From contig JAITPF010000037.1 in assembly GCA_031289585.1 (NCBI GenBank), positions 1-64,000 on the forward strand: 64,000 nucleotides of DNA, written 5' to 3'. Shown here piece by piece: positions 1 to 64,000 of this stretch (the stretch's first letter is position 1; each line of letters begins with the position of its first letter). The notes under the pieces are model-generated. The model was not told where the DNA came from. It did no database searches and saw nothing but the letters and a program-made list of their open reading frames with translations. This DNA comes from Endomicrobium sp. Its GTDB lineage: Bacteria > Elusimicrobiota > Endomicrobiia > Endomicrobiales > Endomicrobiaceae. The translations under genes and the position numbers were made by a program.

Positions 1-14
1 AGGAGGACAGATAA

Positions 15-551
15 ATGAAGATAATTACTATTATTGGCGGTGTTGCTAAAGATTCAATAAATAAGAAGCTTTTTGAACTGATCATGCCCTTGTCCCCGAA
101 AGAATTTGAGTTTGATACGTTTGGCATAGACAGTCTGCCTTTTTTCTCTCAAGATATTGAGAGAAATCCTCCTGAGAGCGTAGTGCAGTTTAAAGAGAAA
201 ATTATTAATGCAGACGGCGTTCTTTTTATTACTCCGGAATACAATCGTTCTATTCCCGGCGTATTAAAGAATGCTGTTGATTGGGTTTCGCGTCCTTATT
301 TGAACGGCGCATTGGTCAAAAAGCCTGTGGCAGTTTTGGGCGCTGCTACAGGCACTATTGGTACATTTGGCGCTCAAAACGATTTAAGAAAAATTTTATC
401 TTCTATTGGCGCTGCCGTAATGTATCAGCCTGAAATATATTTGCATTTTTATGCTTGTGTTAATGATAAAGGCGAACTTGCCGATACGACAAAAAAAATG
501 TACGAAAAATTTTTAAATAGCTTTAGAGAATGGATTTTAAAAAATAAATAA
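15..551 (+). CDS. NADPH-dependent FMN reductase family protein
   Basis: Intact ORF with SD aggagg; motifs GVLFITPEYNRSIPGVLKNAVDWVSRP and PVAVLGAATGTIGTFGAQNDLRKIL typical of NAD(P)H-dependent FMN reductases. Confidence 0.9.
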   Translation: MKIITIIGGVAKDSINKKLFELIMPLSPKEFEFDTFGIDSLPFFSQDIERNPPESVVQFKEKIINADGVLFITPEYNRSIPGVLKNAVDWVSRPYLNGALVKKPVAVLGAATGTIGTFGAQNDLRKILSSIGAAVMYQPEIYLHFYACVNDKGELADTTKKMYEKFLNSFREWILKNK

Positions 552-1027
552 AAGAATTCAAAGAAGAGCCGCAAATATTATTTGAAATATAAAATATACT
601 AAAGTAAGGAGTGTTTATTTAGTTGACAGAAATAAAAGGACAATTCAATAGTTCATCATTGGGTGCAGGTGTGCGTTGTTAGTTGCTTTTTAGAATCATT
701 AATGGTGTAAATAATTCCCTATATCAAGTTTTATGATCTGTCTTAGCAACTGTTCCTGAATTTTGCCATTTAATATCTTTGTAATACGAAAGTCTTGCCA
801 ATATCTGCATGTTCCCATTGTATTACGTTGTTGTGTATCACTGGCATTTTTCTCAGGATTCCATTTTTCGGTTTTAAAGTAGTTTACCACTCTTCTTTTG
901 GTTTTTAAATGACAATGCATCTCGTGCTGATTGACAAAGAGAATATATTTATATATCATAATAAAGGTAAAGAAGTTAGGACATTTTGGGTGAATTAATT
1001 GGTGTTAAATATTAGAGGAGGTGCTAG

Positions 1028-1279
1028 ATGGCAGTTAGATTACGTTTACAGAGAAGAGGTAAACCAAAGAGACCTTGCTACAGAGTTGTAGCAATTGATC
1101 AGAGGGCAAAAAGAGATGGTGAACCTATTGAAATTCTTGGTCAGTATGATCCTATTGCAGAAGATAACAAATTCAGCGTTGATGTGGAAAGAATAAACTA
1201 TTGGTTAGGAACCGGAGCGAAAGCTTCAGAAACAGTGTCTGTTTTGATAAAAAAGAGCCAAACACTCGAAAATAACTAA
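1028..1279 (+). CDS. rpsP: 30S ribosomal protein S16
   Basis: MAVRLRLQRRGKPKRPCYRVVAIDQRAKRDGEPIEILGQYDP. Confidence 0.97.
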   Translation: MAVRLRLQRRGKPKRPCYRVVAIDQRAKRDGEPIEILGQYDPIAEDNKFSVDVERINYWLGTGAKASETVSVLIKKSQTLENN

Positions 1280-1308
1280 TAGTTTGGTCGCAATGGAAGG
1301 AGAAATGT

Positions 1309-1539
1309 ATGAAAGAGCTGGTGCTTTTAATTGCAAAGGCTTTAGTTGATAGTCCGGATCAAGTGGAGGTGAATGAAATTGCAGGGGAAAAGGCAACTGT
1401 TTTAGAATTAAAAGTTGCTGATGGAGACAGAGGTAAAATTATTGGGAAAGAGGGCAGAATTATAAAAGCAATAAGAATTATTGTGAATTCAGCTTCTGCG
1501 AAACTTGATAAAAGAGCAAATGTTGAAGTTGTAGAATAA
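1309..1539 (+). CDS. khpA: KH-domain RNA-binding protein (KhpA/YlqC family)
   Basis: 76 aa with GKIIGKEGRIIKAIR KH motif, located between rpsP and trmD. Confidence 0.93.
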   Translation: MKELVLLIAKALVDSPDQVEVNEIAGEKATVLELKVADGDRGKIIGKEGRIIKAIRIIVNSASAKLDKRANVEVVE

Positions 1540-1540
1540 A

Positions 1541-1852
1541 ATGGAACCTAAGAAAAACAATTTTAAGTGGAAGATCTCTGATATTTTAGGTTTTGAAGTA
1601 TTTAATCAAAATGGAAACCGCTTAGGGGTCCTTTCTGATATTATATTGACAGGCAGTAATGATGTCTGGGTTGTGAAATATTACAATGAAGAAGTTTTGA
1701 TTCCTGCGTTAAAAAATATAGTAAAAGAAGTAAATATTGCAAGAAAAAAAATTTTTATAGTTTTGCCTAAAGAGTACGAAGACATTTACGGTCAAGTAAA
1801 ATCTGCAGACAATATCCTTGAATATAATGGCTATTACATATATGAAGATTGA
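1541..1852 (+). CDS. PRC-barrel protein in the rimM position; lacks the N-terminal RimM domain
   Basis: 103 aa; DILGFEVFNQNGNRLGVLSDIILTGSNDVWVVK...EVLIPALKNIVKEVNIARKKIFIVLPK resembles the RimM C-terminal PRC barrel; sits between khpA and trmD. Confidence 0.75.
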   Translation: MEPKKNNFKWKISDILGFEVFNQNGNRLGVLSDIILTGSNDVWVVKYYNEEVLIPALKNIVKEVNIARKKIFIVLPKEYEDIYGQVKSADNILEYNGYYIYED

Positions 1853-2543
1853 TATTATTACAATATTTCCAGCAATGTTTAAAGGACCCCTTACGGAAAG
1901 TTTGATAAGTAGGGCGTCGGAAAAAGAAATTCTTAAAATTAATATAACAGATATAAGGTTTTTTTCTAAAGACAAAAATAAAAAAGTTGATGATAAGCCG
2001 TTCGGTGGGGGAGTTGGTATGGTAATGAAACCGGAACCATTGTATGATGCTATAAAGAGTACAGGTGCTAGAAAAAAGAATGGTGCTTATAAAAACCCTT
2101 ATTTAAAACCGTATGTTATATATATGTCTCCACAGGGTAAAACTCTAAATAATAAAATTGTAAAGGATCTTGCAAAGTTTAAACATTTAGTTATTGTATG
2201 TGGTCATTATGAAGGTATTGATGAACGCATTATGAATTATATTGACGAAGAAGTATCTATAGGAGATTATGTCCTTACTGGTGGTGAAATTCCTGCTATG
2301 GTTTTAATTGATAGTGTTGCAAGAATGCTTCCTGGTGTTGTTAAAGAAGAAGAATCAGTGAAGAATGATTCATTTTATAATGGTTTACTAGATTATCCGC
2401 ATTATACTAGGCCTGTTATATTCAAAAACCATAGAGTTCCTGAAATTCTTTTATCGGGAGATCATAACAAAATCAGTGACTGGCGTAAAAAAGAAGCATA
2501 TAAAAGAACAAAAAAACGTCGTCCTGATTTATTAAGCGATTAG
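1842..2543 (+). CDS. trmD: tRNA (guanine-N1)-methyltransferase
   Basis: Start at MKIDIITIFPAMF; GHYEGIDERI and SIGDYVLTGGEIPAMVLIDSVARMLPGV motifs. Confidence 0.96.
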   Translation: MKIDIITIFPAMFKGPLTESLISRASEKEILKINITDIRFFSKDKNKKVDDKPFGGGVGMVMKPEPLYDAIKSTGARKKNGAYKNPYLKPYVIYMSPQGKTLNNKIVKDLAKFKHLVIVCGHYEGIDERIMNYIDEEVSIGDYVLTGGEIPAMVLIDSVARMLPGVVKEEESVKNDSFYNGLLDYPHYTRPVIFKNHRVPEILLSGDHNKISDWRKKEAYKRTKKRRPDLLSD

Positions 2544-2787
2544 AGTCTGTTCACACTAATATGGCAAAGAGTTAGGATAAAAATAGTCAATTATCGCCAT
2601 TGCTCAAGATGTGTCAATAATCTCACTATTGTCCACTTTTGTATCTTGCATTGATTATTTTTGTCTTAACCCTTCAGGTTGTGGTTGCTTTTGGTAAGTT
2701 TTGGCAGTTTTGTTCTGTCATATCAATATTGCCTATTACAAAACAGCTAATTTTTCTCAAAAATCCTATTAGTACGAACAAACTCTA
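2541..2787. mobile_element. MITE-like element copy 1, terminal inverted repeats tagagtctgttcacactaatatgg / cctattagtacgaacaaactcta
   Basis: Inverted termini, TA at both ends; reverse complement aligns along its length with 33738-33999. Confidence 0.75.
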
Positions 2788-2896
2788 GTAAAGTTGATGA
2801 ATGGTAAGAAAAGTACGCGGTAAGCTATAAAGGAAAAATATCAAAAATCAGAGTAGATTCGTAAATCTCTGCTTGGTTTTACATGGGAGCAGTAAA

Positions 2897-3289
2897 ATGT
2901 CATTATTAGAGCACGTACAGACAGCACAGAAAAAAGATTTAGGAGTCAATTTCAAATCTGGAGATCAAATAAAAGTATATTTTAAAGTAGTTGAAGGTGA
3001 AAATGAAAGAATACAGGTTTTTGAAGGTGTGGTTATACGTATAAAAGGTAGTGGACTTTCAGAAACTTTTACAGTAAGAAAAGTTTCTTTTGGTGTAGGG
3101 GTTGAAAGAATTTTCCCTATTCATTCTCCACGCATTGATAAAGTTGAAGTTGTAAGGCGTGGAAAGGTGCGTAGGGCAAAACTTTACTATTTAAGAAATC
3201 TTTCAGGTAAAGCAGCAAGAATTTCTGAAGATTCTTCAAAAAGAGACTTTAAAAAAGAATCAGTTGCTCAAATCCCTACAATAAATTAA
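2897..3289 (+). CDS. rplS: 50S ribosomal protein L19
   Basis: [34 protein letters not shown]...[14 protein letters not shown]. Confidence 0.96.
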
Positions 3290-3322
3290 AACATTATTAT
3301 CTCTGTTATTTTAGCCCTAACT

Positions 3323-4003
3323 TTGCTTCTCCAATTTGGAATGGGAAACCAATATGGTGTTGAAAGATGGGAGATTAATACCTTGATAGAATCAAATCTA
3401 TTCTCTTTTGATAAAAGTTTTTACAATAAAAACCTCAACTTAATAGCAGGTGTTGATGAAGCTGGGCGAGGTCCTCTAGCAGGTCCGGTAGCAGCAGCTG
3501 TAGTAATACTGCCGAAAAATTTAATAATTCCTAATTTAAATGATTCCAAAAAATTATCAGAAAAAAAAAGAGAAATTCTTTTTGAGATAATAAAAGAAAA
3601 AGCATTAGATTATGCTATTGAAACCGTTGATAATAAAATTATTGACAAAATAAATATTTTACGTGCAACATTTCTTGCAATGTCGCGTGCTGTACTCAAA
3701 TTAAAAATAAAACCGGATATATGTCTTATAGATGGAAACCACAAAATATCGTCCTTTTCTTTTACTAATCAGGAAGCAATTATAAGTGGCGATGCAAAAA
3801 GCGCGTGTATTGCAGCAGCTTCAATCCTTGCAAAAGTTACTAGAGACAGAATAATGCTTGAATATGCAAAACAGTATCCTTTTTACGAATTTGAAAAACA
3901 TAAAGGGTATGGAACAAAAAAGCATATAGAGGCTTTAAAAAAATATGGTGCCTGTCCCATTCATAGATTGACTTTTGCCCCCATAAACAATATTATTTCA
4001 TGA
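3323..4003 (+). CDS. rnhB: ribonuclease HII
   Basis: LIAGVDEAGRGPLAGPVAAAVV, NDSKKLSEKKRE, SACIAAASILAKVTRDRIM; exact start uncertain. Confidence 0.95.
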   Translation: MLLQFGMGNQYGVERWEINTLIESNLFSFDKSFYNKNLNLIAGVDEAGRGPLAGPVAAAVVILPKNLIIPNLNDSKKLSEKKREILFEIIKEKALDYAIETVDNKIIDKINILRATFLAMSRAVLKLKIKPDICLIDGNHKISSFSFTNQEAIISGDAKSACIAAASILAKVTRDRIMLEYAKQYPFYEFEKHKGYGTKKHIEALKKYGACPIHRLTFAPINNIIS

Positions 4004-4227
4004 CGGGAAAAATGCGATTAAATAAAAGAGTTTTTGTTTTATATTTACAAATTCTATATGATATCTTGTTGCAGGGGATGTATTCCGTGCAAACGAGAGT
4101 CTATTTTTTTGCTGTAAGGTTATATTTGAAAAGATTATTCTAAAAGAGTTAGAATTACGCATTGCCTTTCATTCCAACTACAAATTAAGACATTTGAGTG
4201 AAGACTCCGGCAAAAACTGTTGTGTTG

Positions 4228-4262
4228 TGTCATTCCCGCATGGCGGGAATCCACGTTAACTT
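4228..4262. repeat. Short palindromic repeat (tgtcattcccgcatggcgggaatccacgttaac), family B
   Basis: Same motif at about 13.2, 22.1, 22.5, 45.8 and 60.9 kb. Confidence 0.75.
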
Positions 4263-4308
4263 AGCAAAACTACAATGGCTACAATTGAATACTTAAAGAG
4301 GCAAAATA

Positions 4309-5409
4309 GTGAGAATGGTTATAAAAGTAGGTACAAGCATACTTACGGGTGTAGATGGTTTATTGAATAAGAAGTATATATCTGATTTAGTTGCAAATCT
4401 TATTGAACTTCAAAAAGATAAACATGAAATTTTAATTGTAAGTTCCGGTGCAATTGGTGCCGGACGTGCTCGCTTACATATAAATGTTAGACCTAAAACA
4501 TTGAGAGAAAAACAAGCATTCGCTGCTGTTGGACAACCTTTAGTTATGAATGCATATTCTAATGCTTTTGCAAAATATGGTAAGTCTGTTGCCCAAATTC
4601 TTATTACAAGGGATGATTTTGACGGGAGAGCTAAATACATAAACATAAGAAACACTTTAAATGCTTTAATTGGAAATAATGTCACACCTATAATAAATGA
4701 GAATGATTCTGTTGCAATTGAAGAGATAAATTTCGGTGACAATGATACTTTGGCAGCATTAGTTGCCGCAGCGATGGATGCAGAAAAGTTAGTTATTTTT
4801 ACGGATGTTGACGGTTTTTACGATGGACATTCATCCAACTCTTCTGTTATTCCAAGAATCGAAAAAATTACTGAAGAAATTGAGAACTTGGCTACGAGTA
4901 GTTCTTCAAGCGGGAAAGGTACTGGTGGTATGAAAACAAAAATAATTGCTGCGAAAATAGCTGTTGCTTCAGGAGTTGATACGATAATTACAAACGGTTT
5001 GAAACTTAATTTATTGAAAGAAATTATCTCAGGGTGTCAGGTAGGTACGATTATTAAGGCAAAAAAACGCTGTCTTGGAGCAAAAAAAATGTGGATAGCT
5101 TTCAGCAAGAAACCGAAAGGAACAATTTTTATTGATGCTAAGGCGTCAGAAATTGTGATAAGTAAGGGGAAAAGTCTTCTTGCTGTAGGAATAACAAAAG
5201 TAAATGGAATTTTTAAAAGAGGCGATACTGTTAACATTTCTGACGCTGAAACTAAAAAAGATTTTGCAAGAGGTTTAACTAATTATGACAGTGAGGATGT
5301 TGAAAAAATAAAAGGTAAAAAAACTTCCGAAATGAAAAAAATTATAGATGTAACTGATGATGTAGTTATACATCGTGATAATTTAGTTCTATTATGGCAA
5401 AAGAACTAG
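4309..5409 (+). CDS. proB: glutamate 5-kinase with C-terminal PUA domain
   Basis: VIKVGTSILT, IVSSGAIGAGRARL, INENDSVAIEEINFGDND, GTGGMKTKIIAAKIA. Confidence 0.95.
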   Translation: MRMVIKVGTSILTGVDGLLNKKYISDLVANLIELQKDKHEILIVSSGAIGAGRARLHINVRPKTLREKQAFAAVGQPLVMNAYSNAFAKYGKSVAQILITRDDFDGRAKYINIRNTLNALIGNNVTPIINENDSVAIEEINFGDNDTLAALVAAAMDAEKLVIFTDVDGFYDGHSSNSSVIPRIEKITEEIENLATSSSSSGKGTGGMKTKIIAAKIAVASGVDTIITNGLKLNLLKEIISGCQVGTIIKAKKRCLGAKKMWIAFSKKPKGTIFIDAKASEIVISKGKSLLAVGITKVNGIFKRGDTVNISDAETKKDFARGLTNYDSEDVEKIKGKKTSEMKKIIDVTDDVVIHRDNLVLLWQKN

Positions 5410-5430
5410 AATCTGTTCATACTAATATGG
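5407..5430. repeat. Solo terminal repeat of the MITE-like family (tagaatctgttcatactaatatgg), overlapping the proB stop codon
   Basis: Near-identical to the left terminus of 2541-2787. Confidence 0.65.
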
Positions 5431-5461
5431 GGAAACATAACAGATTGCAAGGAGGGCAAGA

Positions 5462-5668
5462 TTGAAGGATAAATATAAACTTTGGATTACAGTACTACTT
5501 TTAATTGTGGTAGTAATTCTTACTGTAAGTACACTTCTTAAAGTAACTCCGGAAAAAGTATCAAAATTATTGGCACGTCAAATTGTAGAACAACAACAGT
5601 ATGGAAATACTACTTCTCAACAAGCGTCTCCTCAAGATGAAAATAATAATATTTCCGATGGAACTTAA
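5462..5668 (+). CDS. small single-TM protein, unknown function
   Basis: SD ggaggg and TTG start; one N-terminal TM segment (LWITVLLLIVVVILTVSTLL). Confidence 0.6.
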   Translation: MKDKYKLWITVLLLIVVVILTVSTLLKVTPEKVSKLLARQIVEQQQYGNTTSQQASPQDENNNISDGT

Positions 5669-5739
5669 ACCTGTTAATGAAAGTGAAGAAGTCAAAGCAG
5701 ATGAAAGCAATAGATGCCAGCGCTTAGTTAACTCTAGTA

Positions 5740-8022
5740 TTAAATTAGAGTAAGATTAGCTATTCTTGTAAGTAATTTTTTCCATTGTCCATTGTCAAAT
5801 AAAATGACAAGTTTTAAATTGTCTCCTATACCATTTTTTTCAATAATTTTGCCTTTGCCAAAAACCGGATGTAAAACCACTGCTCCTATTTTGTATGGAC
5901 TCAAATCTCCGTCTGAAATGTAAAATGGTTCATCTTTTGTTATTTCGTCATTAGGTGGTATGTAGTCGTAAGTGTTATCGTTTCTGTACACTGTTTCAGC
6001 TTTAGAATAATTTTTATTAAAACTGTTGCTCCATTTTGTTTTATTAAATGGTTGACTAAAATTATTTTGAAAATTTTGTTTTCTTTGTGCAAACTCGGTT
6101 TTAAAGCCTGCTTCAGTAATAAAACGTGACGGCATACTCCACTTTGTTTTACCGTAAACAGTTCTTTCTGGTGACCAGCATAAATATAAATGCTTTTTTG
6201 CTCTTGTCATTCCAACATACATAAGTCTTCTTTCTTCTTCTAATTCTTCTTGATTGTAAGCAGATTCACCTATTGGGAATAATCCTTCTTCAAGTCCGCA
6301 TATAAATACATTATCAAATTCTAATCCTTTGGCTAAATGTAGAGTCATTAGAGTGGCTTTCCCTTTTGATTCATCAAAAGAATCTATGTCGCTTATCAAA
6401 GACACTTGTGTTAAATATCCAGCCAACGATTTATCTGGTGAGCGGTTTTCAAAGTCGCTGGCAGCAGAAATTAATTCTTGTATGTTTTCTATTTTTGTTT
6501 TAGATTCAGGTGTGTTTTCAGTTTCAAGCTCTTTTAAATATCCTGATTGTGTTATAACTTTTTCGGTTATTTCTTTAACAGAAGCATTATTTTTTAATTC
6601 AATGAATGCTTTTACAAGTTGTGCAAAGGAATTTAAAGCAACAACTACCCCTTTAGATAAACCTGCTTCATGAGCAAAAGGTATGGCTTGCCATATAGAT
6701 ATGTTTTTAAGAAGTGCAAATCTTTCAAGCGTTTCTATTGATGTTTTTCCAATACCTCTTTTTGGAATATTTATAATTCTTTTAAAACTTACATTATCGT
6801 TTTGATTATGTATAAGTTTTAAATAAGCCATAATATCTTTAATCTCTGCGCGATCATAAAATCTCAAGGTTCCTATAACGGTGTAAGGGATACCCATTCT
6901 TCTAAATGCATCTTCAAATGTACGAGACTGTGCATTTGTTCTGTAAAAAATAGCAAAATCTGAAAGTTTATATTTATTATTATATGTGTTTAAAGAAATT
7001 AAATTAACGACTTTTGCTGCTTCGTCGTTTTCGTTTGCAGCTTTCAAAACTCTTACAGATCCATCATCAGGATTTTGTGTCCATAGTTGCTTATTTATCC
7101 TTGCAGTGTTATGTTTTACAACTTGATAAGCCACTGACAAAATTTTTGGCGTTGATCTATAATTTTGTTCCAATTTTACTGATTTTGAATTTGGATAGTC
7201 TTTTTCAAAATCTAAGATATTATTTATATCAGCGCCTCTCCATGAATAAACTGATTGATCATCATCACCGCAGACACATATATTATGATGTTTTCCTGCA
7301 AATAGTTTTACAAACATATACTGTGCATGGTTTGTATCTTGATATTCGTCAACCATAATATATCTGTATTTTTCCTGGTAATACTCTAACAATGTTGGAT
7401 ACTGTTGCAAAGTTGAAACAGTACGCATTATCAAGTCGCCAAAATCCAAAGCGCCTGTTCTTTCCAGTTTTTTTTGATAAAGTTCATAAACTTTTGCTAT
7501 CGTAGTTCCGAAAAAATCACCGATATTTTCGGCGTCAGTTGCCATATTAGCTGGAGATTTCAATTCATCCTTTGCACGGCTTATTTTATTTACTATGCTT
7601 GAAATTTTAAATTTCTTCTCATCAATATTTAGTTCTTTCATACAGTCTTTAACTACATTTTTCTGATCGGCAAAATCGTATATTAAAAAATTGGGACTTA
7701 AACTAATTTTTGAAGCTTCAACACGCAAAAAATATACACAAAATGAATGAAATGTTGATATCCATACGTTTGAACCTGTTTGAGGAGATAAATCGACTAT
7801 TCTTTTTTTCATTTCTGCAGCAGCTTTGTTGGTAAAAGTTACAGCCAAGATAGACCAAGGCGCAATACCTAAAGAAAGCAAATGTGCAATTCTTTGTGTG
7901 ATAACTCTAGTTTTGCCTGTTCCTGCGCCTGCAAAGATTATTAAAGGACCTTCAGTGCAAAGTACAGCTTCCGATTGGGAAGAATTTAAATTTTTAGTTA
8001 ATGTTTCTTTCATTGTACTCAT
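5740..8022 (-). CDS. pcrA: UvrD/PcrA-family ATP-dependent DNA helicase
   Basis: AGAGTGKTRVITQRIAHLL, VDEYQDTNHAQY, GDDDQSVYSWRGADI, LMTLHLAKGLEF, EEERRLMYVGMTRAKK. Confidence 0.95.
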   Translation of the reverse strand: MSTMKETLTKNLNSSQSEAVLCTEGPLIIFAGAGTGKTRVITQRIAHLLSLGIAPWSILAVTFTNKAAAEMKKRIVDLSPQTGSNVWISTFHSFCVYFLRVEASKISLSPNFLIYDFADQKNVVKDCMKELNIDEKKFKISSIVNKISRAKDELKSPANMATDAENIGDFFGTTIAKVYELYQKKLERTGALDFGDLIMRTVSTLQQYPTLLEYYQEKYRYIMVDEYQDTNHAQYMFVKLFAGKHHNICVCGDDDQSVYSWRGADINNILDFEKDYPNSKSVKLEQNYRSTPKILSVAYQVVKHNTARINKQLWTQNPDDGSVRVLKAANENDEAAKVVNLISLNTYNNKYKLSDFAIFYRTNAQSRTFEDAFRRMGIPYTVIGTLRFYDRAEIKDIMAYLKLIHNQNDNVSFKRIINIPKRGIGKTSIETLERFALLKNISIWQAIPFAHEAGLSKGVVVALNSFAQLVKAFIELKNNASVKEITEKVITQSGYLKELETENTPESKTKIENIQELISAASDFENRSPDKSLAGYLTQVSLISDIDSFDESKGKATLMTLHLAKGLEFDNVFICGLEEGLFPIGESAYNQEELEEERRLMYVGMTRAKKHLYLCWSPERTVYGKTKWSMPSRFITEAGFKTEFAQRKQNFQNNFSQPFNKTKWSNSFNKNYSKAETVYRNDNTYDYIPPNDEITKDEPFYISDGDLSPYKIGAVVLHPVFGKGKIIEKNGIGDNLKLVILFDNGQWKKLLTRIANLTLI

Positions 8023-8285
8023 TATACCATATCTAAAAAATTTTGATATTATTTAGAATACAATTTGTACTAGTGCAAAAAACCATAAATGCGCCTCTGC
8101 ACAGTAAATCCGTTTCCTTCTCCCTTTTGCCTAATAGAATAACAAAAGAGATTATGTTTTCTTACAAAGAGTTGAAATCAAAAATGTAAAAGGATTTTTA
8201 CTCCTAAAGACTTCATTTTAAAACAGTCGCTTCTTGAGTTCGTAAAATTCATTTATGGTATGAGATCGTACAAAAATTTGACAAA

Positions 8286-8620
8286 ATGAGAAATATATTA
8301 TACACTTTTGGCATAAGGAACAGGGGAATGAGAAGCAGACAGACTCCGACTTTTAGACAATGGCTTAAAAATTTAGATTATGTTGTTGCCATTGTTATAT
8401 TTCGCAATATTGAAAAATTAGAAAAGGTAATTTCTCAAATTGTAAGTCTATCGGAAATGGTATTCATGAGCAGAAAATAGACTTTCAAAAAGGGTATAGG
8501 TTGTATTTTACAAATATTAACGGCGAAATTATAGTTTTACTTGTCGGTGGAAACAAGTCAACGCAAGATAGAGATATACTAAAAGCAAAAGAATTAAAAG
8601 GATTATTATCGGAGGCTTAA
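8286..8620 (+). pseudogene. HigB/RelE-like (Gp49-family) addiction-module toxin, frameshifted
   Basis: Frame 1 ...TPTFRQWLKNLDYVVAIVIFRNIEKLEK; shifting frame near 8425 continues GNFSNCKSIGNGIHEQKIDFQKGYRLYFTNINGEIIVLLVGGNKSTQDRDILKAKELKGLLSEA*. Confidence 0.85.
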
Positions 8621-8622
8621 TA

Positions 8623-8946
8623 ATGAAAAGAAAAATAGAACTAACAGACGTATGGGAAACCTTTGTAACAGAACTTAACACTCCAAAGAAGATGAAAGAG
8701 TTTATTGATGGAGCAAACAAAGCCTATAATATGACGCAAGATCCAGACGTTATATTTTCAGCTTTACGCATTATTGCTATGGCAAATGGCAATATCTCAA
8801 AACTTGCCAGAAACGCAAAGGTAGAACGCAGAAGCGTATATAATATGTTTAAAAAAGGTAGTAATCCGACTTTTAGAAATGTTGCCTCTATTTCGCAAAA
8901 CTTAGGTGTAAATATACATTTGTCTTTGTCTAGCACATGTAATTAA
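8623..8946 (+). CDS. HigA-like addiction module antidote protein
   Basis: DPDVIFSALRIIAMANGNISKLARNAKVERRSVYNMFKKGSNPTFRNVASISQNLG; start 2 nt after the toxin stop. Confidence 0.9.
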   Translation: MKRKIELTDVWETFVTELNTPKKMKEFIDGANKAYNMTQDPDVIFSALRIIAMANGNISKLARNAKVERRSVYNMFKKGSNPTFRNVASISQNLGVNIHLSLSSTCN

Positions 8947-9088
8947 ATGGGAATAGTAAATCTTAAGACTGACGACTTTAAGAAGAAGTTAAAAGAGTTT
9001 TGGCAGTTGACTTTAGAAAACTGTTTTTTTATATCTTCAATCGATCCTAGCAATAGATAGACATCTAAAAATCAAAAATAAGGTAATA

Positions 9089-9948
9089 ATGGCTGTAAAT
9101 GACAAGAACTTTAAAAACGCTTCTTTTTGTATAAAGGGCGGGAAGTTTTTTATCCAAGATGATGGGCAAAAAGGCAAAGAAAATACTTGTCGTCTTCTCT
9201 TTATGGAAACCAAAACTGGGAAAGAATGGTGGGATAAAAACAAGATTACAAAGAAGATATCTAGCGAAAAACCTGATTTTATATTTGAAACATCCACCGG
9301 AAAAACCATTGGATTAGAGATAGTAAATCTGGTTATCACAAAACAGAGAAATATCATGCCACAGCGGCATTACTAACTATTGCCAATAAAGTCTGTCAGT
9401 ACTTCAAAAAAGAAAAAGGTATTGCTTTGTCTATACTTATTGATATTTATGATGAGAGAAAATTTAGTGGCAACTCCCAAGACCGTCTCAGCTATTGTTA
9501 TGACCCAGGTTTTAAACATTTAGAAGTGCCGGAAAATGATATCAAAAATGCGATTATAGCGGAGATTTCAAAGGAAGATGTTCCTGCATGGGGAGTTAGT
9601 AAAAGATATTATATAGAACTTCCTCCGTACAAGTTTAGAATTAATGTTGATAGATTTTTCGAGCCATACACTTGCCCTGCCCATATTAACAATAGCGGAA
9701 TGCTTAGAGAAGACCCATTTGACGAACTTCAAGGTGTGATAAATAGTAAAAACGAAAAATACAAAATATACACAGAAAAATGTGATGAGTGTGACCTTCT
9801 TGTCGTTTCTGATGATAGTAGTACCGGGAACTTTGTACTTTTTTCAGACAAAATAAAGAAATATAAATTTGTTTCAGTGTTTAAGAATGTATATTTGCTT
9901 GAGTTGGAAAGTAGATTTGGAAGTAATTTATTAAAACAACAAAATTAA
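9089..9948 (+). pseudogene. hypothetical protein with possible PD-(D/E)XK-like core, split by a frameshift near 9345
   Basis: ORF 9089-9376 contains PDFIFETSTGKTIGLEIVNLVITK; the other frame continues EKYHATAALLTIANKVCQYFKKEKGIALSILIDIYDER into ORF 9427-9948. Confidence 0.55.
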
Positions 9949-9988
9949 AAAATAAAAACAGCTTGACAAAATTAGTAAAAAACATTAT

Positions 9989-10141
9989 ATGAAAACAAGC
10001 AAAATAGTGGTTAAAGATGATAAAGTTGTAAGCGTGTCCGTACCTGTGTATTTCTTTGCTTTTAAAGAAGATCCAAACAAACACGTTTACGCAGAGTGTC
10101 CGTCATTAGAACTTACAACATATGGTGTACAAACCTCATAA
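9989..10141 (+). pseudogene. HicB-like antitoxin N-terminal remnant
   Basis: MKTSKIVVKDDKVVSVSVPVYFFAFKEDPNKHVYAECPSLELTTYGVQTS*; similar to the remnant at 24492-24647. Confidence 0.5.
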
Positions 10142-10189
10142 CATAATAGACTGTAGAATGTTAAGTTGTTAAATTAAAAAACTTTGAAG

Positions 10190-10315
10190 TATAATCAAAT
10201 GGCGTTTGATTAACCCCTCATGCAGCTTTTTCGTATTATACCAAACCAAATACTTCTTTAAATCCCAATTAACAACTTCAACATCTTTCTCCCTATATTC
10301 ATAAACGTCCAAAAA
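10190..10315 (-). pseudogene. integrase-core (rve) transposase C-terminal remnant
   Basis: Minus-strand translation DVYEYREKDVEVVNWDLKKYLVWYNTKKLHEGLIKR resembles the YLxWYNTxRPHxGL motif of IS3/IS481-type transposases. Confidence 0.6.
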
Positions 10316-10801
10316 TATTAATGCAACGCATGTTGTTGTTTCCGAGAGGAAACTTCAAATAAAGATTTTCCATTACAAAATAAGATTGTAAAGACAGTTT
10401 CTTATTTTTGCCAACCTTATCTTCTTGGGAGAAAGGCAGCGTAAAGGATCCCAATGGGTTTATTAGGTGTTTTTGCCTAAAAGAACTAATTTTGATAGTA
10501 TATTTGATAGTATAGATGAAAGCAACATTGCAAACATAGAATCTTAACTTAACGACAGGTTTCGCAGGTGATTATTTTACCTCTAATGAGGTTTTTGATT
10601 TTACTGTTGCACTAGTTGATTTGAATTTATGTTGTCCCATTTGTTGTTCAAGATTAGTGTTTGATTATAGAATAGTAAGTATTTCTGGGAAAAAATTCAC
10701 TAATAGCAGTCTTGTTAAAATTTGATATAGTGAAAATGGATATGGGAAGTAGAATGGAAAGAATTTTACGTATGTTTATTATGATCTAATGGAGGGGAAA
10801 T

Positions 10802-11302
10802 ATGGATATTTTACTTGAAAGAAAAAGCGTTCGAAAATATACGAACGAAGATGTCAAAAAATGGGATTTAGATTATATTTTGCGTGCTGCGATGTCTGCG
10901 CCTACCGCAAGAAATACAAGATGTTATTCTTTTATTGTGATAAAGGATAAAGAAACACATAAAAAGATTGCTGCAGTACATAAAGCTGCGCAAATGGTTC
11001 TTCAAGCGCCACTTACAATTTTAGTTGTAGGTGATCAAAATATTGCTTTTGAAGGATATTTACCGCAGGATTGTTCAGCAGCAACTCAAAATATTCTTCT
11101 TGCTGCTACTGCAAAGAGGTACGGATCAGTTTGGTGCGGCGTTTATTCAAACGAGGAAAGGTCAAAAGCCATAGAAAAACTTTTTAATCTGCCTGAAAAT
11201 ATAAAAGCTTTTTCTCTTGTTGTTATAGGAAAATCAGCAGATAATAAGCCACCAAAAAACGGCTGGCAGCCTGAAAAGATTAAATATGAGGCTTGGAAAT
11301 GA
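10802..11302 (+). CDS. nitroreductase family protein
   Basis: LLERKSVRKYTNEDV, AAMSAPTARNTRCYSFIVI, LPQDCSAATQNILLAATA. Confidence 0.92.
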   Translation: MDILLERKSVRKYTNEDVKKWDLDYILRAAMSAPTARNTRCYSFIVIKDKETHKKIAAVHKAAQMVLQAPLTILVVGDQNIAFEGYLPQDCSAATQNILLAATAKRYGSVWCGVYSNEERSKAIEKLFNLPENIKAFSLVVIGKSADNKPPKNGWQPEKIKYEAWK

Positions 11303-12957
11303 TAAAACAACATATAACAAATCATTTAAACAAGATAGTAGCAGGATATTTACGGACTAAAGGAATAATGGACAGTTTGAAATTCAGTGTAAAAGTTCCA
11401 CCAAAAAATATTGATGCTGACTTTGCTGTAAATGCAGCAATGCTTATAGCAAAAAAGATTAAAACAAATCCTAGAATTGCTGCGCAGGAACTTATAGATA
11501 TTATTGTTAAGGATATTCCTGATATTATAGAAAAAGCTGAAATATCTGGAACAGGCTTTATTAATTTGCGCATTAAAGATGAGGTTTTGTATAAAGAACT
11601 TTGTGCTATTGTTAATGAGAAAAACAAATACGGTAGCTTTACAGAAAACAATAAAGAAAAAATTATGGTGGAATTTGTTTCAGCAAACCCTACAGGTCCT
11701 TTACATATTGGACACGGACGAGGAGCTGCAATAGGCGATTCTCTTGCAAGAATATTAAAGCATTTAGGATATAACGTTACAAAAGAATACTATTTAAATG
11801 ATGTTGGAAACCAAATGCTTGTTTTAGCAAAGTCTGTTGAAATTCGTTGTAGGCAGCTTAAAGGCGAAAAAATTGATTTCCCTGTAGATCACTATCAAGG
11901 TGATTATATAATTGATATTGCGAAGCGTTTGATTCTTGAGGGGAGAGATATAAATCATATAGATTTTAAGTATGAAGCAGTGAAAGATATTTTAAAAACA
12001 ATAGAAGATGACTTAAAAGATTTTGATGTAGAATTTGATAACTGGTTTTCTGAGGCTAATATAGCTGCTGTTAAAGATAAAGATGGCAAAACTGAAGTTG
12101 ATAAAACAAGTATGTATCTTCTTGCAAAAGAAGACGCTTATATAAAAGATGATGCTTTATGGCTTGCTACCACAAAATTCGGCGATGACAAAGATAGAGT
12201 TTTAAAGAGAAGTGATGGAAGATATACTTATCTTGCTTCAGATGTAGCGTATCATAAAAATAAGTTTGAAAGAGGTTTTACAAAACTAGTAAATCTTTGG
12301 GGAGCGGATCATCACGGTTATGTTGCAAGAATAAAAGCTTGCATAAAGATGTTTGGTTTTAGTAAAGAAGCATTAAACGTCATTCTTTACCAACTTGTTT
12401 CACTTGTAAGAGGCAGACAACCTGTGGCTATGTCAACGCGTACAGGTGAATTTGTAACTTTAAGAGAAGTTATAGATGAAGTTGGAAAAGATGCGTGTAG
12501 ATTTTTCTTTTTACTACGCGATCCTGATTCTCAGCTTGAATTTGATTTAGAACTTGCAAAAAAACAGTCAAGTGAAAATCCTGTTTTTTATGTTCAATAT
12601 GTAAATGCAAGATGTAATTCTATTGTAAAAGAGAGTACAAATAGAAGTGATATTATTACAGACATTAAAAATATAAATTTTGATTTGCTTAATACTAAAG
12701 AAGAAAGAGATTTAATAAAACAACTTGCAGCATTTTGCGATACTCTTGCTATGTCTGAAAAAACTATGAGTCCTCACTATTTTACGACATATTTAATGGA
12801 ACTTGCAGATATGTATCATAAATTCTATGAAAAATGTCGCGTTTTAACCGATGATTCAAATCTTACTTCTGCAAGACTAAAACTCATTGAAGGCGTTATG
12901 ATAATAGTTAAAAATGGGTTGAGTCTGCTAGGCGTTTCTACTCCTGATAAGATGTAA
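11299..12957 (+). CDS. argS: arginyl-tRNA synthetase
   Basis: VEFVSANPTGPLHIGHGRGAAIGDSLARIL, LWGADHHGYVARIKA, MSTRTGEFVTLREV. Confidence 0.97.
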   Translation: MIKQHITNHLNKIVAGYLRTKGIMDSLKFSVKVPPKNIDADFAVNAAMLIAKKIKTNPRIAAQELIDIIVKDIPDIIEKAEISGTGFINLRIKDEVLYKELCAIVNEKNKYGSFTENNKEKIMVEFVSANPTGPLHIGHGRGAAIGDSLARILKHLGYNVTKEYYLNDVGNQMLVLAKSVEIRCRQLKGEKIDFPVDHYQGDYIIDIAKRLILEGRDINHIDFKYEAVKDILKTIEDDLKDFDVEFDNWFSEANIAAVKDKDGKTEVDKTSMYLLAKEDAYIKDDALWLATTKFGDDKDRVLKRSDGRYTYLASDVAYHKNKFERGFTKLVNLWGADHHGYVARIKACIKMFGFSKEALNVILYQLVSLVRGRQPVAMSTRTGEFVTLREVIDEVGKDACRFFFLLRDPDSQLEFDLELAKKQSSENPVFYVQYVNARCNSIVKESTNRSDIITDIKNINFDLLNTKEERDLIKQLAAFCDTLAMSEKTMSPHYFTTYLMELADMYHKFYEKCRVLTDDSNLTSARLKLIEGVMIIVKNGLSLLGVSTPDKM

Positions 12958-13009
12958 AAAGTAAATCCTGAATCAAATTTCAGGGAGACAGATAAAATAT
13001 GCTGTAATT

Positions 13010-13395
13010 TCACGGCGAAGCGCCTAAACAGCGATCATTGCGGCAAAGCAAGAGATGGTGTTAAAAAAGCAAAGATTGCCACGCCTACTTCGTAGGCTCG
13101 CGATGACGGACAGGACAAAAAGAAAAGATTGTCGTAAGTCTTTTTGCATTGACGACCAATATCATAATACCGTGTCATACCCGAGTGTCTTTATCGGGTA
13201 TCCAAGTTGTTGTAAGGTGTTAGTTAACGTGGATTCTCGCGAACGCGGGAATGACACCTTTTTTGCTGTCATTGCGCACTGCCGAAGGTAGGGAGGGTAA
13301 GGACAAAGTCCTGACGAAGCAATCTGTGTCGTTAAAAAAGCAAAGATTGCCACGAAAAACACGAAAGACTGTATTTTTCTTTCGTTGCTTTTGGC
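13010..13395. repeat. Cluster of REP-like palindromic repeats (families A and B)
   Basis: gattgccacgcctacttcgtaggctcgcgatgacgga; gtgtcatacccgagtgtctttatcgggtatccaagttgttgtaaggtgttagttaacgtggattctcgcgaacgcgggaatgacacc. Confidence 0.85.
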
Positions 13396-13441
13396 AGCGT
13401 GGAAGCAGTAATTGATGACAAACCCAAATGATAAAAACAAT

Positions 13442-14983
13442 ATGCAAAAAATAATTTCAGTAATCTTTACTCTGCTGTTATTTATATTATCAGTTCTTGC
13501 TGATGTATCTATAACTCCTTACGGAGCAGCTTCAACTATTTCTGGCAGTTGTTTCCTTTTAGAAGTAGAAGATTCAACTTTTCTTGTTGACTGCGGTCTT
13601 TTTATGTCTGATGAAAGTAACTCTATAGATGATGCAGAGTTAAAAAATAGGCAAATTCAACCAGAGCTTGTGAAAACAAAAGCACTCTTTTTAACGCATG
13701 CACATTTAGACCATAGTGGGAAAATTCCTCTTTTAATACAAAAAGGTTTTGACGGTAAAATATATTCAACTCAAGCTACCAAAGAACTTGCTTTAGCTCT
13801 TTTCAAAGACAGAAACGGATTCGATTTAATAAAAAGAAAATGGTTTTGGTCAAAAAGTCAAAAAGAAAGAGCTCAGAAAAATAACAGTATAGTTGTGGCA
13901 CATTGGACTAATGGCTGCAAAGGAAACATAAAATCTGTTGAGTATTCTAAAGACGAAAAATTTCTTAATGATTTGGAAGAAAAAGAGAATATTAAATTTC
14001 TATTGTGTAAAAACTGTTGTGAAGAAGAAACTGCAAAGATAGAAGAGTATTTTGTTACAGCAAAGTATAATGAGGATATCAAAATTTCTGATAACTTTAA
14101 GGTAAAATTTATAAATGCTGGACATATACCGGGGTCTGCTAGTTTTATTTTCACAGTTGAAAATCAAAAAATTTTGTTTTCTGGAGATTTAGGAAGCGGT
14201 TATTCTAGATTTAATGGAGAGTTTGATATTCCAGAAACAGTTGATTTAATTTTTATGGAAGCTACTTATGGTATTGGTAAAAATGAATGCGGTGTGAAAC
14301 AGTACAAACTTTTCAGAAATGATCTGGAAAAAGCACTTGCTGCGGGGAAAATTGTTTGGATTCCTGCTTTATCTTTTAATAGAACTCAGAAGATTTTATA
14401 CGAATTAAAACTTATGCAGGACGAAGGGAGTTTGCCAAAAGATATTCCAATTTATTCTATTTCTCCTAGCGCTAATGGAATAACAGCTTTATATCAGAAA
14501 GAAGTTGAAGAAAGGGGAGATGGTTGGTTTTTAAACGATGTATATCAGACTGGTTCGATTCTTCCTAAGAATACAAAACTGCAGATTATAAGAAATTATA
14601 CTTCACAAATGATTGTATTTTCTGCGAGTGGAGATATGGATAAAGGGAAATCTTTACAACTTTTACCAAGGCTTTTGCCAAGACGCGATGTTTTTGTAAT
14701 GATAGTGAATTATGTAAGCCCACAAAGTAATGCAGGACTTTTGCTTAAAAATGGAAAAACGCGTTCAGGTATAAAAAGTCTTGCCAAAATAAAAAAATAT
14801 GATGTTTTTTCAGACCATGCGGATTTTGATGGTTTACAAAAATGGCTTTCAAAACAGAATAAAGATGTTGAAATATATATAATACATTCAAATGAAAAGA
14901 ATACACATGACATGGTAAAGTTTTTAAAGAGTAAAGGTTGGCAAAAAGTAAATGGTACAAAAATCGGAAAACTAATAAAATAA
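13442..14983 (+). CDS. metallo-beta-lactamase / beta-CASP RNA-metabolising hydrolase with an N-terminal signal-like segment
   Basis: HAHLDHSGKIP, GHIPGSASFIF, FSGDLGSG, FSDHADFDGL; N-term MQKIISVIFTLLLFILSVLADV. Confidence 0.88.
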   Translation: MQKIISVIFTLLLFILSVLADVSITPYGAASTISGSCFLLEVEDSTFLVDCGLFMSDESNSIDDAELKNRQIQPELVKTKALFLTHAHLDHSGKIPLLIQKGFDGKIYSTQATKELALALFKDRNGFDLIKRKWFWSKSQKERAQKNNSIVVAHWTNGCKGNIKSVEYSKDEKFLNDLEEKENIKFLLCKNCCEEETAKIEEYFVTAKYNEDIKISDNFKVKFINAGHIPGSASFIFTVENQKILFSGDLGSGYSRFNGEFDIPETVDLIFMEATYGIGKNECGVKQYKLFRNDLEKALAAGKIVWIPALSFNRTQKILYELKLMQDEGSLPKDIPIYSISPSANGITALYQKEVEERGDGWFLNDVYQTGSILPKNTKLQIIRNYTSQMIVFSASGDMDKGKSLQLLPRLLPRRDVFVMIVNYVSPQSNAGLLLKNGKTRSGIKSLAKIKKYDVFSDHADFDGLQKWLSKQNKDVEIYIIHSNEKNTHDMVKFLKSKGWQKVNGTKIGKLIK

Positions 14984-14991
14984 GGACTGGT

Positions 14992-16008
14992 ATGTTTCAA
15001 AAAAAAACTGATAAAAATTTAAAATACAGCATAATAATAACAGCATGTTTTGTTCTTGTATCTGCGGGAATATACTTCACTAAAAATTTAAACTATTCTA
15101 GGGATGTCATTTTACAAAAAGCAAACAGCTATTATATAAACGAACAATATTTTATGGCTGCAAAATATTTTGATAAAGCTATATGTTTAGGTGCTTCAAG
15201 TATAGAATTATACAGAGATTACGGTACTTCTCTTTTAAATTTAGGGAATTATGATTTAGCAATAAAATATTTTAAACTTGTTATAAATCTTGAGCCAAAT
15301 GATTTCGAAAATTATTATTGTATTGGCAATGTATTGTACCACAAAGCTTATGTATCTAATAGTAAAGAGAAATTTTTGCAGGCAGTTCAATATCTTGAAA
15401 AAGGTATAAACCTAAATCCAGAATCTGAAAAAATATATTTGCTCATAGGGCTGTGTTTTAGAAGTTGTAGTCTTCAGGAAAATGCAAGAACGTTTTACAG
15501 ACAGGCTTTACTTGTGGGGAATTTTAGTCGTGCCGGTTTTTATAATTTAATTGGTAATACGTTTAGGGAAGAGGGCAAATATAAAGAAGCATTGTCATCT
15601 TATGAAAAAGCGATAAATGACGATCATTTATTTGTTGCTGCATATTGTAGTGTCGGCGATATGTATTTAAAATTAGACAATGATAAAGCAGCATTGTTAA
15701 ATTACCATAAAGCGATAAAAATTGATAAAGATTTTATAAATCCGTATATAAACATTGCAAAGCTCTATTATGATAGAAACAGTTTCCATGAAGCAAAGAG
15801 CTGGTGTTTAAAGGCATTGGAAATAAATTCTAACAATGAAAAAGCAAATTATATTCTTGCTATGTCATACAAAGCTATGAGTATGAAAGAAGAATACGTT
15901 GAATATTTAAAAAAAGCAGCAGCTTGTGGCAGTGACAATGCTGTTTATGAAATAAGAAACAACGGAATTAATGAGGTGGATATGTCTTACATAATTAGGA
16001 AGCAATAA
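14992..16008 (+). CDS. membrane-anchored TPR-repeat protein
   Basis: N-terminal TM (SIIITACFVLVSAGIYF) followed by many TPR units (YKEALSSYEKAINDD, AALLNYHKAIKIDK). Confidence 0.88.
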   Translation: MFQKKTDKNLKYSIIITACFVLVSAGIYFTKNLNYSRDVILQKANSYYINEQYFMAAKYFDKAICLGASSIELYRDYGTSLLNLGNYDLAIKYFKLVINLEPNDFENYYCIGNVLYHKAYVSNSKEKFLQAVQYLEKGINLNPESEKIYLLIGLCFRSCSLQENARTFYRQALLVGNFSRAGFYNLIGNTFREEGKYKEALSSYEKAINDDHLFVAAYCSVGDMYLKLDNDKAALLNYHKAIKIDKDFINPYINIAKLYYDRNSFHEAKSWCLKALEINSNNEKANYILAMSYKAMSMKEEYVEYLKKAAACGSDNAVYEIRNNGINEVDMSYIIRKQ

Positions 16009-16017
16009 GAGGCGCAA

Positions 16018-16344
16018 ATGTTTTATAACAAAAAATTGTTGTTTTTTGTAATCGTTTATGCTATGAGTGCGCTTCTTTACTATTTTGTTAACAAACAGCT
16101 TATGCTTACAGGTGTAATGTCTGGCTTCGTATTTGGTTCGCTTGTAATTTATGGTGCTGTTGTTATTTTTTGTTTTATAATGTCTTTGATACTTTCTCTT
16201 TTAGTTAAATATTCTTATACGGTAGGTTATTGGATATTTAAAATAAGGCAAAAGGCTATACTTTCAAAAGTTTTTTGGATAATTTTTACAGGACTTATCT
16301 ATTTAGTAATATTTATTATTTTTCTTAAAGCTACGGAATATTAA
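16018..16344 (+). CDS. small multi-TM membrane protein, unknown function
   Basis: Hydrophobic ORF packed between TPR and exonuclease genes. Confidence 0.65.
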   Translation: MFYNKKLLFFVIVYAMSALLYYFVNKQLMLTGVMSGFVFGSLVIYGAVVIFCFIMSLILSLLVKYSYTVGYWIFKIRQKAILSKVFWIIFTGLIYLVIFIIFLKATEY

Positions 16345-16944
16345 ATGAAATATCAATCTACTGTAAAACCTCTTTATACAAAATCACTTGATAATTTAGT
16401 TTTTTTAGATATAGAAACTACAGGACTCGATCCGGTAAAAGGTGCAAAGATAGTTGAAATTGCAATGCTTAAAGTTTGTAACGGCATTGAAGAAAAATAT
16501 GAAAGTCTTGTAAATCCAGGACAGACTATACCTGTAGAATGTTCCAAAATCCACTTTATTTACGATGATATGGTAAGAAGCTCCCCGTCTTTTAGTAATA
16601 TTGCAAAAGACGTTGTTTCTTTTATGGGGAATAATATTGTTGTATGCCATAATGCTTCTTTTGATTTATTTTTTGTTTGCAGAGAACTTTATCAGGCAGG
16701 GGTATTCATAAAAGATATTTATTATATAGATACTTTAAAACTTGCAAGACTGTACTTCAGTTTTGATTCAAATAAACTTGGCACTATAGCAAATACTATA
16801 GGTGTTGAAGTAGAACTAAGTCACAGAGCAATGGCAGATGTTTTAACAATGTTTTCAGTAGCAAAATATATGTTTGCAAATATATATAGGAAAGGCATAG
16901 ATACAATAGAACCTACAATATATAAGTATAATCTAAATAGCTAA
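16345..16944 (+). CDS. DnaQ-like 3'-5' exonuclease (Pol III epsilon family)
   Basis: VFLDIETTGLDPVKGAKIVEIAM, VCHNASFDLFF, SHRAMADVLTM ExoI-III motifs. Confidence 0.92.
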   Translation: MKYQSTVKPLYTKSLDNLVFLDIETTGLDPVKGAKIVEIAMLKVCNGIEEKYESLVNPGQTIPVECSKIHFIYDDMVRSSPSFSNIAKDVVSFMGNNIVVCHNASFDLFFVCRELYQAGVFIKDIYYIDTLKLARLYFSFDSNKLGTIANTIGVEVELSHRAMADVLTMFSVAKYMFANIYRKGIDTIEPTIYKYNLNS

Positions 16945-17216
16945 AATTTTCAATAAATGAAAATTATAGACTATTTAGTTTTGGCTTATAATCTTTTATA
17001 ACAATTCTTATGAAAAATAACGATGGATAGCAATAAATAATACTTATTAAAGTTAATTAATATTAAAAACATCTAAAACATATTAAATAGTAATAAAAAA
17101 TAAATAACAAAACTGTATAATATTCTTTAATATAAAAAGATAATATTTGACAAAATATAATAAAACTTGTATAATTTCAACAACAAATGAAAATTAATAA
17201 TAAAGAAAAATAAAAA

Positions 17217-17468
17217 ATGGAAAATAAAAACAATACATCTAAACAAATAATGGATATAAAAGAACTTTCCGAATATTTGGGAATTGGAAAGTCTAAGATA
17301 TATAGTTTAATAAGAATGAAAAAAATTCCTGCTTCAAAAATCGGCAGGCAGTATAGATTTTCTAAAGATATTGTTGATAGTTGGCTTAAAGATAAAATAA
17401 TTACAAAAAGAGAAAATATCTTTCAAAATAATAATATAACCCCGGTGAATTCCGGTGAAAATAAATAA
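17217..17468 (+). CDS. excisionase-family helix-turn-helix DNA-binding protein
   Basis: IMDIKELSEYLGIGKSKIYSLIRMKKIPASKIGRQYRFSKDIVDSWL. Confidence 0.9.
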   Translation: MENKNNTSKQIMDIKELSEYLGIGKSKIYSLIRMKKIPASKIGRQYRFSKDIVDSWLKDKIITKRENIFQNNNITPVNSGENK

Positions 17469-17490
17469 AAACACTTACAGGAGGTGTGCA

Positions 17491-17817
17491 ATGGCAGAAA
17501 AAGTACAAAAAGTAGGAGTAAAAAGAGAATCAGGGTATCTTTATTTCATCGATAAACAGGGTGATGTTTCGAGGGCTTTAATGGCAAGAGGTGGAAAGAA
17601 AGGTGGAAAGCCGTCAAAAGTAACAAAAGTAGGTGTAAAAAAAGAGACAGGATATCTTTATTTTATTGATAAACAGGGCGATATTTCAAGATCAATTATG
17701 AGCAGAGGTGGCAAGAAAAAAGCAAAAAAATCTACTAAAAAAGCTATTAAGAAAACGGTAAAAAAAGCTGTAAAGAAAGTTATTAAAAAGGCAGCAAAGA
17801 AGGGTAAGAAGAAATAA
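17491..17817 (+). CDS. small basic protein with duplicated YLYFIDKQGDxSR motif and histone-H1-like Lys/Ala tail
   Basis: SD ggaggt at 17480; two copies of KVGVK(R/K)E(S/T)GYLYFIDKQGD(V/I)SR, tail KKAIKKTVKKAVKKVIKKAAKKGKKK. Confidence 0.85.
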   Translation: MAEKVQKVGVKRESGYLYFIDKQGDVSRALMARGGKKGGKPSKVTKVGVKKETGYLYFIDKQGDISRSIMSRGGKKKAKKSTKKAIKKTVKKAVKKVIKKAAKKGKKK

Positions 17818-17851
17818 TCTTAAATAATCTTAAAAAATAATCTTTTTAATG

Positions 17852-17885
17852 GCTTCGGTAGTTATATTCTACCGAAGCTTTTTTG
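17852..17885 (+). terminator. rho-independent terminator
   Basis: gcttcggtag ttatatt ctaccgaagc followed by tttttt. Confidence 0.9.
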
Positions 17886-17981
17886 TTGTTTTGAAATATT
17901 TTTGTTATAATGTGCCTCAATTTAAAAATTTATTATTGTTTCTTTGTAGAATAAAATAATATTTATCCTACAGAGGAATTT

Positions 17982-19352
17982 TTGGATTTATTAATGAAAA
18001 ATTTTTCAGTGGTAATACTTGGGGCGGGTGCGGGTACAAGAATAAAATCTTCTTTGCCTAAAATTATGCATAAACTTTCGGGAAAGCCTTTGATAAAGTG
18101 GGTTATTGATTCTGTTTCTGCTTTAAAGCCTGATAATATAGTTCTTGTGCTTGGACACGGTGCTGAAATTATTGAAAAATCTTTGTCGGAAAGCAATGTA
18201 AAAATTGTTTATCAAAAAAAACAGCTTGGTTCAGCGCATGCTGTAATGCAGTCCAAGAAAGTTTTAAAAAATTATGAAGGTAATATTTTAGTTGTAAGTG
18301 CAGATGTGCCTTTAGTTAAACCTTCTACTTTATTGTCTTTGATAAAGAATAATGTGAAAACTGGTGTTTCAGTTACAGTTTTAGCTGCGGAAGTTGAAAA
18401 TCCTTTTGGGTATGGTAGAATTGTAAGAAATGGTAGATTTTTAGAAAAGATAGTTGAGGAAAAAGATGCAACTTTGAATGAAAGACAAATAAAAGAAATA
18501 AATTCAGGTATTTATTGTTTTGATAAAAATTTGTGGAAAGCTCTTTCAAACGTACAACCTAATAATGCAAAAAAAGAGTATTATGTAACTGATACTATTG
18601 CTATACTTAAAAATTTGGGTAAACAAGCTTCTTTAATTATAGTTAAAGAAAATTGTGAAGTTAAAGGGATAAATAATAGAGTAGAGCTTTCACAAGCTGA
18701 GAATATATTAAAAAACAGAAAAATAAGAGAACTTTTAGATAACGGTGTCACTATTGTTGATACAAATAATGTTTATATATCTTACGATGCAAAAATTGGT
18801 ACAGATACAATTATTTACCCTGGTGCATTTATAGATGTAGGTGTTTCGATAGGTAAGAATTGTGTAATAAAAGGTGCAAGCTATATAATAAATTCCAAAA
18901 TCGGTGATGAAAATATTATATTATATTCTTATGTTGATGGTGCGGTTATAGATAAAAAAGTTAAAATAGGCCCTTTTTCGCATATAAGACCGGGTTCAGT
19001 TTTACAAGAAAATGTTAAGGTAGGTAATTTTTCAGAGACAAAAAAATCTGTGATATCAAAGAATTCCAAAGTTAACCATCTTTCGTATATAGGTGATGCA
19101 CAGGTGGGTGAAGATGTTAATATAGGTGCAGGAACAATAACTTGTAATTATGATGGTTTGAGGAAACATCAAACTGTTATAGGTTCAAAATCGTTTATTG
19201 GTTCAAATGTAAATTTTATAGCTCCAGTTAAAATAGGGCAAGGAGTTTTGATTGCGGCAGGTTCAACTATAACGCGCGATGTTTCGTCTGGTAAACTTGC
19301 AATAGCAAGGGTAAGACAACAAGAAATAGAACGCAAAAAAATCAGAAAATAA
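17982..19352 (+). CDS. glmU: bifunctional UDP-GlcNAc pyrophosphorylase / GlcN-1-P N-acetyltransferase
   Basis: VVILGAGAGTRIKSSLPKIMHKLSGKPL; left-handed beta-helix; GAGTITCNYDG. Confidence 0.96.
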   Translation: MDLLMKNFSVVILGAGAGTRIKSSLPKIMHKLSGKPLIKWVIDSVSALKPDNIVLVLGHGAEIIEKSLSESNVKIVYQKKQLGSAHAVMQSKKVLKNYEGNILVVSADVPLVKPSTLLSLIKNNVKTGVSVTVLAAEVENPFGYGRIVRNGRFLEKIVEEKDATLNERQIKEINSGIYCFDKNLWKALSNVQPNNAKKEYYVTDTIAILKNLGKQASLIIVKENCEVKGINNRVELSQAENILKNRKIRELLDNGVTIVDTNNVYISYDAKIGTDTIIYPGAFIDVGVSIGKNCVIKGASYIINSKIGDENIILYSYVDGAVIDKKVKIGPFSHIRPGSVLQENVKVGNFSETKKSVISKNSKVNHLSYIGDAQVGEDVNIGAGTITCNYDGLRKHQTVIGSKSFIGSNVNFIAPVKIGQGVLIAAGSTITRDVSSGKLAIARVRQQEIERKKIRK

Positions 19353-19366
19353 AATAAAGAGGTATT

Positions 19367-20299
19367 ATGAAGCTTAAGATTATTTCAGGCAACGCTAACA
19401 TAGAACTTGCAAAACAAATTGTAAAAAAGCTCGGAGTAGAGTTGAGTGAAGCAAAAGTTGAGCGTTTTAGTGATGGTGAAGTGCAAGTTAAAATTGTTGA
19501 TAATGTAAGAGGGGCGGATTGCTATGTAATTCAACCTACTTGTCCTCCTGTTAATGAAAATTTAATGGAACTTTTAATTATTGCGGATGCATTAAAAAGA
19601 GCATCGGCAAAAAGAATAACGGCTGTTGTTCCTTACTACGGCTATGGCAGACAGGATAGAAAAGCTGAGCCTAGAGTTCCTATTACAGCAAGACTTGTTG
19701 CAAACCTTTTTGCCACAGCGGGTATTACAAGAGTCTTAACAATGGATTTGCATGCAGGGCAAATCCAAGGTTTCTTTGATATTCCTGTTGATCATCTTTA
19801 TGGGAAGCCTGTAATTTTGAGTTATTTTAAAGAAAAAAATCTAAGTGATGTTGTAATTGTTTCACCTGATGCTGGTGGTGTTGAAAGAGCAAGATCTTTT
19901 GCCAAACATTTTAACGCTGAATTGGCAATTGTTGATAAAAGAAGACCTCGTCCGAATGAAGCGTCGATTATGAATATTATCGGTGAAGTTAAAGGAAAAG
20001 CTTGTATAATTTTAGACGATTTGGTTGACACTGCTGGAACTTTAGCAAAGGTTGCAGAAGCAATCAAAGAAAAAGGGGCAGCAAAAATTTTTGCTGCTGC
20101 ATCTCATGGAGTTCTTTCAGGAGCGGCTAAGCAGAGTATTCAGGATTCATGCATAGAAGAGCTTATTACAACAGATTCAATCCCATTGTCAAAAGAAGGA
20201 CCAGTTAAAAAAATAGTTGTTTTAAGTGTTGCTCCAATTTTAGCTGAAGCGATAATGAGAATTTCAAATGATGAATCAATAAGTGCTTTATTTGTATAA
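19367..20299 (+). CDS. prs: ribose-phosphate pyrophosphokinase
   Basis: VVPYYGYGRQDRKAEPRVPITARLVANL, MDLHAGQIQGFFDIPVDHLYG, ILDDLVDTAGTLAKVA. Confidence 0.97.
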   Translation: MKLKIISGNANIELAKQIVKKLGVELSEAKVERFSDGEVQVKIVDNVRGADCYVIQPTCPPVNENLMELLIIADALKRASAKRITAVVPYYGYGRQDRKAEPRVPITARLVANLFATAGITRVLTMDLHAGQIQGFFDIPVDHLYGKPVILSYFKEKNLSDVVIVSPDAGGVERARSFAKHFNAELAIVDKRRPRPNEASIMNIIGEVKGKACIILDDLVDTAGTLAKVAEAIKEKGAAKIFAAASHGVLSGAAKQSIQDSCIEELITTDSIPLSKEGPVKKIVVLSVAPILAEAIMRISNDESISALFV

Positions 20300-20484
20300 T
20301 AGTTGTTATTGTAAACAGGACTCTAAATCAATCGTTTTTTTGTTGTCATAAAAAAAATCGCATGAAAACTAAAAGCGTCAGTCCGTAGCAGTTGACTGCA
20401 AATTCCAAGGGCTATAAATAAGCAGGCCAGGCTATGTAGTTAAATAAATATAATTGTAGTATAACACATAAATGGAGGATTTCA

Positions 20485-21168
20485 ATGAAGGAAGTAATTT
20501 TGGATGTGGAAGTAAGAACGATGGGTTCAAAAGGAAATCTTGCAATTTTGAGAAAAGACGGGAAAATTCCTGCAGTATTTTACGGAAAAGACATTAAATC
20601 TGAATCTATAGCTGTCAACTCAAAAGCTTTTGTTTCAATAATAGAAGCAAATGGAGCAAACGTAATTATAGATTTAAACTTTAAAGATGGAAAAAAAGCG
20701 GTAATAGTAAAATCATTGCAAAAAGATGTTTTAACTCAAAATCCAATACATATAGATTTTCAAGCAATTTCTCTTGAAGATAAAGTTGAAGTGTTGGTTC
20801 CTATCCATATCGATGGTGTTGCTGATGGAGTGAAAAACTTCGGTGGTGTTATGGAATTTATAGTAAGAGAAATTAAAATAAAGGCATTGCCTAAGAATAT
20901 TCCTCAAAGGATTAGTATTGATGTTAGTGCTTTGGGTATAGGGCATGGAATAACAGTTGCAGATTTGCCTAAATTAGATGGAGTACAATATGTTCAGGAT
21001 TCATCAATGTTGATAGTTCATGTTGTATCTGTTACTGTTGAAGAAGAAAAACCTGTGGCAGTTGAAGGAACTGAAGCAACTCAGCCTGAAGTAATTAGCA
21101 AAGGTAAGAAAGATAAAGAAGCTGAAGAAAATACAGTAGTATCTAGCGCTGGCGGAACAAAAAAATAA
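20485..21168 (+). CDS. rplY: 50S ribosomal protein L25/CTC
   Basis: GNLAILRKDGKIPAVFYGKD, VLVPIHIDGVADGVKNFGGVMEFIVREIKIKALPKNIPQRISIDVS. Confidence 0.94.
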   Translation: MKEVILDVEVRTMGSKGNLAILRKDGKIPAVFYGKDIKSESIAVNSKAFVSIIEANGANVIIDLNFKDGKKAVIVKSLQKDVLTQNPIHIDFQAISLEDKVEVLVPIHIDGVADGVKNFGGVMEFIVREIKIKALPKNIPQRISIDVSALGIGHGITVADLPKLDGVQYVQDSSMLIVHVVSVTVEEEKPVAVEGTEATQPEVISKGKKDKEAEENTVVSSAGGTKK

Positions 21169-21281
21169 TAAATTTTATATGCCAATTGAAAAAAGATTGT
21201 AATTTTGTATAGTTTTTTCAACAATTTTGTTATAAAGTAGATGAAATTTTCAATGACAAATAAACTGTGTTGTTTTAATTT

Positions 21282-21860
21282 ATGATCAAACAAATTAAGC
21301 TTTTTGTAGGGCTTGGCAATCCAGGGCAAAAATACGAAAATGCCCGCCATAATCTAGGTTTCATTGTTTTAGATGAAATAGCATCATCAAAGTATCTTGA
21401 TTTTAAAACTTGGAGTAATGTGGCGGATATTTCTTTTTATGAAGAAGCAAATTGTAAAAAATGGCTTTTAAAGCCTATAACTTTTATGAATCTTTCAGGA
21501 ATTGCAGTTTCTTCTTTTGCAAGATATCATAAAATTGAACCTGAAGAGATTTTTGTTTTTTATGACGATTTTTCAGTGCTTCTTGGCGAATACAGAATAA
21601 GAATGTCAGGTTCTGCCGGCGGTCACAACGGAATAAGTTCTATAATAGATCATCTGCATACTAATAACTTCCCTAGAATGAAACTTGGCATAGGTCCACT
21701 TTCAAAATTTACCCAGATGTCTGATTTTGTACTGTCAAAATTTACACAAGAAGATAAAGAGAAAATAAGTTTAATAAAAGAAACTGCTGTTAATTTGTTT
21801 AATGAAATAAATATAGTAGGTCTTGGTAAGGCTGCTTCAAAATTAGCAAATAGAAAATGA
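21282..21860 (+). CDS. pth: peptidyl-tRNA hydrolase
   Basis: LFVGLGNPGQKYENARHNLGFIVLD, KPITFMNLSG, GSAGGHNGISSIIDHL. Confidence 0.96.
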   Translation: MIKQIKLFVGLGNPGQKYENARHNLGFIVLDEIASSKYLDFKTWSNVADISFYEEANCKKWLLKPITFMNLSGIAVSSFARYHKIEPEEIFVFYDDFSVLLGEYRIRMSGSAGGHNGISSIIDHLHTNNFPRMKLGIGPLSKFTQMSDFVLSKFTQEDKEKISLIKETAVNLFNEINIVGLGKAASKLANRK

Positions 21861-22090
21861 CAATTATTGAAAAAAAACAACATAATGCAAAAACAAAATG
21901 TGCCAAAGGATTTGTTAACGGTCCATGTGGAGGTTTTGTTAATGGAAAATGTGAAGCAGATCAAACAAAAGACTGTGCTTGGGTTTTGGTTTATAAAAGG
22001 TTAAAAAATGACAGGAATTTGGAAAAGTTTCTTAAATCATATATAGAGCCAAAGAGCAATCGCAGTCCGAAGGGGTTAGGTCAAAAATAG
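21857..22090 (+). CDS. stand-alone MTHFR C-terminal-like zinc-binding domain protein
   Basis: KCAKGFVNGPCGGFVNGKCEADQTKDCAWVLVYKRLK matches the NGPCGG...GKCE...DCxWVLxYxRL pattern of the MTHFR_C domain. Confidence 0.75.
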   Translation: MTIIEKKQHNAKTKCAKGFVNGPCGGFVNGKCEADQTKDCAWVLVYKRLKNDRNLEKFLKSYIEPKSNRSPKGLGQK

Positions 22091-22122
22091 CCAACTGCAA
22101 TGTTGCTCAAGATGAGTCAATT
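22054..22122. repeat. internal fragment of the MITE-like family; encodes the last residues of the preceding ORF
   Basis: cgcagtccgaaggggttaggtcaaaaatagccaactgcaatgttgctcaagatg vs 33868-33930 gtcgtagtccgaaggattatggcaaaaaagccaacagcagcgtttctcaagatg. Confidence 0.6.
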
Positions 22123-22124
22123 TG

Positions 22125-22690
22125 TTAGTTAACATGGATTCCTGCCTTTCGCAGGAATGACAACGAAGCCAAAGATGGGTTGCTAACAAGAGAGTTTACG
22201 CTCAAGTGTTTTAATGAGGGGCAGGAATGACGCTGTATTTTGCTGTCATTGCGAGGAGGGACAGAGGTCCCGACGAAGCAATCTATGCAGTTAGTAAAGG
22301 AAAGATTGCCACGTTGCTTCGCAACTCGTAATGACGAACAGAACTAAAAGGAAAGATTGCCACATTGCTTCGCAAACCCTCGCTGCCTTCGGCAGTGCGC
22401 AAATGACGGATAAAACAAAAAAATACCGTGCCATACCCGTAGAAGCTTAGCTTCAAACGTGTATCCATCCAAGTTGTTGTAAGATGTTAGTTAACATGGA
22501 TTCCCGCGAATGCGGGAATGACACAACGAAATCAATGTAGATTCTCGCGGGAGTTTATTCTCAAGTGTCTTAATCGGGGACAGGAATGACAATGAAATCA
22601 AAATGGATGCGCCCCCGCCTTTGCAGAAAAGGTTATCTTCAAATATTTTAACCTTGCTGCTTTCGATAGTGCGCAATGACAACAGAATAT
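22125..22690. repeat. Cluster of REP-like palindromic repeats (families A and B)
   Basis: cattgcgaggagggacagaggtcccgacgaagcaatctatgcag; ttgccacgttgcttcgcaactcgtaatgacg; tggattcccgcgaatgcgggaatgacac. Confidence 0.85.
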
Positions 22691-22793
22691 CAGTGTCGCC
22701 AGCGAAAACGGAAAAGCCGGCAAAGCAAGCTGATTTCAATCTACGGACGTAGTAAATTCGTACCGGTTGACACAGTTATAGATAAAATAATTT

Positions 22794-24371
22794 ATGACTT
22801 TAAAAGAACCATTAAAAAGTATAAGTCTTTGCATTATAACAGGTTTATTGGCGGTATGTTCATTTCCTAAAATAAACCTATTTTTTTTAGCGTGGATAGC
22901 ATTTGTTCCTCTTAGTTTTGTCATAATCAAATCTAGATTAAAAACTTCCTTCTTTTACGGATTTTTTTCAGGATTTATTTTTAACATTGTAGGACTTTAT
23001 TGGCTTATCCCAATGCTTCAATTTAATACAGATTCCTATGTGCAGGCAATAATTGCAGCTTGTGCTTTGTGGATATATCTTGCGTTGTACTGGGGTGCTT
23101 GGAGTTTATTTTTAAACCTTTCAAAAAAAGTTTTAAATTCAAATATTCTTATAATTCTTTCTAGCTCATGTATTTGGGTTTTACTAGAATACATAAGAAC
23201 ATATTTCCTTACGGGTTTTCCGTGGATGTTAATTGGGTATTCACAATTTAAGTTTATAGAAATCATACAAATAGCTGAATTTACAGGTGTATATGGTGTA
23301 TCTTTTCTCATAATATTTTGTAATTTGTGTTTTTATTTTTGGATTTCTAAACCATTTATATATTGGAAATTGCCGATTAAAAAAATAGAGAAAATAAAAG
23401 AAGATAAATATTTATATATAGCATTAACCCTTATATTAGCAGCTTCAATATTTGGAGCATTCAGAGCTGATAAATTCAGATTTTTTGGTACTCAAGAATT
23501 CACTGTTGCTGTTGTACAGCCCAATATTAATCAATATAAAAAATGGGATCGTTATTATAAAGGTGATATTTTATCTGATCTTAAAAAATACGCTTTTAAA
23601 ATTTCCGAAGTAAAGGCCGATTTAGTTTTATGGCCGGAAACCACTCTTATGGGTTTTGTTCCTGAAGATAGTCAACTATATGACTGTGCAAAACTTATAA
23701 CAAAAACAGCAGGTGGTTTTAATATTATGGGTTCTCCGTATAATGATGAAAACGGAAACATATTTAATGCTGTTTTAGCTTTTGAAACCGGCAAAGTTTA
23801 TAAAGCAGTACATAAAAAGAATCATTTGGTCCTCTTTGGAGAATATATTCCATTCAGATCTTTTTTTTCAAAATTTTTTGGCGTTTTAAATCAAATGGGA
23901 GATTTTACAAAAGGCGTTGATACAGAAATTTTTGACAATGGACAAATATGTGCTGGAGCAACTATATGTTCCGAGAATTTTTTCCCAGGTATTTCAAGAA
24001 AATTTGTTCTTTCTGGTGCAAAAGTTCTTACAAATCATACCAATGATGCTTGGTTTTTTGATACAGCAGCACCGTATCAGCATTTTATAATGAATATATT
24101 TAGAGCAGTTGAAACTCGCAAAGCTGTTATAGTGTCTGCAAACTCAGGGATTTCAGGAATCATTGAAGCGTCTGGTATAATTGTTGCAAAAACACCGTCA
24201 TCAAAAAACGTTTTACTCACAGGTAATTTTCTTCAGAATAATTTCAAAACTTTCTATACAAACCGCGGCGATTTATTTATATATATGTGCGCTGGATTGT
24301 TGTTGATAATTATATTTTTATATTTGTCTGTCACTTTGGTGGGTGTTGTAATGGTCAAAAATCGTTGTTAG
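22794..24371 (+). CDS. lnt: apolipoprotein N-acyltransferase
   Basis: N-terminal TMs and CN_hydrolase domain: LVLWPETTL, HKKNHLVLFGEYIPFRSFF, GATICSENFFPGI, LTNHTNDAWFFDTAAPYQHF. Confidence 0.95.
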   Translation: MTLKEPLKSISLCIITGLLAVCSFPKINLFFLAWIAFVPLSFVIIKSRLKTSFFYGFFSGFIFNIVGLYWLIPMLQFNTDSYVQAIIAACALWIYLALYWGAWSLFLNLSKKVLNSNILIILSSSCIWVLLEYIRTYFLTGFPWMLIGYSQFKFIEIIQIAEFTGVYGVSFLIIFCNLCFYFWISKPFIYWKLPIKKIEKIKEDKYLYIALTLILAASIFGAFRADKFRFFGTQEFTVAVVQPNINQYKKWDRYYKGDILSDLKKYAFKISEVKADLVLWPETTLMGFVPEDSQLYDCAKLITKTAGGFNIMGSPYNDENGNIFNAVLAFETGKVYKAVHKKNHLVLFGEYIPFRSFFSKFFGVLNQMGDFTKGVDTEIFDNGQICAGATICSENFFPGISRKFVLSGAKVLTNHTNDAWFFDTAAPYQHFIMNIFRAVETRKAVIVSANSGISGIIEASGIIVAKTPSSKNVLLTGNFLQNNFKTFYTNRGDLFIYMCAGLLLIIIFLYLSVTLVGVVMVKNRC

Positions 24372-24425
24372 AAAAGTCCAGTTGCTATCTTTATTTTAAA
24401 TATAAACTTTTTTACTCATAAAAAG

Positions 24426-24888
24426 GTGCGTTTTAGGTACAAAAGCTTAACAGGGTTAGTAAAAAACATTATTACTGTGTTCAAGCATTGTATGAGAGCA
24501 AGCAAAATAAACTTAAAAGACAATAAAATCGTTAGTGCGTATTTGCATGTTATTTTTTATCAGGATAAGGAAGATGGCGACATTGTTATTGCTAGATGCA
24601 ACGCTTTGAATTTAGCAACACATGGAGATGATTTAACACATGCATGAAGAATGTTTGACGAATGCTTTTCTCTTTGGGTAGAAACAATTAATGACTACAA
24701 CGAAGCAAAGGAAGCATTTGAAAGAACTCGGATGGAAAATAAATCAAGATTCTGCGGTATATCGTGTGAGCATTAACTACGAAATAAACAAAATAAAGGA
24801 AGATTATAAAATTGATAACATATCGGTGCATATGGTAGGAAATAAATCGCTTAATATATTATTACCCCGTATGGAGCAATTAAAGTGA
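24426..24888 (+). pseudogene. HicB-family antitoxin-like gene with frameshifts
   Basis: MRASKINLKDNKIVSAYLHVIFYQDKEDGDIVIARCNALNLATHGDDLTHA; then ECFDECFSLWVETINDYNEAKEA in another frame; then LKELGWKINQDSAVY in a third segment. Confidence 0.65.
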
Positions 24889-24936
24889 GCTTTTTGGATT
24901 TTTTTGAGCAATAATTTTTAACCTTTATATCAGGCA

Positions 24937-26247
24937 TTATTTTAAATGTAGGATGTTTAGAATGTAGATTAATATTACTAGACTACAGAAGACATATCTG
25001 CCCATTGGAATTATCCAGTTGCCCAAAGATTTAGAGTGCCCTTTTTGAATTTCTTCAATAACATTTTTCGATGGTATAATCCAAAAAATAAAAATGCCGC
25101 AAGTTAAAGCGCAAAACGGAATAAAATGAATCTCCAAAATATCCGTAAATCTACCAATATTGCTACATATAAAAGCATTACAAATTATAGCTACCAATAT
25201 AGTAGTCCCGACAGCTAAATAGCGTGGCATTTTAAATTTACTTTGTGCTGCTTCAACTACAACCTCTAGTATGCTTATAAGCGAAGTAATCGCAGCAAAA
25301 AATACTGCTGTAAAGAAAATAATCATAAAGACTTGTCCAAAAGGTATGGTCTTAAAAATATCCGGCATTGTTATAAACATAAGAGAAGGACCCGCATTAA
25401 TATTCTTACTGAAAGCAAACACAGCAGGAATTATCATTAAAGATGCAATTATTGAAGCCAGTGTATCTAAAACGACAATATTTCTTGCAGAAAAAACTAT
25501 ATCTTCGCTTTTCTTTGCGTAAGAACCGTAAACAACCATAATTGAACCGAAAATAGAAAGAGAATAAAAAGACTGTCCTAATGCAAAAATCCACGTTCTT
25601 GTATTAAACAAGAACTCCCATCTTGGGACAAAAAGATATTTATATCCTTCAAAAGCTCCAGGTAAAAAAGCAACTCTTACAACTAAAATTAAAAAAAGAA
25701 TTAGAAATGCAGGGATCATAAATTTACTTACTCTCTCAATGCCATTTTCAATTCCTTTGATCATAGCAATGCCTACTAGGACCAGAGTCATAATAACCCA
25801 TAATAACACTTGGTTATTGGCGACTAAATCAAAATATTGTGTACTGTTAGATGTAATAAAAGCTGACCCGGTCAGTGCCCCTGTCAAAAAGCGCATAATC
25901 CAAGATACTACTACTGTATAACCTAAAGATATTGTTAAAACAACTAAAACAGAAAACCATCCAAAACATTCTCCTATTGTTCCTTTGTTACCTCTTAGCT
26001 CTAAAGCTTTTTTAAAAGCACCTACAGGACCTGTTCCGGTAAGTCTGCCGATAGTAATTTCTCCGATTACTGCAGTAAAGCCTAAGACAGCCACACAGAT
26101 AATATATGGAATTAAAAATACTGCTCCGCCAAGCTCTCCTATACGATATGGAAACAGCCAAATATTGCCCATACCGATAGCTGAACCTGCAGCAGCAAAA
26201 ATAAACCCCCATTTCGATGAAAACAAATCTTTGACAGAATTTGGCAT
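24937..26247 (-). CDS. sodium-dependent transporter, NSS/SNF family
   Basis: WGFIFAAAGSAIGMGNIWLFPYRIGELGGAVFLIPYI; about 11 hydrophobic segments. Confidence 0.93.
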   Translation of the reverse strand: MPNSVKDLFSSKWGFIFAAAGSAIGMGNIWLFPYRIGELGGAVFLIPYIICVAVLGFTAVIGEITIGRLTGTGPVGAFKKALELRGNKGTIGECFGWFSVLVVLTISLGYTVVVSWIMRFLTGALTGSAFITSNSTQYFDLVANNQVLLWVIMTLVLVGIAMIKGIENGIERVSKFMIPAFLILFLILVVRVAFLPGAFEGYKYLFVPRWEFLFNTRTWIFALGQSFYSLSIFGSIMVVYGSYAKKSEDIVFSARNIVVLDTLASIIASLMIIPAVFAFSKNINAGPSLMFITMPDIFKTIPFGQVFMIIFFTAVFFAAITSLISILEVVVEAAQSKFKMPRYLAVGTTILVAIICNAFICSNIGRFTDILEIHFIPFCALTCGIFIFWIIPSKNVIEEIQKGHSKSLGNWIIPMGRYVFCSLVILIYILNILHLK

Positions 26248-26765
26248 TGTTGTTCCCTATTAGTGTTTGTTTATGTAAAAAAATATATTATAACAAAATA
26301 TTTTAATTAATAATAATTTGTATTTAGGTGTATGATTTGACATTGATATAAAAAGTTTGTAAAACTAAAACAAAGGAAAATATGAAACAGTCATTATGTA
26401 ATAAACATGATATACATAATGGGGAGCAAGACAAGACAGATATTCTTTAAAATTTCTTTTTTACTGGCTATCAAGAGAAGGCTCAGTTCACCGGAAACAT
26501 ACAGAAAACTTGCATTTCCATTTAAAGCAATTAATCTCGAACCCCTTAAAGGGTATTATAGAGTTATTTTTTGCTATCAACCAAAAGAAAAGAAACAATC
26601 GAAACATAACAAATATAAAAAAACTAGAGTCTATTGTAAAAAAACAATAGGTATTTTTTCCTGTTGTCATTTAAGATAGGATCTATTGAAAAATTAATAA
26701 GGAGGTGTTATAAAACGAATTAAAAAAGGAAGAGGAGGAAAAGGAAATGGGAAAAAAGGAAGGAA

Positions 26766-26983
26766 GTATGAAAAGAATGATGATTATAAGTATGGTAGTA
26801 GTAGGTTTATCAGTTTTACATGTTTCTGTGTACGGAGGAGGATGGCAGTCTAGTAGTGCTCGAGAAGCGAACGTTGCTGATGCTGATCTCGCCGCCGCCA
26901 CCGTTTTTGTCCCCGTCATTGAAGCCCATCCCGATGTCTTTGGTCTCGCCCTTGCAAGCATCCGCCGAGGCTCTGTCGCATAA
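26766..26983 (+). CDS. putative small secreted protein, unknown function
   Basis: Strong upstream SD-like region; MKRMMIISMVVVGLSVLHVSVYG signal-like N-terminus; C-terminal half is compositionally atypical. Confidence 0.4.
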
Positions 26984-27062
26984 GGATCAGGATGAGAGTA
27001 GAGGGAGAAGGATGATGATGTCCATCTAACTTTAATAGTAGCAAAGAGAAGAAAAAAACGTC

Positions 27063-27175
27063 TTGTCATTCTCGCAAAAACGGATATCTAAGTTGTAAAA
27101 GTCTTAAAATAGATGCCTAGCGGAATTTATTTTCAGAAGCGGGAGTGACAAGACAAATAAATACTGTATCATACG
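27063..27175. repeat. Degenerate family B palindromic repeat
   Basis: cttgtcattctcgcaaaaacggatatctaagttgtaaaagtcttaaaatagatgcctagcgg...agcgggagtgacaag. Confidence 0.5.
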
Positions 27176-27502
27176 CCCTTGAAAGCATTGACTCTAATTA
27201 CAGCATACTTTGTATATATGCCTATTAAAAAATAAAACTAATGTCCTTTTTAACATATCCCAACCTTGCTATATCTCTTCGTCCTTCTATTGAATCTTGC
27301 CAAATTATCCTTTGTTTTTTTGTATACATGTTGTATAATTAAACCTATAACTCAACATTTATAAAGAGGGTTAAACCATACCTTATGGAAAGTACGGGCG
27401 TAAGCCCGTAGCAGTTGACGACCATTATGACCATTTTGATTATTGATATTTAATTTATTTATTGTTATATAATTGTTATATTCTTTTATAGGAGTAAAGC
27501 GA

Positions 27503-27991
27503 ATGGTATCAAATTACAATAAATTTGAAGCAGTATGTCGAATTCTAAAAGAAAATAATTTTGATGAATCAAAACTAATTCCAATTTTTCAAGCAGTCCA
27601 GGAAGTGTATAAATATCTGTCCGAAGAAGTCTTAACTTTTATAGCATCTTCTTTAAATATATCTCCTGCAAAGGTATATGGTGTTGCAACTTTTTTTGCA
27701 CATTTTACATTAAAACCTAAAGGCAAAAATATTATAAAAGTTTGTGATGGAACAGCTTGTCATGTAAAAAAGTCTGCTAATCTTATAGATGCAATAAAAA
27801 AGAAATTAGATCTGAAAGAAAATGAAAGTTCTACGAAGGATATGCTTTTTACAATTGAGATTGTTGCATGTCTTGGAGCATGTGGACTTGCACCTGTTCT
27901 TGTTATGAATGAAGAAGTTCATGGGCAGATGACTTCTGATAAAGTTATTGGCCTAATTGATGAAGTACTCAAACAAGAAGGGGGAAAATAA
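27503..27991 (+). CDS. NADH dehydrogenase/hydrogenase 24 kDa (NuoE/HydC-like) [2Fe-2S] subunit
   Basis: VYGVATFFAHFTLKPKGKNIIKVCDGTACHVK, ACLGACGLAPVLVMN. Confidence 0.93.
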   Translation: MVSNYNKFEAVCRILKENNFDESKLIPIFQAVQEVYKYLSEEVLTFIASSLNISPAKVYGVATFFAHFTLKPKGKNIIKVCDGTACHVKKSANLIDAIKKKLDLKENESSTKDMLFTIEIVACLGACGLAPVLVMNEEVHGQMTSDKVIGLIDEVLKQEGGK

Positions 27992-29862
27992 TGATAGATT
28001 TAGATAATATAACACAGATGGTTCAAACTGCTGGGCGGAATATAACTAAAAGAGTTATTGTTTGCGCTGGTACAGGCTGTGTGGCGAATGGTTCTCTTAA
28101 AGTTTTTAAAAGTTTAGTAGATACAGCGCGCAAATTGGGAATAGATGCTCATGTTAAATTGAAAGAGGAAACTAAAGGTTCATTTTTCTCAAAAAGCGGT
28201 TGCCAGGGATTTTGTCAAAATGGGCCACTTATAAATATTTTGCCGACGGGAATCCTTTATACAAAAGTTAAAGTTGATGATGTAAAGGAGATTTTGGAAA
28301 AGAGCATTAAAAATGATGAGCTTATAGACAGACTTTGTTATCATGTTGGTGGCAAAATATGTAAAGGCCAGGCAGAAATTCCATTTTATCAAAAACAGTA
28401 TAGGATGGTTCTTAAACAATGTGGTGTTATAGATCCTGAGAATATTAAAGAATATATTTCAGATGGTGGATATATAGCTGCAAGAAAAGCTTGTACAGAA
28501 ATGACTGATGAAGAGATATGCAATGTGGTTTTAGCATCAGGTTTAAGAGGACGTGGTGGCGCTGGATTTCTGACCGGTAAAAAGTGGGATCTAAGTAGAA
28601 AACAAACATCTTCGAAAAAATATATGATTTGTAACGGCGATGAAGGAGATCCTGGCGCATTTATGGACAGAAGCGTTATGGAAGGAAATCCTCATAGTAT
28701 TATAGAAGGTTTGATAATTGCAGCAAAAGCTACAGGAGCTGATGAAGGGTATATATATGTAAGAACAGAGTATGCTTTTGCTGTCGATAGAATGAGAAAG
28801 GCAGTAAAAGACGCAACTGATATTGGAATTTTAGGAGACAATATTTTTGGTTCAACTCATAATTTTAGACTTCATGTTATGGAAGGGGCAGGTGCTTTTG
28901 TATGTGGTGAAGAAACTGCATTAATAGCTTCAATTGAAGGAAAACGAGGAATGCCTTCGCCAAAACCACCGTTCCCATCGCAAAGTGGATTATGGGGAAA
29001 GCCTACAACAATAAATAATGTTGAGACGCTTGCTACTATTCCTATTATAATAAACTATGGAGCAGACTCTTTTCGAAAGATTGGAACTGAAACTTCCCCG
29101 GGAACAAAAATATTTGCTTTAACAGGAAATGTTGAAAATACAGGTCTTATTGAAGTTCCTTTAGGGACTACTTTAAGACATATAATATTTGATATTGCCG
29201 GCGGAGTTACAGATGAAAAAGATGAAATTAAAGAAGATAATTTTAAAGCTGTTCAAATAGGAGGTCCTTCAGGTGGATGTCTAACTAAAGAACATCTTGA
29301 TCTTTCATTGGATTTTGATTCTTTAAAAAAAGTTGGTGCTATGGTGGGATCGGGTGGACTTGTAGTAATGAGTAAAGATAATTGTATGGTAAATGTTTCG
29401 AAATTTTTTATGCAGTTTATGCAAAATGAGTCTTGTGGCAAATGTGTTTTATGTCGAGAAGGAACAAGACAAATGTTTTTAATGCTTGAAGATATTACTG
29501 AAGGCAGAGCAGATGAAAATACTATTTTGCTTTTAGAAAAACTTGCCAAAGCTGTTCAGATAGGATCTCTTTGTGGTCTTGGTAAAACTGCGCCTAATCC
29601 TATTTTATCGACTTTAAAATATTTTAGACAAGAGTATGATGCTCATGTTAGAGAAAAGAAATGTCCTGCAGGAGAATGTGCAAAACTATTAAGCTATAGA
29701 ATAACTGATAAATGTGTTGGTTGTACAGTTTGTGCAACAAAATGCCCTGTTAAAGCAATAAGCGGTGAGAGAGGATGTCAGCATAAGATTGATACTACAA
29801 AGTGTATTAAGTGTGGTATTTGTGGGGCCTTGTGCAAATTTAGCGCTGTGGCAAGGGGTTAA
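27991..29862 (+). CDS. NuoF/HydB-like flavoprotein subunit with C-terminal ferredoxin domain
   Basis: GLRGRGGAGFLTGKKW, CNGDEGDPGAFMDRSVMEGNPH, GAGAFVCGEETALIASIEG, ESCGKCVLCREGTRQM, CVGCTVCATKCPVKAI. Confidence 0.95.
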   Translation: MIDLDNITQMVQTAGRNITKRVIVCAGTGCVANGSLKVFKSLVDTARKLGIDAHVKLKEETKGSFFSKSGCQGFCQNGPLINILPTGILYTKVKVDDVKEILEKSIKNDELIDRLCYHVGGKICKGQAEIPFYQKQYRMVLKQCGVIDPENIKEYISDGGYIAARKACTEMTDEEICNVVLASGLRGRGGAGFLTGKKWDLSRKQTSSKKYMICNGDEGDPGAFMDRSVMEGNPHSIIEGLIIAAKATGADEGYIYVRTEYAFAVDRMRKAVKDATDIGILGDNIFGSTHNFRLHVMEGAGAFVCGEETALIASIEGKRGMPSPKPPFPSQSGLWGKPTTINNVETLATIPIIINYGADSFRKIGTETSPGTKIFALTGNVENTGLIEVPLGTTLRHIIFDIAGGVTDEKDEIKEDNFKAVQIGGPSGGCLTKEHLDLSLDFDSLKKVGAMVGSGGLVVMSKDNCMVNVSKFFMQFMQNESCGKCVLCREGTRQMFLMLEDITEGRADENTILLLEKLAKAVQIGSLCGLGKTAPNPILSTLKYFRQEYDAHVREKKCPAGECAKLLSYRITDKCVGCTVCATKCPVKAISGERGCQHKIDTTKCIKCGICGALCKFSAVARG

Positions 29863-29865
29863 TGA

Positions 29866-31863
29866 ATGGAAAAATATTTGACGATAAATAGCAAGAAAGT
29901 TGTATTTGATAGCGAGAAAAACCTTTTAGAAGTCATAAGAAAAGAAAATATAGAACTACCAACATTTTGTTATCATCCTGAACTTAGTGTTCAAGGTTCG
30001 TGCAGACTTTGTATGGTAGAAGTTGACAGAAAAGGGATTCTGTCTGCGTGTTCTACTCCTCCCGAAACTGGAATGGAAATCAAGACAAATACTGAACAAA
30101 TAATAGAAATGAGAAAAATTATAGTAGAACTTTTGCTTGCAAATCATGATAGAGAATGTACGACGTGCGCAAAAAGTGAAAGTTGCAAGCTTCAAACTTT
30201 AGCAAGAAGACTTGGTATTAATGAATTAAGGTTTAAAAACGTTATGCATAAAGAATCTAAAGATGTGTCAACGTACTCTTTAGTAAGAGAACCAAGCAAA
30301 TGTGTTCTTTGTGGTGATTGTGTAAGATTTTGTGACGAAATACAAAGTGTAGGTGCATTAGGCTTTGTCGGGCGAGGATCAAAATCTGTAGTTTGTCCTA
30401 GTTTTGGAAAGGTTTTAGCATCATCGGAGTGCGTTTACTGTGGGCAGTGTGCAAGGGTATGCCCTACAGGTGCAATTGTGCCTAAGTCAGAAGTTAATTA
30501 TGTATGGAAGGCTTTAAGCGATCCAAAGAAAAAAGTTATAATTGCAATAGCTCCTGCAGTAAGGGCGGCAATTGGTGAAGTGTTTGGTTTAGCTGGTGAG
30601 AATGGAACTGAAGTGGCAGGAAAAGTTGTAACAGCTTTGCGCACTATGGGGTTTGCAAAAATCTTTGATGTTTCTTTTACGGCAGATATGACAATAGTTG
30701 AGGAAGCAAATGAGTTTATAGACCGTTTGAGTAAAGACGATGATATTCCTATGTTTACTTCATGTTGTCCTGCATGGGTGAAATTTGTAGAGCAGTATTA
30801 TCCTGATTTTCTTCAAAATCTTTCAACTTGTCGTTCTCCTCAAGGAATGTACGGTTCTATTGCAAGAAGAATTATGCCTGAAATGCTTGAAATTCCAAAA
30901 GAGGATTTAATTGTAGTTTCAGTAATGCCCTGTACGGCAAAAAAGTATGAAGCTAGAAGACCAGAGCTTGCAAAAGATGGAATTATAGATATTGATTATG
31001 TTTTAACTACGCAGGAACTTGCTATGATGATTGAAGAAGCAGGTTTCCATTTTGCCAAACTAGAATCATCTGCGTTTGATATGCCTTTTGGCTTTAAAAC
31101 CGGAGGGGGTGTAATATTTGGCAATTCTGGAGGAGTCACAGAAGCTGTTTTAAGAAATGTTGTAAATACAAAATCCGATGGAATAAATGAATCTGAACAG
31201 TTTAATTTTGTGCGTGGTGAAGACGGAATAAGAGAAGCTAAAATAGACCTTGGCAATAGAGAACTTAAAATTGCAATTGTTTATGGATTAAAGAATGCAA
31301 GAAACGTTTTAAGAGATATTAAAGCTAATAAATCAAGATATGATTTTGTGGAAGTTATGGCTTGCCCAGGTGGTTGTATAGGTGGTGCAGGGCAACCTAT
31401 CTATACAGATTTATCAGTAAGAAAAACAAGGACTAAAGTTTTATATGAAAACGATAGAGCTATGGAACTCCACAAACCGCAGGACAATCCTTACGTTCAA
31501 AAAATATATAAAGATTATTTAGGTAAACCAGGGTGCCGCCAAGCCCATGAGTATTTACATACTGGGTATAGGTACAAAAAGAGATTTAATCAGACATTTG
31601 AAATTTACAAGTCTGAAAAAGAAAACAATGTTAAGGTTAATGTATGTTTTGGAAACAGTTGTATACAGAAAGGTTCAAAAGAGATTTTGAAACATATTGT
31701 AGATTTTGCAGAAAGCGGCAAATATAATGTTGATATAGAGGTTTCTATTTGCTTAGAAAAATGTTCTAAAGGTCCGGTTGTAAAAGTTGCAGATCAGATC
31801 ATTGAACATTGCACTCTCCAGGCAGCAGAAAAAGCAATACGTGAAGAATTAAAAAAATGGTAA
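29866..31863 (+). CDS. [FeFe]-hydrogenase large subunit with NuoG-like N-terminus and C-terminal thioredoxin-like [2Fe-2S] domain
   Basis: H-cluster motifs FTSCCPAWVKF, VMPCTAKKYEARRPE, VMACPGGCIGGAGQP; C-term VCFGNSCIQKGS...ICLEKCSKGPVVKV. Confidence 0.96.
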   Translation: MEKYLTINSKKVVFDSEKNLLEVIRKENIELPTFCYHPELSVQGSCRLCMVEVDRKGILSACSTPPETGMEIKTNTEQIIEMRKIIVELLLANHDRECTTCAKSESCKLQTLARRLGINELRFKNVMHKESKDVSTYSLVREPSKCVLCGDCVRFCDEIQSVGALGFVGRGSKSVVCPSFGKVLASSECVYCGQCARVCPTGAIVPKSEVNYVWKALSDPKKKVIIAIAPAVRAAIGEVFGLAGENGTEVAGKVVTALRTMGFAKIFDVSFTADMTIVEEANEFIDRLSKDDDIPMFTSCCPAWVKFVEQYYPDFLQNLSTCRSPQGMYGSIARRIMPEMLEIPKEDLIVVSVMPCTAKKYEARRPELAKDGIIDIDYVLTTQELAMMIEEAGFHFAKLESSAFDMPFGFKTGGGVIFGNSGGVTEAVLRNVVNTKSDGINESEQFNFVRGEDGIREAKIDLGNRELKIAIVYGLKNARNVLRDIKANKSRYDFVEVMACPGGCIGGAGQPIYTDLSVRKTRTKVLYENDRAMELHKPQDNPYVQKIYKDYLGKPGCRQAHEYLHTGYRYKKRFNQTFEIYKSEKENNVKVNVCFGNSCIQKGSKEILKHIVDFAESGKYNVDIEVSICLEKCSKGPVVKVADQIIEHCTLQAAEKAIREELKKW

Positions 31864-32046
31864 GCTACAATAAACCAATAAAATCTATTTTGTAATGCAT
31901 TTACATTATGTATATATAAAGTCAAAACTTTGTTGGGGATTGGTTTGAGAAAAATTGATAATAGTAAAGAAAATTTATAAAATTGAATAAATTAAAAATG
32001 TGTATGAAACAGCTATTGTGTATGGTAGTGGTTATGTAAGAGGTGA

Positions 32047-32796
32047 TTGAAAATGAAAAGATTATTTTTTATAGTTTTGCTATGTTGTTTTTGGAGTAGT
32101 ATGGTTAATGATGCAATCGCGATGAATCTTGAAGACTATTACACCGTTACTGAAGCTGATAAAGCTCGTGCTGAAGCCGATAAAGCCTATGCTAAAGCAA
32201 AGCTCAAAGATGCTCAGTCTTATACAATTTGAGCTAAGTTCAAAAAAAACCGCTTAGAAAATCTTCCAAAGGATTTTTTTAGATCTTTTAGAGAAGAAGT
32301 CGGTAATGAAAAGTATTCTCAAGATAAAAAATTGATGATAAAAAATATGAAAAAACTTATCAAGACAGAAACTAAAATGATTAAATCCGATAGTGAAACA
32401 GTTAAAGCCTATGCTGCAGCTGCCAATGCCTACGACAAGACTGTTAAAATGTATGCTAAAATTGCCGCTATTGAAGATACAGAAAATCTCAAAGATACTG
32501 CTAAAATCAATGTTTTTGCTGAAGCCGCCAAAGTTGCGAAAGCATATGCTAGAGCTGCTAGGGCTTATATTGAATCTGCTATGGTCCGTGTTGAATTTGA
32601 TAGGATTAACAGAGCTAACAGTATTGTCAGAAGAGATAAATTATTAGATAGAGCTTCAAAAAACTGCGAAACCAACATTGATGACTACGACAAGTCCTAC
32701 GACAAAATTATAAAAACACAAATAGTGGCTTTTGAAGAAGAAGCTAAAGCCATTAAATTCCAGTCTGAATTTATGCTAAACTTTGAATACAAATAA
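32047..32796 (+). pseudogene. secreted Ala/Lys-rich coiled-coil protein interrupted by a single in-frame TGA (32230-32232)
   Basis: ORFs 32047-32232 and 32332-32796 are in the same frame; translation across the stop is continuous (...QSYTI*AKFKKNRLENLPKDFFRSFREEVGNEKYSQDKKLMIKNMKK...). Confidence 0.65.
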
Positions 32797-32809
32797 AATA
32801 TAAAACTCT

Positions 32810-32833
32810 CCTCTGGAAGAATATTTTCAGAGG
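32810..32833. terminator. possible bidirectional terminator hairpin between convergent genes
   Basis: cctctggaagaatattttcagagg. Confidence 0.5.
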
Positions 32834-32861
32834 AAAGCTTTTGTGTAAGTAATCTTAAGTT

Positions 32862-33112
32862 TTAAAGTTCATTGTTTTCTTCAAGAATTTTCTTGGCTTG
32901 CCAACAATCTTCGCCAACACTTTCACAAAAATTGAGAGCGTTACGACAAAATTCTATTACTTCTTTAAGATATGATCCTCCTAATAGTTTTCTTGCTTCG
33001 TAACCCTGCTGGCAGTTATCACATTTCTTATAACACTTTTCATTAACATAGCTTACAGATACGGCAACAACACAACACAACACAATACGACTGTTAAAAC
33101 TAATTTTTTCAT
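32862..33112 (-). pseudogene. small Cys-rich secreted protein, out of frame at a (CACAA)n / (TTGTG)n repeat in the signal peptide
   Basis: From ATG at 33112 (SD ggggagga): MKKLVLTVVLCCVVLLPYL*; removal of one 5-nt unit gives MKKLVLTVVLCCVVAVSVSYVNEKCYKKCDNCQQGYEARKLLGG... Confidence 0.65.
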
Positions 33113-33330
33113 TTTTATTCCTCCCCTTTTGTGTTTAAAGATTATAGCGCCTGCAGTTGCTATGATTAGTGTTATATGAATTTAAAGTTTTTAAAACAAA
33201 CGTGTTAGGTGCAGATCGTTTGATTTGATATAAATCCTGACGCGTTTGAGATTTTTCAGTAAAAATGCTATATACATTTATTGTTTTAATCATCTAATAA
33301 AATAGTTTTAATAAGATAAGGAGTATTCTT

Positions 33331-33756
33331 TTGGGTAGAATAATGGGGATTGATTACGGTTTAAAACGGATAGGGATTGCAATGACAGATCTTTTGCAAA
33401 TTACCGCAAATCCTTTTAATACAATAGAGAGTCTATCTTTAAAGAAAAATGCATTAAAAATTGTAGAACTTGCAAAAGATAATGATGTTTCGACAATTGT
33501 TTTAGGATTGCCAGTAAATATGAATGGCAGTAAGGGAGAAATGACTGAAATTGTTTGTAACTTTATTGATGAAATCAAATCTCTTTCAGATGTTGAAATA
33601 ACAACAATTGATGAAAGACTTACAACAGCGCAAGCTGAAAGAATACTCATTGAAGAAGCCGATATTTCCAGAGAAAAACGTAAAGGTCTTAAAGACAAAA
33701 TAGCCGCAGCGTTGATTTTACAAACTTTTTTAGATACTAAAGTCTGTTCAAATTAA
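33331..33756 (+). CDS. ruvX: Holliday junction resolvase-like YqgF/RuvX
   Basis: RIMGIDYGLKRIGIAMTD, IVLGLPVNMNGSKGEMT, TIDERLTTAQAERIL, DKIAAALILQTFLD. Confidence 0.94.
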   Translation: MGRIMGIDYGLKRIGIAMTDLLQITANPFNTIESLSLKKNALKIVELAKDNDVSTIVLGLPVNMNGSKGEMTEIVCNFIDEIKSLSDVEITTIDERLTTAQAERILIEEADISREKRKGLKDKIAAALILQTFLDTKVCSN

Positions 33757-33999
33757 TAGGACAAAAGAGCTGCTTGAGTTTTTTGAGTAAAATTTGGCTG
33801 TTTTGTGAGAGATAATATCTGACCATATTGACACAGCAAAACTGACAAAGTTTACCAAAAAGCTGTCGTAGTCCGAAGGATTATGGCAAAAAAGCCAACA
33901 GCAGCGTTTCTCAAGATGCATTAACTAAGTCTCGCTATGCTATACTTTCATGCCTTGTATTTGACTATTTTTGTTCTTAATGCTTGTGAACAGACTCTA
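33738..33999. mobile_element. MITE-like element copy 2, TA-flanked, inverted termini aagtctgttcaaattaatagg / tgcttgtgaacagactc
   Basis: Homologous (inverted) to 2541-2787. Confidence 0.75.
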
Positions 34000-34018
34000 A
34001 AACTATTTTATAAATAAC

Positions 34019-34507
34019 ATGCACTACTTAATTGATGGTTATAATGTAATAAACTCAAGTGATATTTTTTCAGCTCCTACTTTGGAAGGCAGAAGAAATA
34101 AATTATTTGAGTTTATTCAATTTAATAGACCACATGGGAATATTAGAAATTCCATAAGTGTTGTTTTTGATTGCAAATTAAAAAATCTATACGAGTCAAA
34201 AGGGTATAATAAATCATATATTGGAAATATAGAAGTAATTTTTAGCGATGGTATAGCGTCTGCTGACGATGTTATTACGGAACTTATCGAAGAGTCTCAA
34301 AACCCTTATAATATAACCATTGTTACGAATGATAAAGGCATAAGACGCAGAACTGCTCCAAGTGGAGCAAAATATGAAAGTGTAGAGATGTTTTTGTCAA
34401 AAGGTTTTAAACAAAAAATTGTAAAAAAAAGGAGCGCTAAATATTTTGAAAGCAACGGAAATGAACAAATAGACGAGGAATTAAAAAAACTTTGGTTAAA
34501 AGAGTGA
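34019..34507 (+). CDS. YacP-like NYN domain ribonuclease
   Basis: HYLIDGYNVINSS, VVFDC, VIFSDGIASADDVITELIEE, ITIVTNDKGIRRRTAPSGA. Confidence 0.88.
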   Translation: MHYLIDGYNVINSSDIFSAPTLEGRRNKLFEFIQFNRPHGNIRNSISVVFDCKLKNLYESKGYNKSYIGNIEVIFSDGIASADDVITELIEESQNPYNITIVTNDKGIRRRTAPSGAKYESVEMFLSKGFKQKIVKKRSAKYFESNGNEQIDEELKKLWLKE

Positions 34508-35442
34508 AAGTTGTTTTATTAGTACTCATAATATGTTTTTTAATTTCTGTTTGTATGCATTTTTTTGCCTCTGGTGATAAAATTTTAATAAGTGTACAAA
34601 GAGGCGATACTGTTTCAACTACAGTGTCGCATTTAAAAGAAAACAAACTTATATATTCTAAAAAATTATTTTTGATTTTAACTAAGCTTACAAAGTCTCA
34701 AAACAAATTCAAGGCTGGTGTTTATAGTTTTTCTAAAAAAGACAGTATGTTTAAGATATTAAAAAGTTTAACAAGGGCTTCAGAAAATATTTTGCGTTTT
34801 ACTGTGCCTGAAGGAAACAATATAGAGCAAACGGCAGGAATTATTTCAAAAACAATAAATATTGATAAAGAAAAATTTATTAAAATTGCGACAGATAAAA
34901 ATATGGAGGGTTATCTTATGCCTGAAACATATTTTGTTGATCCTGGAATGAACGAAGAGCAGATTATTGGAATGATGTGTAATGAATTTAATAAAAAAGT
35001 TACCTCGGATATGTATAAAAGAGCAAAAGAACTTCATCTTGCATTTAAAGATATTATTGTTATTTCGTCAATTATTGAAAAAGAAGCTGTTAAACCTGAA
35101 GAAAAACTAATGATAGCAGCAGTTTTTTATAACAGACTTAATAAAAAAATAAGGTTGCAATCATGTGCTACTGTTTTGTATGCTATGAGAATAAATAAAG
35201 AAAAGCTGAGTGTTGAAGATACCAGGTTTGATTCGCCATATAATACTTATAGACATTATGGACTCCCGCCGGGGCCTATATGTAGTCCGGGAATAGAATC
35301 AATAAAAGCGGCTTTATATCCTGCAGATACAGAAAGTTTGTTTTTTGTTTCAACAGGAAACAGTAGTCATTTGTTTGCAAAAAGTTTTGATGAGCATAAA
35401 AAAAATAAACTAGTTACAAAAGGAAGTCAACAAAGGCAATAA
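34492..35442 (+). CDS. mltG: endolytic transglycosylase MltG
   Basis: EGYLMPETYFVDPG, ISSIIEKEAVKPEEKLMIAAVFYNRL, LQSCATVLYAM, YNTYRHYGLPPGPICSPGIESIKAAL; true start probably GTG/TTG near 34504, reported ORF start used. Confidence 0.94.
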   Translation: MVKRVKVVLLVLIICFLISVCMHFFASGDKILISVQRGDTVSTTVSHLKENKLIYSKKLFLILTKLTKSQNKFKAGVYSFSKKDSMFKILKSLTRASENILRFTVPEGNNIEQTAGIISKTINIDKEKFIKIATDKNMEGYLMPETYFVDPGMNEEQIIGMMCNEFNKKVTSDMYKRAKELHLAFKDIIVISSIIEKEAVKPEEKLMIAAVFYNRLNKKIRLQSCATVLYAMRINKEKLSVEDTRFDSPYNTYRHYGLPPGPICSPGIESIKAALYPADTESLFFVSTGNSSHLFAKSFDEHKKNKLVTKGSQQRQ

Positions 35443-35456
35443 ATAAGGAAATAGCA

Positions 35457-36656
35457 ATGGAAGAGAGAAGAGTCTATTTAGATAATAGCGCTACAACTGT
35501 TGTTGATACTGAAGTTATAAAAGAAATGCAGCCATATTTTTCTGATGTTTATGGTAATGCTTCAAGTTTTTACTATTTTGGAAGAGAGGCTAAAATAGCG
35601 CTTGAAAATGCAAGAGCAAAAATAGCCGCATTATTAAATGCAAGTCCAGAAGAGATATTTTTTACAGGCTGTGGTACTGAATCTGATAATATTGCAATAT
35701 TTGGGATATTAAATGCTTACAAAAGAAAAGGGCATATAATTACAAGTAAAATTGAGCATCATGCCGTTTTATATTCATGCAGACATCTTGAAAAAATCGG
35801 ATATGAAGTAACTTATCTTAATGTTGGTAAAGGTGGGGTTATTTCAGTTAAAGATTTTAAAAAGGCTGTAAAAGATAATACTCTTCTTGTAACAATAATG
35901 CATGCAAATAATGAAGTTGGTTCAATTCAACCTATAGAAGAGATTGCGGTTGAACTTAAAAAAATCAATGAAAAAAGAAAAGATAAAATTTATTTTCATA
36001 CGGATGCTGTACAGACTGCTGGTAAACTTCATTTGGATGTTAAAAAACTAATGGTAGATTTGCTTGCAATGTCGGCGCATAAATTCAACGGACCTAAAGG
36101 TGTCGGTGTTCTTTACGTTAAAAAAGGGACAAATATATTACCTATAACTTTTGGCGGGCATCATGAAAAGGGATTGCGTCCAGGAACTGAAAACATTCCC
36201 TACATTGTGGGATTTGCAAAAGCATTTGAAATTTCAAATGCTAAAATAGAAGAACATAATAAACATATTCTTGCTTTAAAGGAAAAACTAAGAAAAGGTA
36301 TTTTGGATACAATACCGGAAGTAATTATAAACGGAAGCGATGGCAGAGCTATTTCTAACATTTTAAATGTAAGTTTTAACTATATAGAAGGTGAAGCTTT
36401 GCTTCTTATGCTTGATATAAAAGGCATAGCTGTTTCTACAGGTTCAGCGTGCGCCTCTGGTTCTTCGGGACCATCGCACGTTTTATCTGCAATGGGTGTT
36501 GATTCTGTTGCAGCTCAAGGGGCAATTCGTTTTTCTTTTGGATGCCATAACACACAAAAAGATGTTGATTATGTTCTTGAAGTTCTCCCAAAAGTTGTAG
36601 ATAGTTTACGTTCTATGTCTCCTGTATGGAAGCAAAAAATATTTGAGAATAGATAA
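35457..36656 (+). CDS. cysteine desulfurase (NifS/IscS family)
   Basis: VYLDNSATTVVDTEV, FTGCGTESDNIAI, MSAHKFNGPKGVGVLYVKKG, VSTGSACASGSSGPSHVLSAMG. Confidence 0.95.
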   Translation: MEERRVYLDNSATTVVDTEVIKEMQPYFSDVYGNASSFYYFGREAKIALENARAKIAALLNASPEEIFFTGCGTESDNIAIFGILNAYKRKGHIITSKIEHHAVLYSCRHLEKIGYEVTYLNVGKGGVISVKDFKKAVKDNTLLVTIMHANNEVGSIQPIEEIAVELKKINEKRKDKIYFHTDAVQTAGKLHLDVKKLMVDLLAMSAHKFNGPKGVGVLYVKKGTNILPITFGGHHEKGLRPGTENIPYIVGFAKAFEISNAKIEEHNKHILALKEKLRKGILDTIPEVIINGSDGRAISNILNVSFNYIEGEALLLMLDIKGIAVSTGSACASGSSGPSHVLSAMGVDSVAAQGAIRFSFGCHNTQKDVDYVLEVLPKVVDSLRSMSPVWKQKIFENR

Positions 36657-36719
36657 GATGTTATTCTTATGCACACCAATTTATATCTGCAAATATATCT
36701 ATCAAACAGTGGAGGGAAA

Positions 36720-36848
36720 ATGTATATTAATTTTGCGTCAGACTGGCCAGCGTATTTGTTTATGATGCTGTTTGCGTTTTTATTTGTTTATATTATTATT
36801 AAAGGAAACTCTAAAAAAGATGTTGGGGGAGTTGAAAAGAAAAAATAG
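36720..36848 (+). CDS. 42-aa single-TM small protein
   Basis: SD ggaggg, ATG, MYINFASDWPAYLFMMLFAFLFVYIIIKGNSKKDVGGVEKKK*; below the length cut-off of the ORF track. Confidence 0.6.
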   Translation: MYINFASDWPAYLFMMLFAFLFVYIIIKGNSKKDVGGVEKKK

Positions 36849-36954
36849 ATTTTTTGTTTCGTCATCATGAAACTTGATTTGAAAGTCTGAAGTATAAGTC
36901 CTTAGTTGTGTCGTATTCGTGTAAATGGTTACAAAAACATTTAGGGGTGAAGGT

Positions 36955-37070
36955 AATTGTTTTTTGTTGTCAATTGCCAAGCCCAAAGGGTTGTGGTAAT
37001 CTTTGCTTTTTAACGACATAGATTGTTTCGTTGGGGTTTTGTCCTTTTCAAACGGGTTGGTGACGACAAA
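36955..37070. repeat. Degenerate family A repeat
   Basis: ttgccaagcccaaagggttgtggtaatctttgctttttaacgacatagattgtttcgttggggttttgtcc is a decayed inverse copy of family A. Confidence 0.6.
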
Positions 37071-37104
37071 AAAATGTTTTTTAACATAAAGCTGGAGGAA
37101 TTGT

Positions 37105-37602
37105 ATGGCTGATAAATTTTCTTTTGATATTGTTTCTGAAGTAAATATGATGGAAGTTGATAATGCCGTTAATCAAGCGCAAAAAGAGCTTGCAAATAGA
37201 TTCGATTTTAAAGGCAGTAAGTCGTCAATAGAGTTAAATAAAAATGATAAAAAAATAACTTTAATTGCAGATGACGAATTTAAAATGAAAGCTTTGAAGG
37301 ATATTTTGGAAGGGCGTTTTGCAAAAAGAGGTGTTTCAATAAAATCCTTGAATTACAAAGTACAGGAAAAAGCTTTTGAGGGATATATAAGACAAACAGC
37401 CGAAATTATTTCCGGTCTTCCTTCGGATAAAGCAAAAGAACTTTCGAAATTGATAAAAGATTCAAAAATAAAAGTCATGACGCAGATAGATGGTACAAAA
37501 GTAAAAGTAATTTCTTCTAAAAAAGATGACTTACAGCAGGTAATAGCTTATTTAAAACAAGTGTCTTTCCCGTTGCCTTTACAGTTTACTAATTACAGAT
37601 AA
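37105..37602 (+). CDS. YajQ family nucleotide-binding protein
   Basis: SFDIVSEVNMMEVDNAVNQAQKELANRFDFKGSKSSIEL. Confidence 0.95.
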   Translation: MADKFSFDIVSEVNMMEVDNAVNQAQKELANRFDFKGSKSSIELNKNDKKITLIADDEFKMKALKDILEGRFAKRGVSIKSLNYKVQEKAFEGYIRQTAEIISGLPSDKAKELSKLIKDSKIKVMTQIDGTKVKVISSKKDDLQQVIAYLKQVSFPLPLQFTNYR

Positions 37603-37614
37603 CAGGGGGGTAAG

Positions 37615-38565
37615 ATGTCAATAAGTAAAGGAAGAATATTAATCGTTGATGACGAACAAGCTATAAGGGAACTTTTAATTACAGAGTTTTTTAAATTGGG
37701 ATATGAAGTTTTTTCTGCAATAAACGGTGAAGAGGCGATAGCAAAAATTAAAACTGAAAAAGTTAATATCGTAATTACTGATATGAAAATGCCTAAAGTT
37801 GATGGGCTTGATCTTTTAAAAGTTGTAAAAGAACAATTTCCTGAAACTGAAGTTATAATAATAACAGGGTATGCGACTATTGAAAATGCTTTGGATGCTA
37901 TGCGTAGTGGCGCTTACGATTTTGTTCAAAAACCTTTTAACATAGATGAACTTTTAGCTCTTGCTGACAAAGCTATGGAAAAAAGTGAACTCAAAATACT
38001 TGTTGCTTTGTACGAAAGTTCAAGTGCAGTTTTTTCTAGTTTAAAGCTTGAAGAACTTTTTCCTGTTATGATATCTTTGGTAAAAGATGTTACGGATTCA
38101 AAAGATGCTTCGATTTTTCTTGTGGATAATAATGAACAGCTGTATTTGGCTTATTCTTCTATTGCGATGTTTGATTTTCGAATAAGAGAGCTTGAAACGC
38201 TTGTATCAAAAATATTTAGTGATAAAGCGAAATGTATAGAGCCAATGTTTTTTAATGTAGATAATTTGCCTAATGGGTTAGAAAAAGTATTTTGCGAAAA
38301 AACGGAAACAAAATCAATTTTAGTATATTCTATAATTTTACATAATAAAATGATTGGATGTTTAGTTCTCACAAAAAATGTTTCATCATTTGTTGCCTCT
38401 GATTTGAAAAATGTTTCTATATTTGTAGCGCAGATTGCCCAGTCTATAACTAATACTAAACTTTATGAGAAACTTGAAATAAAAGTTGCCGAACTAGAAC
38501 AGGCGTTGGCTGAATTAGATAAAGCAAAAAAAGAGATTTGCTATTTAAAAGAAGATACGGAGTAA
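37615..38565 (+). CDS. response regulator receiver domain + GAF-like domain + coiled coil
   Basis: ILIVDDEQAIRELL, VITDMKMPKVDGLDLL, GAYDFVQKPFN; then GAF-like region SSKLEELFPVMISLVKD... Confidence 0.88.
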   Translation: MSISKGRILIVDDEQAIRELLITEFFKLGYEVFSAINGEEAIAKIKTEKVNIVITDMKMPKVDGLDLLKVVKEQFPETEVIIITGYATIENALDAMRSGAYDFVQKPFNIDELLALADKAMEKSELKILVALYESSSAVFSSLKLEELFPVMISLVKDVTDSKDASIFLVDNNEQLYLAYSSIAMFDFRIRELETLVSKIFSDKAKCIEPMFFNVDNLPNGLEKVFCEKTETKSILVYSIILHNKMIGCLVLTKNVSSFVASDLKNVSIFVAQIAQSITNTKLYEKLEIKVAELEQALAELDKAKKEICYLKEDTE

Positions 38566-40001
38566 TGTCTTTAAAAAATAAAATTATTAATGTAAAAGCT
38601 GAAAAAATTGTTTTCCCAGGACGGTCACTTTGCAGATGTTCAGATGGAGTTGCTTTGTTTACTGAAGGGTTGCTTCCTGATGAGATTGCAGATGTCCTTG
38701 TAGTAAAAGATAAGAAAACATTTAGAGAAGGATTACTTAAAAATATTGCTTCTAAATCTAACAAAAGAATAGTTCCTTTATGTCCGTCTTTTGGTTTGTG
38801 TGGAGGATGTTCTTTTCAAAATACTTCTTATGAAAACCAGATTGAATATAAACAGGAATATATATCAGAGCTTTTAAATTTTACCGAGGCAAAAATTTCA
38901 AAATTGTTGACGAGTCCGCAGATTTGGTATTATAGAAATAAAATGGAATTCAGTTTTTTTTCTCCATTTGATGAGAAAGACAAGGGTGAAAGTAGGGTTG
39001 CTTGTGTTAATTCAGGTATGACTAATAGTAAGCAGGAATATAATACAGGAGAAAATATTGTAGATTTAGGACTTCATTGTAAGGGAAGTTTTAACAGATA
39101 TATTTCTGTCCCACCCTGTTTTATAGCTGATAAGGACTTTTTGCAAGCTGTTGAAATAGTTAAAGAATTTGTAAAGAAAAATAATCTTTCAGCATATAAT
39201 AATAAAACGCACAAAGGGTTTTTGAGACATTTAGTTTTACGTAAAGCTAAAAACAATAATCAGTTTCTTATTAATTTAGTTACAAATACTGTTGATTGTG
39301 GATCTTCATTTTTGGAACTTCTTATAAAAGAACTTGGTGAGTTTTCTCACAGTATTTATTGGACATACAACAGTAGAAAATCTGATGCAGTTATAGTCGA
39401 TAAATTAACTCTTGTGTACGGAAAGCCATTTATTACTGAAAAGCTCAATGTAGGTGGACAAGATTATTTTTTTAACATTTCTCCGTTTTCGTTTTTTCAG
39501 ACAAATTCAAAAGGAACTGAAATTTTATATAATGAAATTTTCAGATTGTTAAGTCCATCAAAGGATGATCTTTTACTTGATTTATATTGTGGGACAGGGA
39601 CAATTGGTATTTCAATTGCCAAAAATGTCAAAAAAGTTATAGGAATAGAACAAGTCAAACAGGCAATTGTTAATGCTAAGGAAAATGCGTTAATAAATAA
39701 TATTTCTAATGCAGAGTTTTATGCATCAACTGTAGAAGATTGGGTTAAAGAAAACGAAAACAATTTTGATGCTATAGTTGTAGATCCACCGCGCAGCGGC
39801 CTTACTAAAGGTATTATAAAGTTTTTACTTGAGTCAAAAGCAAAAAGAATAATTTATGTTTCTTGTAATCTGTCAACTTTGGCAAGAGATTTGAAGTTGA
39901 CTATTGAAAATAATAAGTATAAAATAATCAAGATTACACCTGTTGATATGTTCCCGCAAACATATCACATAGAAGTAGTAGTACTATTGGAATTACAATA
40001 G
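38565..40001 (+). CDS. 23S rRNA (uracil-5-)-methyltransferase, RumA/TrmA family
   Basis: CPSFGLCGGCSFQNTSYENQIEYKQ, FFQTNSKGTEILY, LLDLYCGTGTIGISIA, VVDPPRSGL, YVSCNLSTLARDL. Confidence 0.94.
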   Translation: MSLKNKIINVKAEKIVFPGRSLCRCSDGVALFTEGLLPDEIADVLVVKDKKTFREGLLKNIASKSNKRIVPLCPSFGLCGGCSFQNTSYENQIEYKQEYISELLNFTEAKISKLLTSPQIWYYRNKMEFSFFSPFDEKDKGESRVACVNSGMTNSKQEYNTGENIVDLGLHCKGSFNRYISVPPCFIADKDFLQAVEIVKEFVKKNNLSAYNNKTHKGFLRHLVLRKAKNNNQFLINLVTNTVDCGSSFLELLIKELGEFSHSIYWTYNSRKSDAVIVDKLTLVYGKPFITEKLNVGGQDYFFNISPFSFFQTNSKGTEILYNEIFRLLSPSKDDLLLDLYCGTGTIGISIAKNVKKVIGIEQVKQAIVNAKENALINNISNAEFYASTVEDWVKENENNFDAIVVDPPRSGLTKGIIKFLLESKAKRIIYVSCNLSTLARDLKLTIENNKYKIIKITPVDMFPQTYHIEVVVLLELQ

Positions 40002-40022
40002 ATTAATGATTGAGGATAATAT

Positions 40023-41471
40023 ATGAAGATGTTAAAGTTATTATTTGTTTTTGTGTTTAGTTTAACAATGATAAGAGCTGTTTACTGTGAAATGTTAACT
40101 TTGGACGATTATTTGGATATGGTTGTTAAAAGTAACAGTGAGCTCAAATCCGTACAGTCAAATATTGATGCTGTGAAAGGAAAACTTCCTGAAGTTGAAA
40201 AAGTTTATTGGTATTCTTTAAATGCAGGTATGAATTATCTTGATGATTACAGCGGGAGACCTTATAATCAGCAAGCCAGACTTAATAAAGTGACAAATTT
40301 CAACTATGATATAAGTTTAGAGAAGCAGTTTATAACGGGAACGCAGGTTTCTTTGGGTTTAAATGGTATTTCTGGTAAGCATAATTATGCATCGCCTGAT
40401 CCTAATAAAAACATAAACAACTATAACTTAAGCGACATAGCTCCTTTTGTGGAATTACAACAGTCGTTGTGGAAAGATATAAATGGCGGTGCTACAAAGG
40501 CAAGTATAGCAAAGGCGCGAGCGAACGCAAAGTCGGCTTTGTATAAGTTGGAATATAAAAAACAGAATATTTTGTTTAATACAAAGGTTGCATACTGGAA
40601 TTTATCTTATTCAAGAACAGTTATAGATTTTAGAAAATTATCTTTAGATAGAACAACAAAAATTTTGGATTGGAATCAGAAAAGATACAATATGGATTTA
40701 GCTGAAAAATCAGACCTGTTACAATCGCAGGCTGCTGTGAAATTAAGAGAATTAAGTTTAAAACTTGCTTATGAAGAAGAAAATAAATTGAACAGAGTAT
40801 TTAATCAGTTTTTAAATGTTAATGATGAAAAAGTTAGGCATGAAGTCGAAGAATTTAAAAATAAAGAAAATAATTTTAAAGATAATAAGACGCTTAACAG
40901 AAAAGGCATAAGAGCAGATGTTCTTGCTGCTTTAGAGGATGTTCAAAGTGCTTTGTATGATCAGATGTTTTCGAAAAAAAGTTTAGGGGCAGATTTGGTT
41001 TTAAGTGGGAAATATGCGCTTAATGGTGTTGAGCCTTCGTTTGATGACGCTGTTAAACATATAACAAATACTGATAAACCATCGTATTCTGTGGGTTTAA
41101 AATATATAGTGCCACTTAATTTTAAACTTAGAAAAACTATAAATAAAGGTTATGAATCGGCAAAAATTTCAGCGCAGAAATATGCTGAGCATGCTGCAAT
41201 TGGGGAAAATAATGATTGGCTTGAGCTTGTAGATAATTGGAACAATGCCAAAATAAGATTAGAGCTTGCTGTAGAAATAGAAAAAATACAACAGCAAAGG
41301 CATCAGGAAGATCAAAATCTTTTAAGTAAAGGAAGAAGTACAACCTATCAGGTTTTACAAGGTGAGCAGGACTTAGATGATGCAGCACTAAGTGTTTTAC
41401 AGACTATTTTAGAATTAATAAAAATATATGAACAAGCAGAAGCTCTTTATGGTATGAATGTCGAAGTTTAA
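40023..41471 (+). CDS. TolC-like outer membrane efflux protein
   Basis: Signal peptide, two TolC-type coiled-coil halves, ..RSTTYQVLQGEQDLDDAALSVLQTILELIKIYEQAEALYG. Confidence 0.88.
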   Translation: MKMLKLLFVFVFSLTMIRAVYCEMLTLDDYLDMVVKSNSELKSVQSNIDAVKGKLPEVEKVYWYSLNAGMNYLDDYSGRPYNQQARLNKVTNFNYDISLEKQFITGTQVSLGLNGISGKHNYASPDPNKNINNYNLSDIAPFVELQQSLWKDINGGATKASIAKARANAKSALYKLEYKKQNILFNTKVAYWNLSYSRTVIDFRKLSLDRTTKILDWNQKRYNMDLAEKSDLLQSQAAVKLRELSLKLAYEEENKLNRVFNQFLNVNDEKVRHEVEEFKNKENNFKDNKTLNRKGIRADVLAALEDVQSALYDQMFSKKSLGADLVLSGKYALNGVEPSFDDAVKHITNTDKPSYSVGLKYIVPLNFKLRKTINKGYESAKISAQKYAEHAAIGENNDWLELVDNWNNAKIRLELAVEIEKIQQQRHQEDQNLLSKGRSTTYQVLQGEQDLDDAALSVLQTILELIKIYEQAEALYGMNVEV

Positions 41472-41519
41472 TAAAGTGATAATTTTATAACTTTGTCATG
41501 ATCATCTCTCAATTAATAA

Positions 41520-41935
41520 GACATTTAAAGGTAATTCCAACGGGAATCCAGGTTGCAAAAGTTTTAAAGTGGATTCCTGTTGGAGCTTACCATCAAGTGT
41601 TTTAATTGGGGAAAGGAATGACAACAAAACATCAATGTCGTCATTGTGAGGAGGGACAAAGTCCCAACGAAGCAATCTGTGTTGTTGAAAGAGAAAGATT
41701 GCCACGATTGCTACGCAATCTCGCAATGACGGATAGAAATAAAAGAACAGATTGTCACAGCCCTTCGGGCTTGGCAATGACGGACAAAACATCGTTGTCA
41801 TTGCGAGGAGGGACAAAGTCCCAACGAAGCAATCTGTGTTGTTGAAAGAGAAAGATTGCCCGTTGCTTCGCAACTCGCAATGACGAAAAACGTGGATTCC
41901 TGCTTTCATGAGACGACAAGGTTACAAATTTTGAC
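41520..41935. repeat. Cluster of REP-like palindromic repeats (families A and B)
   Basis: tcgtcattgtgaggagggacaaagtcccaacgaagcaatctgtgttgttgaaagagaaagattgccacg occurs twice in tandem (about 41637 and about 41797). Confidence 0.9.
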
Positions 41936-41981
41936 TATTATAAACAATTAACATTTGAGGATAAGGGAAAAAGGAAAAAAT

Positions 41982-44900
41982 ATGAATTTAGCAAAATTGT
42001 CTATTAAACGTCCTACTTTTATTATAGCATTACTTATGGCAGTGCTTATTTTGGGAGTTGTTTCTTTTGGTAAGCTTAGTGTCAGGATGTTTCCGGATGT
42101 TGAGTTTCCGTATGTAATTATTATGACAAGTTATCCGGGCGCAGGTGTTGCAGAAATTGAACAGCTTGTCACAAAACCTATAGAAGACGCTTTAAGTGGT
42201 GTTTCTGGTCTTAAACATTCTGGTTCAGTTTCTCAGGACAACATGTCTGTTGTTTTTGGTGAGTTTGAGCTTTCAAAAAATCCTGATATTGCCACGCAGG
42301 AAGTAAGGGATAAAATAGCGCAAATAAGACTTACTTTACCTGAAGATATAAAAGAACCTGTTATAATGAAAGCTGATTTAAACAGTTTCCCTCTTGTTAC
42401 ATTAAGTTTAAAGTCTGAAAGTATGACTCCTAAAGAGTTATACGATTTTGCAGATGATGTTGTTTCTAAAGATTTAGCTCAGGTTTCAGGTGTTTCGCAG
42501 ATAAAAATTATAGGTGGATCAAAAAGAGAAATACATGTTAATGTGGATAAAAGCAAACTTAAAACACATGAACTTACTCTTACAACACTTGCTGCAAAAG
42601 TAAAATCTAATGCTTCAAATATTCCTGCTGGAAAAGTGAACAGAGGGCGTGAGGAAATAGCATTTAGAACTATGGGCGAGTTTAAGTCTGTAAAACAGAT
42701 AAACAATGTTGTTGTAAATTTTTTAGGAAATGACAGATCTGTTACGGTAAAAGATGTTGCAAAAGTTGAAGATAGTGTTGAGGCTGAAGTTTCAAGGGCA
42801 AGGCTTGATGTAAAAGAAGATGGGGAAATAATATATATGCCGTCTCTTTTATTGTCTGTTTACAGACAGGCAAAAGGGAATGATGTTGCAATTTCTGACG
42901 GGATAAAGAAAAAGATATCGGAAGCAAATGAGCGATATAAGAACTATGCCGGAACACCACATCTTACGATGATTTCAGATACTGCAAAGGGTGTGAGAAT
43001 GAATCTTGATAATGTAAAATCTACAATATTTGAGGGTATTTTTCTTGCCATTTTAGTTGTGTATTTCTTTTTGGGTAGCTGGCGTTCTACTTTTATTACA
43101 GCTTTAGCGCTTCCAAATAGTTTGATAGGTTCTTTTGTTTTTATGTATGTTTTTGGATTTAGCTTAAACGTTATTTCGTTAATGGCTTTATCTCTTGCAG
43201 TAGGACTTTTAATAGATGACGCCATTGTCGTACGTGAAAATATTTTCAGACATTATGAAGAGGGAGCAAATCCTGTAAAGGCAGCGATTGACGGTACAAA
43301 TGAAGTTACTCTTGCAGTAATTGCTACTACAAGTACTGTTATAGCTGTATTTTTTCCAGTTGCTTTTTTAAGTGGAATTATGGGACAGTTTTTTAGAGAG
43401 TTTGGATTGACGGTAGTTTTTGCAATGGTTATATCTATTATAGATGCTTTGACAATAGCTCCTATGCTTTCTGCTTATATTATTCCAGATCGTAATAAAA
43501 ATTCCCCAAAAAAATTTAAAACGGGAAAAATAGGGGAAACAGTTGTTAAACTTTTTAGAGCGTTTACAATTGGATGGTTTAATATAGTTTTTAGTTTTAT
43601 TGAGAAATTATATAGAGAACTAATTTCATTTATAGTAAAAAAAGATTTTAAATTTGGCAAACGGAAAATAAGTTGGAAATTTATAACGCTTGTTATTGCA
43701 GTGCTTGTGTTTTTCGGGACGATTGTAGTAGCAAAAAAGTATCTTAAAACAACATTTATGCCTACTTCAGAATGGGGTGAAATTAACATTACAGTTATAG
43801 CAAAACCTGGAACTTCGTTAGATCAGATGGACAAATATTCAAAACAGATTGAAGAGATAATTATGAATGATCCTAACATTGAACTTGTTTCTTCCTCTAT
43901 AGGTTCTGGTGATATGTTTACGACTCTTTCAAACCAGACAACTATGTATGTTAAAATGATACCAAACCAATTGAAAAGTGGATTTTTTGGCTTGTTTGGC
44001 AAATCTCAAAGAACTCGTACCACTTCAGAAATGAAAGATTATCTAAGAAAAGTTTTGAAAGATGAGTTTGGTGATGAGCTTGAGTTTTCAATTGTGAAGC
44101 AATCTATAGGTGGCGCAGAAAGCGAGTTTATAATACAACTTACTGGCGATGATATTGATGTTTTATATGACGCTGCAAAACAGCTTATGGATAGGTATAA
44201 AACAATACCTTATTTTGTTGATATACAGTCAAATTATAAACCTGGAAAGCCAGAAGTGCAAATACAAATGAATCCAAAAGAGATGGAAAATCTTGGTGTA
44301 AGTTCTGCTATAATTGGCAATGAAGTAAGAGCCATGATTGATGGTATTTTGGCTGGGAAATACAGAGAGAAAGGTCTTGAGTATGATATAAGGGTTAATT
44401 TCCAAGATAGTCAAAAAGACATAGTAAAGAGTTTTGACACTATATATGTAAATAATATTAATAATAAACTTGTAAAACTTAAAAATATTGCATTTACAAA
44501 AGAAACTTCTGGTCCTACGCAAATATATAGGGAAGATAGATCGCGTTATGTTTCTGTTGAAGGAAATATTGCCAGTGGCGGTACTATGGGTGAAATTGAA
44601 AAAGCGGCGGAAAAGATTTTTAATGAAGAAAAATCTGAACCTAAAAATTTGGAAAAATGGAAAAATATAGAGTATAAAGTTTCAGGAAATGTTGAAGAAA
44701 AGGGCAGTATGTTTAAAAGTATTGGTATAGCAGGAGCTCTTTCTATAGCTTTTATATTTATGGTTCTTGCAAGTTTGTATGAGTCTGTTATAACTCCTTT
44801 TACAATTATGACTGCTTTGCCTCTTGCAATTATTGGCGGTATTTTAGCTTTACTAATTTCAAATCAGCCTATTGATATGTTTACAATGATAGGGATGATA

Positions 44901-45284
44901 ATGTTGCTTGGTATCGTTGCAAAAAACTCAATTCTTTTAGTGGATTATATACAACAGCAAATGCGAAGCGGATTAAGTATAAATGATTCTATAGTAAAAG
45001 CTGGAACTGTAAGACTGCGTCCAATCCTTATGACGTCTTTTGCTCTTATTGCAGGTATGTTGCCAACGGCATTAGGACTTAGTGAAGTAGGAAAATTTAG
45101 AAAAGGTATGGGGATAGTTGTAATAGGCGGTATAATAAGTTCTACAATTCTAACTTTAATTGTTGTACCCGCAGTGTTTGAGTATATGGATAAATTTAGA
45201 CATTTCTTACGCAAGCTAACAGGCAGGCCAAATAAAAGGATGATTGATTATACACAAGAGCAGCTAAAAGAAAAAGATTTGTAA
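41982..45284 (+). CDS. RND-family efflux transporter permease (AcrB/MdtC-like)
   Basis: LSIKRPTFIIALLMAVLILGVVSFGKLSVRMFPDVEFPYVIIMTSYPGAGVAEIEQLVTKPIE; GLLIDDAIVVRENIFRHYE; FTMIGMIMLLGIVAKNSILLVDY. Confidence 0.95.
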   Translation: MNLAKLSIKRPTFIIALLMAVLILGVVSFGKLSVRMFPDVEFPYVIIMTSYPGAGVAEIEQLVTKPIEDALSGVSGLKHSGSVSQDNMSVVFGEFELSKNPDIATQEVRDKIAQIRLTLPEDIKEPVIMKADLNSFPLVTLSLKSESMTPKELYDFADDVVSKDLAQVSGVSQIKIIGGSKREIHVNVDKSKLKTHELTLTTLAAKVKSNASNIPAGKVNRGREEIAFRTMGEFKSVKQINNVVVNFLGNDRSVTVKDVAKVEDSVEAEVSRARLDVKEDGEIIYMPSLLLSVYRQAKGNDVAISDGIKKKISEANERYKNYAGTPHLTMISDTAKGVRMNLDNVKSTIFEGIFLAILVVYFFLGSWRSTFITALALPNSLIGSFVFMYVFGFSLNVISLMALSLAVGLLIDDAIVVRENIFRHYEEGANPVKAAIDGTNEVTLAVIATTSTVIAVFFPVAFLSGIMGQFFREFGLTVVFAMVISIIDALTIAPMLSAYIIPDRNKNSPKKFKTGKIGETVVKLFRAFTIGWFNIVFSFIEKLYRELISFIVKKDFKFGKRKISWKFITLVIAVLVFFGTIVVAKKYLKTTFMPTSEWGEINITVIAKPGTSLDQMDKYSKQIEEIIMNDPNIELVSSSIGSGDMFTTLSNQTTMYVKMIPNQLKSGFFGLFGKSQRTRTTSEMKDYLRKVLKDEFGDELEFSIVKQSIGGAESEFIIQLTGDDIDVLYDAAKQLMDRYKTIPYFVDIQSNYKPGKPEVQIQMNPKEMENLGVSSAIIGNEVRAMIDGILAGKYREKGLEYDIRVNFQDSQKDIVKSFDTIYVNNINNKLVKLKNIAFTKETSGPTQIYREDRSRYVSVEGNIASGGTMGEIEKAAEKIFNEEKSEPKNLEKWKNIEYKVSGNVEEKGSMFKSIGIAGALSIAFIFMVLASLYESVITPFTIMTALPLAIIGGILALLISNQPIDMFTMIGMIMLLGIVAKNSILLVDYIQQQMRSGLSINDSIVKAGTVRLRPILMTSFALIAGMLPTALGLSEVGKFRKGMGIVVIGGIISSTILTLIVVPAVFEYMDKFRHFLRKLTGRPNKRMIDYTQEQLKEKDL

Positions 45285-45799
45285 TTTAGATTGCCATAAT
45301 ATCACATATTTTTTACGAGTAGAGTAGAATATTATTATTGTAAATAAAAATATATACAATGCTATTGCAAAGTTATGCTTTAAGGGGCATAAAGTGAAGA
45401 ATACGGGAGTTCTACCTAACTTTGTGGTTTCAAAAGATTCTTTTTTGCGAAAAAAAATAGTAGCATTTTTTATTTTTATATGTGTGGCAGTAAATGAATT
45501 TGCCCCAAGCGCAATAGAAATAAGTAAAAATAGTTTGGTTTTAGTAATAATATTAACAATTCATAATGTAGTTTCAAAAATCTTCAAACAATGCAACAAT
45601 TTCTTTCAATTTTTTTCGGTGTCATTAAATGATTTGACACATAATTCTCTCACAATACTTTCAAATAAAATGACAAAAGATTTGCAAAAATTTTTATTGT
45701 CAAGCTTGAAGAGCTGTGGTAATGGTTGTTTTAGAAAAACGACATCATGGATGCTGCGTAAGTGAACACCTATGAGAAAAATGGATTTTAATGTAGTCA

Positions 45800-46200
45800 T
45801 TGACCATGTCATACCTGTGGAAGCTTAGCTTCAAACGTGTATCCAAGTTGCTGTAAGATGTTAGCTAACGTGGATTCTCGCATGCGTGGGAATGACATCG
45901 TTTTTGCTGTCATTGCGAGGAAGAACAAAGTCCTGACGAAACAATCTGTGTCGTTGAAAAAGAAAGATTGCCACGCCTACTTCGTAGGCTCGCAATGATG
46001 GACAGAAATAAAAGGAAAGATTGCCACAGTCCTTCGGACTTCGCAATGACAAAAAACGTGGATTCCCGCTGGAGTTTACCCTCGAATGTCCTTATTTTCG
46101 AGAGCGGGAATAACACTGCAAAAGAAAGAACAGATTGCCACAGTCCTTCTGGCTTGGCAATGATGGACAGAAATAAAAGGAAAGATTGCCATGTTCATAT
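45800..46200. repeat. Cluster of REP-like palindromic repeats (families A and B) directly upstream of the giant gene
   Basis: cattgcgaggaagaacaaagtcctgacgaaacaatctgtgtcgttgaaaaagaaagattgccacgcctacttcgtaggctcgcaatgatggac, repeated variants. Confidence 0.9.
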
Positions 46201-46234
46201 AAATAAAAAAAATAAAAAGCAGATGAGGAAAACA

Positions 46235-49200
46235 ATGAACCTGAAAGCAAAAATTTCAAAATACTTTGGAATCTACGATGGAAAAAGTGTTTTCACTAAA
46301 AGCATAGCAATTCTTGTTGTAGTATGTTTTATATTGAACGTAGTTAACTTGCCTGCTTTTGCAAGCACCAAAGATGATGAGTTAAGAAAAAAACAAATAA
46401 AAACAGAGCAAACAAACTCCGGCGTGTTATATCAGGGCGATCAGTCGTATGGATCAGTATCGTATATGCAGTTTCTAGAAGATAACACGGATATTGATGA
46501 GAATAATGCAATACTTGTAAAAAATGCAAATGGTAAATATGAAGCTAAAGGATATTGGGACCTCAAGACGCAGACAGCAAAGATTATAGGACCTGACGGC
46601 AAAGCTGTTGACAATGATACATACACAAATGTTGTAAAGAATAAGTTATACGGTGTAAAGAAAGAAGGAAATACGATACCTCAACGGACTGATACAGTAG
46701 TAGTATCAGCTATACCTCAAACCACCTTGCAATCTAGTGTACCTGAACAATCTGTTTCTGAAAGAACACCTGTGCCTGCCGTATCTCAACTAATCACGCA
46801 GTCTGCTGCATCACAATCACAAGCTGATTTATCTCAAGAGCAACCTGCTTCTGAAGTTATATCTATTGCGTCTCAAGAGCAATCTGTTGCTGAAGTTAGC
46901 GCAGAAGAAAAAGTACAACAGACTCTTAAAGCTTTAGCTGATAAGTCAAAATCAACAAAAAAAGAATTCATTGAAAAATCACAAAAAAACAAAAAATACG
47001 ATGAAGTAGTAGATGAACTTGTAAAACAGACAGGCTTAAGTAGAGAGGAAGTTGAAGCAGATCTTGCCAAGTTAAGTAAGACCCAGAGAAAAGGTGTAAT
47101 AGATGCATTAGCCAACTTGTTTGCACAAGGTAAGACAATAGTATTTTGTGCTGCGGATGCATTGGCTACTGTGCTTAATGCGACAAATAAAGGTCTTTTG
47201 GCATTTCAAGTAATACTTGCAGATGCTATAGCTGGAATATTTGTGAAAAATAATCAAGATTTAATAAGCGGAAAATCAAATCAGTTGATGATAAGTGCGC
47301 AGGCAATTCAGACAGTACTTGCCAAGTACGGACGGAAATATAACGGTTATAGCGCAAGTCTTGACAATGTAATAAACGCTTTAGGAGCTGGAGAGTCTGC
47401 AATATTACATGTAGGTGGTAACCACTTTATAACTATAACCAGGAATGAAGTTGGAACTTATACAATATCAGATCCAAATAAAGAATCAAAAACTGTAACA
47501 GCGGACAAATTGAAAACTGTAATGAAGTCTGAATATGGATTAAAAGAAAACGATAGAACAACAGTACTTGCAAAAGGAAACAAACAATTTAAAAACATTA
47601 AACCAATAAGCGATTTGTCAAAAATAACAGGAGCAGAAACACAGGAAGAAAAAGATAGAAAACAAAAAGGACTATATGATGCTATAAAAGCAGCTTATAA
47701 AGCTGGCAATATTTGGAGAACTGGTGGAGTAAAAGAACTAATTGATAACTATGGCGGTTTTGATGCTCTTTTAAATCAAAAATTTTCAAATGAAATAGCA
47801 GCAAGGATATATACGTTATTTGGCGATGATGCATATTCATTAATGCAAGAGCTTATATTTGGAAAAGGCGTGAATCTAAACCATCAACAGTCTGAAGAAT
47901 TTGCTGTAAAATATAATTTCTTTTTAAAATACAAAGCTCTTCCAGGACTTAACAAAATCCTTAATGAATCATCAACAATTTGCAATTATAGCGAAAAAGA
48001 GATTGCCGATTTTAAAAAACAAAGAGATCGATTAATTGGTGATATGAATAGTGAAAAAGAAGCATTAAAGCAATCTTTAGCGTGGTCATATACTATGGGT
48101 GTTATGGTTAAGGATGTTAAAATAGATTGGGCAAAGTATGGAATTGATCCAAATATGAAAGATGATTCTTACACTAGCAAAAAGTTTAATGCCTTGGTGG
48201 ACAAACTTTTTAATAGCTACGATGAAGCGGCTATTATAGCACTTATTGATTGGGTATATGATAACACTGCAGATGCTTCTATTGGATGGTACAATTCTTT
48301 TGAGAATAATGGTAAAAGACCGCAAGATTATAGAGATAATGCTAAAAAAGCAGTTCATAAGTATTTTAGTGAAACAAAATTTCAGTTACAAGAAGTTAAT
48401 AGAAAGTTAAATGTTGAAAACGCAAAAGAAGAAAAACAAATGGCGCTTGCAGGTTTGGATAAAGCTGCAAAAGAAATAGCTATTTTAAATGTAACAATTA
48501 CTATATTGGAACAATACAAAGGTTCTACGCTTTCCGGACAGATTGGACAAATTTTAACTACCAACAAAGTTAGTGTTCCTGGATTGCCAGCAGGCGACTA
48601 TTATCAAATGATTACCATTTCTGCTGACTGGTCTGGGAAAAACTCTACTATTAAGAGACAAGAATATGATCAAAATGGCAAACCTCTTTATAATAACGAT
48701 GGAAGTCTTCACTATGAAGAAATATCCATACCCGCTTATTCAATAACTGTAGAAAATTCAATAAGTACACAAGAAGGAAGTGTTGTTACTCGTTCTGATG
48801 GTAGTACGTATAAAGTTTTTGGTGTGGAAGGAAAGTTTGAAGGTCAAGATGTTATATGGGAATATAGAGGCGCTATATATGGCGGTACTTTCTATATGTC
48901 CGATTATGCAAATATATACCTAAGAGATGATACCAGTAGCGTTTATCAGGAAAAAGAGGATAAAGAAAAACCACCTCCTCAAAGCGCCAAATATTCAGGC
49001 GCAGCTCCTAGGAGAGACAACTGGACTAGTGCGATAATTGTTGAAGATGAAAATGGATACACAGCTACAGGAGCAGGCAACAGGATTACAGTTAAAAAGT
49101 CAGGTAGTAAATGGAAAGCTGAAATTGTAGGTATGGGTACAGAAGCTTTAACAGGATCATCTTTACAAATTGCCTCTTATGATTCAAAAGGTAATGCTTA

Positions 49201-52200
49201 CAGAATTTACCTTGATATAAAATTAGGATCTATGACTTATGCCGGAAGTTATTGGGCTGTTTCAAACGGTATTGTGTGGGGTTTCAACGCTGAAAAAAAT
49301 ACATCTTTGCAGGTAGAAGAGTATATTGAGAATATTATCAGGGCTCAGTTGTCAGCTGGAGAAGACAATGAAGGAAAAGTTGGAAATATACTAATAGATG
49401 GTACATACGATTATCAGACAGTTATTATGTATGGTGCTCCTTTTTCAGCCGGAGATATTCTAAATTCTATTCATTGTAGTGCAGAAGTAGAGATAAAAGC
49501 AGGATATGTATTCGATGCTACACAACAGGGTGATATTTATATTGCAACCATCAATGCAAGTACTACAATAATACTTAAGGCTGACAATAATGGTATGTTA
49601 TCTTTTTATGCGACTGAAGATATAAATGTAACTTTCAATTTAGCAAAAAATGAAGATGGTAGTTATGATTGGTTATTTAGCGACGATACTGGTTCGCAGA
49701 CAGCAATCATAAATCAAAATCAGAAAATATCTTTAGCAACATTGTTGAATAATACTGGTTTAAATATCAAAAATAACAAAGAAGTTAAAATGATAGCTGG
49801 TTATGAAGAGATTGGAAAAGATGAAAATGGAGATCCAATATATGGAGATCCTATATATGTTATTTTTGTGCCAGGGCAGTTAGTGTTGTCTGGTAATACT
49901 TTAGGAGAATACATTTTAGCAAAAGACGTATATGTAGATTTTGATGATGAAAATGGTTTTAGCTTAGACAACGATCAGTCCGGCAACTCTTTTAATGAAG
50001 GCAGAAACAAAGGATGTTTCAGAGCTGGCGCGATAATGGATATTACAAGAAGTATAGATGCTAAAGGAAATGTAACATATTACGCCAGTGTAACAGATGG
50101 AACTCTTGATGTTTATAATTTAGATGGTGTTCACGTACCTAAACCAAAAGATGATTCATCAGGTGATAATGAGAATCAAGAAGATGATGATTATGACGGT
50201 CCAAATTTCCACGGAAAGGTAGGTTCTGAACAAGACGACGGAGATGGCGGGCATATTTATGGCGGTATAACTGGTTATTTTACTCATATAAGCACTTCCG
50301 GACTTTCAAAGAAAACTTTGGGTAATTATTTATATGCAATTGGTTCTACATTGGATGAGGGTTCAGTGTTACCAGATGGAAGTAAGTCAAAATATGCTGC
50401 AGAAATTAAAAAAGATGGCAGTATAGACTTTAAAATGAGTGGTTGGGAGAAATTTAGAGATGGATTTATAGGTTTTTGGAGTTCTTTGGCTTTTGGGTTA
50501 GTTACTATACTTAGCCTTGGTGCTACTTTTTGGGCTACAAATATGAAAGGCATGGAGGCTGGCAGAGCTTGGGCGGTTAAAACATCTAGTTACTTTAGTC
50601 ATGTTTATGTAGATCCTGTTAAGATGGGTGCGCAAGTAGCGGTACAGGCGGCTGTTGGAGGTATTGTTGCACTGGCTGTGTTAGTTATAGCAATAGTTTC
50701 GATACTTTCAGCGCTTGTTACAGCAGGGTTTACTGCTATTGCGTGTATAGCAGCTCTTATTGCAGTGATAGGGGCGTTTACAGGCGCTAATAGTGTTATG
50801 GAAATGACGTCAAATGCTACAAAACTTTTTCAAATGGCAGCTAAAGAGAAAGATGCTAATAAAAAAGCAGAGCTGCTTAAAAACGCATTTATTAACTTGG
50901 GACTAGCTATATTAATAGGTGTGATTACAGCCTTTGGCGCGTCTGGCGCTGCAAGCCAAATTACAAAAGGTATTACTATTGCTGTAAAGAGTATGGCTAC
51001 ATTTGCATTAAGAGTTACAATTATGATAAGTGTAGGCGGGGTTTTGGGAGGATTTGTTATTCCGACAATTGTAAGTGCAATTCAAGGTAAAAAAGGAACG
51101 GATGCACTTACTTGGAATTGGGAAGGTTTTGTAACAGGACTGTTTTCTGGTGCTAGCCTAGGCATATCTTGGGGCGCTATGGCTGGTGATGTAACAGAAA
51201 CGTTTTCCAAAGTGGGAATGAAACAACTTCTTCAAGTTTTTACAGGTACCACAGGAAGTACATTAAAAATGGTAGGCAGATTTGTAGGCAATGTGCTATT
51301 AACTGCCTTAAATACATATATAACGTACCAAACAGCTAAAAGTTTGGTTAATAGTATAAGAACAGGTGATTTCGTAGGAGCAATATCAGCGTTGTATAGT
51401 CTCATTTCTTTGAATATTATATCGCAACTTGCCAAAGCTTCCGAGATGGCAAAAGAGGCAAAAGATTTGGCTGAAGCTGCAAAAGAAGTAGGCCTAGAAC
51501 TTGAAGATTTGGGGGAAGAAGCAGGCAATGCAGCTGGAAAAGTGATGAATGCGGCTGAAGCTGAAACAGGTGTTGTTGGGCAAGAAGCGGCGGTTGCAGC
51601 TGAAGAATTAACCGCTGGACAAAAATTAAAGATATTTGGCGCTTCTATATTTGGGTTTACAAGAAATGCCAGCGGTACTTTTGAGTTTAGTTTGGGCACA
51701 TTAGGAAGATTCTGGGGTCCGACTATTATAGGAGCTGTTGTTGGAATAGTGGTATCAAGTATTATTGTAGCAGCTCAACATAGAAAACCTAGCAAAAAGG
51801 ATATACTTGCAGGTTTTGGAATAGGTCTAGCATTAGGTTTTATTGTAGGGCGCATTGGTTCTATGGAAGACGTTAAGTCAATATGGGAATCTTTGAAAAC
51901 TTCAGTAAGAAAATCTATAGCTCCAATGTTTGGGTGGGTAAGGGATGCTGGACGCGGTTGGGTTTGGCAAGCTAGTACACTGGCAAGAGTTTGGGCGACT
52001 GCAGCTGTAACAACTGTTGTAGGAATGCTTTTGGTGTTTATTTTAAATTCTTTTGGCGTTACAGACTTACCGTTGTGGACTGGCGCTGTTGTTGGCGCAG
52101 TGTTAGGTTTTGGTATAGGTAATGCTATAGCAGTTGATGCGTACGGTCAAAGTTTAAAAGAAGGTGTTAAAACTATAGGAATACAGATAGCTGATTCGTT

Positions 52201-54823
52201 AAGACCTTCAAAATTATTTTATAGCGTAATAAGAATGTCACAAGGCATTGCAGTATTTAATTTAAAATTTATGTATGCCACGGGTCTAATAGATTTGATT
52301 TATAGAAAAATTTTTGGCGGATCTCTTGCAGATATAGGATGGCTAGTAAGTATTGATAAATTTGTTGGATTTAATTTTCTTGAAAAGGGTCTAAAATTGG
52401 TTAGCGACAAAGATATTAGTGACAAATATGGTGATAAAAGCCAAATTCGTAGCGATGATGGTGCGGTAAAAAATAAATACGAAACATTGTCTGGTATTCT
52501 TTATCAAAATGTCCAAATGTTATTTAATCCTTCTCAGATGTTTATATTTTTAGCTTTAGCTGGGATTCTTTTACCTATATTGGGTCCAGCTTTGCAGCAT
52601 TCTCCTATTCTAGGTTCGGTAATGATAACTCTTAATGGAATTGGCGAATTATCATTTATGCAAGGCAACGGAATACAAGGGCTTTATGAAGAGGGATTTA
52701 AAGAACAAGTTGCAGGTTCTGTTGGAAAATATATATTTGGTGATTCTCAAGCAGGACAAATTTTCCAAGAATTATTTGACAGTTCTTCAGAAGATGAAAG
52801 AAACGAAGACATGAAATTTTTGGCGTCTGCAAATATTGATGTTAATATGATTGAAAATGCTGTAAAAGGTATTGCTGCATCAACTACTGATCAAGAACTA
52901 AGCGAAAATCTGCGAAATGCTTTTAAAAACTTAAATATTCCATACGAAAATATAATGCCTTCTTCTTTTTCTATAGGTATGAGTGCTGATCAAATTACCA
53001 GAGGTATTCTAACTGAAATTGCTATAAATAAGGCAAGAATGAACAGTTTTTTTATTGATTTTGGAGAGCCTGGGAATTATAGTTGGTTATTTCTCGAAGA
53101 TGAAATACGAAATACTCTTGGCAATATTTTACTACCTAAGGATGCCTCTATAGCACAGCAATTAAATTTCTTGTATGCAAATGCAGCTATTATAGGAATA
53201 GGTATAAATATTAATCCTGATATAGGCATTACTGTGGAACAAGCTGCTGAGATTATGAATAAAGCGCAAGCAAAACAGTCAGATTTAGGTTTTATAATAC
53301 TTGCAAATTATGCTTCTGGCATTGCTGCTGAAAGAACATGGGATGGAATGAGTACGAGACAAAATTCTGTAATACTTGGAAATATTATACAAGGGATGTA
53401 TCAATCATCGCATATTTCGGATGGTTCTCTAATAGCTAGCTCTACGGCAGTTTACATGCAGTCTTTAATTAAATACTCGGATTTTTCTGGTAATCGTGAA
53501 ATGGAAGTAGCGATATCAAATATATTAGATAAAACGATTGCTATAGGGCAAGAAAAAGCTGATAAACTTTTTAGAGATACATATAGAGATAACGAAGGCA
53601 TAAAAGATGCAAGACGGATACAAGAATTGGAAGCAGCAGGCGTGAGAGTTATCGTAGAATATCAAGAAGGTGGTGAATTTGAAGATTTAGTGCCATTAAG
53701 AGAAGAAATAGAACTTACTGAGTTGAAGACAAAATATTCGCCAGAAACTATAAAACTCAATACTTACATTAATGATTTAATTAATCTGGTTGACAGTGGA
53801 AAATTAAGCGCTTTAGATTTTAGATTACTGCTAAGTTCTCGCAATGATATTTACTTTTTACAAACTGATTTAGAAACAAGAAGTAGATTATCTGGGTACA
53901 GAGAAACATTGCAAAATCTTGTCAAGCAAGATGCTAGAAGTACTATAGATCGCATTAATCAAGGCTTAAGAGATGGTAAATATAGCGCTCAATACGCAAG
54001 GAATATGAGAAATGAAATCATAGAGGCGTCTGGCATTTCGCATCATTTATTTGATTTTCAAGGAATAAGTATTTTAGATACATTAGTTGTTGGCGAATAT
54101 TTGCCTGTTGCCCAGAGTATTCAATCAAACTCCAGATTTATTAGTGTAGATAGGATTTCTCAGTATATTGATATTAACATTGCAGGAATAAGATCTTTGG
54201 TGGAAAATGATAGCGGATATAAAAGCTTGCGTACTGACAATACAGAATTAGCGAGGCTGCAAGCGATAGATAATGCTGTTGATTTATTACTTAAAACTAT
54301 TAATGACCCTGATATCTCTGAAGCTGATAAGAAGACTGTAATTGATGATGTTCTAAATGCTGCTATAATGCAAACATTATCAAGGGACACTGTGCAAAGA
54401 ATGAGGGATTTAAGCAATTCAGCACTTATAGCGCAAAAGGCAAAGTTAGCAATGGAAGCATTGCAAAGAGGAGATAATGCTGCTTATAAGGCTATTGTTG
54501 ATGATGGTTTTGTAAACGCTATACGACAAGCGATATTAGATAGAATTGATAGAGAAAGTTTAGACGAAGATACTACGCCTGCTCAACAGAGTGCATATAT
54601 GAATGCGAGAGCTGAAGTTATGGCAATGGGTTCTTTGCAGCTTATCACTCAATATTTTTCAGAAAGTGAAGTTAGATTACAACAAGAGGCTTCAAAAGAG
54701 TTCCAGAGAACCATAGATACTCAAATGAGAGCTTTGACTATTAAAATAGCCGAATTGGAAGCAAAGCAAGGTAGAACAGAAGAGGAAAACTTAGAGCTTA
54801 ACCGAAATAGAAGAACACAATAA
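46235..54823 (+). CDS. giant secreted/membrane protein (2862 aa from the corrected start): signal peptide, C39-like cysteine peptidase domain, beta-rich segment, multiple TM/glycine-zipper segments
   Basis: Corrected start MNLKAKISKYFG preceded by SD tgagga; signal AILVVVCFILNVVNLPAFAS; Cys-His-Asp set VFCAADALATVL / VGGNHFITI / SDPN; long Gly/Ala/Val-rich TM regions. Confidence 0.85.
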   Translation: MNLKAKISKYFGIYDGKSVFTKSIAILVVVCFILNVVNLPAFASTKDDELRKKQIKTEQTNSGVLYQGDQSYGSVSYMQFLEDNTDIDENNAILVKNANGKYEAKGYWDLKTQTAKIIGPDGKAVDNDTYTNVVKNKLYGVKKEGNTIPQRTDTVVVSAIPQTTLQSSVPEQSVSERTPVPAVSQLITQSAASQSQADLSQEQPASEVISIASQEQSVAEVSAEEKVQQTLKALADKSKSTKKEFIEKSQKNKKYDEVVDELVKQTGLSREEVEADLAKLSKTQRKGVIDALANLFAQGKTIVFCAADALATVLNATNKGLLAFQVILADAIAGIFVKNNQDLISGKSNQLMISAQAIQTVLAKYGRKYNGYSASLDNVINALGAGESAILHVGGNHFITITRNEVGTYTISDPNKESKTVTADKLKTVMKSEYGLKENDRTTVLAKGNKQFKNIKPISDLSKITGAETQEEKDRKQKGLYDAIKAAYKAGNIWRTGGVKELIDNYGGFDALLNQKFSNEIAARIYTLFGDDAYSLMQELIFGKGVNLNHQQSEEFAVKYNFFLKYKALPGLNKILNESSTICNYSEKEIADFKKQRDRLIGDMNSEKEALKQSLAWSYTMGVMVKDVKIDWAKYGIDPNMKDDSYTSKKFNALVDKLFNSYDEAAIIALIDWVYDNTADASIGWYNSFENNGKRPQDYRDNAKKAVHKYFSETKFQLQEVNRKLNVENAKEEKQMALAGLDKAAKEIAILNVTITILEQYKGSTLSGQIGQILTTNKVSVPGLPAGDYYQMITISADWSGKNSTIKRQEYDQNGKPLYNNDGSLHYEEISIPAYSITVENSISTQEGSVVTRSDGSTYKVFGVEGKFEGQDVIWEYRGAIYGGTFYMSDYANIYLRDDTSSVYQEKEDKEKPPPQSAKYSGAAPRRDNWTSAIIVEDENGYTATGAGNRITVKKSGSKWKAEIVGMGTEALTGSSLQIASYDSKGNAYRIYLDIKLGSMTYAGSYWAVSNGIVWGFNAEKNTSLQVEEYIENIIRAQLSAGEDNEGKVGNILIDGTYDYQTVIMYGAPFSAGDILNSIHCSAEVEIKAGYVFDATQQGDIYIATINASTTIILKADNNGMLSFYATEDINVTFNLAKNEDGSYDWLFSDDTGSQTAIINQNQKISLATLLNNTGLNIKNNKEVKMIAGYEEIGKDENGDPIYGDPIYVIFVPGQLVLSGNTLGEYILAKDVYVDFDDENGFSLDNDQSGNSFNEGRNKGCFRAGAIMDITRSIDAKGNVTYYASVTDGTLDVYNLDGVHVPKPKDDSSGDNENQEDDDYDGPNFHGKVGSEQDDGDGGHIYGGITGYFTHISTSGLSKKTLGNYLYAIGSTLDEGSVLPDGSKSKYAAEIKKDGSIDFKMSGWEKFRDGFIGFWSSLAFGLVTILSLGATFWATNMKGMEAGRAWAVKTSSYFSHVYVDPVKMGAQVAVQAAVGGIVALAVLVIAIVSILSALVTAGFTAIACIAALIAVIGAFTGANSVMEMTSNATKLFQMAAKEKDANKKAELLKNAFINLGLAILIGVITAFGASGAASQITKGITIAVKSMATFALRVTIMISVGGVLGGFVIPTIVSAIQGKKGTDALTWNWEGFVTGLFSGASLGISWGAMAGDVTETFSKVGMKQLLQVFTGTTGSTLKMVGRFVGNVLLTALNTYITYQTAKSLVNSIRTGDFVGAISALYSLISLNIISQLAKASEMAKEAKDLAEAAKEVGLELEDLGEEAGNAAGKVMNAAEAETGVVGQEAAVAAEELTAGQKLKIFGASIFGFTRNASGTFEFSLGTLGRFWGPTIIGAVVGIVVSSIIVAAQHRKPSKKDILAGFGIGLALGFIVGRIGSMEDVKSIWESLKTSVRKSIAPMFGWVRDAGRGWVWQASTLARVWATAAVTTVVGMLLVFILNSFGVTDLPLWTGAVVGAVLGFGIGNAIAVDAYGQSLKEGVKTIGIQIADSLRPSKLFYSVIRMSQGIAVFNLKFMYATGLIDLIYRKIFGGSLADIGWLVSIDKFVGFNFLEKGLKLVSDKDISDKYGDKSQIRSDDGAVKNKYETLSGILYQNVQMLFNPSQMFIFLALAGILLPILGPALQHSPILGSVMITLNGIGELSFMQGNGIQGLYEEGFKEQVAGSVGKYIFGDSQAGQIFQELFDSSSEDERNEDMKFLASANIDVNMIENAVKGIAASTTDQELSENLRNAFKNLNIPYENIMPSSFSIGMSADQITRGILTEIAINKARMNSFFIDFGEPGNYSWLFLEDEIRNTLGNILLPKDASIAQQLNFLYANAAIIGIGININPDIGITVEQAAEIMNKAQAKQSDLGFIILANYASGIAAERTWDGMSTRQNSVILGNIIQGMYQSSHISDGSLIASSTAVYMQSLIKYSDFSGNREMEVAISNILDKTIAIGQEKADKLFRDTYRDNEGIKDARRIQELEAAGVRVIVEYQEGGEFEDLVPLREEIELTELKTKYSPETIKLNTYINDLINLVDSGKLSALDFRLLLSSRNDIYFLQTDLETRSRLSGYRETLQNLVKQDARSTIDRINQGLRDGKYSAQYARNMRNEIIEASGISHHLFDFQGISILDTLVVGEYLPVAQSIQSNSRFISVDRISQYIDINIAGIRSLVENDSGYKSLRTDNTELARLQAIDNAVDLLLKTINDPDISEADKKTVIDDVLNAAIMQTLSRDTVQRMRDLSNSALIAQKAKLAMEALQRGDNAAYKAIVDDGFVNAIRQAILDRIDRESLDEDTTPAQQSAYMNARAEVMAMGSLQLITQYFSESEVRLQQEASKEFQRTIDTQMRALTIKIAELEAKQGRTEEENLELNRNRRTQ

Positions 54824-54826
54824 GAT

Positions 54827-57800
54827 ATGCAAAAAGTTCAATCAATATTTAAGATATTGCAAGATCCAAATTATACTAATCCTGACTTAACTCAAATGGC
54901 GCACTTGAATGATCAAGCAAAATTGGAGATAAAACGATTATTTGAAAGCTTTGCCACTGATTTGTGGAAAGATTTTGATGAATCAATATGGAATTTTGTA
55001 GCTTCACAACCTGATATATTTCAATTTTATACAAAATCGCTATCGCAAGATGCAATAGATACTATAGCTAGAAAATATTTAGGAAAAACCCCTGGCGCTG
55101 ATATTGATACTATAAAAACCCAAATTGCAAGTGGCGATATTGAGACGATGCGACAATGTATTAACTTGCAACTGATTTCTTTTAGTGAAATATTAAAGCC
55201 CTATGTTAACCAAAATAGTGAGGGTTTTAATCCATATCAATTTACGTTACAATTGAGAAAATCTATGATAGAAGCTGTTTTTGGAAATGGTAAGACTGAA
55301 GAACAATTGACATTTTCAGAGAAATTGGCATTAGATTTAAAAATATCAGAAATGGGATACGATATTCCACGATCGGATTATAGTAATATAAGGCAAGCGT
55401 ACGAAGGCGATAATGTTACAAAGTTTGGTGTTGGAATTCTGAGCGCTAATGAAGATAGAAACAGAAGTACCGCCAGACAGGTTCTTATGTTGTTTGAAGA
55501 TTTATTGGGCAGAGTTTCTGCGTTGTCAGCTGGTGGGGGTAAGTCATTTGTATATATATGGACGTATTCACAATGTTTTCATAATGGTAATAGTATAGGA
55601 GAATTTTTAGGAGCGCAAACAACAGATGCCGCGCAAATGATTGGTTCTGAGCAAAATGTATTTATGTGGAGGATGCTTGGTATTCAAACTGTTAATGGTG
55701 ATGAGAAATATAAACAAAATGCATTTGATGAACTTGCTGATGCTTATGATAAAACAACTGTTTCAGGTATAGAAGGTTTAAAAGGAAGGGTAATTGCATA
55801 TTCAATAGGGCAGAGAGGTTTTGTGGAGCTTCAGGCAAGGGTTGGCGCAAACGGCGCAAAATTAAATAATGCGCTTAGCAATACTGATGTAAGAGTTGCT
55901 GATGAAGCAGATGTTGCCGCATTGAGCAGAGTATCGTATATTATGGGAACGGGAGATGCCGTAGTCCCACAATACCAAGCGGATGATATAGTAGGAAAAT
56001 TAAAAACACTGCAAAGTGTTACATTTCAAGCTGAAGACAAAGAGTATAAAATACAACCAAATCCTACGGCAAAAACACAAGGCGACTTAGCAATAAATGA
56101 ATTTGCTATTATAGATGGTAAAATTGTTTGTGGAAGTTCTGAACTAGAAACTGCAATATTAGAAAAATTCAAATCATGGACACTGTTAGATTATATGCAA
56201 AACACAAATGTAACAAAATTGAGTGATATTAAAGGAAATACAGCATCTAACCTGAGTAATATTATGAGAGCATGGAATGTTTTTGCGGTAAGATTACGAG
56301 GTGGCGAGTCTGTTTCATTTGTAGATGGGCAGCCTGCATCTGTTGAAGCAGGTAGAAGGCAATCAAATACTACAGATCAAAGTTCTTCTTACAATGTTGC
56401 TTTAGTAGCTTTAGAAATTGAACGTTTAAAAGGGTTAAATCAAAGCACAAAAGGATTTGATATACACAATGTAAAAATGTCTGTAAGTTCTGGAGAATCT
56501 ACAATTTCGCAGATATTTAGTAGAGAACAAGGCACTACTCTTAATTGTGGAGGATCTGCAACGCTTGATGTTGCTAGAGAAGTTGCTCATGCGATATTTG
56601 GCGGTGAAGCTGTAGATATAGAAGCGTCATCAATGAAAATGGTGGGAGGACAACTGGGCAATAGATTTAAAGTAGAAAGTTGTAGTAAAACACAAGAAAT
56701 TATTAATTATGGAGTAACCCAAGCACAAGAATTTTTAAAAGCGGCTGTTGACGGTACCCTTAAAAAAGATAGTGTCGGTGCTGACATAGGTTTATTATTT
56801 GGTGCTATGGATATGGATTATAACATTCAGATAATGATAAATGCTTTAGCGCAGATTTACGCCGAAAACTTTAATGCTGATGAACGCGCTAAGATTGTCG
56901 AATCATTTACAAGCAATATTGAATTACATACAAAAGGTTATTCGATAAGCGAGATTAAAGATTGGATTGCTAATAATAGTGAATATGGTGTACGCCTAAA
57001 ACCATATCTAAATAAAATTCAGACTATTGATGCTGTTATTGCTGAAAATAGTCCTGAAGCTGTTTCTAAAATGGCAGGAAATAGAGGAATGCTTACATTC
57101 AGCAATCAAAGCGGTTTAAGAGGTATAGATTTTAAGAGTATAAATATGATAGTTGTTGATGGGCATAATTTTCCAAGCAGCGAATTGTTGCAAGCAATAG
57201 GAAGAGCTGGAAGAAATGAAGAATGGGGTAAAGACAAAACTAGCGTTACTGTACTTATGGACTTGCCTGCTATTACAAAGACGCTTGTTAGAATGAAAGA
57301 GGATGATAGTTATTTTAGAGAAAGGCAGAGTGGTTTGTTTGACAGAGTTAATAGAGACCTTAATGAGAATTTAAGAAAAGTAAATGAAGAAGGTACTAAT
57401 ATTGAAAGTAAGGATCTTTTAGAGCTTGTATCTGTTTATAAGTCCATGCAGTTGAAATCTGAATCTATTTTGTTTAAAGCAAGACAAGAGGCAATGTATA
57501 TACTTGTCAAAGAACCGCTAGCTGAAATGGCTGCAATTGCAAGAAGAAATAGCAATGTAAGAGATGCAGAGTATTTGGAAGATTTGTATAAAAAATCAAT
57601 ATATAATGACGAAAGTAGCCTTTTCCAAGACAGTAGTAAAGATGGTAATGTTGTTGCTGATCCGATGATAACTATGATGCAAATATATCATCAAGTATTG
57701 ATAACAGCGCAAGCCTATTTAACTACAGCTATGGAAAATACATCTGATTCGCTTATTAAACTTGAGTTTGTAAATAGACTGCAAGATATAAAATTGATGT

Positions 57801-60793
57801 TGGAAGAAGATGCTTTCAGTAAACTTGTAAAAGAAGCATCAACTAATGATAATTATTCTGACAGTACGTTTGCTCAAAGCAGCAGACGAGTTAATGCAAA
57901 ATTAGGATTCTCTCCTGCTCAAGATATTGCAAAGACACTAATCTCATTGAGTTCTAATTTACTTCCTACAAGATCAAACGATGGTGTGGGTATAGGACAA
58001 ACTCCACAGTCAATACTGATTGTTACAGATAATATGACTGATGCTCAAAAGGCAAGATCTCAAACGTTTATTGATGCTTTTAATGCTGATGCTGAAAATC
58101 CCAATGGACAGACATTGGCATATAAAAATTCTAGCGGAAGAGTTTGTTTAACTGATAAGGGAAAAGTTATTGCTGCTTTTGCTCAAAAAACAATAATGTC
58201 AGGTAATAGTGAGGCTTGGGCTGCATTCCTTAAGTGGTTGTTTAATTTAATGGGACTTAATTTAGATACGGCAAAACTATCTGAAGATCAATACGTTATT
58301 TCTGTATTAAAAGACTTAACAAACACATTATCGGATAAAGGAATTAAAAATCCTAGAGCAATTAGAAATTTTGTCAATATGCTTCCAGATGTTAATTACA
58401 ATGAAATTACTAGTATAGAGCAGTTGCAAAGAATAACTGAATTTGAATATTCTAAAGATTTTCAGGAAACTATTATTAAGATGAAATTTACAGATAAAGG
58501 ATGTCGATTTCCTTCTGCACAAGCAATGGCATTGGCAAGGGAAGGATTGCTTAAGAATGATAAAGCTGTAAGTGATCACTGGTGGTCAATGAGAGTAAAG
58601 GGAGAAGATTTAAACAAAGTATTAGTATCTGCTTATGATGAGTTTAAACAAAGAAGTAATGAAGTACAGGTTCAAGCGGTGATTATGCAAAGCAAGATTA
58701 CAGGGGAAGGTTGGGGACCTAACAATATGAAGTTAACGGCAATGTTTAAGGCTGCGTGGCTTAATCGTAGTTTGTTTAGAGGTTGGAGACTAAGATTTTG
58801 GAGAGATCCATCAGTTGACAGAGTTAATAATATTACAAAACCAGGAAGTAAACAATTTTTAAGTGAGTCATCTGTTGTTGATGACTCTACTTATTCTGAT
58901 TTCTCAAACCCTTTTGAGGATACAGTATCAACTGGTGGTAAAGTAACAGAGCAAAGCAATGACTCTGTTTCTGAACATCAAGATTCTGTTTTCGTTGACT
59001 ACTTTGCAAATCCTTTTGAGAACGAGGCAACAGAGCAAAGTAATGATTCTGATGACGGAAATATCAGTTTAGAAGAACCTACTGCTGCAACACGGCAAGA
59101 ATCCTATACAGTTAACAGAGAGGCTTTAATAGCTAGTATGGCTTTTGCCGGTATAGAAATAAATGCTGATACAGAGAAAGGAATAGATGCATTGCAAGCT
59201 CAAATTCAAAATATGTCAAAAGCAGATACAGAGAAAGTATTTGGAACAAATATTATATCCGTCAATCAAAGCGGCATATCGTTTGGGGATGCTATTAAGG
59301 ATGCGCCATCAAAAAAATCTGTATTCTTAGGGGTGGGATTAGGTGCAACAGTAGGCACTATAATAGGTGGGGTATTGGGTCTTGGTGCAGGTGCTTTAGT
59401 AGGGGCAATGATAGGAGCTGCTATAGGAGGACTTTTACTTGCACTAGGAGGTAAAACATTACATTCTTATTTAAACGTAGATTTTCTTAGCGAATTTACA
59501 GTAATGGATGTAAATAAGTTTGCAAAGATACCATTGTTTACAAAACTAGTAAAAAATGGAACGCTAGATTTTTCAGATGATGAAACACACAAACATTTTA
59601 GTGCATCTAGGTTAAGAGATGCTATTAATATGAAGAAAGATGCTGAGAAAATTCTTATTATAGGCAAAAAAAATTGGGAGACGATAATTGAGTTTAAGGA
59701 AGAGATAATTGAGAAAGAAATTGAAAGTCCGGAATTTTTACGAGAACATAAAAGAAAAGATGGTGAAGATGATAAGCAATGGGAAGAAAGAAGACTTCAA
59801 GAAGCAAGAAGAGAATTTAGTTGGACATTAGCAAAAGTTGGAGGGCTTATTGAACGTTTGAAATTTGGAGGTAATGAAAATCAAAAGCAAAAACTGTTTG
59901 CAGTTTTGTTTGGTAGTTTTAGAATTGACTACAAAACTATTTTGACGAGATTTAATAATGTTCGACAATCTGCAAATGTTATATATGACGATATTCCATT
60001 ATTTGCGTTAAATGATCAAGATGGCGATTTATTTGATAAAGATAATAAACCTACGCAGAAATTTTGGGATAAATATTCAACAATAGCTTCAATAGAACAA
60101 AAGATAGATGATGAAGTAGGAGTAGAAAATGCCGGACGAGAATTATTAGGTAAAATGGCGGAAGGCTTTACAAAGCCTCAAGACTTAAACAGTGCAGTAG
60201 TAAAAGCATTGTTATTGTTTGAGGATAGAGCTGCTATGGAAAAAAAATATCTCGGATTAGATCCAGGAGCAAATTATACAAGGCAAGATATAGCTAAAGC
60301 GGCATATAAATTATATAGCCAAGCATTAGGACTGTATGCAGGAACAGACCCTATAGATAAACGAATATCTTTGGATCAATTACATCAAGAATCAGAGATA
60401 ATAAGAGTAGTAGCTGATATGTTGATGGCTATGAAACTCAGCAGAGATGGCGAACTAGTGTCATTGATAAATAAAAAGCAACTTGATATTAAGGATGTAT
60501 CAAGAATACAAGAGTTGCTAGAGTTAAATACTAAGCCAAATAGAAATGTATTTCTAGATGTGTTAAGTACAGGAGTTACAACAAGTAAAGAAGGAAACCC
60601 TCAATTATTTGAAATAGATATGAGTAAGCTAAAAACTGCATTAGAGACAGAACATGCTAGCGAAAGAGAATTGTTAGCAGCAAATTCTAATGATTTGTTA
60701 CCTCTGTTAAATGAAGGAAAGAGAGGAGAGAAAGAACGTAAAACTTTGTTAATGGAAATAAGAGATGTAAGAGCAGTAGCGAAAGCAGCATAA
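54827..60793 (+). CDS. giant protein (1988 aa) with SecA/SF2-helicase-like ATPase core and C-terminal glycine zipper; same frame as the preceding ORF
   Basis: SAGGGKS (55526-55546), VADEADVAAL (55901-55912 DEAD), GGSATLD, GLRGIDF...VVDGHNFPSSELLQAIGRAGR (ends 57214); GVGLGATVGTIIGGVLGLGAGALVGAMIGAAIGGLLLALGG. Confidence 0.8.
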   Translation: MQKVQSIFKILQDPNYTNPDLTQMAHLNDQAKLEIKRLFESFATDLWKDFDESIWNFVASQPDIFQFYTKSLSQDAIDTIARKYLGKTPGADIDTIKTQIASGDIETMRQCINLQLISFSEILKPYVNQNSEGFNPYQFTLQLRKSMIEAVFGNGKTEEQLTFSEKLALDLKISEMGYDIPRSDYSNIRQAYEGDNVTKFGVGILSANEDRNRSTARQVLMLFEDLLGRVSALSAGGGKSFVYIWTYSQCFHNGNSIGEFLGAQTTDAAQMIGSEQNVFMWRMLGIQTVNGDEKYKQNAFDELADAYDKTTVSGIEGLKGRVIAYSIGQRGFVELQARVGANGAKLNNALSNTDVRVADEADVAALSRVSYIMGTGDAVVPQYQADDIVGKLKTLQSVTFQAEDKEYKIQPNPTAKTQGDLAINEFAIIDGKIVCGSSELETAILEKFKSWTLLDYMQNTNVTKLSDIKGNTASNLSNIMRAWNVFAVRLRGGESVSFVDGQPASVEAGRRQSNTTDQSSSYNVALVALEIERLKGLNQSTKGFDIHNVKMSVSSGESTISQIFSREQGTTLNCGGSATLDVAREVAHAIFGGEAVDIEASSMKMVGGQLGNRFKVESCSKTQEIINYGVTQAQEFLKAAVDGTLKKDSVGADIGLLFGAMDMDYNIQIMINALAQIYAENFNADERAKIVESFTSNIELHTKGYSISEIKDWIANNSEYGVRLKPYLNKIQTIDAVIAENSPEAVSKMAGNRGMLTFSNQSGLRGIDFKSINMIVVDGHNFPSSELLQAIGRAGRNEEWGKDKTSVTVLMDLPAITKTLVRMKEDDSYFRERQSGLFDRVNRDLNENLRKVNEEGTNIESKDLLELVSVYKSMQLKSESILFKARQEAMYILVKEPLAEMAAIARRNSNVRDAEYLEDLYKKSIYNDESSLFQDSSKDGNVVADPMITMMQIYHQVLITAQAYLTTAMENTSDSLIKLEFVNRLQDIKLMLEEDAFSKLVKEASTNDNYSDSTFAQSSRRVNAKLGFSPAQDIAKTLISLSSNLLPTRSNDGVGIGQTPQSILIVTDNMTDAQKARSQTFIDAFNADAENPNGQTLAYKNSSGRVCLTDKGKVIAAFAQKTIMSGNSEAWAAFLKWLFNLMGLNLDTAKLSEDQYVISVLKDLTNTLSDKGIKNPRAIRNFVNMLPDVNYNEITSIEQLQRITEFEYSKDFQETIIKMKFTDKGCRFPSAQAMALAREGLLKNDKAVSDHWWSMRVKGEDLNKVLVSAYDEFKQRSNEVQVQAVIMQSKITGEGWGPNNMKLTAMFKAAWLNRSLFRGWRLRFWRDPSVDRVNNITKPGSKQFLSESSVVDDSTYSDFSNPFEDTVSTGGKVTEQSNDSVSEHQDSVFVDYFANPFENEATEQSNDSDDGNISLEEPTAATRQESYTVNREALIASMAFAGIEINADTEKGIDALQAQIQNMSKADTEKVFGTNIISVNQSGISFGDAIKDAPSKKSVFLGVGLGATVGTIIGGVLGLGAGALVGAMIGAAIGGLLLALGGKTLHSYLNVDFLSEFTVMDVNKFAKIPLFTKLVKNGTLDFSDDETHKHFSASRLRDAINMKKDAEKILIIGKKNWETIIEFKEEIIEKEIESPEFLREHKRKDGEDDKQWEERRLQEARREFSWTLAKVGGLIERLKFGGNENQKQKLFAVLFGSFRIDYKTILTRFNNVRQSANVIYDDIPLFALNDQDGDLFDKDNKPTQKFWDKYSTIASIEQKIDDEVGVENAGRELLGKMAEGFTKPQDLNSAVVKALLLFEDRAAMEKKYLGLDPGANYTRQDIAKAAYKLYSQALGLYAGTDPIDKRISLDQLHQESEIIRVVADMLMAMKLSRDGELVSLINKKQLDIKDVSRIQELLELNTKPNRNVFLDVLSTGVTTSKEGNPQLFEIDMSKLKTALETEHASERELLAANSNDLLPLLNEGKRGEKERKTLLMEIRDVRAVAKAA

Positions 60794-60819
60794 ATTTATA
60801 CTAACTGTATTATTTATTA

Positions 60820-60985
60820 TTCATTGTCGTCATTGCGAGCCTACAAAGTAGGCGTGGCAATCTTTTCTTTTTTAATAACACAGAAATTGCTTCGTCAGGA
60901 CTTTGTCCTTACCCCTTGTTGCCCTTTGGCTGCGCAATGATGGCAAAATAAGGTGTCATTCCCGCGTATGCGGGAATGAACACGG
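60820..60985. repeat. REP-like repeats (inverted family A plus family B)
   Basis: cgtcattgcgagcctacaaagtaggcgtggcaatcttt...aattgcttcgtcaggactttgtcc; gtcattcccgcgtatgcgggaatga. Confidence 0.9.
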
Positions 60986-61058
60986 TTGTCGTTGTCTTTT
61001 ACGACTTTTACTTTTGAAACGGTTTCATAAAGTCTTAAAATAAAAATAAGGAGAAGTT

Positions 61059-61688
61059 ATGATGAGCAGATTGGTATCATTAATGTTAGCGGTATTGTTT
61101 GTGGTAACATCATCTTTGGCACTTTTTTCACAGCAAGTAAAAGAAGGCAAAACAGCAAAACTAAATACGACTACGTTACCTTTTGCAGTTTATGTTGAAA
61201 ATAATTCAACCCAAAACCATTTTGTGCCTTCAGGTTGGATGGGAGATTATGGAGATATTAAAGTTGATATGGCAAGTACTGATAACCCTAAAAGTGGAAA
61301 AACATCTATAAAAGTTTCTTACAGTGCAAAAATGATGCAAGGTGCAGGTTGGATGGGTATATATTGGCAACAGCCGGCAAATAATTGGGGAGAAAAGAAA
61401 GGAGGTTATAATTTAAACGGTGCAAGGAGATTGACATTTTGGGCAAGAGGAAGTGTTGGTGGAGAAAAAATTGCAGAGTTCAAAGTAGGAGGCATTACAG
61501 GCGAATTCTCAGATTCAGACTCAGCAGCAATAGGACCTGTTGTGCTTACCAAGAATTGGAAAAAGTATACAATAGATCTTAAAGATAAAGATTTAACTAA
61601 TATTATAGGGGGATTTTGCTTAGCAGCTTCAAAAGACGATAACCCAAATGGCTTTATCATTTATCTAGACGACATTATTTATGAATAA
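61059..61688 (+). CDS. secreted carbohydrate-binding-like (jelly-roll) protein
   Basis: Signal peptide; FVPSGWMGDYGDIKVD..GKTSIKVSYS...WMGIYWQQPANNWG...ARRLTFWARG...WKKYTIDLKDKDLTNIIGGFCLAA....FIIYLDDIIYE pattern of CBM/galactose-binding-like domains. Confidence 0.75.
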   Translation: MMSRLVSLMLAVLFVVTSSLALFSQQVKEGKTAKLNTTTLPFAVYVENNSTQNHFVPSGWMGDYGDIKVDMASTDNPKSGKTSIKVSYSAKMMQGAGWMGIYWQQPANNWGEKKGGYNLNGARRLTFWARGSVGGEKIAEFKVGGITGEFSDSDSAAIGPVVLTKNWKKYTIDLKDKDLTNIIGGFCLAASKDDNPNGFIIYLDDIIYE

Positions 61689-61699
61689 AAACCCAGATT

Positions 61700-62146
61700 C
61701 TAGTTATTTTCTAATGCTTTTTTGACAGCTAACGAAATACGTTTTCCGTTAGCTTGTCCATTTACTGCTGTTATTGCTGCTTTCATAATGGTACCAAAGC
61801 TTTTATCTGTAGAAACATCTGTAACGGCTTTAACTTTATTAAAAAGTTCTTCATCAGATATTTCAGCCGGGAGATATTGTTCAATTACTGCAATTTCTTT
61901 ACTTTCTTTGTCTATTAAATCTTGTCTTTCTCCTTTTTCAAAACTTTCGATGGACTCTTTTCGTTTTTTTATTTCGCTTCTTAATACTTTTGTAATTTCT
62001 TCATCGTTGATTTTAATGTTTTTCATATCTCGAATATTTATTTCATTGAGAATACCTCTTATAACATTTAGCTTTTCCATATCTTTGGCTTTCATATAAA
62101 CTGTTAAGTCAGACTTAAGTTTTTTTATCATTTCATTGTCAATCAT
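61700..62146 (-). CDS. GatB/YqeY domain protein
   Basis: LKSDLTVYMKAKDMEKLNVIRGILNEI, LRSEIKKRKESIESFEKGERQDLIDKESKEIAVIEQYLPAEISDEEL. Confidence 0.93.
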   Translation of the reverse strand: MIDNEMIKKLKSDLTVYMKAKDMEKLNVIRGILNEINIRDMKNIKINDEEITKVLRSEIKKRKESIESFEKGERQDLIDKESKEIAVIEQYLPAEISDEELFNKVKAVTDVSTDKSFGTIMKAAITAVNGQANGKRISLAVKKALENN

Positions 62147-62640
62147 TTTCTTTTTCCTAACGCTTTTGTCCTATTAGTGTGACCAGATTCTAATTTTATA
62201 ACACTTCCTTGTTTTATATTTAATTGTTTTGCGCTACCTGCACTTATCTCTATAACTATATTAGCGTTTTGTGAAGGAGAATAAGTTTTAAGCGCATATT
62301 CTGGAACACCGGGTTGAGGGGCTACATTTTCTGCAATATCAACAACTTTATTATCTGCAATCCATATAATGTCTATCGAGAAATACATATCTTTCATCCA
62401 AAATGCAGCAATATAAGCTTTTTCAAAGAAAAATATCATTCCATCATGAGGAATTTGTTTTCTGTCAGAAAGTCCTTTTGCTTTCACTTTTTTGCTTTTT
62501 GCGACAACTAAATTCAAACTTTTATCATTCACTCTAACAGTTATTACATCTCCATCAATATACTTTTCACCAGCAGGAGAGTAAGTAAAACAAAAAATAG
62601 ATAAAATAAATAATAATATTAAGACTTTACACATATTCAT
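62143..62640 (-). CDS. DUF192 family secreted protein
   Basis: AKGLSDRKQIPHDGMIFFFEKAYIAAFWMKDMYFSIDIIWIADNKVVDIAENVAP..VIEISAGSAKQLNIKQGSVIKLE. Confidence 0.92.
   Translation of the reverse strand: MNMCKVLILLFILSIFCFTYSPAGEKYIDGDVITVRVNDKSLNLVVAKSKKVKAKGLSDRKQIPHDGMIFFFEKAYIAAFWMKDMYFSIDIIWIADNKVVDIAENVAPQPGVPEYALKTYSPSQNANIVIEISAGSAKQLNIKQGSVIKLESGHTNRTKALGKRK
62170..62192. repeat. Solo MITE-like terminal repeat encoding the C-terminal tail of the DUF192 protein
   Basis: cctattagtgtgaccagattcta = reverse complement of tagaatctggtcacactaatagg. Confidence 0.6.
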
Positions 62641-62748
62641 ATTATTGATTATATCAAAATTTGAGCAAAATTGTATTATTTGAATTGTATGTGAATTGAC
62701 AACGATGGCGTTGTTAAAAGACTTTGGTTTTTATATAATATTATATAA

Positions 62749-63918
62749 ATGGATGATAAACAGTTAAGTACTTATGTTTCAAATATAATTGAAGATATTA
62801 AAAAGAGTGGTGATAAGGCTATTTTTAAATATCTTAAAGAATTTGATGGTGTTGATTTGTCTAAAAATGGGTATAAAGTTTCTCAAAGGGCAATAGATAA
62901 CGCTGCTAAAAGCATTTCAAAATTGTTAAAAAATGCAATAAACTCTTCTTATTCAAATGTTTTAGCATATCATAAGTACGAATATTCCCAAATTAAAAAG
63001 AAATGGGCCTACAGTAAAAATGGCTTGAAAGTAGGACAGTTTTATACATCTATAGATTCTGTCGGTATTTATGTGCCGGGAGGTCGTTTTCCTTACCCAT
63101 CAACTGTTATTATGACTGCAGTTGCGGCTATTGCTGCAGGGGTAAAAAGAATAGTTATGGTAACTCCACCAAATAAAATGAATGATGCAGTTTTGTTTAC
63201 CGCAAGATTGTGCGGTATAAGAGAAATATATTGTATAGGCGGTATAATGGCTGTAGCAGCTCTTGCTTACGGAACAGAAACGGTAAAAAAAGTCAATATG
63301 ATTGTAGGACCGGGAAATACGTATGTAAATGAAGCTAAAAGACAGGTTTTTGGGCATGTAGGCATAGATTCACTTGCAGGACCAAGCGAAGTAGCAATAA
63401 TTGCGGATAAGGATGTTCCTGCAGATTATGCTGCTGCTGATATAATGGCGCAGATAGAGCACGATCCTATGGCAAATGCTTATTTTTTATGCGAGTCTGC
63501 AAAAAAGATATCTGAAATTAAAAAATTGCTTACAAAAGAAGCTTTTAAACAATTAAAAATAAAACTTTGTTCTTTAAATAAAGCTGTTGATATAGTAAAT
63601 GTCATAGCACCTGAACATTTAGAATTATTGGTAAAAAATTATAAAAGTCTATTAAAAGATATTAAAAATGCTGGAGCTGTTTTTGCAGGTTATCAAACGC
63701 CTACAGCTTCGGGTGATTATTGGGCTGGGCCATCTCATGTTTTGCCAACAAAGGGTTCTGCAAAGTTTTCGAGCGGTCTTTCAGTGATGACTTTCTTGAA
63801 AAGATCAACATATATAGAAATGAATAAAAATAATAAAAAGGCATATAAAACTATTGCAAATTTTGCTCAGTCTGAAGGCATGCAGTATCATAAAAAATCT
63901 GTAGAGGTAAGGATATGA
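62749..63918 (+). CDS. hisD: histidinol dehydrogenase
   Basis: [116 protein letters not shown]. Confidence 0.96.
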
Positions 63919-64000
63919 AGCAAAGAAAAGCAAGAGTTATAAGAAAAACTAAAGAGACTAATGTTACTGTTGAGATTAATCTTGACAAATTTTCAGTGCC
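63915..64000 (+). CDS. hisB: imidazoleglycerol-phosphate dehydratase, 5' end only (truncated by window)
   Basis: [29 protein letters not shown]..., overlaps the hisD stop. Confidence 0.75.
   Translation, partial: MKQRKARVIRKTKETNVTVEINLDKFSV

Follow-up and report, generated by a model that had tools for sequence, protein, structure and literature searches.

Very large proteins are frequent in Elusimicrobiota (PMC11573180), giant ORFs have been described in Omnitrophota (PMC10066038), and giant genes have been treated in bioRxiv work by West-Roberts et al. 2023, as cited in PMC12057145. Within Elusimicrobiota, the genus Endomicrobiellum comprises all characterised flagellate endosymbionts of its family and shows progressive genome erosion (PMC11257099), while in the trichonymphae genome pseudogenes interrupt many pathways (PMC4505116). 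The window, by which we mean the whole 64-kb stretch of DNA analysed here, comes from a 1.28-Mb draft genome in 49 contigs that lies within Candidatus Endomicrobiellum (Elusimicrobiota; endosymbionts of termite-gut flagellates), and it carries, in two ORFs, a giant gene whose protein resembles the huge proteins (>5,000 aa; PMC11573180) of the same phylum and the Omnitrophota giant ORFs (PMC10066038) in its size, its membrane helices and its few known domains. It differs from both in that neither account mentions a SecA-like or C39-like core, the Omnitrophota ORFs being compared by description only. Similar kinds of domain also occur among the effector domains of Amoebophilus, a protist endosymbiont, but there, again compared by description only, they are named as effectors and do not form one fused polytopic giant. 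Outside West-Roberts et al. 2023, which lay beyond the literature search, no published description of a SecA-like core in giant proteins was found, and the giant SecA-fused protein family appears to be undescribed.

The initial annotation had proposed a single reading frame interrupted by one stop codon, and the sequence again gave the same picture: the ORFs listed as 45968..54823 (TTG start) and 54827..60793 (ATG start) share a frame and are separated by one TAA and one codon, the junction reading CAA TAA GAT ATG. From 46235 to 60790 there is no in-frame stop besides the TAA at 54821-54823, whereas base composition would lead one to expect ~400 stops by chance in the 4,853 codons from 46235. 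The start at 45968, on the other hand, had to be abandoned, because this TTG sits inside a repeated intergenic element, which accounts for the spurious upstream extension of ORF1, and because the ATG at 46235 has an AGGA 5 nt upstream and opens an N-terminus (MNLKAKI..) that is kept in relatives at the same locus. The repeated element, with AAAGATTGCCACAGTCCTTC, is present in five near copies in the window, where none is expected by chance. The features of the locus are as follows.

22301-22371, 41747-41766 and 45861-46200 of the window: repeated intergenic element, containing AAAGATTGCCACAGTCCTTC
40023..45284, + strand: TolC-like and AcrB-type RND pump genes, directly upstream; syntenic anchor of the locus in the genus
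46235..54823, + strand: ORF1, first part of the interrupted giant gene, 2,862 aa; signal sequence, C39-like domain, membrane region and helical arm
46235..46363, + strand: Sec-type signal sequence or signal anchor, residues 1-43; hydrophobic segment 24-42, conserved start
47102..47584, + strand: C39/papain-like domain, ~residues 290-450; Cys305, His397 and Asp413 invariant
50663..52594, + strand: multi-pass membrane region, residues 1477-2120; about nine hydrophobic segments by hydropathy
54821..54823, + strand: interrupting in-frame TAA, absent from G070 and G188, whose frames read through the position
54824..58273, + strand: mosaic segment with nearest relatives G070 and G188 (other genera); right edge approximate
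54827..60793, + strand: ORF2, remainder of the giant gene, 1,988 aa; SecA-like ATPase, glycine-zipper hairpin and conserved C-terminus
55442..57742, + strand: SecA-like ATPase core, subtype B, residues 207-973 counted from 54824; from motifs, profiles and family fold
55532-55546, 55901-55912 and 57191-57214, + strand: ATPase motifs, respectively Walker A GGGKS, DEAD and QAIGRAGR
59321..59446, + strand: glycine-zipper hydrophobic hairpin, residues 1500-1541 counted from 54824
60083..60793, + strand: conserved C-terminal region, ending in RAVAKAA

The N-terminal half shares with Peptidase C39 and PCAT-type peptidase domains a Cys-His-Asp set and a papain-like fold. The catalytic Cys, His and Asp of Peptidase C39 are present and invariant among the copies aligned, and Pfam PF03412 matches the domain with E=3e-4 at 21.0 bits, just below the cut-off of 22; it could be modelled only poorly (pLDDT 55), and the Foldseek matches at the top of the list are mostly papain-fold proteases (PCAT1, ComA), none of them with E<0.01. 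The domain departs from the PCAT type in this sub-cut-off score, in a long insertion after the Cys and in its position behind a signal sequence, in a protein without an ABC transporter domain. In the membrane region that follows, the pattern of hydrophobic segments is similar in three intact relatives. If the signal sequence is cleaved and the number of crossings is odd, the ATPase half would be cytoplasmic, as expected of an ATPase, a topology predicted from hydropathy.

The proposal of a SecA/SF2-like ATPase in ORF2 is supported by the predicted fold of a relative's core. The SF2 motor features (Walker A, DEAD/DExH and the motif VI arginines) are all present in the window ATPase, which iterated profiles seeded with the relatives' ATPase reached at E ~6e-51 in round two, before it had passed the inclusion threshold. 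When the core of a relative was modelled (pLDDT 75), the top 21 Foldseek matches in the PDB were all SecA or SecA2 (best E=2e-11, TM-score ~0.4), with other SF2 helicases ranking below them. Shared with SecA and SecA2 are the order of the SF2 motifs, a long insertion that follows motif II of the DEAD/DExH motor and, by prediction, a helix of 47 residues after the second motor domain; in contrast, identity is 10-12%, the ATPase is fused within a giant membrane protein, and the genome encodes a separate, ordinary SecA elsewhere. No Pfam SecA family matched the window protein, even with E allowed up to 10, or its relatives, with E up to 1, and hhalign with the genome's own SecA returned E=0.01 with a probability of 4%. 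Given the TM-score and the unmatched Pfam models, the ATPase is called SecA-like on its predicted fold; the full SecA fold, with two motor domains, a preprotein cross-linking insertion and a long scaffold helix, is no more than suggested by the model, and SecA identity itself would go beyond the evidence. At the other end of ORF2 (window 60764-60793) lies a short tail of a kind (RAVAKAA, AVAAAA or ALAQAA; AVAxAA) that ends many giants of the phylum and is perhaps a recognition signal.

Apart from its TAA, the window gene is homologous over nearly its whole length, including conserved N- and C-terminal regions, to a giant SecA-fused family. A search with an 18-row profile found the ATPase core in 44 of the 342 Elusimicrobiota genomes, which represent 24 of the 100 genera, typically within ORFs of thousands of codons (maximum 18,984); those with both ends seen include G228 (3,744 aa), G176 (5,692 aa) and three copies of the genus itself. 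Between intact copies of relatives, overall dN/dS is 0.13-0.29, so these copies are proteins under purifying selection. Searches of NCBIfam and of PDB sequences yielded nothing useful for naming the family, and Pfam is nearly silent even for giants of other genera. A first scan of genome contigs with ORF2 as query found no relative, because the window ATPase belongs to another subtype, whereas a scan with the relatives' ATPase alignment did recover them. In one genome (G168:C16, L131) a second ATPase copy adjoins overlapping ORFs in another frame and may be frameshifted. A giant-gene fragment of the Endomicrobiellum type was also seen on a 7.7-kb, probably mis-binned contig, JAISGP010000049.1 (L066), of a Lachnospiraceae MAG.

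In the genus, represented by 43 species genomes (0.2-1.4 Mb), the giant gene occurs intact, frameshifted, singly stopped and as remnants, a decay series within Endomicrobiellum. At the same locus, behind an RND pump gene, it is, or can be read as, one ORF in three species, namely G020 (5,510 aa), G009 (5,156 aa) and G026 (5,164 aa); the G020 contig starts just upstream of the gene, so that its synteny with the RND pump falls outside the contig. The G031 copy is uninterrupted up to its contig end but at a different locus, and that of G024 is open over the extent of its contigs. G027 carries a frameshift at a different place from the window TAA, G005 and G036 retain only terminal remnants beside the pump gene, and G019, G017, G061 and G023 hold fragments, mostly with stops. 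In several Endomicrobiellum copies the RND pump adjoins and precedes the giant gene. Elsewhere, pump genes come after the giant ORFs of G133 (18,984 aa; L080-L082, L089) and G070 (7,805 aa; L077-L078), and none was seen beside the gene within the flanks read in G031, G104 and G157. Between pump and giant gene the window has a small ORF (45394-45765) of 123 aa, compared with 203-235 aa in relatives (L106:6481-7119), which has no Pfam match and is possibly also decaying.

The first half of the relatives aligns to ORF1 and their C-terminus to ORF2 residues 1398-1989, the nearest same-locus copies being ~30-40% identical to the window gene, while the ATPase is ~50% identical to G070 and G188, which belong to other genera of the same family and share the window's ATPase subtype. 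ORF1 product residues 1646-2828 correspond to G070 residues 3823-5064 and ORF2 product residues 1-1209 to 5058-6237, both within one ORF of 7,805 aa; the G188 counterpart has 7,177 aa. With an X placed at the stop, the alignment to both crosses the junction without a break, and the ancestral state was therefore a single gene. These continuous homologues, together with the single ORFs of 5,156-5,510 aa, support the earlier suggestion of an ancestral frame of ~14.6 kb joining a secreted C39-like/membrane half to a SecA/SF2-like ATPase half. Homologues encoded as two genes at the junction point were looked for in the relatives and not found.

In the ATPase tree the window gene falls in subtype B with G070, G188, G133 and G295, whereas the other Endomicrobiellum copies are of subtype A; its N-terminal half and C-terminus, however, are nearest to these Endomicrobiellum copies. 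Since its ATPase subtype differs from that of its locus neighbours, the window gene is a mosaic, whose left switch is near the TAA, somewhere from ~residue 2650 of ORF1 to the beginning of ORF2. The simplest reading of these sequence relationships would be module exchange by recombination, the alternative being that an old ATPase subtype was retained. It has been reported that competence genes are expressed in these symbionts (PMC8809381).

The weak Shine-Dalgarno that had been remarked on before ORF2 was confirmed, the best candidate being AAG at 13 nt, and none was found at its ATG or at any of the 19 in-frame start codons that follow. This absence is weak evidence, since 9 of the 19 other genes or ORFs that were sampled in the window do no better than ORF2. 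Apart from the TAA, no second disabling change was found in the 14.6 kb. If the gene is assumed to have been neutral since the stop arose, the lack of a second nonsense change limits neutral divergence since then to ~0.1% (median) or ~0.5% (95%), so either the lesion is very recent, strain variation or error included, or both halves remain under selection. Were selection to have ceased with the stop, the stop would date back less than ~0.5% neutral divergence and be very recent.

The reading we prefer, with a probability of about 0.6, is that, in an endosymbiont genome undergoing erosion, one in-frame nonsense codon has cut a single ancestral giant gene and that the full-length protein is probably not made. 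The stop would most likely represent early gene erosion of the ordinary kind, being real and disabling, with little or no translation of ORF2 probable. That this locus is eroding in other members of the genus speaks for such a recent inactivation. Against decay, several window genes likewise lack a strong Shine-Dalgarno, and both halves have kept their catalytic motifs with a single lesion, a state that would also fit two functional polypeptides or an assembly error. The main rival is a working two-piece protein, produced by gene fission, in which termination-reinitiation at the ATG, 3 nt past the TAA, yields ORF2 and the membrane and motor subunits assemble. Spacing between TAA and ATG is close enough for this, the cut separates the membrane region from the motor core, the C39-like and ATPase motifs have all survived, and the 14.6 kb hold no other disabling change; nevertheless, ORF2 is without a ribosome-binding site, none of the relatives examined is split at this point and sister species are losing the locus, which leaves such a fission possible but unlikely.

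It is rather improbable that the TAA is a draft-assembly error or a variant of a minority strain. The lesion affects one codon only, everything else is intact and the draft genome is fragmented into 49 contigs, as would suit this view, but there is no direct evidence of error, and sister species carry independent lesions at this locus, so that the lesion is likely to be real. Readthrough of the TAA, programmed or frequent, to give the full-length protein, which had been raised in the initial annotation and would accord with one frame and one stop, was not upheld and is very improbable, since TAA is the commonest stop (15 of 22 genes sampled in the window), relatives do not have the stop, so that it is not conserved, and no structured RNA element was detected at it, the surrounding RNA having, if anything, less structure than shuffled sequences (z=+1.3). 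Two originally separate genes lying in frame by chance would explain the ATG at the start of ORF2, but this origin was rejected on the strength of homologues that form one ORF and align without a break across the junction.

Under the preferred reading of recent inactivation, the ancestral product would have been a polytopic membrane protein that carried a C39/papain-like domain at its N-terminus and, further on, a SecA-like motor. In the intact relatives, a cytoplasmic, ATP-driven motor may push a polypeptide, either its own or that of a partner, into the envelope or across it, and the polypeptide that is moved may be processed by the peptidase-like domain in the exported N-terminal part. Domain signatures and the order of the parts are observed, whereas substrate, direction and activity in this scheme are conjecture. 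A bolder version is decidedly doubtful: it makes of the family an autonomous machine for protein translocation at the envelope, in which one giant protein supplies the SecA-type motor, the membrane domain and the processing peptidase, and of the window gene a natural split whose membrane and motor subunits still cooperate. The chief value of the locus lies in the intact family to which it leads, giant membrane proteins with a fused SecA-like motor that occur in a quarter of the sampled Elusimicrobiota genera. Huge proteins that are otherwise unannotated thereby gain a common, testable core, and the decay series within Endomicrobiellum allows one to ask what role the giant protein had before these bacteria entered flagellates.
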